Assembly (NCBI GenBank): GCA_031763025.1
Contig: JASSKH010000004.1
Coordinates: 1,240,001 to 1,304,000 of the forward strand
DNA: 64,000 bases
Reading direction: 5' to 3'
Origin: Macrocystis pyrifera
Lineage: Eukaryota; Sar; Phaeophyceae; Laminariales; Laminariaceae
Of the stretch, positions 1 to 64,000 are shown one piece after another (the stretch's first letter is position 1; each line of letters starts with the position of its first letter). The notes beneath the pieces were generated by a model. It was given only the letters and a program-made list of their open reading frames with translations. It was not told the DNA's origin and made no database searches. The position numbers and the translations under genes are program-made.

Positions 1-2387
1 TTCCTCTGCGAGACTCAGTACTCGCAGTAATGAAATACCCTCGATATGCCCAGTATACTTCGAGTATGAAGTATACTTCAACCGTTTGTGCGCCGTGCCG
101 ACAAGTCTCAGGCCCAGCGTTCGGCACAAAACATACACCAGCTACGAGCTGGTACACAACGCCAACCGCCATACCTAATAAAACACACCCAGATAGTCCC
201 GCACGAGTGGGAGTTGGAGCAAACTACTTTCGCTGGAGACAACTTGAGCACTCAAAGCAGTCTGCCAGTATTTCGATATAATATTATGCATGACTGCGAA
301 TGCTCTCAGTATCTCGTTCTGTACTGTGCGCATATATTGCCTTCACCCCAAGTATTTATGTCGTGTTTCGATACTACTGCGGGTACATCCTGTATCCTCG
401 GGGTTCGGTACTGCTCATACTCACTCTCATTACTCTCAGTATTTGGGCCTTCTCAGTACTCGCAGTAGTTTTGCCGCCTGTATTCCAATACTCTCAGTAC
501 TCGGACTACGATTTGTTCTCGAGCATTTACCTGTGAAACCTTGATATTATACCCTGAGCAACAAGAAACATTTATTTTGGGGGTATATATATTTCGTAGT
601 ACCAGTAGTATGTATGTGCTGCACCCTATTACTCAGCCTGTCACAAAGTATTTTGGCGCAACCTCGACCTCGCGCAACTTTTATGTACTCACGAATTAAT
701 CGCCGCGAGTCAGCTGGATCAATATATCTCAACTTACCGATATCCTATTATATAGTATTGTAGTAATTAATGATCCCACACTAATTCCGCGAACAGCAGT
801 ATAATATAGTCTGTCCTCAAAAATATGCTGTGTGTGTGTTCTTCACGTTAAAATGATGGGTGGGTGCAGGTGCTATACTTCTAAAAAAGTGTGCAGGGTT
901 TCATACGAGTATTATTATTTCGCTCTTGCGCCACTCCCCTATTAATACGGCACCTCCCGGAGGGGAACCTTGTATTATATAGTATTGATGGTACTATTAT
1001 TATAGATAGTGTCTGAAATTGGCCCCAGGTACCATACGATATAGACAACAAACACTCATCGAAAAAAAGAGCCATCGGAGACGTCCCACCGCTTTCGGAC
1101 GAAAAAAAATCTCCGCAGCGAAAAATAACCAAAATAGGCGGAATGACCAAGCAACTATTAATAATGCCGCGCGAAAAAAAAAAACTTGTGTTGATTGTTG
1201 GCAACGAGCACACGTCGGGCAAAAAGTCGGCGGCGCCTTTTTTCAACCAATGAAGAGGAGGGTGCGGCGTCAGGAGCAAACAATCGAGCAAACAATCAGT
1301 AACATACGACATATTATACTGGCAAGAAAAAAAAAGAAAACAACGGATGGATGCCAAAATCAGTCAAATATCATTCCGCTAACCCGATAACAACAAAAAA
1401 CTAACCCGGCGGACGAAGCGAGGGGCAATCGTTTTTACAACGCCTCCGGGCAGCAATTTCCTGGAGCTCCATCACTTCCTGTTACAAAGAGGATTATTGA
1501 TAGAGGGACGACCGGGTTTGATAACAACGGTCGCCGCTACAGCAAGCAAAACAGGGCAGACAATGCCCCTCTTGGGACCTCAGGATGAAAAGTTGACACC
1601 CAAGTGACCAATACAGCAACGGCCACCGTGATGCGGGGATGATACGCATGGCTGTCCCAGTGACATCGCAAGAAGTCGTACGGCACCGCCGCGCCATCAT
1701 TCTGCCCGTACTGCTCCGCGCTCAGGCTGCTGATAGATGGTTGATAACGCCAAAGTTACCAACAGGTTGTTTCGCTCAATATGTCTGTGGGTCACAAAGG
1801 GGTTCAAGGTAGTGGGCGTTATTTTATTTATATCCATCGACATCCAGCACATCCAGTGTCCGTGCTCATCAATCGTGCTCGTCACTCCCCGGTCATCCTT
1901 AAGGTTTAGACAACATACAAACAGTACTATAAGTTTGGTCTTATCCACCGTCTACGAGTATTAATGGTGATACAGAAGAGAGTAAGTACATCAGTACGAC
2001 TAGGACCGTGCTGCGCCCAAGTCGTATCGTACAATTCCTTGCATTGTACTGTTGTGGACACCAGACTTTGCCCTTGTACCATCTCCACAACCAACTAGTG
2101 GTCGACAAAGAGAATGGACTACTCGTATACCAGGTAGACTATACTCGTACAGGATGTCACGGTTTGACCCTTTGCCGGCCGACCCTTACGCAGACAAAAA
2201 ACGTACAACTAGACACGAAAGCCAGCAGAGGCATTGACGCGACCAAACAGACCCGCCTCGAAAGAAAAAGCGCCCTTGCCATTGCCATCGGGTGGTCGAT
2301 GCTGTATGCGTAATTTTCGTCATCACTTTCCCCCCTCTATTCTTGACCTCCAAAAAGGGCAAAAAAAGAAAAAGGGGCCCAAATTGC
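1..2387. other. No gene recognised
   Basis: AT-moderate sequence with short dispersed motifs. 924-985 matches 9481-9535 (CGGAGGGGAACCTTGTA). Open frames are short and without family resemblance. Confidence 0.6.
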
Positions 2388-2494
2388 CAGGGCTCTTTGC
2401 GGGTCAAGACCCCACCCGAGGGTCGGGTCAGGAAGCGTTCCAAATATCACGGGTCGGCTCGGGTCGGGTTTGACCCGACTCGTGAACAGCCCTG
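2388..2494. mobile_element. hAT-like short TIR element with GGGTCGGGT repeats
   Basis: Ends CAGGGCTCTTTGCGGGTCA and TGACCCGACTCGTGAACAGC/CCTG. CAGGG...CCCTG ends are hAT-like; no matching 8-bp target duplication was seen. A related sequence lies at 28940-29102. Confidence 0.55.
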
Positions 2495-3369
2495 AAACAC
2501 CACCTTTTGGATACAAAATGAAATCGTGCAGTCACTATCAAATACCAGCACTGTCTGATAGGTCGAGGTTAAGGCTGGCCTCTCGGCCGCCTGTAAAGTT
2601 TTCGTGTAAACGCCAACGAAACTCGTGGGGTTGGCGAGGCGGCGCGACCGCCCTTTGCTAACGTTACAGATGTGGTGTGTAATTGGTTCAGGGGACCGCC
2701 GTCGACAGTTCCAGTTCCATGGAATGCCTGCTGGGAGGCATCCTTCAGGCCGAGGTAAGACGCCGAGCGCTCACGGCAACAACAGCCTGTATATAATACA
2801 TATACATTCGTGCAGCAACAGTTGAATAGCAGCACAACTGAAGCAGAAATACACCAGCAGCAGCAGTAGTAGAAAAACAGTAGCACAACACCGGCAGTAG
2901 TGCAACAACAGCAACACAACAGCAGTAGAACGGCAGTAGAATGGCATGAACACGAGTACCATGCCTGGTACAAATCAACAATCGTTTTTTTTTTTTTAAT
3001 TGTCTTTGCTGCGTACCCTCCCGGATACCGGCCTCTCTCCAGAAGAGGACAAGCAAGCTCGGTCCCGTACTACTTTACATACCTACCAGGTATTAGGTCA
3101 ATACAGCAGTCAAATACGCTATCGACAGGAGACCGCGGTTTGACCCCTTGCCTTACCGCCTCCCTAGACTAAAACTCTTTTAACCTATCAGTAAGGACCA
3201 CAAGAGCTCTTGACGAGCCCACAAATCTCCGTCTCCTACATCATATCATATCAGGTATTAACAGCACATTTGGAGGCAGTGACCAACACCGTACACAGAG
3301 CAACACGCAACTACCTGGTATCCATCCCACCGTGGTAAATCCCCAACCCGATTTTCTCCGAAGCAGGCA

Positions 3370-3485
3370 TGGCACACACAACGACAATGGTGTCCTTGGA
3401 ATAACCTCGTCGAGATATTTCCAGAGGCGCGTCGTTCTGTGCTAGCGTTACGGTGTAGCACCCTCCCTGACACCGAGAAAATCAG
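3370..3485. repeat. Dispersed repeat F, copy 1
   Basis: ACAATGGTGTCCTTGGAATA, ACCTCGTCGAGATATTTCCA and GAGAAAATCAGCCTCG; other copies near 23472, 24598, 46655 and 58440. Confidence 0.6.
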
Positions 3486-3493
3486 CCTCGATA

Positions 3494-3551
3494 TAAATAT
3501 ATATACTCGATATATATATATATATATATTACATATATATATATATATAAA
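3494..3551. repeat. AT microsatellite
   Basis: TATATA runs with small interruptions. Confidence 0.9.
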
Positions 3552-3649
3552 TCCGTCCGACGACGTGTGCTAACACCGCCGTGGTGGCCCCTAACATACT
3601 TCATAGGCTCAAAAATGGAGAGAGAGAGCCTTCCAAATGTATTTATCTA

Positions 3650-3759
3650 CGGGGGGGGATCATAGTAAATAGGACCAAATATTGTTCGTAAAAATATCAC
3701 AACATATATATATTTTTTTGTGTCTGCCGTAGGTCCTATTTAATATGGCCCCCCGTAAT
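3650..3759. mobile_element. Foldback MITE family M, copy 1
   Basis: Family consensus of ~110 bp: TA-TTACGGGGGACCATAGTA, AATAGGACCAAATATTGTTA, a T-rich middle with GGTTTTTGTGTGTACC, then GTAGGTCCTATTTACTATGG and CCCCCGTAA-TA. The two halves are long inverted repeats. This copy has a damaged left end. Confidence 0.85.
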
Positions 3760-4016
3760 TTGAAGAATACAAGCGCAGCATCGATGGAAAGGCTATCATC
3801 GACCGCATGGTTTTTTACACAAAACAACAAATCCGATTCACGCGGCGGTTCTCGATATATATACACGCACCAAAGTGGGTGTATTGGGCTTTTTGGGGCC
3901 TATTTACGATGGGCCTCCGAAATAGTGAAAGTGTCATATCTTGCGCGTTACCAGGTGCCCTAAAGCGCTGGTCGTGTACGCCTCGTAGCATTTTCGTAAG
4001 GCACCGTTAGGACGAG

Positions 4017-4131
4017 CTATTACGGAGGACCATACATAGTAAATAGCACCTACGGTATACACAAAAACCTACATATTTCCCTATTTTTACCAACAAAATT
4101 TGGTCCCATTTACTATGGCCCCCCGTAATAG
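4017..4131. mobile_element. MITE M, copy 2
   Basis: Reverse orientation. The left arm reads GACCATACATAGTAAATAG where other copies have GACCATAGTAAATAG (TA to TACATA). Confidence 0.88.
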
Positions 4132-5642
4132 TTGATACTTCGTCTTCTTGAGACCTCTGCTGCCAAAGCGTGGACGAGTCCATCTTTGGTGAGGCCGTAA
4201 TCGGGGCAGTGGGTAGGCTGCTTCCCGTCAAGTCCCTGCCCAGATATAGTGCTTGGTTTCTGACGCAAGGGAGTGCGATCGCCTTCATTTTCGCTTTTTA
4301 AGCGCACCGCTGTGCGAAACAAGGGCACTGCTGGCTATGCGAAACTAAGGACCTCTGTGCGGCAAGCGGCAAGTGAACCAAGTTTCGTTCTCGCTTCGTC
4401 GACACTCGTCGACACTCCATCGTGCGACTCTGGGGCACTGACAGCTGTGCTATATGGAAATGGATCAGAGCAAGGTGTGCTGTGTGTACGAATTCACGAA
4501 CAGGGGGGGGGGTATAGATCTTCGAGAATATTCCGGCGGTCACATACACACGCAAGCAGACGAGACGGTAGGGTTAAGCTTGGGCACTCGAGTGCATCAT
4601 CGCACCCTTGTGCGCAAGTGCGTCCCTATTCATAATATCTCCATTGCGTACTTTTATCGCACCGTTGCTCGGAACTACCACCGCAAGGACCCATGCGCGA
4701 AAAGTTAATAAAATCACGTCATTCTCTGTTATGCTCAAAAATTGAGCGCACCACCGTGCGAAACTACGGCACTTCTGCGCGAAACCCAAAAGGCCCTGCG
4801 CCTACGCGTACACCCCGAACCCTTACGCTCTACCGTATGCCCTCTGGTACCAGTATACCGGTAATATCATACCATACGTAGGTTCTACAATACGTGCGTA
4901 CCGTTACTCAGTACCACGTACCTGGTACCACGTATGGTATGGCACTCTTGCCCCTTGACAGACAGTCGCCATGGAACTCCCTACACTAAAAGTAGTAGAC
5001 TGAGTCGGAAGAGGCACTCTGGCAGGTCAATACCAGACAGCAGTCAACCGGCATTTTTCGTTAGCAATGGCATCGCACCACTATTAATAGAGTATACTAT
5101 TAACATTAATATTGATAGCAGGTCTTGAAATGCTTGAACGCTGTGTTTGGTAGGGTATGCACTGCTCTACTTTGGGGTACCCGGATAACCTACCCGACGG
5201 GTATAACTCACCAATGGGAACGTTCTCCCTACAATAGTCGTTTGAGACCACAGACCTTGTATCTCTCTAGGGTGCAGAGTCAGCACGGACACTGGGTGTA
5301 CTGGATGTTGACGAGTAGAAAAACGGCCTAGTATAAAGAACATACAACAAACACATCACCGCCACCAAAACCGCAAGTACCCGTCGTGATGTTACGTCCG
5401 ACGATATTTTGGGTGATGTACTCGGGCAGTCGGGTAGCCTTTCGGCAAAGCGCCAAACACCTACTTCCCCGGGTTTCTATCCGGGTTTGCCCGTGTCCTA
5501 CCCGCGGGTAGAACGGCGTAGAGGTAGGTTACCAACGGATACGTGTGTATCACACCTGGCACCATATTGCAGACGAATACCTCAACCTCAGTACCATACC
5601 CGTCTCAATAGGACGTATTCTGCTGTTAATACGGTAATATCG

Positions 5643-5821
5643 TATTACGGGGGATCGTATAATAGTAAATAGGACCAAATATTGTCATTAAAAATAGGTT
5701 TTACAAGGGGCCATAGTAAACAGGACAAAATATTGATGGTGAAAATAGGTAAATATTATATCATAGGTTTTGGTCTGTACCATAGGTCCTACCTGGTATT
5801 AACTATGGTCCCCCGTAATAG
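5643..5821. mobile_element. MITE M, copy 3 (compound, 179 bp)
   Basis: Two left-arm segments in series (AGTAAATAGGACC and AGTAAACAGGAC) and one right arm, which has CCTACCTGGTATTAACTATG for CCTATTAACTATG. Suggests partial duplication plus a TACCTGGTA insertion. Confidence 0.85.
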
Positions 5822-6568
5822 TGTGATACTATAATATGATTACAATACAGCAGTACCGGTCGCCCCGGTAGTCTATTAATAGGAGTTAGCCTCAAATGCT
5901 ACTGTTTAATAGAATTGATAGCCAAATTCGAATCCCACCGTGGTGATATATTTATACTACTTGCAAGAAATACAAAGGAACCAATTGCTGAGAGCGCCTT
6001 CGTGGTGTGGGTAGGCGGAATCCGACGTAGAGTCGACGAGGCAATAAAGGGCTTAAGCCTTCTCGCGTTAAGAATGCAATGCACTACGTAACCTACGAGT
6101 GGGGAGGGGAGGCAAGAGTTTACCATCGTATGTATGGTTATATTTGCGAATTTTTCGTACTTTTTCGAACATGTCTCTTCGTACGAGCACTTTTTGGCAA
6201 CACGCTTAGGTACTCGGACATAGGTACTCGGACCTATGGGAAGTCCGGCCGGACACATTGGTCGAGGTCCGTGCGCGATCCGTGCCCTCTGGAGCGCGTG
6301 GCAAGCCCTAAAGGATTTTTTTTCGGCGGGAGTGGATGAGACGGTTTCCCTGGTTTCAGCACGAGAGGCCTTATTTTGTACGTACGTACCGGCAGAACGT
6401 TGTCTGTTTGTTCCCCTCGGCTCTCATCAGCACACAACCCAGACATGTATCAGGTGGACAACAGACAACAAGCAGAAATACCAAAGTTATAACGCTGCCG
6501 CCCATGGGCACCAGCAGGCAACACCGTGCGTGTGTGACGCACCCATCTGTGCTCTGCTGCCGCCGTAG

Positions 6569-6679
6569 CTATTACGGGGGACCATAGTAAATAGGACCAA
6601 ATATTGTTAGTAAAAATAGGCAAATATATAGGTTTTTGTGTGTACCGTAGGTCCTACTTACTACGGTCCCGCGTAATAG
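6569..6679. mobile_element. MITE M, copy 4
   Basis: Near-complete copy flanked by CTATTA and TAATAG. Confidence 0.9.
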
Positions 6680-6815
6680 TTGTGTTTTTTTTCGGAGGCT
6701 GCGGTCTATAATCCGCCATCTTCCGATTTTTGCTGCCGCTGTGTGACAGACTCACGCTAACTATGGACGGAAATGTAAGCGCCGTTTGCATTGAATTTTA
6801 ATGCGCCAACGGTCC

Positions 6816-6890
6816 TTCTACTTCCGATGTTTTGTGTTGCTTCTACTTCCGATGTTTTGTGTTGCTTCTACTTCCGATGTTTTGTGTTGC
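6816..6890. repeat. 25-bp tandem repeat, 3 exact units
   Basis: Unit TTCTACTTCCGATGTTTTGT + GTTGC, three identical copies. Confidence 0.95.
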
Positions 6891-7152
6891 TTGCCGCGAG
6901 CACACACCAGACATTATACTGCTGTAGACAGTAAATACAATGGAAGAGAATAAATACAACGTTACAACCCCGTCCAACAGCACAAGCAGCGGCCACAAAC
7001 ACCACGCGCATGCGGTGTACTGCTCTGGCTGGTTGCTTGATCGGAGGCTGCGATCCGTCATCCGTCATCACCACCTCTCTCTTGTGCTGTGCCCTGCATA
7101 TGCGTCCGGTGTGTCGCGCGCCGCAAAAAATAATACCACGGCAATACGTATG

Positions 7153-7232
7153 GATCTTTCGCAGTATGGCAAAACGGTCATCATGCCCGATTTTGGACTT
7201 TAAGGCGCGAGTTCGATCCTCGCAGAGAGGTC
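7153..7232 (+). tRNA. tRNA-like sequence, probably pseudo or SINE-derived
   Basis: A perfect T arm (GCGAG TTCGATC CTCGC) follows a TTGGACTTTAA anticodon-like loop, and the ends GATCTTTC and AGAGAGGTC can pair with wobbles. The anticodon stem does not close and the D arm is poor, so it is not a convincing functional tRNA. Confidence 0.3.
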
Positions 7233-7549
7233 AGATCTTTTGTTTCCCACCTGGTGCTTTTTTTTCAATTTGTTTTTGTACGAAGTATTACCTACGTAAC
7301 CCAGACACCACAAACAACAAACAGCACATGGAAAGTGCAGGGGGCGTGCTGCAACCAGCTGGCTACAAGGCTGTACACGCCTGCCGCCCGCCTGCAGACC
7401 AGGAAGCAACATCACGCGTGTGCGGTAGTTTGTCCGCGCTGTATTGCTGTGGCTTCCTATTAATTGTTTTTTTTCATTTGCCATCTGTAGAGCTGGGGGT
7501 CTCTGCTGTTGTGTGATACGTGCATGTTGCCACAGATAAACAAAAACGC

Positions 7550-7602
7550 TGCGGCTGCGGCTGCGGCTGCGGCTGCGGCTGCGGCTGCCGCTGCCGCTGC
7601 TG
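7550..7602. repeat. GCGGCT hexamer microsatellite
   Basis: Tandem GCGGCT/GCCGCT; gives poly-Ala or poly-Gln-Pro frames that are not genes. Confidence 0.9.
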
Positions 7603-8038
7603 CAGTGCGATTTTCGTGGGCAGCTCAGTCTGGTCGAGAGTTCCAGTCCTTTCTTCGGTGCATCCTTTTCTATTTATGTACATATCATCCCACTACTGTC
7701 CTCCCGCGTTCTGTGTGTCTCGCGTGGAGTGCTTTCAAACCTTTTTTTCGCCGACAGTCCTCGCTGTGGTGCAGGAGGGGTCTTTTTCGCCGTGAGCGCC
7801 GCAACAAAGATACCTGGTACCTGGTATGCATCAACATACTGACGAATATGATACAATGTTCGACGGAACCATCACGGAAATCCACAAAACCGATCTAGTC
7901 AACACAACAGTTGTAACAACACTTCTACACTTCGTATTTCGGTGGATGTCTCGTCTCCAAAAATGCACGTGCAGTTTTGCACACTTGTAAAAGGGCCTAC
8001 AACTCTTTACGTACAGTAATATACAGATACAGCAGTAG

Positions 8039-8152
8039 TGGTCCCTCTATAGCGGCAACCGGCGTTACTACTCACTTTAGTGCCGGTACCGGCGCTATTG
8101 AGGTTTTGGGATTCCCTCAATAGCGCCGGGACCGGCACTATAGAGGGAATAA
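8039..8152. repeat. Foldback repeat CCTCTATAGTGCCGGT, copy 1
   Basis: TTAGTGCCGGTACCGGCGCT, TATTGAGG and the complementary CCTCAATAGCGCC ... GGCACTATAGAGGGA form a long hairpin. Confidence 0.7.
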
Positions 8153-8956
8153 ATTACTCTTAAGGTGGAGGACACCAGCTGCTACTAGGCCAAATGGAGC
8201 GACATATGAAGGGGGAATGCAGTGCGTGTCGGCGGGGAGGGACTTCGGTAACATAGGGACAGGTATGCGTGCTTCGCCACGGAAGAGCAGCGGGGGTGTG
8301 CATGAAAAGCGGCACAGCATCATTGCGGTACGTACTGTACGTGGACGCTAAAACGAAAATATATGAGGTTATATATATATAGCCCGTCTTGCTGGTGTAA
8401 ATTTCGCATTTATGGTCGTTTTGCTCAGCGAACAAGCTTACTGCTGTACCTCCATGTCACGTGCGTACTGGTCTTGCTTGGGTAGAGAAGATGTCCGTCA
8501 CAAGCTACCGTACCGTACCACGAACGAGGTAAAAACCGTACCAAATATAAAAACAAAAACGGAATACAGTTCCCGTGCCAGCTTTCGAGGCTCCGATTGT
8601 GGATAGCCTCGCGGCAGTGCATAGAGGGCAGATGCGGTGGCCTTCTTGCCCCATGTCAACACACGTGCTGTGCCGTGGAGCCCACCACATCCCGCACGAC
8701 ATGGGTGGCCGTGAGGAGCTACTGGCCTGAGATCCTGCACCGCGCACAGTTTACCTGCTGCACAGGGCATGGTGTGCCTCTACTGCTGATGTTGGTACGG
8801 GTAGGTGCTGCTGCTGTGTGTGTACTCGTACAAACATTTGAAGTGCCTCGGTCGTTCCTCGTAGAGAGATGGGAGGCGTGCTTTTTAGGGTTTATTAACA
8901 GTACAGTACAGTACAGTAAGCAGATGCGGCCAAACCAGGTATGAAAAAAATGTGAA

Positions 8957-9076
8957 ACCGGCGCTACTGAGGGAGGCGGTAATGACAATACCGGCGTCAT
9001 AGAGGCCATCCCTCTTCCGTCTGTGCCAAGCGATTAGACCGCAGCTAGAGCGGGCAACCGGCACTATAGAGGGACC
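8957..9076. repeat. Foldback repeat CCTCTATAGTGCCGGT, copy 2
   Basis: CGGCGCTACTGAGGGAGG at one end and AACCGGCACTATAGAGGGA at the other. Confidence 0.6.
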
Positions 9077-9146
9077 ACTCCTCTGTACCAGGTATTTCAT
9101 AACGTCGTGAGTATTGTTGTATCCTGTGCATGCTATATCAAGAGCC

Positions 9147-9466
9147 GGCGTCCCCGGTGGCTTGGTAGGTGGTCCGCGTGCCTGTCAAGATCAATTTCGT
9201 GGGTTCAAGTCTCACCGATTGCATGCTCACAGGGACTTTTTCTTGCATAGAAAATTGATGAGCGGAAAGCGCGAAAGCGTGAGTTGGCTACATTCGATGA
9301 AAATCGACGAGCAGTGGGAATGTTGAACCCTATGCGCGACAAAAAATATAGGCACGTACCGGGGGGGAGAAGGGACGACATCTGTGACCACGGCTTGTCC
9401 AGAAGATCGTCGAGGGTAAAACCTCCTACGAATGGGCTGGAAAGTAAAAGTGATGAAAAAAAAAAA
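9147..9466 (+). mobile_element. tRNA-headed SINE, copy 1
   Basis: About 320 bp. The head GGCGTCCCCGGTGGCTTGGT has a box A (TGGCTTGGTAGG) and box B (GGGTTCAAGTCT) with a pairing T stem GTGGG/CTCAC. The body contains CTATGCGCGACAAAAAATA and the tail AAAAGTGATG then A11. Non-autonomous retroposon moved by another element's reverse transcriptase. Confidence 0.85.
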
Positions 9467-10239
9467 TGGTTTTCAATTCGTCCTTGCGTCACTCCCTTCG
9501 GCATGTCCCGGAGGGGAACCTTGTACGTATTATGGTGACCCCCGATCTGAGTCAGTACTATTATTAATAATACAAATAATACCTGGTATTCCGACAGAAG
9601 CAGGACGGAAAGAGTAAAAGACCGGAAAAAATAATACAAGGGATGGAGACTTTTTTTTTTTTTTAATCCCACGAGTGGTAGGGTAGCTATTAATAGACGT
9701 AGCGACCCCAACACCAGGAGTATCTGGTATCGTAAAATGTTGTAAATATAGCAGAACGACAGCTTGTTAATGAAGAAAAAAATAATGTTGCATTAATAAG
9801 TACAGCAGTAGTGTAAGGTAGGACATGTTTCATATGATGTGGAACGAAACACCTGGTTCAAAAGTTCAAAACACCCACCACGAAATACGAACACGAATGA
9901 TCTTCCGTCTTCGTGCTTTTGCGCTTTCGTGCGACGTGGTGGCTGTGAATTTCAGTGGAACATCTTGAATTTTAACCAACGGTAAAGTTGGAAAGTTTTT
10001 CTATTAATACTTCATCGAAACCGCACGTATTTGCGACTTGGTGCGACGGTAAAACTCAGATTACAAATATAACAATGGTTGGAAAGAAACAGGGGGGAAA
10101 GGGAAGGATAAAGGAAACACACAGCAGCATTTTTCCATCTTTCATTTTGACATATTTCATCCAGCTTCCTTTACAGCCAAGCGGGTTCGACCGTTTCTAT
10201 TTCGGAACGAACAGTTCACCCGGCTGCCCAATACTGCTG

Positions 10240-10457
10240 CTGCTTGATCAATATTTACCCATGCTAAAAAAAAAAAAGAAAAAAGCGAGTATGTACTCAG
10301 TACTCGACGCTACTTGTACTACAGCAATAATATATCAGGTATAACGCTGCTCGATCAATATTTACCCATGCTAAAAAACAAAACAAAAAAAGCGAGTATG
10401 TACTCAGTACTCGACGATACTTGTACTACAGCAATAATATATCAGGTATAACACTGC
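10240..10457. repeat. 107-bp tandem duplication
   Basis: Two copies beginning GATCAATATTTACCCATGCT and ending ATATCAGGTATAAC, differing mainly in the A run. Confidence 0.9.
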
Positions 10458-11839
10458 TCTGTACTTGTACTCGTACGTATAATATGTACTATTAATAAGT
10501 ATCAAGTTCAAAGAAGTCGGCAGACGGCACTCTTGCCGCGTCAGGGAACTCCCCACAAAATCAACAACATTTACGAAATTCAAAAAAACACTGTTAATGA
10601 AACAATTGTAGCAGGTAGTACTGCTGTGTGTACCACCTATAGAGGCGTTGACGTCCAAAAACTGGACCACGTCAACCGATATAAGGAAGGAGTATACACC
10701 AGGTATTTAATTTGTCATTAATAGTACAGCACTATTAATAGTACACAGCAGTTATTCCTTGCGAGTATCGCGAGTATCATATTATGTAGTTTCAACCGTG
10801 TGCGTCTTGTTCTTCACACCAAACCGGTCTTTCTATCCATACATGTATACCGATACGAGGGAGATACTCACAAGCTCTGTCTGTGGTCAGAAAACTGCAA
10901 CACAGCAGCAGCAGTAGACATACTTACACCAGTAGATCATTGCTATATAAGGAGTAAAGTAAGCAGAGTAGACAACGCAATGTCACTGGATACGACAAGC
11001 ACGACATACATACCTGGTAAGCATTCTAGCATGCGTTGTAGGGGAAGAAAATCGAAAATCCAAAGAAACGAAGAAAACAAAAATCGAATCTAAAAAGAAG
11101 GGCAATGTTGCATCTGAAATTCGAAATTCGGCACGCCGATACTGTATAATATGCAAATCACGGTGCATTATGGCACTGCTCCTACACAGCAGTATAGTTG
11201 TTGTGGCACGTCAATCGGGCTATTATCGGTGGCACCTGTCTGACATCACAACCCTTTCGTAGTTCAGGTGTGCGATACGATCGACGTGTCAAGTTTCCCG
11301 CGTGAGCGTGTCTAACTCATTAGCCCTAAATCTTAAGAATCTTGGGCGGGTGGGTCAAAGCTGACAGAACAACAAAATCCAGCTTGGATTCGCGGGAAAA
11401 AAAATGGAAAATACGGAAGTACTGCATGTTGCTGCGAACTGTGAAATAACGAGTAAAAAGCGAGCTGCGAGTATGAAAGATACGAACCTGGCACGTGCGT
11501 GCGAGTATGATATTGGAAGCGGACCCAGTACACTGGTATATACCAGGTATAATGTACAAGCGAACAAAAACAGAGTAGTTGAGTGCTGATGTATCGGATA
11601 CGAAGACAGCAGCAATTAATAGAGGGCATCTACTATTGATATTAATATTAATATTAAATGCACTGCCGTACAAGGTGCTACACTGGAAAGCTGGTACAGG
11701 ATGGTGAACTAAGATTTTGGGTGCGGTCTACTCTCAAGCTCTACAAAGGACTATCGGATTTAAGAATACCCTTAAAAAAAATCTTGACTTGTGGTGCTAG
11801 TGTTCTGGTTACAGGTGCTGGTCTCTTTGTGGGTGCCAT

Positions 11840-12177
11840 GTTTTTTTTTTTTTTTTTTTTTTTTTATCCATCACTTTTACTTCCCAGCCCACTCGTAGGA
11901 GGTTTTACCCTCGACCATCTTCTGGACAAGCCGTGGTCACAGGTGTCGTCCCTTCTCCCCCCCGGTACGTGCCTATATTTTTTGTCGCGCATAGGGTTCA
12001 GCATTCCCACTGCTCGTCGATTTTCATCGAATGTAGCCAACTCACGCTTTCGCGCTTTCCGCTTATCAATTTTTTATGCAAGAAAAAGTCCCTATGAGCA
12101 TGCACTCGGTGGGACTTGAACCCACGAAATTGATCTTGACAGGCACGCGGACCACCTACCAAGCCACCGGGGACGCC
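11840..12177 (-). mobile_element. tRNA-headed SINE, copy 2
   Basis: Full copy in reverse orientation with a 25-base T run (A tail) at 11841 and the head at 12177. Body nearly identical to copy 1. Confidence 0.85.
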
Positions 12178-12615
12178 TTACATTGTACCAGAGGGTGTTT
12201 ATGACTACCAGAGATAAGATAAAGAAGCGCTGCAGTGTGAAAGCTGAAAGAGTCGACCACGAGTAACACAACTATTAATAACTGCTTTACGAGTACGAGT
12301 TGAGTCTTGTATCCTACGGTCGTATATACATATATACTTGACATCTAGACATGCGATGGTGAGAAATGAAATCACAAGCACCATCTACCTACCTAGCGAC
12401 GATACCATCGTACCGTGTTGGCTGGTGTGTGTTCTTCACAACTGATGGTAGCAAGTATGAACTCTTCACATTTAACTGCTTAGAAAATATGAAAATCATC
12501 ATACATCCCCAGAACAACGCACAACAGACGCCACAGAGTTGTTGACCCCTCTGGGACTTCGGAGGGGGGAAACGTCGAAAAAAGTTATCATTACAGCAGT
12601 GTACCAGGTACGTTT

Positions 12616-12710
12616 AACCCCTTTAGTACCGCAGTCCCGATTTGGGGACAAACCAGTCTAATTCCAAGTGATTAGTCCCCAAAAAAGGACTGCGGTACTA
12701 AAAGGGTTAA
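12616..12710. repeat. Foldback repeat GCAGTCCCG...GGACTGC, copy 1
   Basis: AACCCCTTTAGTACCGCAGT and ACTGCGGTACTAAAAGGGTT are inverted ends; TTGGGGACA and TGTCCCCAA lie inside. Confidence 0.75.
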
Positions 12711-13419
12711 GAACAGGCACTGCTGGAGTTCGGGGTGTGCTTGGGTATGGCATGAGCCCGAAAAAAAAAAAAAACGCATTTTGCCACGTTTCAAGCCGCT
12801 ATACTGGTAGTGGATAGTGGGCCTCCCACATCGAGCATTTGAGAGCTCTTTCGATGCGCTCCCAGATTGTCGCCTATGGTCGCCTGACGAACAAAACATT
12901 TTTCAACGCTGGTTGACTATTTCATACTATCGATATTGATAGCGTCCCACGTTCCAATAAAAAAAAAGAGCGGGAGCGAAAGAGACCCCGACAATCAGCA
13001 CTCGTCGTATTAATACAAGCAGTAGTTTGTGGGAGTGGTCTTATTATGTACTGGTACTGCTGTATGTTGGAAAGGCAAGAGTAATGGCTGAAATGCCCAG
13101 TACCGTTCACAGCAGCAGCAATATGGTACAGTAGACAGCAGTGCAGCAGACAGAGCGCGTACGAAGTTATCATTAGTACAAATATGAATATCTACTCTCT
13201 AGGCAAGGGGTACTGGTGTATCGGTATACTGCTGTCTGTACCAGTATGTACCAGTATGTACCGGTATACTGCTGTCTGTACCAGTATCTAAAGTACTTGC
13301 AGTATCAATGACTTAACTGGTACCTGGTATAGTACTATACTGTTATTGGGGCCTGTCCTGCCACCAAAGAATGCATTGTATTGTGGCGATGAGTTAATGT
13401 GAGAACAACAACGACTGTA

Positions 13420-13650
13420 CTGCTAATAAGTAGTATCATGGTGCGAATGTCCGTACAGTAGTAGTACCAGCAGTACTCGTAGGAGGCGGAGGAGTACTAC
13501 TGCTGTAGTACGTACAGTATTAATATTAATAGTGTAGTAGCCGTGCAGTAGGCGCAGTAGTTACAGCAGTAGTAGAACTCTTTATATTCCTATTATAGTA
13601 ATAGAAGCAGCAGTAGTACGGTATAAAACGTTACTGCTGGTGTATCCTAT
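13420..13650. repeat. Region dense in CAGTAGTA/TACTGCTG motifs
   Basis: Interspersed TACTGCTG, CAGCAGTA, TAGTACCAG and TATTAATA in place of ordinary sequence; no gene. Confidence 0.6.
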
Positions 13651-15092
13651 TATTAACAACAGTGATACTATACTGTATATAGGTGTAAGTACTGCTGTTG
13701 TACCAGTATTTTATAGTGGGGTAGTCTACATACATAAGTACAAATGGTAGTATACACCCGGTACGACTATTATACTGGTGATAGGGATGGTATGGGCATG
13801 CTTGTAGGCCACCTCGAAACCTGGCAATTTCGTTTGTGATTCGTGATTTCGACAACCGCGCTGCTGGCACACGCATGCATGGTGAGTGAAGCCCCTTGCC
13901 ATCCATATCAGATATGAAGGACTCAAGACTCAGCACTCGTGCACTGCTGTACTCAAGTCTCGACATTTTAGAGAGGACGTATATCTCCGGCTGTTACGCA
14001 AAAAAGTGTGCATTCGCATTCTGTACCTGGGTCTTGCTTTGTTTGAGCAGTCAAATATGATACGTAAAGCAAGCACAACATCTATTAATACCTCTATCAT
14101 TACATTATGGCTGTGCTTCGTATGATACGTATATTACAGCAGTATGATCCTCGGCACGGGACGGACCGGCGTTTATGCAAGGGCATGCGCCTCCAACAAC
14201 GCCCGCATCCATCCCTTATCCGGGGGGGGGGGGTGCATGCTCAAGCAGGGAGAATGCCCAACAAAGCGAGGGCATCAGCCAGAGCAAACGCGTAAGCCAC
14301 ATCCCTACTGATGGGGGTGGGGGGCGCGGAGCAGAGTCGTAGACCAAACGACCAAAACCAGAACGAGCACACCAAAAACACCAGCAGGCACTGAACTCAC
14401 AACTTTAGTCCCGCTTGCCGTCCCTCCTTCGTCGAAGCCCGCGGCGTCTTGCTTCCGGTGGCACCCATCGCGGCGTTGGGATGCGATCACGACTAGCAAA
14501 TCTAGGGGAGTGGATTCGGAGGCGGTTATCGTAGACCGTCGCTGGATACCAGCAGCCTAACTGCTATACCCTCGTTGCGATGTTGTCGCTGTTTGGGTCC
14601 GTCCCACAACCCCACACAACACTGATGATTTATCTGGTTTTCCGAAAAAAAAATATGACGGAGAATCAAAAAATATTTGCGTGGAAGAAGCCTTAGCCCA
14701 CAGGGGCACAGGTGACCCTGACCGGGCTGCTGCCCTCAGAGCACCCTCCCTGTGATTGATGATATGTATCCCGTGTCTTTCTGGTGTGTGGTTTGTTCCT
14801 TCTGTCACTGTGACGACCACTGCCCTCTCATTGCGCTCGGCGGGTCCCAATTCCTATATGCCTTGAGGCCCTCGAGCTGCGGCTACGTACTGCCGCCGGG
14901 GGATATGTGGAAACCCTCCTTATACCCTATAATGAAATACAATCATGAATTTCCCGAATACACGAGGCATCTCCGATCGAAACAGGCGGTATCACACCGG
15001 GGATCGTGATCGACCTCCCCGGTAGAAGAGCTGTAGACCGTATCGCATCGTCGTAATCGTCGCGGCTTTCACCTCCACGAGCACCACCCGGC

Positions 15093-15353
15093 ATGATGAA
15101 CTTCACACGTGTACTTGCTGCTCTGGTTCTTTGTGTCTCTTGTGTAAGCGCGTTCTTGCCTTGCCCCGCGTCCTTGGCGAAGGCATCGCACGATGGAGCA
15201 ATCGCGTCATCAGCAGTGAGGACTCCCATCAGCAGGGCAACGGCGGGCGCCTTGAGAATGGGATGGGGAGATGCCTTGGGGAAAGCGTTCGCTAATGAGG
15301 AGATGGCCCCGAACAAGAACCCTGGCCTCAAGAACGAGGCGAAGAAGTGCATG
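15093..15353 (+). CDS. Ferredoxin-like gene, exon 1 (targeting presequence and mature N-terminus)
   Basis: 87 codons, from ATG to the donor ATG|GTGCGT. It encodes the signal peptide, transit peptide and the short linker ending NPGLKNEAKKCM. The open frame runs on only a few codons past the donor before a stop, so splicing is required to reach the ferredoxin fold. Confidence 0.9.
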
Positions 15354-18300
15354 GTGCGTAGTGTGTAATGCACGCCTGTTTTGCTTTTTACTTCAACATG
15401 AACTCTGACTGACGAGCTGAAGAGTACTCAGTACACATGCTGCAACAGCAGTAGGAAAGTTGTACAGTCAGCAGCTCGTACGGCGACGTCATACTCCCTC
15501 TGCCCTGTGTCAGCATGACAGCAGCAGCCGTGCTTGCAACGTGAACATGGTGAGATCAGCGGCTGTAGAGAAGAGAGGAGGCGACGTTGATTGCGATGTC
15601 GAGGTGCAATGAGTTCCACGTTGTAGTTGCTATTATGTATCTGATTTTACCTGATTTGCACAGGTGGGGCTGTCTGACACAGGGTACAGCTGTAGCAGTA
15701 CTCGCTTCCTCCTGAAAGCACGTACGAGCGTCATCTTGTCGCCTTGCTACTCCACGTGGTACAACAGCAGCTGAGCATCTATTGGTGATGATGTGCCAGG
15801 TACAACAGCTGTAGTGCAAGACACATAACACACTAAAAACGAATGCTGACCCAGCCTGAATTTCTTGTTTGGGAACAGCTGTGTTCTACGGCAGTACATA
15901 CACTAACTTCAATACAACCGCATTGATTTTTTTTTTTTTTTTTTTTATCCTCCTTGGAGATCTGGGTAAAAAAAGCTTACGCCCAACACACTTTCTTATT
16001 TGTGTACCGGTTCTTGTCCATCTGTAGAACACAGATTTAACGTGACACTCCACCAGTGTTCATGTCATGAACTTGCCGGACCTCTTTAGTCGACCTCCTT
16101 TAGGTTCGACCAAGAGGTAGGGATAGCCACCCAGGACTCAACAGCTCATTTTGCTCTGTCTTTTTCCTGGGTAGTGCGAGATTTGCCTGCCGCCTGTTCA
16201 TTTTTGATTCCTGCATTTACTCTGAGGTTTCTTATTTCCCTGAAGAATTCAGCCTGACGTTCTTATTGGACTCGTAAGGACCGTTTGGATATTTATATGG
16301 ATATCAAACCGGTCCAAACATTCCGGACACAGCCAACAGCAGTCGTACATTCTGATGCGTGGTAGCTGGTACAGCAGCGGTAAATCAGTACGTAAGCAGT
16401 ACGTCAAAACGACTCGTAGTACTTGTGCACCTTTTCGTACCAGCAGTATACTGGTGAAATACAGCGTACGTACTTGTCGTACGAAGCTCGTAGAAGTCGA
16501 GAACAAAGGAAAACGCAAGTCGTTCGTATTGTGAGCGTCATCTCCACTTTGTTATGTGCTGAGTGTCGAGTGTCGAGAGTTCAAGCTATCTGCCATCTTT
16601 GTCGTGACCTCGTGGCCATATATAGATCCATACGTAATTTACATGCTCCATGTCGAGCTAAGAAGCACAACATAAAGACATCGCAAGAAATCTTGAATCT
16701 TGGCTCGCTAGCACTTCATATCCTCGCATTATACTCGCACCTTGATGTGCGCTGTGCGAGTATTTGGTACCTGGGGTACTTGATATTTGGTGTATGTGTT
16801 CCAGACCCTTGACGGTCCGCATGAAAAACACCTTGGACGTACACGATGGATCCAACTTGAACCGCCTCTAAATTCGTACCAGGTATTGCGTTTTGTTTGT
16901 TTTGTTTTCGTTTCGTTTTTCCATCCCATGTAGGTTGTTTCCTATGCGGTTCGATTTCGAGCTTCAGATTTGTATTTTTCGATCTCAAAAATGAATGGCC
17001 CTGCTTATGCAGTCCAAATATGCAAAATCCGACCGGAAAAATTTCGATTTGAGAATCCGATGACCCAGGTCGTCGGATTTTGGGCCAAAATCCGACGACC
17101 TGGTTCATCAGATTTTCAAATCGAAAAATGGCATGCTCTCTAACTCCAAGATGTTATCCACGACAGCAAACAGCAGCAGAACGATCGATGAGTTGGATGG
17201 TGATACAGCTGAATAACGACGTTGCTTCGCGCCCGACGCGAGGACGGCGCGTCCCTCCGTGGCCAGACTATAGTCGGCTGGCGCGGGCTCGGGACTAGAG
17301 ACCAAGAGAAGCGCACTCGGCACGCGCCTCTCCATGGATACGTACTCGTAGACTGCACTGCAGCTGTACAGCAGCAACAGTCAGTCACAAAATGAAACAC
17401 AAAATACCAAGACAGGCCACGTCTCTTCGCCGCCAGACTTGAGGCAGTCAGCCTGGTCTCGGACGCTTGGGTCCTACGCGCAGGGCAGCGCACCCAGCGC
17501 GTCTCTTCGCGGCGCCAAACCGCAAAAACAGCAGTTGGTCTCGGCGTTTGCTCGAATCTCTACACGCACAATATATCTGATTTTTCCGCATAGGAAGACT
17601 CTTTCGATTTGCCAAGTTCATATCTAAAAATGCCATCGGGTCAAAATCTGAAGCTCAAAAATCGAACCGCATAGGAAACGGCCTTACTGTAGTACCTTCG
17701 CCCCTACCTGGTGTTTTTCTCTCTTCTTGCTATAAATAGTCGTAACGCAGATCCGGGGTGACACAATGTCACAATACGTGGGTTATGGTAGAAGTACGTA
17801 CAGGTAATACCTTTTTTTCTGACGCTCCTAACTTGAGGGAACTCTGTATCTCTCCCAAAAAACTGGTTTTGACGAAAACAAACGGCGCTTAAGCTCGGCC
17901 TATCGTAGGTGTTAGTCGAAACATATTGCGAACAAATTTGATATTCCCAGTGACATCGGGTGAGTTCCTCAGTTAGGGAACCCCCCCCCACGTCAGTCAG
18001 AAAAAAAATGGCCAAACATGCTATCAGCATCGTGACACGCATCACAATAGGCAACAGGCTCTCCTCCCCCCCCTCCCCACTGCGGTACGTGCTTTCTTTT
18101 TTGTCGCGAGAAGGGTTCAGTGCTTTTTTCCCTCGACGACTCGCGTCGAATTGTGCCTACCCACGCTATGCGCTCTCAGCAGTCGATTTTGTTCAAAACA
18201 AAGAACCCCACAACATGGAAGGGCTCGAAGCCCTTACCTTCGACCGTGGCTTGGGTAGTTTTGGAGGCAAGCCACTACTATTAATAGACCACCGGGGTGT

Positions 18301-21300
18301 TTATCCCTCATTACAGCAGTGACATGGTTACCTGGTACCAGGTATACAGCAGTAGGATGAAGCACAGAAATCGAAAAAAACAACGGAACACCAGCAGAGG
18401 ATGCAAGCATCCGGATTGTATTGATGACTGTACCGGGTATTCAACACTATTACGAGTAGCTGATAACCCTCACGAGGTCCACATATTTCGGCCCGAATAA
18501 CCCAAGCCACTATTTTAAAAGGGGCTCAAAGAAATACAGCAGTACTATCACGGGGCACCGTAGTAAATAGGACTAACTATTGTTAGTAAAAATAGATAAA
18601 TATATAGTTTTTTGGCTGTACCGTATGTCCTATTTACTATGGCCTCCCGTAATACTGCTGGGGTAAAAGTGTACGAGGCTGCTGTAGTAAACCGTAGTAC
18701 GAGTACGGACCCTGCGGCTGTATCGTCTCCTAAACCAGTGGCGCCGCCTGGGTTGCTACATACGCGGTATAGCCGAAGCTGTGATCGTGTAATCGCCGTT
18801 ATTTTTTGTCCCTTGTCGCCTCTGGACCCAAAATGTAAGGATGTTTTTTCTTCATTTTGATACCCACACGGTCCTTACGGTCCCAGACAGAGTACGAGTA
18901 GTATTAGTAGCTCATAATAGAATATGAGGCTGGTGGGCGTGGTGCTGCGACTCCTGTGTGGCACTCTGTCTGGAAACGATTGGAGACGATTGCCCGGTTT
19001 TGGTGGCGATGTTCATACCGTGCCCGGACGGTCCTCAACATGTCCGCGCAGAGTGGTTCGTCCTTGGTTAGAAGTTCCAACCATTGCACGATCATTCTTA
19101 GAGGTTTCAACCGTTGCAGCAATGTCGCCCGATTGCAGAACGCAGAACGCGGGCGCGGATTTTTTTTAGTGAACCGCGTTGCTGCTTGCCACCACCACCA
19201 CCACCCGCCTCCCCCGCCCCCCTTCAACCATATCCGCCACCACCACTATCCCGCTCCACCACCACCATCAACACCAACACCACTTCCTCCGCACCACCAA
19301 TACCAATACCAACACCGCACAACACAACACCACGAAACACCACACCATCGTCACATCACCAACACCACCACAACTGCAATAGTCCCCATGTCCCGTTTAG
19401 AATGACGCTCTTGTGTAGGGATCAACAGCGCTCTGCTGTGCTGGTACTGCTGTTCGTTTGGCCAAGCTCAAATCGAAGCTTGAGAATACTACTCGCACGT
19501 AACCTTGATGAGAACGCGCCCTCTGCAGGACTAACTACACTACGACTACAGTACACTGTACATGGAATTTACTGTACTAACTGTTGGTGACTACAGCAGA
19601 GTACATCTCTTACCAGTCCATCAACATCAATTTCACTACGCACATACCTTTGGTATGCTTTATGTGAAGTCGTTAGGTGAAACCCTCTCACCAACGTTTT
19701 GCTTTCATATTGCCTCATGCCTGGTACGGCAGTGTCATCTGTGCGGTGGTTTTAAGTACTTGAGTAGAGGAGACATGTTACTGCTATACCTGGTATACTA
19801 CAGTGATCCGCAGGAAGGATCGCCCAGATTGGTCGGCTTCTGGGGCTGTGAGTCGGTGAGATTTCACGAGTAACAACTATTCGGTAGGTGCCGTTAGCCA
19901 ACTAACTGACTTAAGGCGGCAAGACGGCTGGCTGGGGGGGGCGCCGAACATGCAAGAATTGTATCCCGCGTTCAGTATTCCTTCCTACAAGTATGGATAC
20001 CCTTGGATACCGAATAAATCAGAGGGTCGGCACCTCCGGAAAACGACTAACTTTTCCGGCCAATAATCTTATTTTGGGCCAGGCTCAACTTCTTATTGTT
20101 GCCATTGTTATTGCTACTACACTGCTATAATGTAATAGGCAGGGCGTGTCCAACTCTAATTTCAGTATTTTCAACGTGGTTTACCTATTCTGAAAGTAGA
20201 ACATTTCCGTCAGCCTTCGACGCTACCGTGTAGCTCGAGAGATAACACACACGCCCTCGGATGACTTTCGAAGCTCATTCTTTTCCCACAACGAGGAGAT
20301 CGCTGAGGCTGAGTGATGTCTGCCATGGGATGGCGTTGACGAGACCTTTCCAAAGCCGCCGACATCTTCGCCGTGTGTGCCTCCCTTGTTTTGAGGAAAA
20401 TCGGTAGGGGAGGCGGTGTTGTCTGATCTCCCGTGTGATACGGCAAGTCAACTATTTCTATTTAATAGCTATTAGTGAGGCTTTTTCGGCCGCTCGCCCG
20501 AAGTCAAAACACCTACAGATCGCGATGTAGATACTGTATAATCTCGCCGGGAATCAATCGCTCAGGTCAGCAAGATAAAATAGATGATACAGCACAGGCC
20601 TGTCAACAAGGCGACACGTGATGTTACATGCAGTGTGAACGAGCCTTGTGACCTTGTTGTGTCACCTTCCTTCACCAACATGGACCTTAGGCTACCCGTA
20701 TTCTATACCAGGTACCTGGTACCGCCGGATAGGATTTACAGTGGTGTAGCTCTCGCCGTTTTGCTCGATTTCTCATTCCGAATTTCTTGGCGTTCACCGA
20801 AAAGCGCGTCTTACGTTCTCAGTGGGTTTGTTTCTTACCCGTGGGGCTGCAGTGCACGACAAGAAGTACCCACTTTACCTATTCATAGTATCCCTGTTAT
20901 ATGTTTCGTGTACTATTCGGGCCGAAAATTGTACCCTCCCAATTTCTGAAGTGATACCGTATTTTGTGTATTCCTTTCGGCGTCACCGGGGGTCACCTTT
21001 AACGGGAAGACTATCCAGGTAGTGCGGTCCTGTTTTTGCAAGCTCCTATTTTTCAAGTACGCCCTTGTATTCCTTTCGGTATAACCGCGGGTGACCGTGT
21101 ACAGGCGATGCGTTCCCACTTTCTCAAGTAATCCTGTCGTTTTCCTTTTGTTGCCACCCGCAGGACACCGTTATCGGGACCATCCAGGCGACACAGTCCC
21201 AAGTTCTTTTATTCCAACTTCTCAAGTATCCTGACGTAGTACGTTCGGCGCCCCACAGGTTACCGCTAACGGGAGGACTATCAAGGCGGTTCAGTCCCCA

Positions 21301-24300
21301 GTTATCAAATTCGCAGCCGTTTCCTGATTTCGAATTTCTGAAGTTCCTGCTTCGCAAGTACGGCTTTGTTTATAATCCGTTTGTCGCGTCTACGCATGTC
21401 GCTGTGAACGGAAGGATTGTCCAGGCGGTGCAGTCCCAATTTCTTAATTTCCACTTTGCTATGTGCCGTATTCCTTTCGACGTCACAGCGGGTTGCCGTT
21501 TACCGGGAACACTCTGAAAGCGATGCAGTCCCAGTTTTTTAGATTCCATCTTCTTCAGCAAAATGTTGCATTCCTCTTGGCGCCGCCTGCAGAAGACCAT
21601 TATAACGGGACGACTGTCCAGGCGGTGCAGTCCCAATTTTTTCACGTCCTAAGTTTCTTATATTTCACTTCTCCGGTTGTAAATTTCTTTCGGCGTCGCC
21701 TTTGATCACCGTTCAAGGGGAGACTATCAAGGCGGTGCAGTTCCTACTGTCCGAACTCCAAGTTAGTAAGCACTGTTTGTACCAGGTAGTTCTTTCGGCG
21801 TCAACGCTGACAGAAATGCTATCAAGGCGGTGTCGTCCCAATTTCTTAAATACCAGTTTTCTTACCAAACACCATTTCTAAGTGCTGTTTCTTACCAACC
21901 CATTTCTTAAGTGCTGTGATCCTTTCGGTGCCCCCACTGGTGACAACGGAAATACTATCCAGGCAGTGAAGTCCCTGTTTCTTAATTCCCATTTTTTTTT
22001 AAGTACTGTGTTGCGTTCGGCGTCTCCGCAGGTTGCCGTTAACGCAAATATTACACACCTTCGACAGGTCATGACCTATCTGTATTCAGATAGATCATCT
22101 AGTTCCTCGCTTGCCGTTCTGAGGTGCTGTGCAGGATCTGCACATTGTACGGATCCAACCTATAGGAAACATGACCTAGATCATGCAGATTAAACGTACG
22201 GCTCCCACCCGGCAACGTGATCTAATTCTTACGATATCGGGGGTAGATATTCCTCGAAAGGTCTGCAGTAGATCATGAAGTGGGAACGATCTGTTAGATG
22301 ATCTGTACCTCCAGGTTTGACAGATTGTCATGACGGTTCATCCCACTTGGTTACGAAATCCCCTTGGGCTTCAAAGACTTGGCTTCGCTTCCGTTCTGAG
22401 GACAAAATACTTGGAATAGGAGTCAGATTTAGGTTTTTATACAGTGCTCCGTAATGGTAAAAGGGCTAGCTTCCGTTTTTTTAGCTGCCAGTTTAGCAAT
22501 CCCCAATTTCTTAAATGACGGTTTCTTAATTCCCTTTCGGCGCCGCCACAGGTGACCGTGAACGGGAAGACTATCCAGGCGGTGCAGGGGCAGCGCCTTC
22601 GTGATGTCGTACTGGCGGCGAAAGCGAAGATCGAGTACGGCTGCGAGAAGGTAAACGATCGACTACTTATTCACTCGTGCGTTTTTATTTAATTTTTTTT
22701 CTGTCCCATTTGTTATCCTCGCCCTTCTTTGTCTCTCTCCCTCCTGTTGAGTCGTAACTCCAATCTGGGCTCACATAGTAGGCCCTTTCCCCCCCTCCCC
22801 ACTACGTACGGTTCGTGTCTTGCTGCGTTTTTGTCACGAGGAAACTTCGGACCCTTTCTTCCCTCGTCGACTCGCGTCGAATGGCTTGTTGGATACAGTG
22901 TCGAAAGTGTCGACGCATCGAAGTGTGGAGCGTTTGACACCTGGTATACCGTGGGTGCTGCGACAGAGACTCCCGAGATCAGCCTGCTAAGATCGATTTC
23001 GTACGACTGCGAGAACGTGAACGGACCAGTAGGGATTACAAGTTTTTTCGATAGGACGCTTCCTGGAATATTCCTGCGGTAGGGCCCATAAAGAATGCAG
23101 CACGGTCAACGTACTGCTGTGTGCTCGCACCATTGATGGACGGTTCGATAGGAGGTTGTTACGGAGTCAAATGTATTGGTTCTCTCTGTGTTGCACGCGA
23201 CGCCTCTTTGGCGACCTTATCCCCCCGCCCTCAAGGCAATGTGAAGTGCGACTGTTGAAAAGGGCGGTGAGCATCTCGCACAGCACACGGCACACACACG
23301 CACGCTGCTCCAATTTTATTATTATATTTCTTGCGGATGGGTAAAAATACTGCTTGACACTTCCACATCCATGTCGTTTGTCGTCTCTAGGTCTGAAGTA
23401 CATGCGTATACAGAACTACCGTACGCACGACACGCAAGATAACACACAGGCTGAGACGATTTTCTCCGAGACATGAAGGGGCGCACACATCGAAAATGGT
23501 GGCTTAGGAAGGATCTCGTGAAACATCTCGTCAGAGATCTTTCCATAGACGTATGTATGGAGGCGTTTACGCTCTCCCCGTTGCCATTAAAAGCAGCTGT
23601 GGAAATTCGTCCCAGGGGGCTTGTGGTCTCATCGCACGTACGTGTGGTAGGGTGGTAGACCGACCGGCTGCCGCGAGCGTACGTTATACCGGGACACTTT
23701 ACCACATAACATGCTACTTGGTGTATCGTATACCTGGTACCAGGTATATCATATCAGCATGACGCCACAGGCTTGCGTATTTGGTATCGAGAATCCGATC
23801 GTATTAGGACTTGTCTCATGACGTCGCATCACACCACAACACATGATATCACATCACATCGCACCCGGATAATATCACAGCCCGTCACATCAGACCACAT
23901 CACACCGCACCAAATGACAACCACATCATTTCCTGGTAGCATAATACCGGGTATCACAGATTTCCCCATAAAGTCACACCAACCTCATGCTGGGTCACAT
24001 CGCAATACATCACGTAATAATATTACATAAGTCGACATATGTTCCCACCACATCATATTACGTCACACATCACATTTATCACATCTTTCCCGCATGAGAA
24101 TTTGCCCCACATGAGAATTCGGGTCTGGCCCAAAGTATAAGTTCGTTATTTTTAACAGGTGCCGCGTACTAGCTATTGTATTGTGGTATTTCACACGCTG
24201 TGATGAATTCCCGAGCCGACGACCGCAAAGACGCGAGTCATCGTACCCCCCCCCCCCCCCCCCCCGAGACCGATTCCGAAAGCTCGATTGTTCCACAAGC

Positions 24301-27029
24301 GAGAGGGTGCCAAAACCCAATGCAGAAGAGAGTGGTTTTGGAAATACATCGCGGAGAGCTTTCCTTAGACGAGTCGGTCTGTTCTTGTCAGCCTCTTGGT
24401 TGTGGAGCAATCGGGCTATGAAAATCGATCCAGTGGGGGGTGGGGGTAGGGGTGCCATGACTCCCATCCTTACGGTATACCAGGTACCAGGTATTCCAAA
24501 CACATGCCTCAACTCGTTTAGGACTGTTTTGGAGGCAAACTACTTGGAGTTGGAGTGGCCTGTTCCCTAAACGGGACAGCATTCCTGAAAGGCGTCGAGG
24601 GGGGCGCGCACAACAAAAATGGCGGCTTTTGGCAATAAATCACGTCGAGAGAGATTGCCGGAGACGACAAATGCATCGCTCTGCGTTTACACTCTCCTCT
24701 TACCGTTGTCGAAAAAATCAGCCTGAAAAGTTATGTCCCCTTCAGGACTCCTACTTGTACACATCGACCAAAATTACAGTATGGTAGTTTTTTTTTCTGT
24801 TTTTATTTTTTATTTTTTATTGCGACCGTCCACGATCAGCGTGAGCGGCGAGCGGTAGCGGTGTGCTGATATATAGGATCGTGTTGCGCCCGTGGCGCGC
24901 GTCTCCTTGGCGTTCAACGGTTGCAACTCGGACATCGATTTGTATCCTCCCCCCGACCACGCGATGGCCGTTTGCTGTAGCTGTGCACTCGTAGCCGTCA
25001 AGTTTTGTACCATCGACAATTTTGGTCTTTGAAGGCCCCAAGAAGGCTGAGCGTTCTGCGGTACGTACGTGAGTGCTTTGCCGTCACGTGCTGAAAGGAA
25101 TATCTCGCGTCCGCGGAGATTTCCGAATCTGATTTTTCTGGGGGTGCGTGTCCAGCTGTTTCACTATTACGGAGGGCCATAGTAAATAGGATCAAATATT
25201 GTTGGTAAAAATAGGTAAATATATAGGTTTTTGTGTGTACCGTAGGTCCTATTTACTATGGTCCTCCGTAATAGTCGAGACTTGTCCCACGGCGGTCAGG
25301 GTTGCACATTCTCTGTCTTAATTTTTTCTTCACCGGTTACCAGGTACGGGTTATATAAACTAAAAAATATGCCAGGTACGGGTTATATAGGAGTATGATA
25401 CTGCAGTGTTTTACTATTAATAGCACACTTCGGGGTGTTTATCGAAGGACTTATACGAGGTACATATATATATATATATATATATTGCGCCCCGGAGAGC
25501 GAGAGGAGACCCCTGTCCACACTTCTTTCTCAAGTTTTCGTGTACCGGTTCGAACCCGGTTCGTTTCTTCCACCTTACTGTAGGCGGGCCTGTCGCTGGC
25601 CGTCCGTGCCGTCGTTAAAGTGTGGCTTTCTCCGAAGATGTAGGCACCTGTACATATATATATATAATATATATGTATACTTCAGTAAGCTTGCAAATAT
25701 TAGTTTTGAGCATATTTTCGATCTCGTAGGTTCGTTTTTTTTGTTTTTCTTCGTACGTTATATATGTACTTGTACCGCATGGAAATATTGATGGGGGTGG
25801 CGCAAACAAAATTGTCGCAGTCGTGGTTCGGGTGAGAGACGTAGAGCTCCTCGTGTGGGGACCTCAGGAAACAGTAAGGTGCCACCCTTACTCGGACAGG
25901 TCACGATCTTCCTCATCTACAACAATAGACCGTACAGATCGGTCGGTTGGGACGTACTGCACTCAATGGCCATGAATGTACTAAAGGTTATCGCGTGGAA
26001 ACGTGCACAGACCACACAGATCGTACCAGATCAAAACGCAATGTGCTCACAAACCCGGGCACGCGCTTGATAAAAAGTCGCCACGCTTGCGCAGATCGTT
26101 CAGATCTTGTGGATCAGCCCCGTGGGATCGTTTGCAGATGATGCAGATCGGTGAAAAATGATCTGTTATTAGATGTGACCTGTGTTTGTGCAGTGATCTG
26201 GTCCATCCGACGTGCGAATCCTTGCATTGAGTTGCCACGCGAGAAAAAGGAACCAAGTATCAACCGAAACAGGCAAGCGATCAAGCGAACGAACACACGG
26301 CAGAGGGCAGACCCGTTGGTTGGACCACTCCCACCTGTTGTTTTGTAACTGGAAGTTGTGTCGGACAAACACCCTGCGTCACATAAGAGTAAGAGCTCGA
26401 AGCCCGGCCCAGCAGAATGATATTTTCTCAGGCGGTGAGTTTCTTAAGCGGTGATTTTCTTCAATAGTATCGCGTACTGTGCCGTCACCACCCTATTGCC
26501 ACTGCAAAAATGAGTCAAGTCTGATTTCAAGTGGTTTGTCCCCCGACAAGAGTGTGGTATACTGTAGTCCTGAAGGGCTTTAGTGGTACAGTAACGGTTC
26601 CTCTATAGTGCCGGTTGAGTAGTGCCGGTTGCCCCCTATAGTGCCTGTGGAATCGCTTGGCGCACATGGGATTCACCAGTGTGGCCATTTGCGAAGTAAT
26701 TAGTGCCGGTTGGTTGCCGCTATATAGTGCCGGTATTGTTGGCTGGCGCATATATGCATACCGGCATTTCGGAGGGATCATCACTCTATATCTGATCTGT
26801 ATCGTAACTTCGTCCTGTCGACTCACGTCGCCGCTACTCCCTCCGTCTATACTCGGGCTTGCTCGGTTGCTGGCTTTCTTGCTTGCTTGCTTTATTGCTT
26901 TCTTGCGTGCGTGCTTGCGTGCGTGCTTGCTTACTTGCTTTTGCTTGCTTGGTTTCGTTTGCTTGCTTGCTTGCCGCCCCTTCCTCCGTTTTTATTCGCG
27001 CTTGCTTGCTTTTGCTTGCTTGCTTTCGT

Positions 27030-27069
<40 letters not shown>

Positions 27070-27410
27070 CGCCCCTTCCTCCGTTTTTATTCGGGCTTGC
27101 TTGCTTGCTTTGCTTGCCTCGCGTAAGAAACTGAGCCTGACCCAAAATAGGAGCAGTGTCGTAGGTGATATCTGTACCGAAACTTCGTCCTGTCGGCTCG
27201 CACCACCATCCATCCCTCCCTCCCTCCCTCCCTCCCTCCCTCCGTATTGACTCGGATTTGCTTGTTCTTCGTCCGTCGTATGTGCTTTCATAACGGCAGG
27301 GGGACTGTGGAACCTGCGAGTCCCTCGTGGACGGGAGGAAGATCCGTATTTGTAAGGCTATCGTGCCGCGAAACAAGACGAGCGTAACCATCAAGACCAA
27401 GTTTGGTTAG
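15093..27410 (+). CDS. Plastid-targeted [2Fe-2S] ferredoxin-like protein (3 exons)
   Basis: Join 15093..15353, 22552..22650, 27300..27410; 471 nt, 156 aa plus TAG. All three junctions are phase 0 with GT/AG ends. Residues 1-20 form a signal peptide; V-S-A-F-L-P at 18-23 is an ASAF-type plastid entry motif, then a Ser/Ala/Arg-rich transit stretch to about residue 56. The mature part starts near GWGDALGKAFANEE, followed by the beta-grasp half (VTVNGKTIQAV) and the cluster cysteines C118, C123, C126 and C138 (C-x4-C-x2-C-x11-C). The first three match plant-type ferredoxins; the fourth is much closer than the usual x29, as in a short ferredoxin-like group of algal plastids. Role inferred: electron transfer or Fe-S protein in the plastid stroma; the partner is unknown. 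Start: the first of two adjacent ATGs (15093, 15096). Introns are 7.2 and 4.6 kb and full of repeats. Confidence 0.92.
18060..18260. repeat. Diverged SINE-like body repeat
   Basis: CCCCACTGCGGTACGTGC, TTTTGTCGCGAGAAGGGTTC and GACTCGCGTCGAAT parallel the SINE body; a relative is at 22784-22890. Confidence 0.45.
18544..18654. mobile_element. MITE M, copy 5
   Basis: Complete; lies in intron 1 of the ferredoxin-like gene. Confidence 0.88.
19189..19300. repeat. CCA-rich low-complexity tract
   Basis: CCACCACCACC runs giving His, Pro or Thr frames. Confidence 0.85.
19843..19945. repeat. Copy of the GGGCTGTGAGTCGG repeat
   Basis: GGGCTGTGAGTCGGTGAG and GCCGTTAGCCAACTAACTGA match 53851-53960. Confidence 0.7.
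20930..22060 (+). repeat. Array of about 11 decayed copies of the exon-2 splice acceptor and exon start
   Basis: Units of roughly 70-120 bp share CTTTCGGCGTC, an acceptor-like CCGCAGGT, then AACGGGAAGACTATCCAGG and CGGTGCAGTCCCA, then TTTCTTAA. This matches the last bases of intron 1 and the first ~40 of exon 2 (22531-22595). Copies begin near 20971, 21070, 21140, 21238, 21380, 21470, 21572, 21684, 21788, 21910 and 22014. At least four (about 21157, 21256, 21581, 22030) keep a CAG where the real acceptor lies. A D-family insert (22064-22330) separates the array from the true exon. Confidence 0.85.
22064..22330. mobile_element. Family D (GATC-rich, ~250 bp), copy 1
   Basis: Marked by CAGATAGATCATCTAG, GAGGTGCTGTGCAGGATCTG, GAAACATGACCTAGATCATG and CGTACGGCTCCCACCCGGCA. 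Both ends carry GATGATCTGTA-type inverted motifs. Splits the exon-copy array from exon 2 of the ferredoxin gene. Confidence 0.8.
22552..22650 (+). CDS. Ferredoxin-like gene, exon 2
   Basis: 33 codons between acceptor GCCGCCACAG| and donor GAGAAG|GTAAAC. It encodes VTVNGKTIQAVQGQRLRD and then the helix leading to the first cluster cysteine (Y-G-C-E-K). It is preceded by an array of decayed copies of its own acceptor and first 40 bases. Confidence 0.9.
22980..23022 (+). repeat. Partial copy of the exon-2 3-prime end and donor
   Basis: About 330 bp after exon 2, the sequence AAGATCGATTTCGTACGACT followed by GCGAGAACGTGAACG resembles the end of exon 2 (AAGATCGAGTACGGCTGCGA, GAAGGTAAACG). It carries a GTGAAC in the donor position. 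It is probably a decayed duplication of the exon/donor boundary. Confidence 0.55.
23472..23615. repeat. Dispersed repeat F, copy 2
   Basis: GGGGCGCACACATCGAAAAT, GGTGGCTTAGGAAGG and GGCGTTTACGCTCTCCCCGT. Confidence 0.6.
23817..24075. repeat. TCACA-type minisatellite
   Basis: Degenerate CATCACACC/CACATCACA units over 250 bp in intron 2 of the ferredoxin gene. Confidence 0.75.
24598..24735. repeat. Dispersed repeat F, copy 3
   Basis: GGGGCGCGCACAACAAAAAT, GGCGGCTTTTGGC and GTTTACACTCTCCTCTTACC. Confidence 0.6.
24865..25020. repeat. Dispersed repeat E, copy 1
   Basis: GTGTTGCGCCCGTG, TCCTTGGCGTTCAACGGTTG, CCCCCCGACCACGCGATGGC; matches 49868-50040 in order. Confidence 0.5.
25164..25274. mobile_element. 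MITE M, copy 6
   Basis: Complete; lies in intron 2 of the ferredoxin-like gene. Confidence 0.9.
26594..26735. repeat. Foldback repeat CCTCTATAGTGCCGGT, copy 3
   Basis: CCTCTATAGTGCCGGTTGAG, repeated AGTGCCGGTTG and TATAGTGCCGGTATTG; in intron 2 of the ferredoxin gene. Confidence 0.6.
26868..27117. repeat. TTGC microsatellite with embedded larger unit
   Basis: GCTTGCTTGC arrays separated by copies of CCGCCCCTTCCTCCGTTTTT. Followed by a CTCC run at 27214-27243. Confidence 0.9.
27300..27410 (+). CDS. Ferredoxin-like gene, exon 3 and stop
   Basis: 36 codons plus TAG after acceptor AACGGCAG|. It begins G-D-C-G-T-C-E, giving cysteines 2 and 3, then V-D-G-R-K-I-R-I-C with cysteine 4, and ends T-I-K-T-K-F-G. 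The join to exon 2 reads C-E-K-G-D-C-G-T-C, the canonical C-x4-C-x2-C loop, which supports the gene model. Confidence 0.92.
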   Translation, partial: GDCGTCESLVDGRKIRICKAIVPRNKTSVTIKTKFG

Positions 27411-28939
27411 GAGGAGAGGGAGAGAGGGAGATAGAGAGACCCGAATCATCTAAAATAGACGCTAAGGAGCATACTTATCACGTCCGAGGTCGGTCAGAGA
27501 GAGAAAGAGACCCGAGACATCTATTACAACCCTTTTATAATGCTTCAGGCGCGCGGGGGGTGGGGGGGGGGTGACGGATAAAAAGCCCAAGGGAGGGAGG
27601 GAAGTGTAGGGAGGAGCCTTAAGACGAGGAATCGGATGTATCTGTTGGCTCAGAGTGATCGAAGAGAGACTACTGCGGTACTAATGGATATTCAGACTGG
27701 AACGTGTACGATGCGCTACTGTCGGGAGGGCAAACTAGAATCACAACGCAAATGACGATTACAGCGTCAGTCGGCAACCAGGGCTGTTGCATGTGTAGGA
27801 TCGTCTGCTGTGCGAGGGGGTGATGCTTTTTTAATGTCGGACTCCGATGCAAAGGAATTGCGCCGATACGCGTGCGTCTATGGCATCTTTATCGTATGCT
27901 GCGCGCTCTGACTATGATAAGACGACTTATTTTGTGGTATGTTTTATCACCACAGTAGCGACAGTATACATGGCAGGCCCCCCAAAGGGCTAGTATCCCT
28001 TTCACAGTTGACTCCACGCTTTTTTGATAAAAAACTTGGAATTAGAGTGGGATACATTTTGCAGTAGGAGAAAGGGTAGTAAATCTCTCTCTCAAATTAT
28101 GTACCCGGTATATATTTTTTAAGAGGCATCCCGTCAGTCTTTTTTTTTTTTTCTGTTTTGTTGTCGGGCACCGCCCTCTCGGCCTGTTGTTGCCTCTTCT
28201 CGCACCAAGCTAAAGGAGGTGGCGGATAGTTATACTTGTCACGCGTGCGTGTGTTTTGGTTTTCCAAGAGTGAATTTGAGGGAAACCCCTCGTGTAGAAG
28301 GCGGGATTCACCACGAAAATCGAGGTGGGCACCATCAGGCTCGGTGATGGATCAAAGTGGGATAGTCGGGTGACATCCTCACCCTGGATCGGAGAAAAAT
28401 ATGAAACGAACGCCTTCCCCCCTGCCCCCTCTTGTTTTGTTTGTTTGTTTGTCCGATCCGATCGAACGGACGTTTCTCGAGCTTTATAGTTTTACCGGTC
28501 CGCCGAAGGCTTAACAAAATAAAAAAAACAATGCGTACAGTCGAACAATTGCTCGAGCGCTGCGGTCGATTAGGTGTACGGAAAGGTGGGGGTCGGGTCA
28601 CCGACCCCCATGGGATGGTAAGGGGGCCGGGGTGGGGAGCGATATCCCATATGCATTCGCGTTGCTGCGTGTTAGCCGCGGAAGTGATAAGCCACTGGCC
28701 CGGTGGGATACGCGGGAATATGTGGTAAAATTTGTTTTTCACTGCTGATTATTGCTTCGAGGGGCAAAACTGGGTGCGGTGACCCCACAGCCCAGGACGG
28801 TGGGGACGTACAGGGGTGCGAGGACGCCACCGCGGGAAATATTCCCGCTTACGGCAGGAAGCCAACCACACGTGGCTCCTCGCTGCGTCTGACGTAGCCG
28901 CGGCGTGATTTTTTCTGCCCTCGTCACGGCTCATCACCC

Positions 28940-29102
28940 TCACGCGGGGGTCGGGTCAGAAAGGTTTAGAAATGTCACGGGTCGGTTCAGGTCGGGTCGG
29001 GTCGAGTCTGGAGGTTTTCAAATTCTCAAGGTCGGGTCTGGTAACCTTTGCATGATCTAACCTGACCCGCGAGGTTTGACCTGATCCGTGAACACAGCCC
29101 TA
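28940..29102. repeat. Second GGGTCGGGT-type element
   Basis: GGGGGTCGGGTCAGAAAGG, CACGGGTCGGTTCAGGTCGG and an end in CGTGAACACAGCCCTAAA, parallel to 2388-2494. Confidence 0.55.
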
Positions 29103-29772
29103 AATGATTCGCGTCCGGTCGACGCGAAACATGTCGTCGGCAGGACTTCCGCTAGTGGACGGTATATCGTACACTGGGTAACAGCACGCCAGTGCGTTTC
29201 GTTCACGCTGCTTGACACAGCCAGCTAAACGCAGGGAGTGCCAAGCCAACCAGCTGCGGTTGGTTAGGTCTGAGCGGCAAAACACACATTCGATAAAAAT
29301 CTTTGGCCCAATCGTTTTTTTTTTAAAATAACATGACGTCTATCAATAGCGGATGGATTTTCCGAAGGCGCGAGAGGGGTAATTCCGCACCAATAATACC
29401 GTTTCCCTTTTCCGGACTGGTATGATACTGCCGTGCGAACTATTTCGTACTTGTTTGGTTTCTCCCATCAAGATGCATTTTTGTTTCAGCCTGTTTCGTG
29501 ACCACAACAGGCAGGACATCAGGGAAAGAGCTAAAATGTGAGAACATCATCATCATCATCATACGTGCGACACGACTCGTACATATGTTCATCAGGGGTA
29601 CGAGTAGTTCCCTAGGTGTTCCTGGCCTCTCTGGCGGAAACCCCGGAAGCAGCGACCTCGAAAAACGCCGTCGAACGATATACCGGTGGTTTTTACTTCT
29701 AGACACCGCTCTGGGCGGAAGGTTAAAAGCCGTTGGGGAACATAATATGAATCACAAACGGTCCTTATATTT

Positions 29773-29840
29773 CCATGCAGAGTGGTATAACAGCCGGTCG
29801 GGCCCGCCCGTATTTACGCTCATACAGCGCATACAAATAA
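29773..29840. repeat. Repeat inverted relative to 31147-31220
   Basis: CCCGCCCGTATTTACGCTCA + TACAGCGCATACAAATA; the reverse complement is at 31147-31220, making overlapping open frames there look related. Confidence 0.65.
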
Positions 29841-30288
29841 TGCAGTTGTTCATAACAAACACCTTAATGCACGTTTTTGTGTGTCCAATGGCACGCCCGA
29901 CTCCGTTTAACGACAACCAAGCATAACATGTAGTTGTCCGTCATGCCAGGTGCTAGTTACCGTGAAACCGGCCCACCTGGCGATGGAGTACCCCTGTTTT
30001 GTCTTGTAGAGTTCAGCCTTAACCCATATGGAACCCTTCTTATTACAACAACTGTACATTACATCATCTCTTTTTTTCACCTTCCAGCCTGAACTTGCGT
30101 ACCTGGTCCTTCGTATAGCCATAGCAACAAACGATCGTTAAGGGGACGCTGGCACCCAAGCGTCCCCTGGTTCCCGGGTTTCCGGTGACTCTAATATCTA
30201 GATGTTTTATCGCAACAGAAAAAAAGCACATCGCTAGTTAAACACGCTGCGTTTACAACTTCGGCTGGTTCGTGCTTACCAGAGAGCG

Positions 30289-30370
30289 ACGGTGACTTGA
30301 AAGAGGTTCATCACAGCAGCTTGTGTTTCTCTCGAGATTGATCTCCCGCCCATTCTCAACAGAGGCCTGC
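30289..30370 (-). CDS. Weak candidate first exon
   Basis: Starts ATG at 30370 and reads M-Q-A-S-V-E-N-G-R-E-I-N-L-E-R to a strong donor CTCTCTG|GTAAGC. A stop lies just upstream. No partner exon or family recognised; it is reported only because the donor and residue content look real. Confidence 0.15.
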
Positions 30371-31633
30371 ATCTCGACTCAGAGGTGCTGCAGTGGTCGA
30401 AATTGGTCGAAATTGGCGGCGCACAAAATGAGACCAAAACCAACCCCCAACTGAACGTTTGCACCTTACTTGCGGACAGCTACAGCTCCACACAGGATAC
30501 TACAGCCCGCGAAACTGAGGGATGCTCATGGTGGGATGTGTGAGGGTATCGGGTGCGCCAGGCGGCAGTCGTAGGCACCCAGAAGTGACTCACGAGGTAT
30601 TTTCGTGTACTCAAAGTTGCGAGCGCGTGCCACAAAAAGCTCTAAGAAACGCTAAAATGTTTCATTTTATGCAAGGGGGCACAGCACAATGACTACATCA
30701 CCGATGAAGCAATGGCCTGCACTGTAATGTTGCTGTTCTCTAGGCGGATGGTATATCTTTTAGAGTCGTCGTCGAAGATGGGGCCGGAGGAAAAACTTCC
30801 TTACCATGATGGGTAGTAATTTCTTGGGCACAAAAAAGGGCAAAAGAGGACTAAAACGCTCAGGATTTTGTAAGTTTGCATCAACTATTCTACAACTACG
30901 AAAGAACTACGGATCTTGGTCGCAAATCCCTTGCTCTAGTTCCAAGTCGTAAGTATATGCTGCCGAAACGCTTACGCGCGGGTACTTGACGACGCATTCC
31001 TGAGGGTGCCAGCGTCCCTTTAAGTTGGTAGTCTTGTAATCCTTGTGAGCGTACGGCATGCGATGATGATAGTTCATGCTACGCGCGTGGCATCCTGGTC
31101 CTTGCATTGTACTCATAGTCCCACATGCAAAGCACCAACCCGGGGGACAATTGCTGCGATATTTGTATGCGCTGTATGGGCGTAAATACGGGCGGGCTTG
31201 GCCGACTGCTGTAATGGTCTGCTTTGAAAAATGTGAAAAGGCCGGGAAGAGCGGTAGTACGGGCGATTGGTGACAGTAAGCTGTTCCGCAGAGGAGTGCC
31301 TTCGGCCTCCATGGGGGCACAGACAGCGAAAACCTCAGCATAGTGGTGGGCCGCCGCTAGAGGCCAGTATTTGGATGGTAAGTCGATCCGAGAGTCGTCA
31401 GAGTGGTGGCATTAATGACGGCAGGATTATTGCACGATCCCGTCTGCCAGGTGCGTTGTGGTATCAAGCGAATGTGATCCATTGTGCACAAGGGTGTAAC
31501 ATAACGCTCTTGTTTACTTCGTTGGTTTTCGAAGTACGCCGCACGTGCGACGCGCGCAGAATATACCGTTCGATCCACTATTTTATTGTTAGAAGCCTAC
31601 CACTACGAGAAGCCTATTGATAGACGCACGTCG

Positions 31634-31868
31634 GACAGATCATCTACAGATAGATCATCTAAATCCTAGTCTGCCGTTCTGAGGTGCTGTGCAGGATCTG
31701 TGTGGTACATACGGATCTATAGCTGATAGCTCCCACCAGGCGAAATGAGCTATAGATCATACATATCATACAGATTGGGAATATACCAGGTAGGTATCTA
31801 TCTGGCCTGAATGATCTAGATCATGAGGTGGGAATTATCTATCTGATCTGTCCAGGGTTTGGAAGCGA
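31634..31868. mobile_element. Family D, copy 2
   Basis: Same order of motifs, with GTGCTGTGCAGGATCTGTGT and GCTCCCACCAGGCGAAATGA; carries a TACCAGGTA near its right part. Confidence 0.75.
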
Positions 31869-32688
31869 TACAGCAGCAGGATGTACTGTAGGACGCGACA
31901 ACACTTTCGAGAGTTTAAGACATTAACATGTTAATTCGACCTGCGCACGAAACATAAGAAAACTTACAGTAACTTTTGAATACTAAACTTAGTGGAGAAC
32001 ACATCCTGTCTCACTTAAGAACAAGAGCTTGAGCCTATCCCAAAGTACGATATTTTCCAACCATTCTGAGGCCCAGCTGTAGCAACCGAAACTAAGCCAG
32101 GTACAGAGAAAAAGAGAACGGAGAGGAAGACTTTCGTGCCCGCAATTTTCTGATTCGTCAATTTTCAAGATTGGAACTTTGGATCACTAGAAAACAACCC
32201 CTCTGGGACCCCGAGATACGAGCACACAATGGTTGATAACCTTGGCGTTAACAACCATCTGCGCAATGGGCATTGCCGTAACCGTCAGTTGTATTGTCAT
32301 TCCCCCCCTCCGGAGTCCCAAGATGGTTCATAGTGGGAGCGCGTAGCAGTACGACTAGTAATAGTATCATGCGGCGTGCGCGTCGGCGATGCCCTTGCTT
32401 TATCGGTCGGGTATATCTCCTATCTCAGCAGCCCGGGCAACTTCGTGGGACCAATGCCGTAGCCGCCACATGCTTTCGATCATTTTCCCATTGAGTCCCT
32501 CGTACTGTACGACTTACGATGTACCTGTAACCAGCACAGAGCAACATACAGAACCCAGACAGGTTCTTATTTTATTTATTTCATGCGTATTTTGTTATCC
32601 AGGCTCTTGCCGGGTTACCGAGAAATTGAACTGCCCCCTCATTCCTCCAGGGATCTCCGCCCACTGTTGCTAGCAGCTGCTGCTGCAG

Positions 32689-33060
32689 AAAGAAACAGGG
32701 CATCGAGCTTTCTACCAGACTACTGCAGTAGTAAGCGCAACCAAAGCAGCAGCGGCAGCAACAGCAACAGCAGCACCGGCGTCGGCAGCAGTAGCAGCAC
32801 TAGCAGTAGCAGTAGCAGCACAACCACCACGATTATTGTACACAGATACACGTAACTCACAATACTTCATGTTCTGTCGCTGATTTCAGCGGTAGCAGTA
32901 GCAGCAGTAGCAGTAGCAGCACAACCACCACCATTATTGTACACAGGTATCACAATACTTCATGTTTTGTCGCTGGTTTCAGGGCTAGCAGTAGCAGCAG
33001 TAGCAGCAGTAGCAGCAGTCGTAGTATTAGCAGCAGTAGACGCCCCCACAACGGCCCCAA
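32689..33060. repeat. AGC/AGT microsatellite and ~95-bp duplication
   Basis: CAGCAGTAGCAGTAGC arrays; the unit with ATTATTGTACACAG and AATACTTCATGTT occurs twice. Confidence 0.85.
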
Positions 33061-33604
33061 CAAACAGAAATGAAAATTCGCCCACCCCCCCACCCACCCA
33101 CCCACCCCCGTATGCAAACATGGAAGAAGACAACCCAACAGCGGCAGCAGCAGCAGCCGACTATCGTCCGTCTTCAAAGAGCAAGCAAGCAATGAACAAC
33201 GCCGTCCTATAAATGATAGTACAACGCACCGCAATGTGTGCGACACCGGCCAGGCACCATCCCAAGCAATTACAGAACGCCCTCTCTTTTCCTCTTTTCT
33301 CGTCCTTGGGCAGGGTAGATACTAATAGAGGCGACACTACAAATGTACCAATACGCACAGCAACACTTTTTTCGGAGACGTTTTTTCTCCGAAAAAGAAA
33401 AATTTATCAGAGTTTTTTTTTCACGACGGCAGTCATCAGTTACAAAAAAAATGCTCGAGAGGCCCTTATAGAGAGCGTGACACCGCCGGAACCCTCCCCC
33501 ATTCCAACATGCCGCACGAGGCAACCTTACCACTCTCCAAAACCTCGCACAAACCCCTCCGGCTGCCCTAGTATTTTAACCCATCCCGCAATTGACAAAA
33601 AACC

Positions 33605-33705
33605 TATACCGCAACATCTTGGCGTAATAATCCACATATAAGGCAACATCTTGGCGTAAAACCGCACCTATAAGGCAATCTCTTGGTGTAATACCGTACA
33701 AGGCG
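33605..33705. repeat. ~33-bp tandem repeat, 3 units
   Basis: GGCAACATCTTGGCGTAA followed by ACCGCACCTATAA-like sequence. Confidence 0.85.
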
Positions 33706-33764
33706 GAGACAAGAGAAAAGGAGCAAGAGCCACACCACAACTCTCGCCAGGTATCCGTATTAAC

Positions 33765-33990
33765 CATTTGTCTTGTGTCATCCATGTTTCGGTATCAACC
33801 GTTTGTCGACACCAACCGTCTGTCTGCGTCAACCAATTGCCCGTGTGCATCAACCATTTTAACGTGTCAACCACCCCGTCTGTATCAGCTATGTCCTGCA
33901 TATATCAACCATTTGGTTTGTCTGTATCAACCATTCTGTCTCGACTCGTGTCAACCATTTCTTTCCACGCTTCAAACGGTGTGTCCGTGT
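33765..33990. repeat. Degenerate ~25-bp minisatellite
   Basis: Repeating TGTATCAACCATTTGTCT with variable spacing. Confidence 0.8.
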
Positions 33991-34852
33991 CAGTTTCGCG
34001 CAAGACGAAACGTTGTCTATAAAGCCAGACAAAAACTCGGATAAGCTTCACGTTAAACGCCGCTGGCCTTCGTTCAAGTAACGCATATTCGAAAAAAAAA
34101 AAAAACGCAGCAGCGCTCTATCTACTATAACAATAGCAAAAAAATAAGACAGCGCAACGCGCTCGAGGGCAACCAGCACGCCCGCAACCAAACAGAGAAG
34201 ACAGAGAGGCAAAACAAACAATAGAAAGCGTTAAAAAGAGACAACCACGCAAGACTCCCCTCCTCTCCCCCCCTCCCGTCGCCCCCAGTTCCACCAATCT
34301 ATTACACACAGACAACAACGATAAAAAGAGGCAAATGCCAACAACGCTAGACGTCGCTCACACCCCCCCGCCAACTTCCACAAATTTACTCGACTACAAC
34401 ATGCTTTCGAATCCACCCCACAGCAGTCACACTAGAAGCACGCCGTCACAATATTTCACGGCATGTCCGGGTCAGCAACACCACAATGGCAGCAATACGC
34501 GACAGAAACAAAACCAGCAGAGTTACCGAAAACACTCGTCGAAAGCGTCCCACTTCCCCAGAGAAAAAAAAAAACGCTCTCCTCTCCCAGCATTAACCCC
34601 ACATGCCCCGCTCCGCTCGGGTTTGCTCTGCTCTTCTCCGCCCCACTTCGCTCTGCTCAAAGCTTCTTAGGGCTATCCCTGTGTGTCCAACTAGACCGGA
34701 CACGCTCTGTCTGCTCTGCTCGGCTCCGCTCAAACTTCGCAAGGGATCTTCCTGTCAGACACGTCACTTCCTGCCCCAGCCCCTTTCCCCAGTACTCCAG
34801 GTGGCACGACTCGCTTTGCCGGTAGCAGCCACAATATGATATCCCATAAAAA

Positions 34853-35232
34853 TCACGTCTCGCGCGACTCAGTAGTACCGTCACGGCTACCGTAAGTAGT
34901 ACCCGCGTCACGACTCAGCAGTGTCCGCGTCGCGAATCCGCAAGTACCCGCGTCGCGACTCAGTAACATCTTCGTCGCAAATCAAAATACTCGCCTCTCG
35001 ACTCAGCAATACACGCGACGCGACTCAGCAGTACCCGCGTCGCGACTCAACGGCATCCGCGCCTCGACCCAGATATACCCGCGCCGTGACGAGATAGTCC
35101 CGCGTCGCGACCCAGTCACGCGTCGAGATTCCACGATACTCACCACGTCGCCCGCGTCGCGACTCAACAATACCCACGTCGCGACTCAGTAGTGTGAGTA
35201 GTACCCGCGTCGGGACTCAGTAGTACCCGCGC
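34853..35232. repeat. ~22-bp minisatellite overlapping the CW gene stop
   Basis: Unit CCCGCGTCGCGACTCAGTAG + TA, about 15 degenerate units. The first units supply the final codons and stop of the CW gene. Confidence 0.88.
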
Positions 35233-35603
35233 TGCTGGTACCGCTGTCCCAACTCTTGCCCGTAGTTGGGTCCAGCCGATTCCTCCCCACGGTCGACGTC
35301 GGCGGGTCCGTCGTGGTCACCAAAAGGGTACAGGTACCCGTCATCGTCCATATCATCATCCTTCTCCTCTTCGTAAGCAGCAGGGGGATTTCTGTTTGTA
35401 TCCCCCCCCAACCTACCGTCGGCCTCCTTGCATCCACCGTCCTCTTGAGCGGTAGAGGCCGCGGCGGCGGACCCCGCTGGCGGCTTCTGCTTCGGCGGAG
35501 GCGGCGATGGCGGGAAAAAGGTGGCGATGCTGTACTGGTTCTCCTGCGGGGCGGAGCAGCTCGCCAGCGACTCGTGCCAGGTGTTCATGAGGCAGTAGAA
35601 TTG
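35217..35603 (-). CDS. CW protein, last exon
   Basis: Acceptor ACCAACAG|CAATTC. It begins [12 protein letters not shown] and completes CW domain 2 with C-S-A-P-Q-E. A Pro/Lys and Ala-rich linker and an acidic tail ([11 protein letters not shown]) follow. The stop codon at 35217 falls in the first units of a 22-bp minisatellite. Confidence 0.78.
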   Translation of the reverse strand, partial: QFYCLMNTWHESLASCSAPQENQYSIATFFPPSPPPPKQKPPAGSAAAASTAQEDGGCKEADGRLGGDTNRNPPAAYEEEKDDDMDDDGYLYPFGDHDGPADVDRGEESAGPNYGQELGQRYQQRGYY

Positions 35604-38600
35604 CTGTTGGTGTTGATATTTATGTTGTTGTTGTGGTTGTTATTTGTCGATGTTGCCGTCGGTCCGCGAAGGACACCGTAATTTGTCGCAAATGGGACAC
35701 ATACGCGGACGATGGAATCAACCACCGGGGCGGACGCACAGGTGGGGGGGGTGCGACGCGGCGAGAAGGAACCGAGAAGGGGAAGGGCGAAGGGGAAGGG
35801 CGAAGGGGAAGGGCAGGGGGGGGGGGGGTCGTCAGCCACATTTTTTTTTACCAAAGGTGCTACAGCGGAATACCCGATTCAAGAGTCCCTTGGGACAGGC
35901 CATTATTACCGCTCTTATCTCCAAACCGCTCGTATCCCCGTTTAAGAGAGATTTGATGCTATCCCGGCATAAGAGGGGTAACATCTCTTCATTCGGATTA
36001 TATTTCTGCTTGGAGAGCGCAAACGCTCTTAAAGCGGGAAAAGTCGGGCGAATAAGGCTACTGGAGTTCTTAAAGTTTCCGTGTGAAGCCGAACTTCCCG
36101 TTCGTAACATGTTTGATCTTACTGCGGTAATATTGGCGACGCTCTTAAATCGGGTACATCCCAGAAAACCTACTAGGAACACGAGCAATTAGACAGGACG
36201 GCCGAGCTATACGGGAAATAAGACATTCGGGAGTCGTTACACTGTAGTTAGTGTAAAAAGAGGGCTGATATATACGGGAAAATAAGACATTCGGGAGTCG
36301 TTGTACAAAATTTAGTGTAGAACGCGCCCATTCTCAAAATAAAAAATCCAGCGTGAGCCAGTTTTGTCTTATTAATGTTAGTAGTATGAACGCTCTTAAA
36401 TCGGGTACCCTGCTTGTACCCCTATTGTAGCGCAGCTGCACACAGCACGTAGCGCACCTGTCCGTGCCCCACGAAGATGGAGGCATCCATGCACCTCAGT
36501 AGCGCCCGCCACTTCCCGCAGTTCTGGCAACGGACCCACTGCACCTGTCCGTTCACTTTGCGCTTTCCGCGAGTCGACATGGACGGAGCGAAACGAGTCT
36601 TCGCTTTCTCCGAGCACCTTAACCGAACCGAACAGAACAGAACAAAACAGACCGCAGCCGAACCGAATCGTTGTGAATCGAGCGCCGCCGGAAAACAAAC
36701 ACACCGATCGATCGGGTTGTTGCTGGTGAAAACAGGAAAAAAAGACTTGGGAAAATCGGACATCGCAATTCGGGTTTCGGAAATGCATAAACCGGTGGGA
36801 AACCGATAATCAGACGAAAAAAAACGGAACTGGGAAACGGAACCACAAAATCGGAAAGAGCAAATCTGGAAACGAAAATCGGAAACCGAAAGTCAGAAAC
36901 CGAAAATCAGGCACAGAAAATCTGAAACCGTAAATCGGCAACCGAAAACAGGAAACGAGAAATCAGCAAACGGCAAAATCGGAAACACGCAGCCCGTGCG
37001 GATCGGGAGCGGAATGCAGGAGAAAGAAGAATTCACTGCAAGCAAGAGTTATCAATAGCATTTGATACCACCCCCTCTGGTGTCGCGCTGACCAGACCTT
37101 GGCCCTGCCTCTGGACAAAATGGTTGAAAGACGCTCGCTACGATAGAGGTATAACATTACGGGGGGCTATAGTAAATAGGACCTACGGCACACACCAAAA
37201 CCTATATATTCATTAACAACATTTGGTCCTATTAACTACAGTATGGTCCCCCGTAATAGCAGCTTTTGGCCAACCTGTCACTGGGACTGAAGTGCCTTCT
37301 CAACTGAGGAACTACTAATACCAACACATAGTATCGTGTGCTTTTACAACAGTTTTCATTTCGTGCATGCTGAGGCTATGGGATATTCCTCATCAAGGTA
37401 AGTGTACCTTTTTTTCTTAAAACCGTTTTTTTAGGTGCGAAATACGCAAGAGCTCCTTAAGGTCAAGTGAGCTGCCTCAGACAATAGCAGGTTACCCACT
37501 GCCGTATGTAGCATGCGTCCAAACATCGAAATAGGCCTTTGACTTCATGCCGACCGCGTGGGAAATTTCTACAGTAAAAATGAGGATGAAGCCAGCCGTT
37601 ACACGCATTGATAGTATTAACAACGTGGACTGTCAATCGCTTTGTCGAAGCTGGGCTAGATCGTACAGCTCTGTCCCGCAATATTAAGGTCGTTTGTGTA
37701 TTGATTGCTCAATACAAACGTTCCGTTTATTAAGGGACAGAGTGATACCACTCTGTCCCGAACTATAAGGACCACTCTGCCCCGAACTACAAGGACTACT
37801 CTGTGCCGAACTACAAGGACCACTCCGTCCCGAACTATAAGGACCACTCTGTCCCGAACTAGAAGGACCACTCCGTCCCGAACTATAAGGACCACTCTGT
37901 CCCGAAATACAAGGACCACTCTGTCACGAGCTACAAGCACCACTCTGTCCCGAACTATAAGGACCACTCTGCCCCGAACGACAAGGACCACTCTGTCCCG
38001 AACTACAAGGACCACTCTGCCCCGAACTACAAGGACCACTCTGTCCCGAACTACAAGGACCACTCCGTCCCGAACTATAAGGACCACTCTGTCTCGAACT
38101 ACAAAGACCACTCTGTCCCGAACTATAAGGACCACTCTGTCTCGAACTATGAGGACCGTTTGGTTATTACTATCGTATCCGAACCTTCTTTATACTGAGG
38201 GACAGAGAGGTAACCTCTACCGGTAGGAAGGGTCGAATCGTACGTACACATCGACTTCAAGTACGTACGAGTAATGATGCTTTTCTTATGTTTTGTGCGA
38301 AAACTGAGCCAATGATTAATTCCCAGCGTCTTGACCGCGTCAGGATCGAAAACAATTTTTCGGAGACCTACTCGAAATTGCTGTAGTTTGGGACACATCG
38401 TTAAATAATAATTGCGGTCCTATAGTGTTAACATTAGTGCGATATTTCATACGGTATTGCTATTAATAGTGTGATATTTCATATGGTACTGGTATTAACA
38501 AAGTGATACGCATACGGTACTATTATTAACAGTGTGATACGTCATACCGTACTGTGATACCTAGTCTTTCATAAGGCCTTCGTATGTGCTGCGTGCAGCA

Positions 38601-41600
38601 ACGAAAGGGGAGGCAAGGTGCATACCTCAGGCGTCGCGCCCAGCCTCTCAAGAAGCGCCGAAGATTAGCGTCTTTCTCCCTGGATTCATCATCAGATACC
38701 GCGTGATGGAAATCATCACTTTCGTTGCCGACGCCGTCGCCACGCCCTCTTCCTCCTCCCCCCGCGCGTTGCTGCTGCTGCTGGCGCTGATGCGCGCGCT
38801 CGCGGAGACTCCTGACTTCCTCCGCCCTTGTGGTATTGTTAGCCGACTCCTGCTTTGCTCTTTGGGGAGGGGGGGGGGGGGGGGGGGCAGGACAGGGTCG
38901 GGGCGAGGGGGGGGTGGTGGGTGGGGGGGGGTGGGGAGGGGGTGAAGGAGTGGGGGGGGGGGGGGGGGTGGGGTGGCGGGGGTCGGGGGGGGCGTATTCA
39001 TTTGTTGCTTGCCTTAGTCATTTGACCATTGACCACGCATCCCTTTCGAGACGGAGGGGGGGGGGGGGGGGGCGTATTTATTTGTTGCTTGCCTCAAGTC
39101 ATTTGACCATTGACCACGCATCCCTTTCGTGACGGAGCACCGTTCCTACTTCTATTAGAGACACCTCCAACAGTTGAGCGCTCAATACGTTGTTTCCATA
39201 TATTAAATACGAGTTGTTGTTTTTTTGCTAGTCTTATCCCCTTCCTGTTTCGCCGCCTGTGGCCAACATCTATCTCCTTAGATAGCGATCGTTTTCTCGC
39301 TTGCCATCTACAATAGTGTACCAAACTTCTCCATGTCACATTCGCCTAATTGCCTCATCTCCTCTTCCAACACATGCCGTTCCTCCTTGTACATTTCACG
39401 TTCTCCTGCTACGTGAGTTCGACTCTATTGGTTTGCCACACGGGCACATCTGTGCATCTACTTCCTCCTCCTCCGGGCTACTGGAACACCTCTTCCTTTC
39501 TTCTGGCAGGTCCAGGTCCCCCCCCACACAAAATCGCAGTTTCAGCATTTGCGCGAATTCCATTGGGCCGTGCTAAATACCTTTTCATTCCTATCCCTTC
39601 GCTTTACCCCCAGAATATCTTCACGTGCTTCTCCGATTTCGTCACATTTCTTAGCGCTGGCCTTTCCCTTCTTTCTATCCTTTCTTCTACTTCTGTCTTG
39701 GACCTCCCAAACTCCTCAACGGACACAGTATATTCTTGGTTTCCTTCTGTATCCTTCCATACATTCTCGACTACGCTATCCCGCCTAACGCCAGCTCGCC
39801 CTTACTTTCTCCTATACAGCTCTCTATCAACTACGGCTGGCAACCTTTTTTGGCATGTTCTTTACTTTATATTGTCATTTCAACTTTTCTCACGTTTCTG
39901 TTTGACTTGAGTGGGTACATTCCCAGTCCTGCTCTTAATACGGTATTACTCGTCAGGGGGTGGGGTGGGGGTAAGGAGGGGTGGGGGGGGGTAGGGGAAA
40001 GGGGCAAACGAGAAAACCGCGCACAACAACGGGAAAACGAAGACATAAAACAGAGAACTTTTTGTAAAATGATGCGTATCACGTCAGCTGCCGAGTTCGA
40101 CCGATTGAGCTTTTTGATACTCAGCTTCGGAAGCGGCGTGACGAAACAGAAACTATTTCAGAGCTGTCTATTGGCGCCGAAAAGGAGAGGGAATACGACG
40201 GGCCAGGAACACGAAGCAATCAGAATCCGTGGTTTTGTCGTGAGAGACAAGGAGGCGTGTTGGTTGACGTTCCGGGTTTGAATAATTGAGAGCTTACCTT
40301 GATGGCAGCCACGTGGCAATGGTTTGTCTATCGAAGGAGGCGTGGTACGATAGGGACACGAGCATTTCCCAGTGACAGTTTTTGGCCAAACAGTTCTGAC
40401 TGAAGAGGCTCGGTGAGGGCACTGAGAGACTACCCAAATCGTTGGATGCCCGCACACATGTGTTCACAATATTATTCGTTGTATACCTATCAATAGTGCA
40501 GGCCATGGGATTGTCGATCGGGTTGGTCATATTTATCTTCCTAAGGTCCGTTTTGGGCTGTGAGGTATATACAGCTCCTCCCGCCTCTTTGCTACCAACG
40601 ACCAGCGGGACGCGCGGCTAATTAAGGAGAAAGGTGGGTGCACCCTTCCCAGAGCATGCGATCGACTGCCAACAGGGTGCTTGCGACAATCCATTTTGGC
40701 TGGGTTACACAAATATTTGAAACCGACAAAAACACGAGGTGATTGGTTAAACACGTGAATTTAGAAATTGCTCCGCTCGCTAACCAACCAACAGAATTTT
40801 CCCAACCCGAGAGTCTTCAAGGTTGAAAACGTCATTTATGTCACTTTTTTTTTCTCACCGTAAGCAATTTTTCGTGGGTTGGGATTGCTATTCTAAAGGG
40901 AACAGTCTAGAAAAAACCCAACCGGACCAAATCCTTCGCAAACACCCTGCTACGAAGCATATACAGCTAGTACGGGGGACCATAGAAAATAGGACCAAAT
41001 TTTGTTAGTAAAAATAGGGAAATAAATAGGTTTTTGTGTGTGCCGTAGGTCCTGTTTACTATGCCCCCCCCGAAATAGTCGCTCTCCACTACATCGGCTC
41101 CACCTGACGCAGAAGTCGCTCGCTCTCCAAGAGCAAATTCTTCGCGACAACAGGCCAGAAAAAACGCTCACCGCAAGAGCAAACTCGCTAGTCACAAGGA
41201 ACCGAGAAACAATAGTTACTGCAAGGGCTACGCTGGCTGCTAGCCTGACAACCACGGTAGTGCCTCGTGCTCGTGCAGCCTGCTATCTCTTCCCCGACGT
41301 GCACACACACGTGTGTACCGACGGCCACTTCCTCCGAAAGCGGTATGGTATGTATAGTACGGTATGTCATGGTAAGTACGGTATGAAACCAACTTTTCCG
41401 ACAGCAGCCAACTTATATTACACAAAGCACGCACCTGCAGGACGCCCTGTTCTCGTCGTACTTGTTCATCTCGCAGTGCCACTTCGCCGGCAGCTCATCT
41501 GGATCGACAAAGTCGGGCAGCCGCCGCCACTTCTTGCACGTGTCGCACTGTACCCAGACGTCTTCCGGCGTCTCCTCTTCGTAACCCGCTCGCTGTCGCC

Positions 41601-44600
41601 CCTGCCGCTGCCGCTGCCCCTGCCTCTGCCTCTGCCTTTGTCTCTGTCGTTGCCTACTCGGACCCCTCTCCTCCTCCTCTTCCTCCTCCTCCTCCTCCTC
41701 CTCTTCCTCGTCCTCCTCCTCCTCCTCCAGAAACTTCCCGCGCCAGCCGGTTCCCGCCGTTCTCCTACGCTGGCGCCGCCCATTCCCGGCATTCTCCCTC
41801 TGCACCCCGCGCCTACTGCTCACATCCCCTCCTTCTTGCCCCCTTCTCTTCGCTATCTCCTCTCGTCCTTGCCTAACCTCTCTTCCCTCGTCGCCGTACC
41901 GTGAGCTTGCGCTCGCGCCACCACCGCCTCCGCCGCGTTGACGCCCTCCGTTCGCAGAGTGCGCCGCCTCTCCTTTGCGCCTTTTTCGACCTCCCTTACC
42001 ACCACCTCCGCCGCCACCGCCGCTCCCACCCTTGCGTCCCACGTTTGAGCTAGATTTTCGTTGCTGCTGGCCCCTGCTGTCATCGCTGGGGGATGCGTCG
42101 TCGCTGCTTGATGCTGCTGCCGCGGCTGCAGCTGCCGCGGCTGCTGCTGCCGCCGCCGTTGCTGTGCCGTCTGTGGTGGCGGTCGGGTGAGTCGGAAGAA
42201 TGCACGCGGGAGGGAGAATGGGTTGGGTTGTTCTGGGTTGCTAAGCTTTCGTGTACCTCGTTCTTGAAGTAGCACTACAGAAAAAAATATATACTTGCCG
42301 AAATCTCTGCCGCCGCTGCGGGAGCGTTGTCTGCAGCAGCGGCTGGATGATAAGGGGGGTACCTGGTATTTATTAGGGGGATTACTATTACGGGGTCCAT
42401 AGTAAACAGGACCAAATATTGTTAGTAAAAACAGGTAACTATACAGGTTTTTGTGTGTACCGTAGGTCCTGTTAACTATGGTCCCCCGTAATACTGTAAA
42501 TTTGGGGGTGCCTAGTTTTGGAGTCGGTACTAACCATACAGCAGTATAGCGGTTTCAGCCCGAAAGGAGGGCGGGCTTGCGGGTGCCTCGCCCGTATGAC
42601 AGCGCTGACCCTTCACTTCATCATGCCTCGTCCTCGTGATAACGCTAACCTTGTGATAGCGTAGCTCTTAATAGTGTACCAGCGCACGTCAATTTCTCAA
42701 AATGATCGAAATCAATCAGCGCACACAAGTTTGACTAGAGTTACCAATATCCTGCTGCGCGAGATACGGCCTACAGCAGTATGATACATCTGTTTATATG
42801 TATACTGGTATACGAGCACCATCATCTTAGTAACCATGAAAGATCGCGAGCAGTAGACATTACCACATACCAGGTATAATACCACATACCTGGCACCAGG
42901 TAACGGATACCGATACCTGGATTTACCACACCCAAAAGCTGACGGTTCTTTAGTCAAGTATTCACATTACTAATATAACGATAGCAGGGATGCGTGTGGC
43001 GCGCAACGCGAATGCTCAAGTTCGCATCCCACGCGCCTTTCGCAAACTTCGCGCATTTCGCGGAATCTCATGTAATTGATTTATAAAATTCTCAGTAACG
43101 TAGTTACTGGGCTCTGTGAGCACATAAATTAAATCCCCAAATCGCCTGTTTTTCAACTTGAAACTACAACGCAATACGTCAGCTGTGAGTAAGAGAGAGA
43201 GAACACATAAAATAGCCCCTGGTTAGAAATGCCTCAATATGTACTGGAAACCCCATTTTTCCCTGGAATGGGGTGATAAGTGTTCCATCCCCTGTATCAA
43301 CGCCTTCCAATAGTTGCGTTGCCCCTCGCACTTTTGGCTAAATTCGCCATTCGCAGTTAGTTAGCCGTAACCAGCCGTAATACGTACCGGCCTTACGAAC
43401 CAGGTACCAGGTACCAGGCAGTTCCTGGTATATACGCACCGCCGTATACTCTGCACAGCGGTATCCTGTGTGATCGGGATAGGGGCTCAAAGTTGAATAT
43501 CACTTTGTCCGGAAATGTAAGTAACCTTTGGGTATTCATCTTAATAACCAAACGGTTGTTAAAATTCCGGACATCAGCGGTACGTCAAGTACTTTTCAGC
43601 GCAACAGCCAGCAGCCACAAGAGAAGATACGTACAGAGAACAAATACTGGGTATTGATAGTAATACATACCACTCTGTCCGAAAATGTAATGGCCGTTTG
43701 GATATTAATATTTATACTTTTGGATACTAGTAGAAACATCGACACGGTCCTTACATTTCCGAACAGACGAGTACCGCCAATAATTGCGCCAACCCCGTGA
43801 AGCCATTTCATAAACCAGTCGTACCAGGTACCTGGGACCTGGTATGGCGTTTCAGTTCAAAAATTCTAAAAAAAGCTGAACCATGATGTTGTGCATCAGG
43901 CGTTGCATTCTCCGAACGAGCGTGAACATGTGATGACGCCTGGTGGGAACAAACAATCGATCGCAGAGCAGCGGGCATAGGCATGCCTTTGCGAAACGAC
44001 CGAGCCGATGGATATCGGACGAGAGCCGGGTGCCTCACCGGCAAAAAATACGAGACGTACCGAATACCGATAGTGATCCTGCTGTTACGTCGTTGTATAC
44101 ATAGATGTATCATACCACTTTGTCCGTAAATGTAACGACATTTATATTTCCATATTAATACGTACGTGGTGATTACATTTACGGACAGAGCGGTGGCGCT
44201 TTCGACGGAGAAACTGCCGAGATCAAGGAGACAAGAGAGTATTTTCTGAGATAAGGAAATGCTGTCGACAGCCAACCCGGCCTTTTGAGCGATCGAGATG
44301 ATCCTTCGTGGCGTCGTGCCTTCTTTCATAGGACAGGGGACGCTCTCGAGCTTTGGTGGTTTTGCTGGGTCGGCGGGCGGGCGTGCACTCGCATACTCGC
44401 ATTTGCGACTTTTCGACGCAGCGCATGCAGTGCGAACGAGGAGCATGGGCGGAAGATGATCGCGTGATCGGGCATCACACCAAAACGATGTCAGTATGTA
44501 CGAAGGAAGGCACAGCCGATGCTTGGGCTTTTGCATGCTAAACGAGAGTGCGCCAGGCAGACTCAACCAAGACTTCGGACAAGACCTAAACAGGCTACCG

Positions 44601-45183
44601 AAGGTGGACCCTCCAGAGAGGTATACGACAAGGCAGGAGTTGTGATCCGTGTCCCGGTGTGTATCATCAACGCAGGTTTGCTGTGAGAGCGGTATTATAT
44701 GATACGATCCCAGAAGCGGCGCAACGAGCACAGCCACCACCAAAACAAGCAACAGCAGCAACAGCAGCAGCAGCACTTCGCTCGCCGTTCCCAATCGACA
44801 TTCAAACAGCACCTCCATAGCAGCGGCTCGCAAAAACAAACGACGACGACAAATGCAGGGGTCGAGGCAGCAGCAGGAACACGACCACCACCTCGTCCGT
44901 GTGCGTGCGTATCAATCGTAGCCCCACTCCCACCTTTCTTTTTCTTTGGACCCCTCGTGCTCAGATGCTGCGGTCTGTTGTCCTCGATATCATCGTAGAA
45001 TCTCTTCTCTGCATTCCGCTTTGGTCTGCTAGACACAGCAGGCTGCTGAACCGGCTGCTGTTTCGAGGCGGCGCGAGTCGACGACGCCTGCGAGGGAGCT
45101 GCCGACCCCGCCGCGGCAGATCCCCCAGCGACATTTTCCGCTTTCGGTAGACCCCTGGCGGCCTTCTTCTTAGAGGGAGCCAT
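35217..45183 (-). CDS. Double CW-type zinc finger protein (multi-exon)
   Basis: Minus-strand model: 45183..44934, 42170..41435, 38859..38626, 36617..36495, one short unresolved exon near 35705-35725, then 35603..35217. Phases agree at the first three joins. The protein starts [11 protein letters not shown] (basic, nuclear-type), continues through a poly-Ala tract, Gly/Arg and a long poly-Glu block, then CW domain 1 (about residues 289-328: W289, C292, C295, W298, W314, C316, C328). An Arg/Gln segment follows, then CW domain 2 (W434, C437, C440, W443 and the F-Y-C ... S-C-S-A-P-Q-E half in the last exon). CW domains bind histone H3 tails methylated at K4, so a chromatin reader is inferred. Alternative: exon 4 contains M-S-T-R-G-K-R-K, which could start a separate small CW gene (36580 to 35217). 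Confidence 0.8.
35705..35725 (-). CDS. Possible short middle part of CW domain 2
   Basis: Reads V-V-D-S-I-V-R and ends in a good donor, CGC|GTATGTG. The V-D ... spacing is where CW domains have V-D-x-x-x-L-P. The last exon then reads Q-F-Y-C in phase. No AG acceptor is visible in the C-rich stretch upstream, so the 5-prime limit cannot be set. Confidence 0.3.
36205..36330. repeat. ~66-bp tandem duplication
   Basis: ATACGGGAAATAAGACATTC + GGGAGTCGTT occurs twice, each followed by TTAGTGTA. Confidence 0.85.
36495..36617 (-). CDS. CW protein, exon 4: first half of CW domain 2
   Basis: Contains [18 protein letters not shown] then [10 protein letters not shown]. Donor CTGAG|GTGCAT. The upstream limit uses acceptor GGTTAAG|G, which keeps phase with exon 3; if the gene instead starts here, the ATG is at 36580. 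The domain is split by an intron after the zinc-binding C-x2-C. Confidence 0.7.
36760..36995. repeat. Degenerate ~15-bp AAATCGGAAACCG minisatellite
   Basis: Tandem GGAAACCGAAAATC-type units in the CW gene upstream of exon 4. Confidence 0.8.
37156..37259. mobile_element. MITE M, copy 7
   Basis: Reverse copy in an intron of the CW gene. The right arm has AACTACAGTATGGTCC for AACTATGGTCC (TA to TACAGTA). Confidence 0.88.
37664..38213. mobile_element. Family T elements flanking a satellite
   Basis: A T element at 37670-37748 (CTCTGTCCCGCAATATTAAG ... TTAAGGGACAGAGTGATA) is followed by a tandem array and then a T right end near 38190-38213 (GAGGGACAGAGAGGTA). Confidence 0.75.
37749..38155. repeat. 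24-bp satellite, about 17 units, built from the T-element end
   Basis: Unit ACCACTCTGTCCCGAACTAT + AAGG. The unit equals the terminal 24 bases of family T. It reads open in both directions (T-R-T-T on plus, R-D-R-V-V-L-I-V on minus) but this is a repeat artefact. In an intron of the CW gene. Confidence 0.92.
38626..38859 (-). CDS. CW protein, exon 3
   Basis: Acceptor CCCCAAAG|A right after a long poly-C tract; donor CTGAG|GTATGC. The join from exon 2 reads S-C-R-A-K-Q-E-S, which parallels S-C-S-A-P-Q-E at the end of CW domain 2 and so supports the acceptor. The rest is charged and Gln-rich ([10 protein letters not shown], then Gly/Arg, then D-D-E-S), ending G-W-A-R-R-L-R. Confidence 0.7.
38866..39056. 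repeat. Family K repeat 1: long G run plus conserved flank
   Basis: About 120 bp of G-dominated sequence then GTATTCATTTGTTGCTTGCC, TTAGTCATTTGACCATTGAC and CACGCATCCCTTTCGAGACG. Seen from the CW gene the C run forms the tract directly before the acceptor of exon 3. Confidence 0.75.
39056..39230. repeat. Family K repeat 2
   Basis: A G run then the same flank (GTATTTATTTGTTGCTTGCC, GACGGAGCACCGTTCCTAC, ACACCTCCAACAGTTGAGCG). Tandem with K1. Confidence 0.75.
40967..41078. mobile_element. MITE M, copy 8
   Basis: Complete with a few changes; in the intron between CW exons 2 and 3. Confidence 0.88.
41435..42170 (-). CDS. CW protein, exon 2 with CW domain 1
   Basis: Acceptor CCACCACAG| and donor TCCTGCAG|GTGCGT. 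It encodes poly-Ala, Gly-rich and Arg-rich stretches, a run of more than 20 acidic residues broken once by Asp, an R-Q repeat, and then [17 protein letters not shown] through W-H-C-E-M-N to R-A-S-C. This is an almost textbook CW domain. Confidence 0.88.
42385..42494. mobile_element. MITE M, copy 9
   Basis: Complete; in CW intron 1, about 215 bp upstream of exon 2. Confidence 0.9.
43497..43585. mobile_element. TIR element family T, copy 1
   Basis: CACTTTGTCCGGAAATGTAA on the left and AAAATTCCGGACATCAG on the right; AT-rich middle with foldback. Family T ends are TA-CCACTCTGTCC and GGACAGAGTGG-TA. Confidence 0.7.
43668..43775. mobile_element. TIR element family T, copy 2
   Basis: TACCACTCTGTCCGAAAATG on the left and GGTCCTTACATTTCCGAACA on the right. 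Confidence 0.8.
43808..44839 (-). CDS. Long open frame (343 codons) inside intron 1 of the CW gene
   Basis: No stop over 343 codons, on the same strand as the host gene. The start contains a poly-Leu run made by CAG repeats, the middle reads through a T-family element (44110-44195), and the end reads through a TACCAGGTACC motif. No domain recognised. The length is more than expected by chance, but the content is largely repeat-derived, so it may be a fossil frame. Confidence 0.2.
   Translation of the reverse strand: MFLRAAAMEVLFECRLGTASEVLLLLLLLLLVLVVAVLVAPLLGSYHIIPLSQQTCVDDTHRDTDHNSCLVVYLSGGSTFGSLFRSCPKSWLSLPGALSFSMQKPKHRLCLPSYILTSFWCDARSRDHLPPMLLVRTACAASKSRKCEYASARPPADPAKPPKLESVPCPMKEGTTPRRIISIAQKAGLAVDSISLSQKILSCLLDLGSFSVESATALSVNVITTYVLIWKYKCRYIYGQSGMIHLCIQRRNSRITIGIRYVSYFLPVRHPALVRYPSARSFRKGMPMPAALRSIVCSHQASSHVHARSENATPDAQHHGSAFFRIFELKRHTRSQVPGTTGL
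44110..44195. mobile_element. TIR element family T, copy 3
   Basis: TACCACTTTGTCCGTAAATG and ATTACATTTACGGACAGAGC are a clear inverted pair. Confidence 0.8.
44934..45183 (-). CDS. CW protein, exon 1
   Basis: 83 codons plus one base, from ATG at 45183 to donor AAGAAAG|GTGGGA. It encodes a Lys/Ala/Ser/Gln-rich basic N-terminus ending G-P-K-K-K-K. The phase-1 end fits exon 2, which supplies two bases to make Asp. An in-frame ATG five codons upstream (45198) is also possible. Confidence 0.75.
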
Positions 45184-45354
45184 GCGTAGTAGAAGCACCC
45201 TCGCCTAAGCGCGCGCGTAGCAAGAGTACAGCAGCACAGACGAGACAGCAGCAGCAGAGACTCGATTTTACAAGCGGCGGTTTAGGTGATCCTATCCTAT
45301 CTTGTTTTCGGAAGCAGTAGAAGCAAACGACCGTCGGTAGCCAACAAAAGCGCC
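45184..45354. promoter_or_regulatory. Short interval between two divergent starts
   Basis: 171 bp between the CW gene ATG (minus) and a candidate plus-strand ATG. It contains CAGCAG runs and no clear TATA box. It is called a promoter region only from position. Confidence 0.25.
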
Positions 45355-45474
45355 ATGCCATCAGCAGGCTCAAAGTCAACGCGAAAGCCTAGGGCTTGGC
45401 AGGAAAGGCGAGATTGGGCCCACACTACCCACTACGGTGGCCGGCGCCTGCGAACTTGCCGAACTATCCGGATG
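45355..45474 (+). CDS. Possible first exon of a gene divergent from the CW gene
   Basis: Starts ATG in GCCATGC and runs 40 codons in phase 0 to a donor-like GGATG|GTGAGA. Basic N-terminus (M-P-S-A-G-S-K-S-T-R-K-P-R-A-W-Q-E-R-R-D). No family recognised. It lies 171 bp from the CW gene start on the other strand, which would fit a shared promoter. No convincing second exon was found. Confidence 0.28.
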
Positions 45475-46654
45475 GTGAGAAGGGGTGAGGGTCGGATCCT
45501 TACACCTGCAGGCCCGTTAGCCTGCAGACTTTCTCTGTATCGGGGCAAGCGTACCTGCGGCCGTGGGAAATCAGCGATGAGTAGACGGAGGCACGAGGAA
45601 TCTTCTTCCTGGACAAGATATCTCTTTGTGGGGAGAGCTTGTTCCGTCCCTCTGCTCTTGTAGGCGGCTATGCGATGCTCAAGTGCAGGCGCCTTGGGGA
45701 TCAGGGTAGATGCTCAAATGCTCAGATGCTGGCCCCACCGCTCGGTGACATATATGATTGGTCTGTTTATCCCGAAAACGGAGGAACTCTCGAAATTTGT
45801 TTGTGCCGTTTCGGAATCTGGAGGGATTCCGTTTGTCCTTTGTCACGCAGCACGATCGTCATGTGGTTATGTGGTCATGATCCATGGGCGCATGAAGGGC
45901 CGGGGAGTAGCGGGGATGTACTGCGTTGGTATACAACTTGGCCCGCGGTACCCGGCGGGTCGTACATGAGCGGTGAAGATGCTACGAGCACCGACAGTAT
46001 AATGACACATGCTGCTGCTGCTGTGCTGTTGCTGCCACTTGTTGTCTCATGCATGATGGACCGGGTGACGACCTCACACATAATATCTTGCAGAATATCT
46101 TGCTGTTTGCTGTTTTTCCTGTACTCTGTGCACCGACTACAAACAGCAGTTGTACTACTTGTGGTGCACTCCCGACTCCCAGAAGTCTGTCTTTGGTGAT
46201 CTGCTTGGCCTGGCTATCCCTCTACCCTCTCGCGATTCGGCGGGTGTTGTTGTTGGCTGATGATTGATTTTTGATTGATAGACAACAGTAGTACAGATGA
46301 TGCACGCGCGACTTTGGGGCTCAAAAAATATTTTGTGAGGCAGGTTGTACCCGACACTATTTTCAGTACAATATGTTTTCGGTATGTTTCGTCCGACAAA
46401 TTAACCAAAGTCGAGCCAGAAAGTATCACTCTCCCAACAATCCCTACGAAACGCTAAAATGCTTTACAGCACTGCTGTACTATGAGGAAGCCTGAGTAAG
46501 TAGTGCCACCTGTTGCTGTTGCTCCACCATTCCTGAGGGCCTGCGTTTTGGCGCTCTCGCCTACCCTAAAAATATGTTGCAGTTGTTACTCTGTACAACA
46601 CGCAAGATAAAACACATCCCTTGGGGCGAATTTGAGGCCCGGTTTCCTGCAAAA

Positions 46655-46785
46655 CAGGGGGGGCACACACAAGGAAAAATGGTGTCTCTGGAAAAATTTC
46701 GTCGAAAAGGTCGCATAGACGCGTTGCTCGGTGTATACGCCCTGCCGGCTGTCTAGAAACCCAGCTCCGAAAATCCTCCGAGGAG
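46655..46785. repeat. Dispersed repeat F, copy 4
   Basis: GGGGGCACACACAAGGAAAA, TGGTGTCTCTGGAAAAATTT and TAGACGCGTTGCTCGGTGTA. Confidence 0.6.
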
Positions 46786-47281
46786 GTGGGTGTGTTATCT
46801 TAGGTGTTACACTCGTACGGTAGCTATATATATATATATAGCTCTAAGCCGCGTCCAGGCTCCATCCCGACGCCACGATAACGGGACGTGTGAATCTGTC
46901 GCATAACCCCCCTCCAGCTTCTTCAAGCGTCTTCTTGGTGATCCTGTAGTTGAAGCTTGAAGCGTGAAGCACCCTTTTACATTTACAAAACAAAATTTAT
47001 AAAATATTATACTGGTACCAGGTAAGGTACTCCTCGGGTTTTCTGGACGTACACACCTGCAGCTCAGGGGTAAAAAAAAACGGCGCCGTCGGCAGGAATG
47101 GGTTTTGCGAGCGTTGAGCTGGCTTGGTTCGATCTTCACGTCCTGCCGTCGACGCCAAGAGATAATGCATCTCTGTAGACCCTTGAGCTATACTCTCTGA
47201 AGATTGGCCAATAAAAACGAGCTGCTGGCGAAGAGAGGTCAGATAATAAATTATCCACCAAGGAAAAGCCTGCGATAGGCC

Positions 47282-47480
47282 CTATAAGACGGTGTTCATC
47301 ATCAGACGTTCATCCATTGGTACTATTTCCTCTCGTCGTGGAGTCCTCCCTTCCGTTCCCCTCACAACGTTCGCCATCAGGCGGTCGATGGAAATGTTGC
47401 CGTCTACATATCCCAACTTGCTCAAAGTTTTCAGTGCGGCACATCTTTCATTGCAACCCGAAGAAAAAACATATATAATA
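47282..47480 (-). CDS. Unassigned open frame, possibly a last exon
   Basis: Reads C-A-A-L-K-T-L-S-K-L-G-Y-V-D-G-N, then I-D-R-L-M-A-N-V-V-R-G-T-E-G, to M-N-T-V-L and TAG. The composition looks like a folded, soluble protein, unlike the repeat-derived frames nearby. No family recognised and no upstream exon identified. It could be a captured gene fragment. Confidence 0.25.
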
Positions 47481-47509
47481 GGAGTAGTAGTACTCAAACA
47501 ACAGATGGG

Positions 47510-47590
47510 CGGGGGGGGGGTGTATTCGATATTATTATTCATGGCCGTAGTCGTATGACCACAGATGGGGGGGGGGGGGGGGGGGGGTCG
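47510..47590. repeat. Family K repeat 3
   Basis: Two G runs around GTATTCGATATTATTATTCA and TGGCCGTAGTCGTATGACCA. Confidence 0.65.
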
Positions 47591-48605
47591 GAGGAGGTGT
47601 AGTAGCCTACGAGTAGGTATACTACGCTCGAAGATCTCTGCAGCTATCCACTATGTATGCTCATCATACGGAAAAGGAGCATCGGGGGTGGGCGGGCGGG
47701 ATTCTTTCCCTCCTGGCGATGGAATTGTCACAAAAATACGCACGATTCTATTGTTAATAGCCCCTACCAGGTTTGCGAGTACAGGTTTATTTTGCTGCTG
47801 CTTGCTGCTGTTGGATGAATCAACCCCGTTGGGACCCAGGTGTAAAGTATATCGTACCAATACCAAATTATGCCCAGGTGCGGTCAGTACTATCACCCGT
47901 AAAATGAAAGGGTGCAACCGTACCACGGTAGTCGCATCACGCGGCGTACTCAGCAGTTTTGCTGGGGTACCATCCCCTATACTTCAGCTTCCGGCCCGCA
48001 TCATCGTGGGGCCGGTACTGCTGTAACCGCCACATATCTTCGATACTTTTTTATCGTTGAAGCCTCGAAAGGGTCAATAGCGTGATGTCCTTGGCAGCCA
48101 CGGGAAGACATAATCAATCGTGTAGTTCGACTATATTGGGAGAAAGCATAACGTCCGCCGCTGATGTGCAGTCAACACAACCATTTTCGTAGCGTGCAAA
48201 GCATACTCGAATCTACAGTAGTACATATATTCCAGTACTGGACTTACTTGTAGTTTGTACCCGAAAACGGGTGCAGTGTCTTATAACTTCTGGCCGACAG
48301 GAAAACTGTGGGGATCAAGCACCTTTTTCTGGCTAACTTAGTTTAGTGTTTCATGCCGCCTTGACTTGGCGATTTGTACCAAACGCCCGGCCCGCTGCTT
48401 CCTACGATGATACTATCTGCACATAAAACAGAATGGTGTCGTTAAAAATTAATGTGGCTGCTGTGCTGATTGATGTGCAGAAACATCACATGATACGAAC
48501 AATAATCAGTCAATCCCGAGTGGCTATCTCCACCGCACCTGCTCCTCTCGGGGGCCAGGTCGGGTCAACGTGCCCAACTGGGCTAAATTGACACACGACA
48601 CGAAA

Positions 48606-48690
48606 TCGCGAACGTGGAAGTGTGGTGAGCTTAAGCTTTATTTTTACCAATCCGCCGGAGGATAAAAAACAAACAAACAAACAAATAAAC
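48606..48690. repeat. A-tailed repeat, copy 2
   Basis: GAACGTGGAAGTGTGGTGAG, CTTAAGCTTTATTTTTACCA, CCGGAGGATAAAAAACAAAC; tail AAAC repeated. Confidence 0.6.
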
Positions 48691-48985
48691 GCACACCCTA
48701 ACTCGTCGTGGAACATATCACCTATATAGAGAGCAATGAAGCAGTAGACACAGCTGCTGCTACGCATTAACAGCAGCGCACTCAACAACGTGATATCTCC
48801 ACGGAAACACGCTACACGTATGCCCACATAGTACGTATACTGTATGCAGTATGGGCCCGCCGACCAGAAACACCTACCGTGGCAAAATGATCAAGGCTTG
48901 GCGTATGTATCACTGTACCCGAGCTCAGGCTGCTATGCACCTGGTAGGATTTAGTATAGGGTTTGCCGCTGAGTATACTTTCTTG

Positions 48986-49078
48986 AGCTTTTAGGACTGC
49001 AGTCCCGTTTTGGGGACAGCCTGCTTGGAATTTGACCGGTTTTTCCCCAAAAGGAGACTGCAGTTCTAAGAGTGTTAA
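48986..49078. repeat. Foldback repeat GCAGTCCCG, copy 2
   Basis: TAGGACTGCAGTCCCGTTTT and AAAAGGAGACTGCAGTTCTA inverted pair. Confidence 0.7.
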
Positions 49079-49867
49079 TCCAAATTTCTTACCATGGTAC
49101 ATGTGGTACTTGTACATGATACCGTCCCCTAAAAAGTGAGCCTTTTACGTGTTTATTGGGCTCTTCCTTATTCGTCGGTCGATACTACTACTGTACTATT
49201 ACGTAACCTCTCTGATTTTTATGGGGGCGTTACTGTTCCTTCGAAAGAGGGACCACTCGCATCCTCTGTTAGAAGACAAAACTGGGCGAGGCAAGAGCGA
49301 AAATAACACTATAATAATGCCACGTGTGGTGAGTGATCAAAAACATAGCCAGGGACAACCTGCAGAACAACAGAAGTAGGGTCCGTCCAACACTACAATA
49401 CCTTGCTGGACTCCGGGGTTACAACAATGATACCTTAACCGTTTTTCTAGTGCATACGGAAACAAACACCCCGAAAAATTACCAAGTAGTTCGGCCCCCA
49501 AAACGTGGGCGCCGTTCTTAACCCCTGTAAGATTTTAAAGGGCCAAAAGCGAAAAACAAAAAATGACGATTCCGTCGTCGGTAACACCGACAAGCCCGAC
49601 TGCTGAGGAAGGGGATGCACCAAAGCTACAACGCAAAGACATCCAAGGACGACACGCATGCATCACGATACTATTCATACTGCTGCGCACCTCACCCTGA
49701 AGGCTCATAAAGACGCGCCTTGACGTGATTTTAGTGGCTACATATCGCTATATCTGGACCCCAATAGGTACAATATTAACCCCTGTGGCGGTAACCCCGA
49801 GATACCGACCTAAACAATGACAAGTTTTTGGCGTTATCAACATTTTAATAGCAATTAGCAGCACGAG

Positions 49868-50040
49868 CGCCCAGCAGCACAGGTAGAGTCATGTTGCGCC
49901 CGTGTGTGCCGTAGGACTCCTTGCATTCAACCATTGGAACACGGAAACCAACCATTGTATCACCCCCCCAATCACGCCGTGACCGTTGCTGTAACCGTCA
50001 TTTTTTTTCCTCTCGGAAGTCCAAAGAGAGTTGATAGCAC
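49868..50040. repeat. Dispersed repeat E, copy 2
   Basis: ATGTTGCGCCCGTG, TCCTTGCATTCAACCATTGG, CCCCCCAATCACGCCGTGAC; a relative with CCCCTCTGGGACCCCGAGA is near 32196. Confidence 0.5.
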
Positions 50041-50864
50041 CACCAGCACCATGTTGCCACATTGCACTCTGGTGCCACAACAGTGTACAAATCTACTGGC
50101 ACAATGATCTCACACTGTTTCCAAGTCGCTTGGCCCCGAAAACGTTGGTGCAGTTCTTAACCCCTTCGAAACCGCACCCACATTTTTGTAGGTCAATTTA
50201 CTTGGAATTAGTGCGGTTAATTTTTTTTTCAGTGGCAAAAGTTGGAAAAAAAAAAACATCGCGTCCCGTAAACCCGCTTTCTCGTCTGCCCCGACGTAGG
50301 AAAAGCTCATCATGGTTGCCGTACATATGATACACCACAGGACACCTATGAATACCAAGAAGACGATCCCTGCGCAAGAAAGGCCGGCCGAGATCTAAAG
50401 GATAATAAGAAATTCGGGGCTCGTTTTCGTTTTGAAGTTGCGTAGAAAACGCACTGATTCTCCTGTAAGAAACCCCGCCCGGACCAGCTTTCCTGTTACC
50501 TGCTGTTTCTACCTGGTAGGTGTCTTGTACGGTACCGATACAACACTTTGAACAAACGTGCTATTGTATACCAGGTGCCTGGTACAGTACAACGCGTTAT
50601 AGCGTTATAACCTACTGCACACGGCGTCATAGCTTGCAGCGAACCAATCCGTCTTCGTCAACAACGCCATGGCCGTGCGCCTGCACCTTAACGAACAACG
50701 TACCACCATTTTCAGTCATCGATGGTCTCGAAGTACTGCTAGTTCTGCTACTACCGCTACTGCTACTGCTACTGCTACTGCTACTGCTACTGCTATTGCT
50801 ACTGTCGCCGTTGCTACAATTGCTGCCGCTGTCGCTGCTGATACTGCCAGGGCTACTGTTGTTA

Positions 50865-51106
50865 TTATTGTTGTTGTTGTTGTTGTTGTTGTTTGTTGTC
50901 GTTGTTGTTGTTGTTGATGTTGTTGTTGGTGTTGTTGGTGTTGTTGTTGCTTCCTTTTCGAGCGGCAGGGGCGGGAGCAGCAGCTCCTATCGGCCGTCTC
51001 TGTCTGACCATCGGGGCATCTAAAGCCCTGAGCGTCGCTTCTTTTGCTCGTCCGAAAGCATCCATGCCATTCCCTGCTAGACGCCAAGGGTTGAGATAAG
51101 GGAGCC
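50865..51106 (-). CDS. Patatin gene, last exon
   Basis: Acceptor CATATCGCAG|. Encodes L-P-Y-L-N-P-W-R-L-A-G-N-G-M-D-A-F-G-R-A, like the C-terminal helix of patatins, then Ala/Pro, then a low-complexity Asn/Gln tail made by TTG repeats on the plus strand. A G-rich K repeat starts about 40 bp upstream of the acceptor. Confidence 0.8.
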
Positions 51107-54100
51107 CTGCGATATGCGGGCCAATCAGGGCAACATAACGACACGCGGGGGTGGGGGGAGGGTTGGGGTTCTAATTGTCATGCATCGTCGATGTCTCAAG
51201 TATGACCAAAGACCCGCGCATCCTTGCATTGCCGGGGCGGAGCACGTCGGGTTTTCACCGTCCAGACAAACATTGCTTGTACCAAGCGAGAAGCGCTGTG
51301 AGTTGTTCGGCGAGTTGCGTGAAGGGTGAGTTGCATCGTGCTAAGAACTACTCGTGAGGCGGGTTTCGCCACCTTGTACGTACTTTCTTGAAATGGCAGC
51401 GTTGAATGAATTGCGGGGGGGGGGGGGGATACTCATTATCATGCATGGCTGTAGTCGTATGACCATGGACCCTTGCATCCCTACATTGCCGGGACGGAGC
51501 ACGTCGGGCTTTCACCGACCAGGCAGACATTGCTCGCACCAAGCGCACAGCGCCGTGAGGTGTTGGGAGAGTTCGATTGGTCCAGAAATGCCGTTTCTGT
51601 TACGGGAAGAGAGAGAGCAAGAGAGAGCAAGGTCGGTTCCTTTTACATATTTTGATGTGAAATGTGAACCCACGTTCTGGGGGGCAAAACTTGGAATTAG
51701 TATGGGATGCTGTTCTTGCAGTTCTAAAAGTGTCTACTAATAGAAACGCATCCGGCACGGCTGCAGCATAACAAGTGCATGTGTTGTTAAAAGCCATAAA
51801 AGGAGAACCGTTTAGGGCTGTGAATCGGAGCGAAAAGTCCACGGAACAAAAATCACGAATCGGCGAAAAGCCGATCAATCGCTTTTTTTTAAAAATAAAT
51901 AGTCTCGCCTGATTTATCGACATATTTGGGCGACCAAAGCGAGCCGAGGGCTCGGCTGGTGAGGTTGGTCAACGTAACAAATTAACCGGTCAAAGGCGAT
52001 ACTTCGAAGTATCGGTACGTCAGAAAACGATCGGCTCGGTTTTTCGATTTGGATGCCGATTGAATCGGATTAATCGGCTCCGATTCACAGCCCTGTACAG
52101 AAAAGTTAAAAAATATATAGTACATGTATGTGTGGTCCTTCCTTCCTGCCGACGACACCAATATGGGGCCGACGCCCCGGGCAGGTTTCTATCTCTCTCT
52201 CTCTTTCTCTCTCTCTCTTGTGCGTTTGTTGTGTGGGGAGTACACACCGAGGAAGGTGGGTCGAAACCTCGTGTCTACACGGAACGGAGTGATAGGCCTT
52301 GCTTGGGTGCGACCTTGAACTTGTGTATAATGAGGCGGTGCTATCTAGGGGAAGGGGACCTGGTATCCACATACAGGACACCTATTCATGAATTCCCCAG
52401 GTTACTGGGTATCTTCTACAAGAAAAAATCCGGACGTGTCCGACGAAAAGCGTGTCCGGCACCCCTCCAAATCGCCATAAAACGCGGTATACCGGTGGTT
52501 ATTACGCCAATTGACGGTAGAAAATCATCCCAAGGCCCAACAAACAAAAAAAGGGAAAATGCCGTTTTTCTGTCACGGCATACCGTTTTCTGCCTAACGG
52601 CCCTAAACTGCCTAGTAAGAAGCTGAACTCGTACTGACCCAGGCCGGATTTCTTATTTAAGAATGGGTGCGGTCCACACTAATGTCAGTATAAAGATCTC
52701 CGGGTTTCTTTTTTTTCTGCAAATTTCACCTTGCCTTTCTTAGAGACCGCCTCCTTCGTATATGCCAGGTACCAGGTACCAGGTACCAGGCAAGTCATAG
52801 TATAGTTTTCCTGCATTATACTTGAGGGTCTGCCCTCCCCCCTCCCCCTCATCGTAGGGAGGTGAAAGTCTATGGACACACGACTATGGGCATGCATGGC
52901 ATGAATACAACCGCCCCGCTCGTCGTCGCAACCCCCCCCCCCCCCCTACATGGCTACATGGCCTTCGAGCGCAATAACATGCGTTTGATTTCTGTACACG
53001 ACAGGAAGCACTCACCGTCTATGTTGAGCACCACGAGGTCCGGGAATCCTCGCAGGTGCTGCGTGAGCCACAACGGGAGGTAGGTCGCCTGCGGAAACAA
53101 CGTCACACCATCAACAAATTTAGGGCAGAATAACGCGACCAGTTCAGGGATCATTAACACACCAGCAAGAAAATTGAGGGCAGAAAACGCCGAGAAAAGG
53201 GATTTCGCTGCTTCAGCTTAACCCTCTTTTAGTACTGCAGTTCCGTTTTGGGGACAAACCACTCCATTTTTGAGTGGTTTGTCGCCAAAACGGGACTGCA
53301 CTCCTAAAGTATGCCAAGCGACTGAAATGTAAGAAAATTCGGGATACAGATGGACTTGAGAGGTGTTCCATCTGCCACGATGGGCGAGGGTCTGAGGCAA
53401 GCAACGACGACCAGAGCTGTGATTTGGAAGACTGAGAATCGCCACCTTTTGCTGTAGGTAATACAGTAGGTGGCTAGGTACCGTTGGTTGCAGCGGAGCC
53501 AACTATCCGACTATTTGGGTTTCCGTGTGTATGTAAGGCTTCTTTGCTACTGGGCGGGAGACCACTCGCTCAAAGGAGGGAAGGAGGGCTGAGAGGTCTA
53601 CGAAACACATGGCGCATCAAAAAGCCATCGCCATCGAAGGCGCAGGTGCCGATGGCAGTGCCCAAGACAGTTGATGCTTAATTGATGGCATTTTTTTTAT
53701 GTAAAACAACGCGAAATGTCGCCAGCCGACTAGTCAACTAAAGTCAGTTAGTTGGCTTTTTTCGCCAGCCAATCAATAGCTATCCGGGGAGTCCAGCCAA
53801 CTTACAGCCCGAACGATGATCGTTTTTGAAGACCAGACAGTCCCCGGGGTAGGGCTGTGAGTCGGTAGGGCTTCACGACTACCACCAACTAGTCGATAGG
53901 TGCCGTTAGCCAACTAACTGACTTTAGTCGGCAAGTCGGCTGGCGAAGCCAACTGATGGCCAGTCGCCTTGTCGTTTACCTGCCGGGCCTGCGCTATGGT
54001 GGTGGCAACGAGATAGCTCACGTGGTGGTAAAGGACTCTCTCGGAGCGCTCCAGCCCGTCCACCCCAGCCACGTCGCCGACTGCTCCGTCTAGCAGCGGC

Positions 54101-57100
54101 CTTCCGGCCGCCCAGACTGGTTTGAACAGCAGCGGTACCGCCATGGAAGCCGCCAGCGCGTCTGCAGCGCTCCCCTCGGAGAAAACCTTGGTCTTGCCCC
54201 TACGCACACGAATAGGCGAGAGATGTGCCGAGACATGTGCGGATCTGCTTCGCCAGTCGCCTTTACATACGGCTTGGCCCAGTCTCGACAAAACGGTTGA
54301 CAGCCCACATTAAATCTTACTTTCGTCATCACATCACAGCGAAAGACGCGCGTACGATAGGGGTACCAACTGTACCCAAAATTGGCAAAAAAAATTGTGA
54401 CTGTATCTCATTTTGGCAAACATGTTTCTGACAGCTGGGGCTTCTCAGCTGACAACACTCCCCCATATGGTGTTGTTTTTCGACAAATATTTCTCGATAT
54501 AAACCTGCTTACTGTAGTAGGGCAGGCGATTGCTTGTCGGGTTAAGCGTACAGCATTTTCTTACATTCGTTTTTGGGGTGAAATACATACAGTAGCTTCG
54601 CAAGCGAGGCTGAGTCTCAGCGAATCGCTGGTGCACGTATCCGTACAGTAGCATGCGTCAGTATATACTAGAATTATGCTATTACGGGGGACCATAGTAA
54701 ATTGGACCAAATGTTGATAGTAAAAGTAGGTAAGTATAAACCAGGTACCTGGTAGGTTTTTGTGTGTACCGTAGGTCCTATTTAATACGGCCCCCCGTAA
54801 TAGTTATACCGTAACCCAGTGGGTGTTTTTTTCTGACGTACCAAATTACCACTATGTCCCGAAATATAAGCACCTTCGATTTAAAAATTAGTGTAGAACA
54901 GGTTCTTATATAATGGGACAGAGTGGTACAGTAGTTCACGTAGTAGCGCTGTGAATCGCAGCCGATTTGAGATGATTCAATCGTACGATTCGATCGACAT
55001 CGGAATCGCCAACAAGGGTGGCGATAGGTTCATGACGTCTTTTACCGGCTATACTGGGCCCCTCGCCAACCGCGTGCGGGGGGGGGGAGGGGGAAGGGGG
55101 GGTCATTGGGGCTCTAAGCGAGCCGGTTCATTTAATAGAGTCGATCAACCGGCTTCGCCGAAACCGACGTATAATTAGTCACACCTCGAACAGACAGATG
55201 ATGTACGGATAGATGATCTACAGATAGATCATCTACCGATCGATCATCTACAGATAGACCATCTACAGATAGATCATCTACGGTAGATCCTAACCTACCG
55301 TTGTGATAGGTTGTGCAGGATCTATATGTACAGTACAGGTCCAACCCAGGAGGAAACATGCGCTAGATCATGCAGAATAAACGTACGGCTCCCATGCGGC
55401 ATCACTAGCTACAATGGACCACACAGGTGAAGTAATATTGTATCTCCCCTGAAAAAGGCAGATTATGATCGAGCGAGAATCGATTATCTGTTCCAAGCGC
55501 GAAATAAATTGATTTTTCGCTCCTACTCACAGCCCTGTAGTTTATTTACCTGGTGATGTCGAAGGCCGAAACCAGAACGGGAATCGCATTCTCGTCCAAA
55601 TCAGGGACGGCCTGTCCTTCCAGGATGCGTTCCAGCAGCTCGCGAGTGGACTTGTGGATGTTTACCACTCCCGGAAGGAAATTCCGAGAAAGCAGAGACG
55701 CCCACATGATCGGATTCCTTGTTTCACCCGCAGCAATTTGCGCACGGGAGTGGGCGGGGGGGGGGGGGGGGGGGGGGGGGGTGTACTCATTTGTTGCTTG
55801 CCTTACTGTAGTCGTTTGACTAGTGACCACACCTCCCTTTCGAGACGGAGCACCGTTCCTATTCCTACCATTAGAGATACCTCCAACATTTAGGCGTTCA
55901 GCACGTTTTTTTTCCATGCACATCAATATTACAGAGAAACTTTTTGCTTGCCTTATAGCCTTCTGTAATGATCGCACACGTACGATCTACTATTTAATAG
56001 ACGTTTCCGTTACTATTAGTAGCACGTGACGTGATCTCATACTCGTAGTACGTATCTGCCTGTCTCTTCATACAGATACAATCTACGGAGATGTTTCTGA
56101 TAGTAACACGTCACGTGCTATCCTACTGGTACCTATTGCACCGCCTTATAGCTACTGGTACGTGATAACATCACACTTCCTGTTTTGCCGCCTGTGGCCA
56201 CCATCTATCTCCTAGTATGACAGGAGGGGGGCTTATAATATGCGCGGAGGAAAGCACGAGTGCCCGCACGATCGACCGCTCGATGTGGGTGGGTACTGCT
56301 GTACTTTTTTTTTGAGGCGTGCTGCGACAGGAGCACTGTACCTTTTTTTTTGCCGAAATGTTTCTGACTGACGGAGCTTCTCAACTTAGGAACTCCCCAA
56401 TATCGTCGGAACAGCCTTCGTGAGTCTACGTTATCATAAATGTGCTTGCGAAGAATTTGATGGAACCGATTTGGTTGGGTTTCTTATAGACTGTCTCCGA
56501 CAAAGTAATGAACCGTACCCATGGAATCTTCCTAGGAGTTAACCAAGCCCCAAAAAAGTTGGGGTAGAGGTTAGAAGTGGCATGGCGACAAGCAGGAAAC
56601 CACACGGCCCCGTGCTTGGCTAAATCTTCTGGGACTCAGGAAAAACAATCAAAAAGAAATTGGTGAGCTTAAGCTCTGTTTATACCAATCCGCTGGGGGC
56701 TAAGACACAAAACACAAAAGCAAGAGATGCGTGGTGTCAGCAACCGTCTCTAGGGCGAGGGTGAGCGATCAACGGTATGAGTACCACTGCTGTAACTGTT
56801 TTTAGGGCATGGGTATATAATAGGGACCTAAACAGCGAAACGCGCGGGCCTATCAACCTTCCAGATCTCTGACAGACTATCGGTTCCTACTCGATTGTCT
56901 ACACATGTTCAGGGCAGATAGACGTCTTCTTGATCTGTATTATTTAGCTCATGTTGCAGGGTGGGCGCCGTGTATTCAGCATGGTCTAGGACATGTTTCC
57001 TGGGTTGGATCTGTACTAGAGAGGTCCTGCACAGCGCCACAGAACGGCAGGTTAGGACCCCATATGATCTAGATCATGATTTATCTGTAGATGATGTATC

Positions 57101-59463
57101 CAACATATTGCAGACGTTCTAGGAGGAGCGTGCGACAGTGCAGTACGTACACACCTCCTTCCTCAGTAGCCTGAGCTCAAGTCGTGTGGCCGACACGGTC
57201 ACTTCGTTTCGACACGTTCCCCCTCTGAAGTCCGATAGAGACCACTATTGCGGCGGGCCAAAGTGCTACATTGTAAGCAGAACCCTTGATGGAACCAAAC
57301 ACCATGTATCCCGCTTATGTTCAGACAATATATTTGGTTCTGATTACTATTAATAGAGCAGTATGTTCTCCAGAAAAGTACCAGGTAGGATGTTCTCCAG
57401 CAAAGCAGGTATCGTGCACCAGCGTGTGCCGCAGTGTCCTGCGGTGTAGCCCCTCCCGCTATTACACGTGTCATCCCTAAACCCAAGAATCGTCGGGTTG
57501 TATTTCGTTTGGCCGATGCCTTATCTAGGCTTTCATCCGTTATCTCGTTCATCCGTTATCTCGCAATTATTTCGGCGTAATTGGGCGTTTTCAAGGCCAC
57601 AAAAGTAGCATAAGTGGGTTTGTTCGTTTTTTGGCGGGGATTCGACCATATGCAGCATAATTGGGGGAATACGTGATACTCATGGCAGATCATACTTGGT
57701 ACTTTTTTAATGCTCCTTGTTAATAAAAAACCGTAAAACCACGAAAACAAACAGAAAGGACGTAGGCCTAGCCGTAACCGCCATTTATATTTTCGTCTCT
57801 TTGCGCCTCTCTACGAGTTAACACTGTTTCGATATCGTAGAACCTTGGCCCAGCTGCGAAGAAAAGGTTGACACATATTTGAACGCTTGAAATATGCTTA
57901 AAATGCTGAAATATGCTCCAGTTTAAGAACTAACCCCGACTCTACCGTCTGAGAATTTTCTGGAAATGAGTGTGGACTACCAGACGTTCTGTCGAAGCTG
58001 GGGCAAGCCGTAGACACCGCCGGTCCTCAGGGCACACCACGGCGCGCCTGTCCCATTGCCTCGGCCAACATATAAGCCGGTGGCAAAATGCACACTTACA
58101 ACTCTCCGGCTTTGGCGTGCGTAGTTCTTTTTTTCGTGGGTCTTGTTGCATGTCCATTCTTACGGATAATTGTAGAGGGCATTGATTTCACGCTCGTAAG
58201 GAAGCACAGGATTGCACTGGTCTCTGCGAGGGCGCTCATTCGGGACAACAATGAATTGCTAGTGTGTTACCGTATGCTGGTAACATTTGCAAGATAGCAC
58301 ATCCATCCCATGTGACGAATTTCGGAGTCGATTTTCTCCGAAATTGGAACGTGGAAGTGTGGTGAGCTTAAGCTGTATTCTTACCAATCCGCCGGAGGAT
58401 TTAAAAAAAAAAAAAAAAAAAAAAAACTCCGAAACAAGAAGGGACACACGAAATTGGTGTCCCTGGGAAAAAGCTCGTCGATAGGTTTTCCATAGAGGCG
58501 TCGCTCGGGCAGTTGCACCCTCCTCCTTGGCGAGAAAATCGGCTCGGAAAGTCCTCCGAGGGGATGCGTTACGTTATCGCACGTGTCGCACGGTGTTATC
58601 TCACAGCACGTGTTGTGCGGTGTGCTATAACATGAAACGCGTTGTACTACAAACAGACCCTGTGAACAAGAAAAAAAAGAATTGTCCACCCAAACTACGC
58701 CTCCCTACAGCACTCTCCATCCATGGAATCGATTGGCTTTTGATAGTCCGACCGCGTATACTTGAGTCGGCAGTCGATGTGCTTGTTAAAAAGCATCTCG
58801 CGGTTCCAGGGGGGGGGGGGGGGGGGGGGTAATTGGGTATTCTGGGGGACCATAGTAAATAGGACCTACGGCGCACACAAAAACCTATACATTTCCCTAT
58901 TCTTACCAACAATATTTGGTCCTATTTACTATGGTCCCCCATAATGGTTAAAATCTTCACAGGTAGCTCAGGGGACTATTATTAGTACCTTACAATCACG
59001 CAGGGGATGCTTTGCTTTGCTTCGGCTCGTTTCGACACATGAGAGCAAAAAGACAGCGCCAAAAAATCGCGCTGCTGGCAAATTAATGTTCTTGCGGTCG
59101 ATGGAGAATGCACTCGGAGGGGCGCGGCCACACGTCAGAGAGATAGATAATCTACAGATAGATCGTATAGATCATCTAGATCCTAACTTGCCGCTATGAG
59201 ATTATGTGCACGATCTGGATTGTACAGATACAACACAGGAAATACGTGCTATTAATAGGTCATGTCATGTAGACTATACGGTTCCCACCCGGCAACATGA
59301 GCTAGATCATCCAGATCATCCAGCATCATCCAGATCAGGAGCATGTATGTCCAGAAAGATCTAAATCATCAACTGGGGATCGATGGTGTGTTCGACGTGT
59401 GGGCGCGACCCACCTGGCCTCTGCTCGCTGCATGACCTCTCTCAGCCTGTCCGCGTCCATCGT
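50865..59463 (-). CDS. Patatin-like phospholipase, C-terminal five exons (partial)
   Basis: Minus-strand join 59463..59414, 55717..55550, 54199..53980, 53088..53016, 51106..50865; about 250 codons, with every junction in phase. The reading has the patatin order: D-A-D-R-L-R-E-V-M-Q helix, S-T-R-E-L-L-E-R-I-L, I-P-V-L-V-S-A-F-D-I-T-R-G-K, then A-A-S-M-A-V-P-L-L-F-K-P and R-P-L-L-D-G-A-V-G-D. The D-G-A Asp is the family's catalytic aspartate. The glycine-rich oxyanion loop and G-x-S-x-G nucleophile elbow should lie upstream (above 59463); I did not find them, so they may be beyond 64000. Patatins hydrolyse acyl chains of membrane or storage lipids. The C-terminus is Asn/Gln-rich. Confidence 0.87.
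51146..51320. repeat. Family K repeat 4
   Basis: G-rich start, then TCATGCATCGTCGATGTC, GCATTGCCGGGGCGGAGCAC and CCAGACAAACATTGCTTGTA. About 40 bp upstream of the last patatin exon. Confidence 0.7.
51415..51572. repeat. Family K repeat 5
   Basis: A 14-base G run, ATACTCATTATCATGCATGG, CTGTAGTCGTATGACCATGG, GGACGGAGCACGTCGGGCTT; close match to K4. Confidence 0.75.
51814..52094. mobile_element. hAT-like MITE with 18-bp TIRs
   Basis: Left end AGGGCTGTGAATCGGAGC and right end GCTCCGATTCACAGCCCT are exact inverted repeats, 281 bp apart. No coding capacity. Confidence 0.75.
52862..52946. repeat. Family K repeat 6 (reverse)
   Basis: ACGACTATGGGCATGCATGG and a 16-base C run at its right end. Lies in the same patatin intron as K4 and K5, in the opposite orientation, about 70 bp after the donor at 53016. 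Confidence 0.6.
53016..53088 (-). CDS. Patatin gene exon
   Basis: 73 nt between strong sites TTTCCGCAG| and AGACG|GTGAGT. Encodes A-T-Y-L-P-L-W-L-T-Q-H-L-R-G-F-P then D-L-V-V-L-N-I-D. The phase-1 end joins the last exon as N-I-D-G-L-P-Y-L-N-P. Confidence 0.85.
53221..53311. repeat. Foldback repeat GCAGTCCCG, copy 3
   Basis: GTACTGCAGTTCCGTTTTGG and CCAAAACGGGACTGCACTCC; partial relatives at 50143-50222 and 51680-51733. In a patatin intron. Confidence 0.7.
53717..53960. repeat. Inverted pair related to the AGGGCTGTGA family
   Basis: 53851-53960 (AGGGCTGTGAGTCGG ... GCCAACTAACTGACTTTAGT) and 53717-53812 (ACTAAAGTCAGTTAGTTGGC ... TTACAGCCC) are inverted copies. A third copy is at 19843-19945. 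Confidence 0.7.
53980..54199 (-). CDS. Patatin gene exon with catalytic Asp
   Basis: Acceptor GTGCGTAG|GGGC and donor CGGCAG|GTAAAC. Encodes G-K-T-K-V-F-S-E-G-S, A-A-S-M-A-V-P-L-L-F-K-P-V, then R-P-L-L-D-G-A-V-G-D with the catalytic D-G-A. A dispersed repeat ends about 20 bp from the donor. Confidence 0.88.
54679..54803. mobile_element. MITE M, copy 10 with internal insertion
   Basis: Middle reads TATAAACCAGGTACCTGGTA then GGTTTTTG where others have ATATATAGGTTTTTG; otherwise complete. In a patatin intron. Confidence 0.9.
54851..54931. mobile_element. TIR element family T, copy 4 (TA flanks intact)
   Basis: TACCACTATGTCCCGAAATA ... TATAATGGGACAGAGTGGTA. The best copy for reading the TA target duplication and the CCA/TGG ends. 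Confidence 0.82.
54945..55537. mobile_element. hAT-like element carrying a nested D element
   Basis: Ends AGCGCTGTGAATCGCAGC and GCTCCTACTCACAGCCCT; D copy 3 lies inside. Located in the patatin intron just downstream of exon 55550-55717. Confidence 0.6.
55185..55430. mobile_element. Family D, copy 3, with 15-bp tandem repeats
   Basis: Left end expanded into five near-identical 15-bp units (CTACAGATAGATCAT). Inserted inside a hAT-like element (54945-55537) in a patatin intron. Confidence 0.8.
55550..55717 (-). CDS. Patatin gene, second visible exon
   Basis: Acceptor AAACAAG|G and donor ATCACCAG|GTAAAT. It encodes 55 whole codons, N-P-I-M-W-A-S-L-L-S through I-P-V-L-V-S-A-F-D-I-T, typical of the patatin central sheet. 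A K repeat with a 25-base G run lies about 40 bp upstream of the acceptor. Confidence 0.85.
55757..55920. repeat. Family K repeat 7
   Basis: A 25-base G run then GTACTCATTTGTTGCTTGCC, TTACTGTAGTCGTTTGACTA, GAGACGGAGCACCGTTCCTA. About 40 bp upstream of patatin exon 55550-55717. Confidence 0.75.
56900..57100. mobile_element. Family D, copy 4 (reverse)
   Basis: Contains GACATGTTTCCTGGGTTGGA, GGTCCTGCACAGCGCCACAG and ATGATCTAGATCATG, the reverse of the family order. Confidence 0.75.
57476..57560 (+). pseudogene. Possible remnant of a Ty3/gypsy RNase H end
   Basis: A short frame reads R-V-V-F-R-L-A-D-A-L-S-R-L-S. A-D-A-L-S-R is the hallmark at the end of the RNase H domain in Ty3/gypsy polyproteins. 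Nothing else of such an element is readable around it. Confidence 0.3.
58318..58580. repeat. A-tailed repeat joined to repeat F copy 5
   Basis: GAACGTGGAAGTGTGGTGAG, CTTAAGCTGTATTCTTACCA and ATCCGCCGGAGGAT then a 24-base A run; repeat F (GGTGTCCCTGGGAAAAAGCT) follows. The A-tailed part recurs at 48606-48690 and 56660-56720, suggesting a retroposon. Confidence 0.6.
58839..58946. mobile_element. MITE M, copy 11
   Basis: Reverse copy next to a 20-base G run; ends diverged. Confidence 0.85.
59138..59372. mobile_element. Family D, copy 5
   Basis: Family motifs plus GTGCTATTAATAGGTCATG where other copies have GCTAGATCATG. Ends about 40 bp from the patatin exon at 59414. Confidence 0.75.
59414..59463 (-). 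CDS. Patatin gene, first visible exon
   Basis: 50 nt between TTGAGCAG|ACG and GCCAG|GTGGGT. Encodes T-M-D-A-D-R-L-R-E-V-M-Q-R-A-E-A, the short helix that follows the nucleophile elbow in patatins. The phase-2 end joins the next exon as Arg. Confidence 0.7.
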
Positions 59464-59521
59464 CTGCTCAAGCATTCGAAACACAGGAGACAGAAGGAAG
59501 GGATACATGTGACAGACGTAA

Positions 59522-59760
59522 GACACAACGAACGCACGTCGTACATAAATGCATACAGTTTCGGTACGTAACGACTACGAAGGGCAATGCTAAGGCGGAA
59601 GAGAGAAGGAGATACATGTCACAGGCACAAGACACAACGAACGCACGTCGTACATAAATGCATACAGTTTCGGTACGTAACGACTACGAAGGGCAATGCT
59701 AAGGCGGAAGAGAGAAGGAGATACATGTCACAGGCACAAGACAGACAGAATGGATACATC
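59522..59760. repeat. 109-bp tandem duplication
   Basis: Two copies beginning GACACAACGAACGCACGTCG, plus a partial third; just upstream of the first visible patatin exon. Confidence 0.9.
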
Positions 59761-59948
59761 TGACAAGACAGAAGACAAAAGGGATACATGTCATGCATAT
59801 GTGCCTACAATTTCAGTACGTAACACCTATAAATACCGGGAAATATGCTCCGAGCCCTAAGAAAGGCAGGTTGACATTCGATGCGTGCGATAATACGATA
59901 GGGGATAGGAGTAGCATTTTTCGGCCAAACTGTCACTGGGATTGACTA

Positions 59949-60061
59949 CTATTACGGGGGACCATAGTAAACAAGACCAAATATTGAAAATAAATATAGG
60001 CAAATATATAGGTTTTTGAGTGTACCGTAGGTCCTACTTACTATGGTCTCCCGGAATAATA
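59949..60061. mobile_element. MITE M, copy 12
   Basis: Complete copy; right end reads CCGGAATAATAG. Confidence 0.88.
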
Positions 60062-60253
60062 GGCTCCTTACCCCAATACTTGGAATACCATTACTAATAC
60101 TACTGTAGTGTAGTGCTTCACACTACTATTCGTGATATATCTACACACTATATACTAAGTATAGACTATAGTTTTTTGGCTGTTCTCAAAATCGATTTTT
60201 TGTGTGAGTCACCAATACTATAGAGCTCCTCAAATGAGGAGACTTGGACAAAT

Positions 60254-60363
60254 ATTATAACGGGTCCATAGTTAATAGGACCTATGGTTTACATAAAAAC
60301 CTACATATTTACCTATTTTTACTAACAATATTTGGTCCTATTTACTATGGTCCCCCGTAGTAG
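60254..60363. mobile_element. MITE M, copy 13
   Basis: Reverse copy, 200 bp from copy 12. Confidence 0.88.
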
Positions 60364-60558
60364 TAGGTGCCATATACTGTATAGGTGCTTTATTTTGTAT
60401 CCCAGGAGGTGCTATCAGGATAATACGATATAGGTACCGTATACTCTGTACCGGTAGGTGCTACCAGGTATATACTACAGGATATCTGGTATAAACTCTA
60501 CCGGTATATACTATTAATATATATATCAGGTATGTGTTATATATACCTGGTATATATA

Positions 60559-60878
60559 TTTTTTTTAATCATCACTTTTACTTTCCAGCCCATTCGTAGG
60601 AGGTTTTACCCTCGACGATCTTCTGGACAAGCCATGGTCACGGGTGTCGTCCCTTCTCCCCCCCGGTACGTGCCTTGATTTTTTGTCGCGCATAGGGTTC
60701 AGCATTCCCACTGCTCGTCGATTTTCATCGAATGTAGCCAACTCACGCTTTCGCGCTTTCCGCTTATCAAATTTTTATGCAAGAAAAAGTCCCTATGAGC
60801 ATGCACTCGGTGAGACTCGAACTCACGAAATTGATCTTGACAGGCTCGCGGACCACCTACCAAGCCACCGGGGACGCC
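60559..60878 (-). mobile_element. tRNA-headed SINE, copy 3
   Basis: Full reverse copy ending GGGGACGCC at 60878. T arm reads GTGAG TTCGAGT CTCAC. It lies in a tandemly duplicated ~400 bp block with copy 4. Confidence 0.85.
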
Positions 60879-60948
60879 ATGTACTACAGGATATCTGGTA
60901 TAAACTCTACCAGTATATACTGTAGATCAGGTATGTGCTATATATATA

Positions 60949-61263
60949 TTTATTTTTTTTAACCATCACTTTTACTTTCCAGCCCATTCGTAGGAGGTTT
61001 TACCCTCGACGATCTTCTGGACAAGCCGTGGTCACGGGTGTCGTCCCTTCTCCCCCCCGGTACGTGCCTTGATTTTTTGTCGCGCATAGGGTTCAGCATT
61101 CCCACTGCTCGTCGATTTTCATCGAATGTAGCCAACTCACGCTTTCGCGCTTTCCGCTTATCAAATTTTTATGCAAGAAAAAGTCCTTCTATGAGCATGC
61201 ACTCGGTGAGACTTGAACCCACGAAATTGATCTTGACAGGCACGCGGACCACCCACCAAGCCA
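60949..61263 (-). mobile_element. tRNA-headed SINE, copy 4 (head truncated)
   Basis: Reverse copy ending at CCACCAAGCCA, lacking the last bases of the head. The sequence left of it (60879-60948) repeats that left of copy 3 (60475-60558). Confidence 0.85.
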
Positions 61264-61455
61264 TATATACGATACTATGTAGGTGATATATACAACAGTA
61301 TGTTTTTTTTTGTCTTCCTCCGTCTCAGTCTGTGACCACGGAATCAGTATCTCTCTAGGATAAGGAATCAGGACGGACACTAGGTGTTGTGATGAAGCTG
61401 GGCAGAAAGTACGATTTAATGTGAAGACAGCAACAACAACAATAGGTGCTATAAA

Positions 61456-61566
61456 GGCACGTACCGGGGGGGAGAAGGGACGACACCTGTGACCACGGCT
61501 TGTCCAGAAGATCGTCGAGAGTAAAACCTCCTACGAGTGGGCTGGAAAGTAAAAGTGATGATAAAT
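61456..61566 (+). mobile_element. SINE fragment (3-prime half)
   Basis: GGCACGTACCGGGGGGGAGA through AAAGTAAAAGTGATGATAAA matches the last third of the SINE family; head missing. Confidence 0.75.
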
Positions 61567-61702
61567 ATATATATATATACTATATAGGTGCTGTATACTG
61601 TATAGGTGCTATAAGCTATATTTATAAATAAAAAAAACGACAGCTGTAAGATCGAGGATTTTTTTGTTGAAACTCATCATCTTTGCAGACCTGTGTCTCA
61701 TA

Positions 61703-61813
61703 CTATCACGGGGGACCATAGTAAATAGGACCAAATATTGTTAGTAAAAATAATTAAATATGTAGGTTTTTGTGTGCACCGTAGGTCCTATTTACTATGG
61801 TCCTCCGTAATAG
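61703..61813. mobile_element. MITE M, copy 14
   Basis: Complete copy, 23 bp from copy 15. Confidence 0.9.
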
Positions 61814-61836
61814 TGATGCGTCGATCGCGCGTACTA

Positions 61837-61949
61837 CTATTACGGGGGTCCATAGTTAACGGGACCAAATTTTGTTAGTAAAGATACGTAAATATATAGT
61901 TTTTTGTGTATACGATAGGTCCTATTAACTATGTACCTCCGTAAAAATA
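61837..61949. mobile_element. MITE M, copy 15
   Basis: Complete apart from a changed right end (GTAAAAATA). Confidence 0.87.
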
Positions 61950-62202
61950 CGGGTTTTATATTGGTCCCATGCAGGAAGTACACTCCGTATATGAGGAAGA
62001 CAAATCTGAAACTGCAGAATTCAAGGAATGGGTGTTGCTACTGTACTGCTGTGAATGAGGCTGAAACGCCGGTAATTACCTGGGCTCAGGCATTGGGATC
62101 GTATTTATTGTAGTACTTGGGAGGCGTATCTGAGATGGAAAACGAGGGGTTTCCCCAGCGAGGCACGAGCCTTGCTCTCAGTCTCCACCGTACTACTCAG
62201 TA

Positions 62203-62290
62203 TCCCGCCGTTCAGAGGGGGTGAGAGTGTTACAAGGATTACCTTGGGCTGGGTGATCGATCGAGCTTTTACCCCTATAGCTCAGTAGGT
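62203..62290 (+). repeat. Duplicated block, copy 1 (intact box A)
   Basis: Starts ATCCCGCCGTTCAGAGGGGG and runs to CTATAGCTCAGTAGGTAA. It matches 62477-62575 closely apart from a 7-base insertion in the second copy. Confidence 0.8.
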
Positions 62291-62347
62291 AACATCTTCA
62301 CATTCGGCGTCGTCGAGGACACGGGTTCGAATCTCACTTCGAACGCT
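62271..62347 (+). tRNA. tRNA-like sequence with box A and box B
   Basis: TAGCTCAGTAGG fits a pol III box A and GGTTCGAATCT fits box B at normal spacing. Stems are imperfect, so it is probably a tRNA-derived repeat. It sits in a duplicated block whose second copy (62477-62600) has an interrupted box A. Confidence 0.35.
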
Positions 62348-62476
62348 CTTTTACAGAAACGCTTGCGCGTGCGCCCCTGTAAACAAGCATATCTCCCTGG
62401 TTCCCCAGATGGTATTGAAACGAAGCGGGTAGGTCAGCGTACGGGTGTACCAGGTATAGGGTTCCGACGCCCCAAA

Positions 62477-62600
62477 GATCCCGCTGTTCAGAGGGGGACA
62501 TAGTGTTACAAGGATTATCCTGGGGTGGGCAATCGATCGATCCTTTACCCCTATAGCTCAGTACCAGGTAGGTAATACCATCACAGCAGTGTGTCTATAT
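62477..62600 (+). repeat. Duplicated block, copy 2 with inserted CCAGGTA
   Basis: Same as 62203-62290, but box A reads TAGCTCAGTACCAGGTAGG where copy 1 has TAGCTCAGTAGG. The extra bases turn a TA into TACCAGGTA. A CACAGCAGTG motif also replaces copy-1 sequence shortly after. Confidence 0.8.
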
Positions 62601-62817
62601 TTGGGAAAATAAAAATACTTTTCGAGGTTGCACGTAGCTTGTCACGAGTGGGCTACATAGATGCTATATACTATATAGGTACCATTTGCTACATAGGTGT
62701 CGTCCCTACCTGTGCTGTATGTTATATAGCACCTGTATACTATATATAGTATATTATATAGGGAGCTATATATTATATTGTAGAGCATATAGGTGCTATT
62801 TTTCCATTATTAATTTG

Positions 62818-63142
62818 GTATAATCATCACTTCTACTTTCCAGCCTAACTCGTAGGAGGTTTTACCCTCAGCGAGCTTCTGGACAAGCCGTGGTCACACG
62901 TGCCGTCCCTTCTCCCCCCCCCCCCCCCGGTACGTGCCTTTATTTTTTGTCGCACATAGGGTTCAGCATTCCCACTGCTCGTCGATTTTCATCGAATATA
63001 GCTAACTCACGCTCTCGCGCTTTCCGCTAATCAATGTTTTATGCAAGAAAAAGTCCCTACGAGCATGCACTCGGTCAGACTCGAACCCACGAAATTGATC
63101 TTGATAGGCACGCGGACCACCTACCAAGCCACCGGGGACGCC
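62818..63142 (-). mobile_element. tRNA-headed SINE, copy 5
   Basis: Full reverse copy with an expanded C run at 62915 and head ending ACCGGGGACGCC. Slightly more diverged than copies 3 and 4. Confidence 0.85.
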
Positions 63143-63308
63143 GGCTATATACCCCTACCGTGACGCGCGTCATTGACGGGAAAAGATAACTCTCGGAATC
63201 CCGTACAAAAAAATACACTATTTCCTAAGTTGAGACACCGAGCCTGGGCCAGCATTTCTGTTTCTCCACTCAGTCCAACAGCAGGTGGCCTGTACTGCAG
63301 AACATTGC

Positions 63309-63568
63309 AGACATCACACAGATCAGATAGATCATGCCCACAGTTGATGATCTAGATCTTTCAGGGAAGATATAGTCCTCACCTGTATGGTCTAGCTCAT
63401 GCTACCGGGTGGGAGTCGTATAACCATAATAATATAGGATATGTTTCCTTGGTTGGGATCTGTAGTATGCAGATCCTACACAACGTATCGTATCGACAGG
63501 TTATGATCTAGATGATCTATCTGTAGATGATATATCTGTACTGTAGATGATCTATCTGATCCGTCCGA
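63309..63568. mobile_element. Family D, copy 6 (reverse)
   Basis: Reverse copy with TATGTTTCCTTGGTTGGGAT and clustered GATGATCTATCTG motifs at its end. Confidence 0.75.
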
Positions 63569-64000
63569 CTTATGGAAGTTTGTTGCTATTTTGTTGGCCT
63601 CCCGACAATACACGGCGCAAATTTCAGTCAAATATTATAGCGTATGCTCGGCTCTTTTTGCTGAAGCTCGAAGCGCGAAGCCGACTAAAATGGAACATCT
63701 TTCAATATATTCTCGAAGAAGCTACTGGAATACCATATGACACCCCCGTCACCCCCCGTCGGCCCAGGGGATACTCTCGAATGCTACCATCAGTATCAAA
63801 AGAGTTGATTCTTTTGATCTAATTTACAAAAAAAGAACAGGAATCAACTGCTGAGAGCGCTTGGCCTGGGTATGTGCAATAAGACGCGAGTCGACCAGGG
63901 AAGAAGGGCTAAGCCTTCTCTTTATAAAACGCACGGCGCGAAAGGTAGTGGGGAGGGATAAGGAGGACCTGCTATGTGACCCCGGATCTGAGTTACAGCT

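Follow-up and report, generated by a model that had tools for sequence, protein, structure and literature searches.

Transposons of the Tc1/mariner type have terminal inverted repeats and a DDE/D transposase, insert at TA, duplicate that TA, show a weak symmetric preference around it and usually leave a short footprint on excision. The footprints of Minos-type elements have four bases, CGAG or CTCG, the Mos1/mariner end starts with CCAGG, and in Sleeping Beauty/Tc1 the central A/T of the footprint is the resolved mismatch of two CAG tails. Footprints of 2–4 bp are given for Tc1/mariner (PMC7913693), a length that is a usual trait of the group and no strict criterion. The 3-nt 3' overhangs of Sleeping Beauty are described as becoming the footprint via end joining (PMC7827188). 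Among brown algae, Ectocarpus is reported to carry 17 Tc1-mariner families with 11,912 copies, mostly non-autonomous, and the main text of that report has no match for the words footprint and excision (PMC12477816).

The kelp Macrocystis pyrifera carries a frequent nine-base motif, TACCWGGTA, termed a scar here, which bears comparison with these systems. Insertion at TA with TA duplication is seen through the scar itself, and a weak symmetric preference surrounds the site (T at the sixth base outward, A or T at the seventh). The main footprint has 5 nt and so falls outside 2–4 bp, while minor classes of 3–4 nt are present. As in Sleeping Beauty/Tc1, the target is TA, terminal bases appear to be kept between two TA and a 3' overhang would be end-joined (PMC7827188); the difference is that the overhang there has 3 nt, whereas the kelp main footprint, known from scars alone, has 5. 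The likeness to Minos-type elements lies in other sequences of the same genome, enriched TA-CGAG-TA/TA-CTCG-TA and a CTCG-ended element, whose end sequence and length are unlike the CCWGG class and which lack the preference at +7. The abundance of the Tc1-mariner superfamily in another brown alga, Ectocarpus, is a further likeness (PMC12477816).

TACCWGGTA in the window and in the genome

The window, a stretch of 64,000 nucleotides (assembly GCA_031763025.1, contig JASSKH010000004.1, positions 1,240,001 to 1,304,000), holds 40 TACCWGGTA sites, 24 with A and 16 with T at the centre, whereas 100 dinucleotide shuffles of it give a mean of 0.60 and a maximum of 3. The preliminary description had counted about 36 sites by eye against about 0.5 in random sequence, and the exact figures bear it out. 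The genome-wide count that it proposed as a check also reveals enrichment: in 537,376,219 bases on 223 contigs, the motif occurs 121,279 times per strand, including scars copied within tandem or segmental duplicates, against 2,421 for the reversed-motif control. This corresponds to about one exact TACCWGGTA per 4.4 kb. Among the sites listed, scars on contig C1 repeat at spacings of about 400 and 1,200 bases, and contig C3 has a repeated block with recurring scars; both are carried along in tandem or segmental duplicates.

Two samples were studied more closely, one of 264 kb (the window plus stretches L001-L020) and one of 314 kb (the window plus 25 stretches of 10 kb, 7 of which adjoin it). 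Density is uneven, with 64 sites in the 134 kb of the window and adjoining stretches and 30 in the remaining 180 kb. In the 314 kb, the centre of the motif is A in 56 cases, T in 38, G in 5 and C in 3, and the A or T centre noted earlier thus holds for 94 of 102. All nine positions are specified, with variation at the centre only (neighbouring motifs checked on the 264 kb). A literature search, which included the four written forms of the motif, found no paper on it.

Table 1. Coordinates of scars, tandem runs and compared repeat copies in the window
Feature	Position	Strand	Basis
First copy of duplicated block, empty site	62202..62287	+	repeat family D12
Second copy of duplicated block, 87% identical, filled site	62478..62563	+	repeat family D12
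Scar TACCAGGTA in second block copy; empty counterpart TA 62286-62287	62562..62570	+	motif scan, copy comparison
Scar TACCTGGTA inside MITE M copy	5790..5798	+	motif scan, copy comparison
Tandem scar CCAGGTACCTGGTA inside MITE M copy	54741..54754	+	tandem-run scan, copy comparison
Scar TACCTGGTA beside SINE-like repeat, within a TATATA run	60544..60552	+	motif scan
Scar TACCAGGTA	60462..60470	+	motif scan
Scar TACCAGGTA	62448..62456	+	motif scan
Scar TACCAGGTA	2128..2136	+	motif scan
Scar TACCAGGTA	3084..3092	+	motif scan
Scar TACCTGGTA	3312..3320	+	motif scan
Scar TACCTGGTA	4919..4927	+	motif scan
Double scar TACCTGGTACCTGGTA	7811..7826	+	motif + tandem-run scan
Scar TACCAGGTA	9086..9094	+	motif scan
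Scar TACCTGGTA	9580..9588	+	motif scan
Scar TACCTGGTA	11011..11019	+	motif scan
Scar TACCAGGTA	11541..11549	+	motif scan
Scar TACCAGGTA	12602..12610	+	motif scan
Scar TACCTGGTA	13321..13329	+	motif scan
Scar TACCAGGTA	16877..16885	+	motif scan
Double scar TACCTGGTACCAGGTA	18329..18344	+	motif + tandem-run scan
Scar TACCTGGTA	19787..19795	+	motif scan
Double scar TACCAGGTACCTGGTA	20706..20721	+	motif + tandem-run scan
Scar TACCAGGTA	21780..21788	+	motif scan
Double scar TACCTGGTACCAGGTA	23731..23746	+	motif + tandem-run scan
Double scar TACCAGGTACCAGGTA	24478..24493	+	motif + tandem-run scan
Scar TACCAGGTA	25338..25346	+	motif scan
Scar TACCAGGTA	31784..31792	+	motif scan
Scar TACCTGGTA	42360..42368	+	motif scan
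Scar TACCAGGTA	42868..42876	+	motif scan
Triple run CCAGGTACCAGGTACCAGG	43400..43418	+	tandem-run scan
Double run TACCAGGTACCTGG	43822..43835	+	tandem-run scan
Scar TACCAGGTA	47016..47024	+	motif scan
Scar TACCTGGTA	50510..50518	+	motif scan
Fourfold run CCAGGTACCAGGTACCAGGTACCAGG	52765..52790	+	tandem-run scan
Scar TACCAGGTA	57379..57387	+	motif scan

The insertion into TA had been proposed from three comparisons within the window. In the duplicated block, TAGCTCAGTAGG at 62278 faces TAGCTCAGTACCAGGTAGG at 62554, and the TA of the first copy (62286-62287) is the scar of the second (62562-62570), exactly as described. ARAGORN in its bacterial setting calls no tRNA in this 'tRNA-like' block. 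The MITE M copy with an insert is likewise present (5790-5798). For the flank of the SINE-like repeat, the scar is in place (60544-60552) but the alignment of empty and filled copies is ambiguous, owing to the TATATA run. The SINE-like repeat itself, about 300 bp long, lies at 9147-9467, 11858-12177, 60559-60858, 60953-61252 and 62823-63122 of the window and has 15 matches in the 314 kb. MITE M, whose ends are near ACTATTACGGGGGACCATAGTAAATAGGACC, lies at 6568-6680, 25163-25275, 61702-61814 and other positions, with 53 matches in the 314 kb.

Inserts at one TA of MITE M and target preference

For a genome-wide comparison, a single TA of the MITE M terminal repeat was chosen, with 3–28 bases allowed between CATAGTAAATA and TAGGACC and the filled places counted. 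There are 347 such places on the two strands and 0 in the reversed control. The inserts were tallied for the first 100 of the 347 matches, where 47 are exactly CCTGG (33) or CCAGG (14) and 3 more contain a CCWGG unit within a longer insert. GTAAA, found 7 times in this hundred, is MITE sequence duplicated; CCGG and CCAG occur 4 times each, and CAG, CTG, CTCG, CCCTGG and CCCGG twice each. The 28 once-only inserts include CCATGG, CCAGGG, CGG, CGGG and CGCGG, as well as the three longer ones with a CCWGG unit and several that duplicate MITE sequence. At the centre, T outnumbers A (33 vs 14, read in one orientation). MITE M had at one stage been taken for a CAGT-ended Tc1 MITE; this assignment was dropped, and its ends do not settle its type.

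The independence of these inserts was examined on 20 of the 47 copies with exact CCWGG (12 CCTGG, 8 CCAGG). Seven carry the insert in one arm of the MITE and 13 in the other, and their outer flanks, compared by eye over short stretches, are different. Of the 190 possible pairs, 189 could be aligned over 80 bases; their median identity is 83.6% among CCTGG copies (66 pairs), 83.4% among CCAGG copies (28 pairs) and 83.3% for mixed pairs (95), beside a reference level of 83.8%, the median to the best match per sample locus in 298 comparisons, a choice that biases it upward. On these alignments the filled copies form no subfamily, and the inserts look like separate insertions into already diverged copies. 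Empty and filled sites of MITE M therefore differ by exactly the motif in many independent copies, as the preliminary description had predicted.

The surroundings of the scars are not neutral either. When positions are counted from each TA towards the outside for the 75 single scars of the 314 kb, T stands at +1 in 49% vs 30% and at +6 in 46% vs 26%, while A/T stands at +7 in 79% vs 53% (p = 3.5e-11, uncorrected over 12 positions); in 73 of the 75, one side or both have A/T at +7. The preference is also seen in the 42 scars that lie more than 20 bases from any scar-like motif (T at +6, p = 5e-8; A/T at +7, p = 9e-7). CTCG motifs show no preference at +6 or +7, and CAG motifs a weak one at most (+7: 61% vs 54%). 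An integrating enzyme complex would be expected to produce a preference of this kind, symmetric about the point of insertion. The MITE M site matches the preference, and the SINE site, as read from its sequence, has G at +7 on one side.

Scars also tend to follow one another. Clusters with two to four units make up 12 of 87 in the 314 kb, against about 0.9 expected if all TA were equal. In the 264 kb, A and T centres are mixed in 5 of 9 doubles, and the long runs, one triple and one fourfold, are both all A; slippage may have extended these. Each scar re-creates the preferred target, with T at +6 and A at +7 for the next insertion. It is unlikely, though, that target preference by itself is sufficient for the whole tandem excess.

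Candidate elements, transposases and age

The 314 kb were searched for TA-flanked ends of the classes TA-CCAG, TA-CCA, TA-CCT and TA-CAG, keeping the best 14 per class, with a spacing of at most 7 kb and no more than 5 mismatches over 16 compared bases; no CCAG-ended element flanked by TA was found. In the 264 kb, CCWGG-ended, TA-flanked inverted-repeat pairs are scar pairs only, and no CCAG(G) element is among the first 120 of 344 pairs of TA-flanked inverted repeats. A family with CCAGGGCTTTTCSCGGG ends was considered as the source, represented by L013:3295-4158 (inverted ends CCAGGGCTTTTCSCGGGTCA, 1 mismatch in 12 arm bases), with similar arms at L052:112-871 and L053:1557-2388 and weaker ones at 2387-2495 of the window. 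It was rejected because its flanks are A/T runs and not TA, so that a footprint of it would not be bracketed by TA. In 363 kb, CCAGGGCTTTTCSCGGG has 26 loose matches, of which three follow TA, all weak and none pairable as an element end.

At the MITE M site, CATAGTAAATACCWGGV, that is, CCWGG followed by a base other than T, occurs at 21 places, 20 of which were read. Nineteen resemble altered scars in that the MITE flank resumes only a few bases later. Ten of these, three from related loci, have CCAGGACC, and the others show TA changed to CA or a gain or loss of bases. CCAGGACC may be a scar that is missing bases between its two GG, or CCA fused to a truncated flank. The place in L026, an ambiguous case, leads into the beginning of another copy of MITE M, and the 21st is CCAGGG, a scar variant of the MITE M listing.

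Among transposase domains, DDE_3 has no match genome-wide, and DDE_1 has 39, with no link to the scars. The four best-studied DDE_1 loci lie inside a repeat of more than 8.5 kb, whose ends are beyond the stretch read. The DDE_1 frames in L047-L050 and L051-L054 belong to this repeat, and its four loci are 97.9–99.6% identical in their main alignments. Within the window, an open frame at 41413-42240 on the minus strand encodes a CW-type zinc finger (PF07496, E 1.2e-14), and a tandem array with a 24-base period at 37675-38226 is open in long frames on both strands.

Near-scars with one mismatch bear on age. In the 264 kb, there are 120 of them beside 82 exact scars, against 22–74 for nine control motifs; this excess suggests that scars of considerable age are probably numerous, and the family that left them may be extinct or very rare. 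The true number of scars is, by estimate, perhaps about twice the exact count. The 15 SINE-like copies, 11 of which are more than 89% identical to one reference, contain 0 scars in 146 TA (0.8 expected); at one TA of this family, 0 inserts were found in the whole genome. The 53 MITE M copies of the 314 kb contain 2 scars in 890 TA (4.8 expected), both in copies less than 82% identical to the reference. The contrast between SINE and MITE fits an activity that ended before the SINE spread, although it is no proof of it.

Probable excision and its rivals

The reading preferred here, to which a probability of roughly 0.8 is given, is that a cut-and-paste DNA transposon with TA as its target and ends 5'-CCAG(G) left TACCWGGTA behind as its footprint on excision. 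Insertion at TA would duplicate the TA, and staggered cuts at excision would leave the donor with single-stranded 3' tails made of the terminal 4 or 5 nt of each end (5'-CCAG or CCAGG). The tails would anneal via C:G pairs with one central A:A mismatch, and fill-in with mismatch repair would give TA-CC(A/T)GG-TA, 7 bp longer than the empty site. With 4-nt CCAG tails, an overlap of three bases would place C:G and G:C around the A:A mismatch and yield CC(A/T)GG; with 5-nt CCAGG tails, full overlap with four pairs would yield the same. Both lengths would explain the A/T centre, and the data do not separate them. A 3-nt CCA overhang, as expected of Mos1/mariner, was rejected, as it should produce CCATGG, which is 1 of the 100 listed inserts, and not CCWGG.

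Shorter and longer overlaps of 4-nt tails would also account for related inserts. An overlap of four is predicted to give CCAG, CTGG, CCGG or CTAG, and in the 314 kb TA-CCAG/CTGG-TA occurs 34 times (12.8 expected), TA-flanked CCGG 19 times (4.1) and CTAG 7 times (5.4). An overlap of two should give CCAGGG, CCATGG, CCCTGG or CCCGGG. The six-letter inserts exclusive to an A-type end, with A as its third base, number 5 in the 314 kb (1.1 expected) and those exclusive to a T-type end 1 (0.6), which are small numbers, and CCCGGG, compatible with both, occurs 4 times (0.2 expected). The MITE M listing of 100 has 4 of the A-type and 0 of the T-type. CCAG, CCGG, CCCTGG, CCAGGG and CCATGG (4, 4, 2, 1 and 1 of the 100) look like imperfect joins of the same ends.

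Excision is favoured by the 347 inserts at the MITE M TA, with 0 in the control, and by the 47 exact CCWGG among the 100 listed. It is also favoured by the independence of the filled copies, the A/T centre, the minor insert classes, the target preference, the doubles with mixed centres, and the enriched TA-CTCG/CGAG-TA with its CTCG-ended element. It is weakened by several observations: no TA-flanked CCAG element in the 314 kb, 0 scars at SINE TA and 2 vs 4.8 expected in MITE M, a footprint of 5 nt vs the quoted 2–4 bp, the excess of T over A (33:14) at MITE M, and tandem scars in 12 of 87 vs about 0.9 expected, with the long runs all A. The L026 place, the long runs with A centres throughout and the shortfall of scars in MITE M lower its weight slightly, in favour of the micro-insert taken up below. 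The preliminary description had called the motif the scar of a TA-targeting element of Tc1/mariner type. TA insertion, the end-joining-like spectrum of inserts and the symmetric preference agree with this, whereas no TA-flanked element with CCAG(G) ends was found in the sampled 264–314 kb; 'Tc1/mariner-type' may accordingly serve as a likeness, for something that appears to work like Tc1/mariner.

The strongest rival is a self-spreading micro-insert, in which templated or nuclease-linked repair would add a 7-bp unit straight into TA and no full-length element would be involved; the short palindromes of some mitochondrial genomes provide an analogue. It would suit the failure to find a TA-flanked element in 264–314 kb or at the MITE M sites, and the tandem runs of period 7, the two longest of which are of one type each. 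It is nevertheless improbable: minor inserts of 4 and 6 nt with the same outer bases, together with the symmetric +6/+7 preference, are what a transposase with end joining predicts, and 5 of the 9 doubles combine an A with a T centre. Internal deletion of small elements, with both ends kept by chance and no excision, is more improbable still; it would retain the CC...GG ends, but a broad range of lengths should result, whereas a single 5-nt product dominates (47 of 100 listed, for gaps of 3–28 bases, so that longer remnants could be missed).

Scarcely any weight is left for the idea that the nine-base motif belongs to older repeat families and was multiplied with them. Some scars do lie in tandem or segmental duplicates (the spacings on C1 and C3; L035-L037), yet the 75 single scars of the 314 kb have unrelated flanks, with 0 pairs sharing 28 of 40 flanking bases, and the 20 filled MITE M copies form no subfamily. 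Just as little speaks for a functional CCWGG site, bound by a protein or methylated and kept by selection: the motif is palindromic and frequent, as such a site might be, but in diverged repeats it turns up as an insertion, and related inserts occupy the same TA in other copies.

A bolder form of the excision reading, tentative and rather doubtful, pictures a hit-and-run transposon that makes a 5-nt staggered cut and is excised nearly every time, leaving 10^5 or more scars with hardly any copies. A scar that rebuilds the preferred target would help to explain the tandem scars under it. If excision is the right reading, the scars would be a genome-wide record of jumps, insertion preference and break joining in brown algae. 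Footprints can then outnumber visible elements, activity judged from copies may be far too low, and scars offer a route to lost or rare transposons.

CCWGG is not the only insert class between two TA. In the 264 kb, CAG/CTG, CGAG/CTCG, CAGCAG/CTGCTG, CG, CCG/CGG and TCA/TGA are also enriched, in a list that holds simple repeats and pieces of MITE M as well. TA-CTCG/CGAG-TA occurs 65 times in the 314 kb (13.5 expected), and an element at L007:194-1346 has TA on both sides, CTCG ends, the terminal inverted repeat CTCGTACCA and inverted ends CTCGTACCAYAAACTGCTGC; taken together, these suggest that at least one other pair of end and footprint is readable in this genome. TA-CAGCAG-TA / TA-CTGCTG-TA occurs 35 times in the 264 kb, against 1.7 expected.
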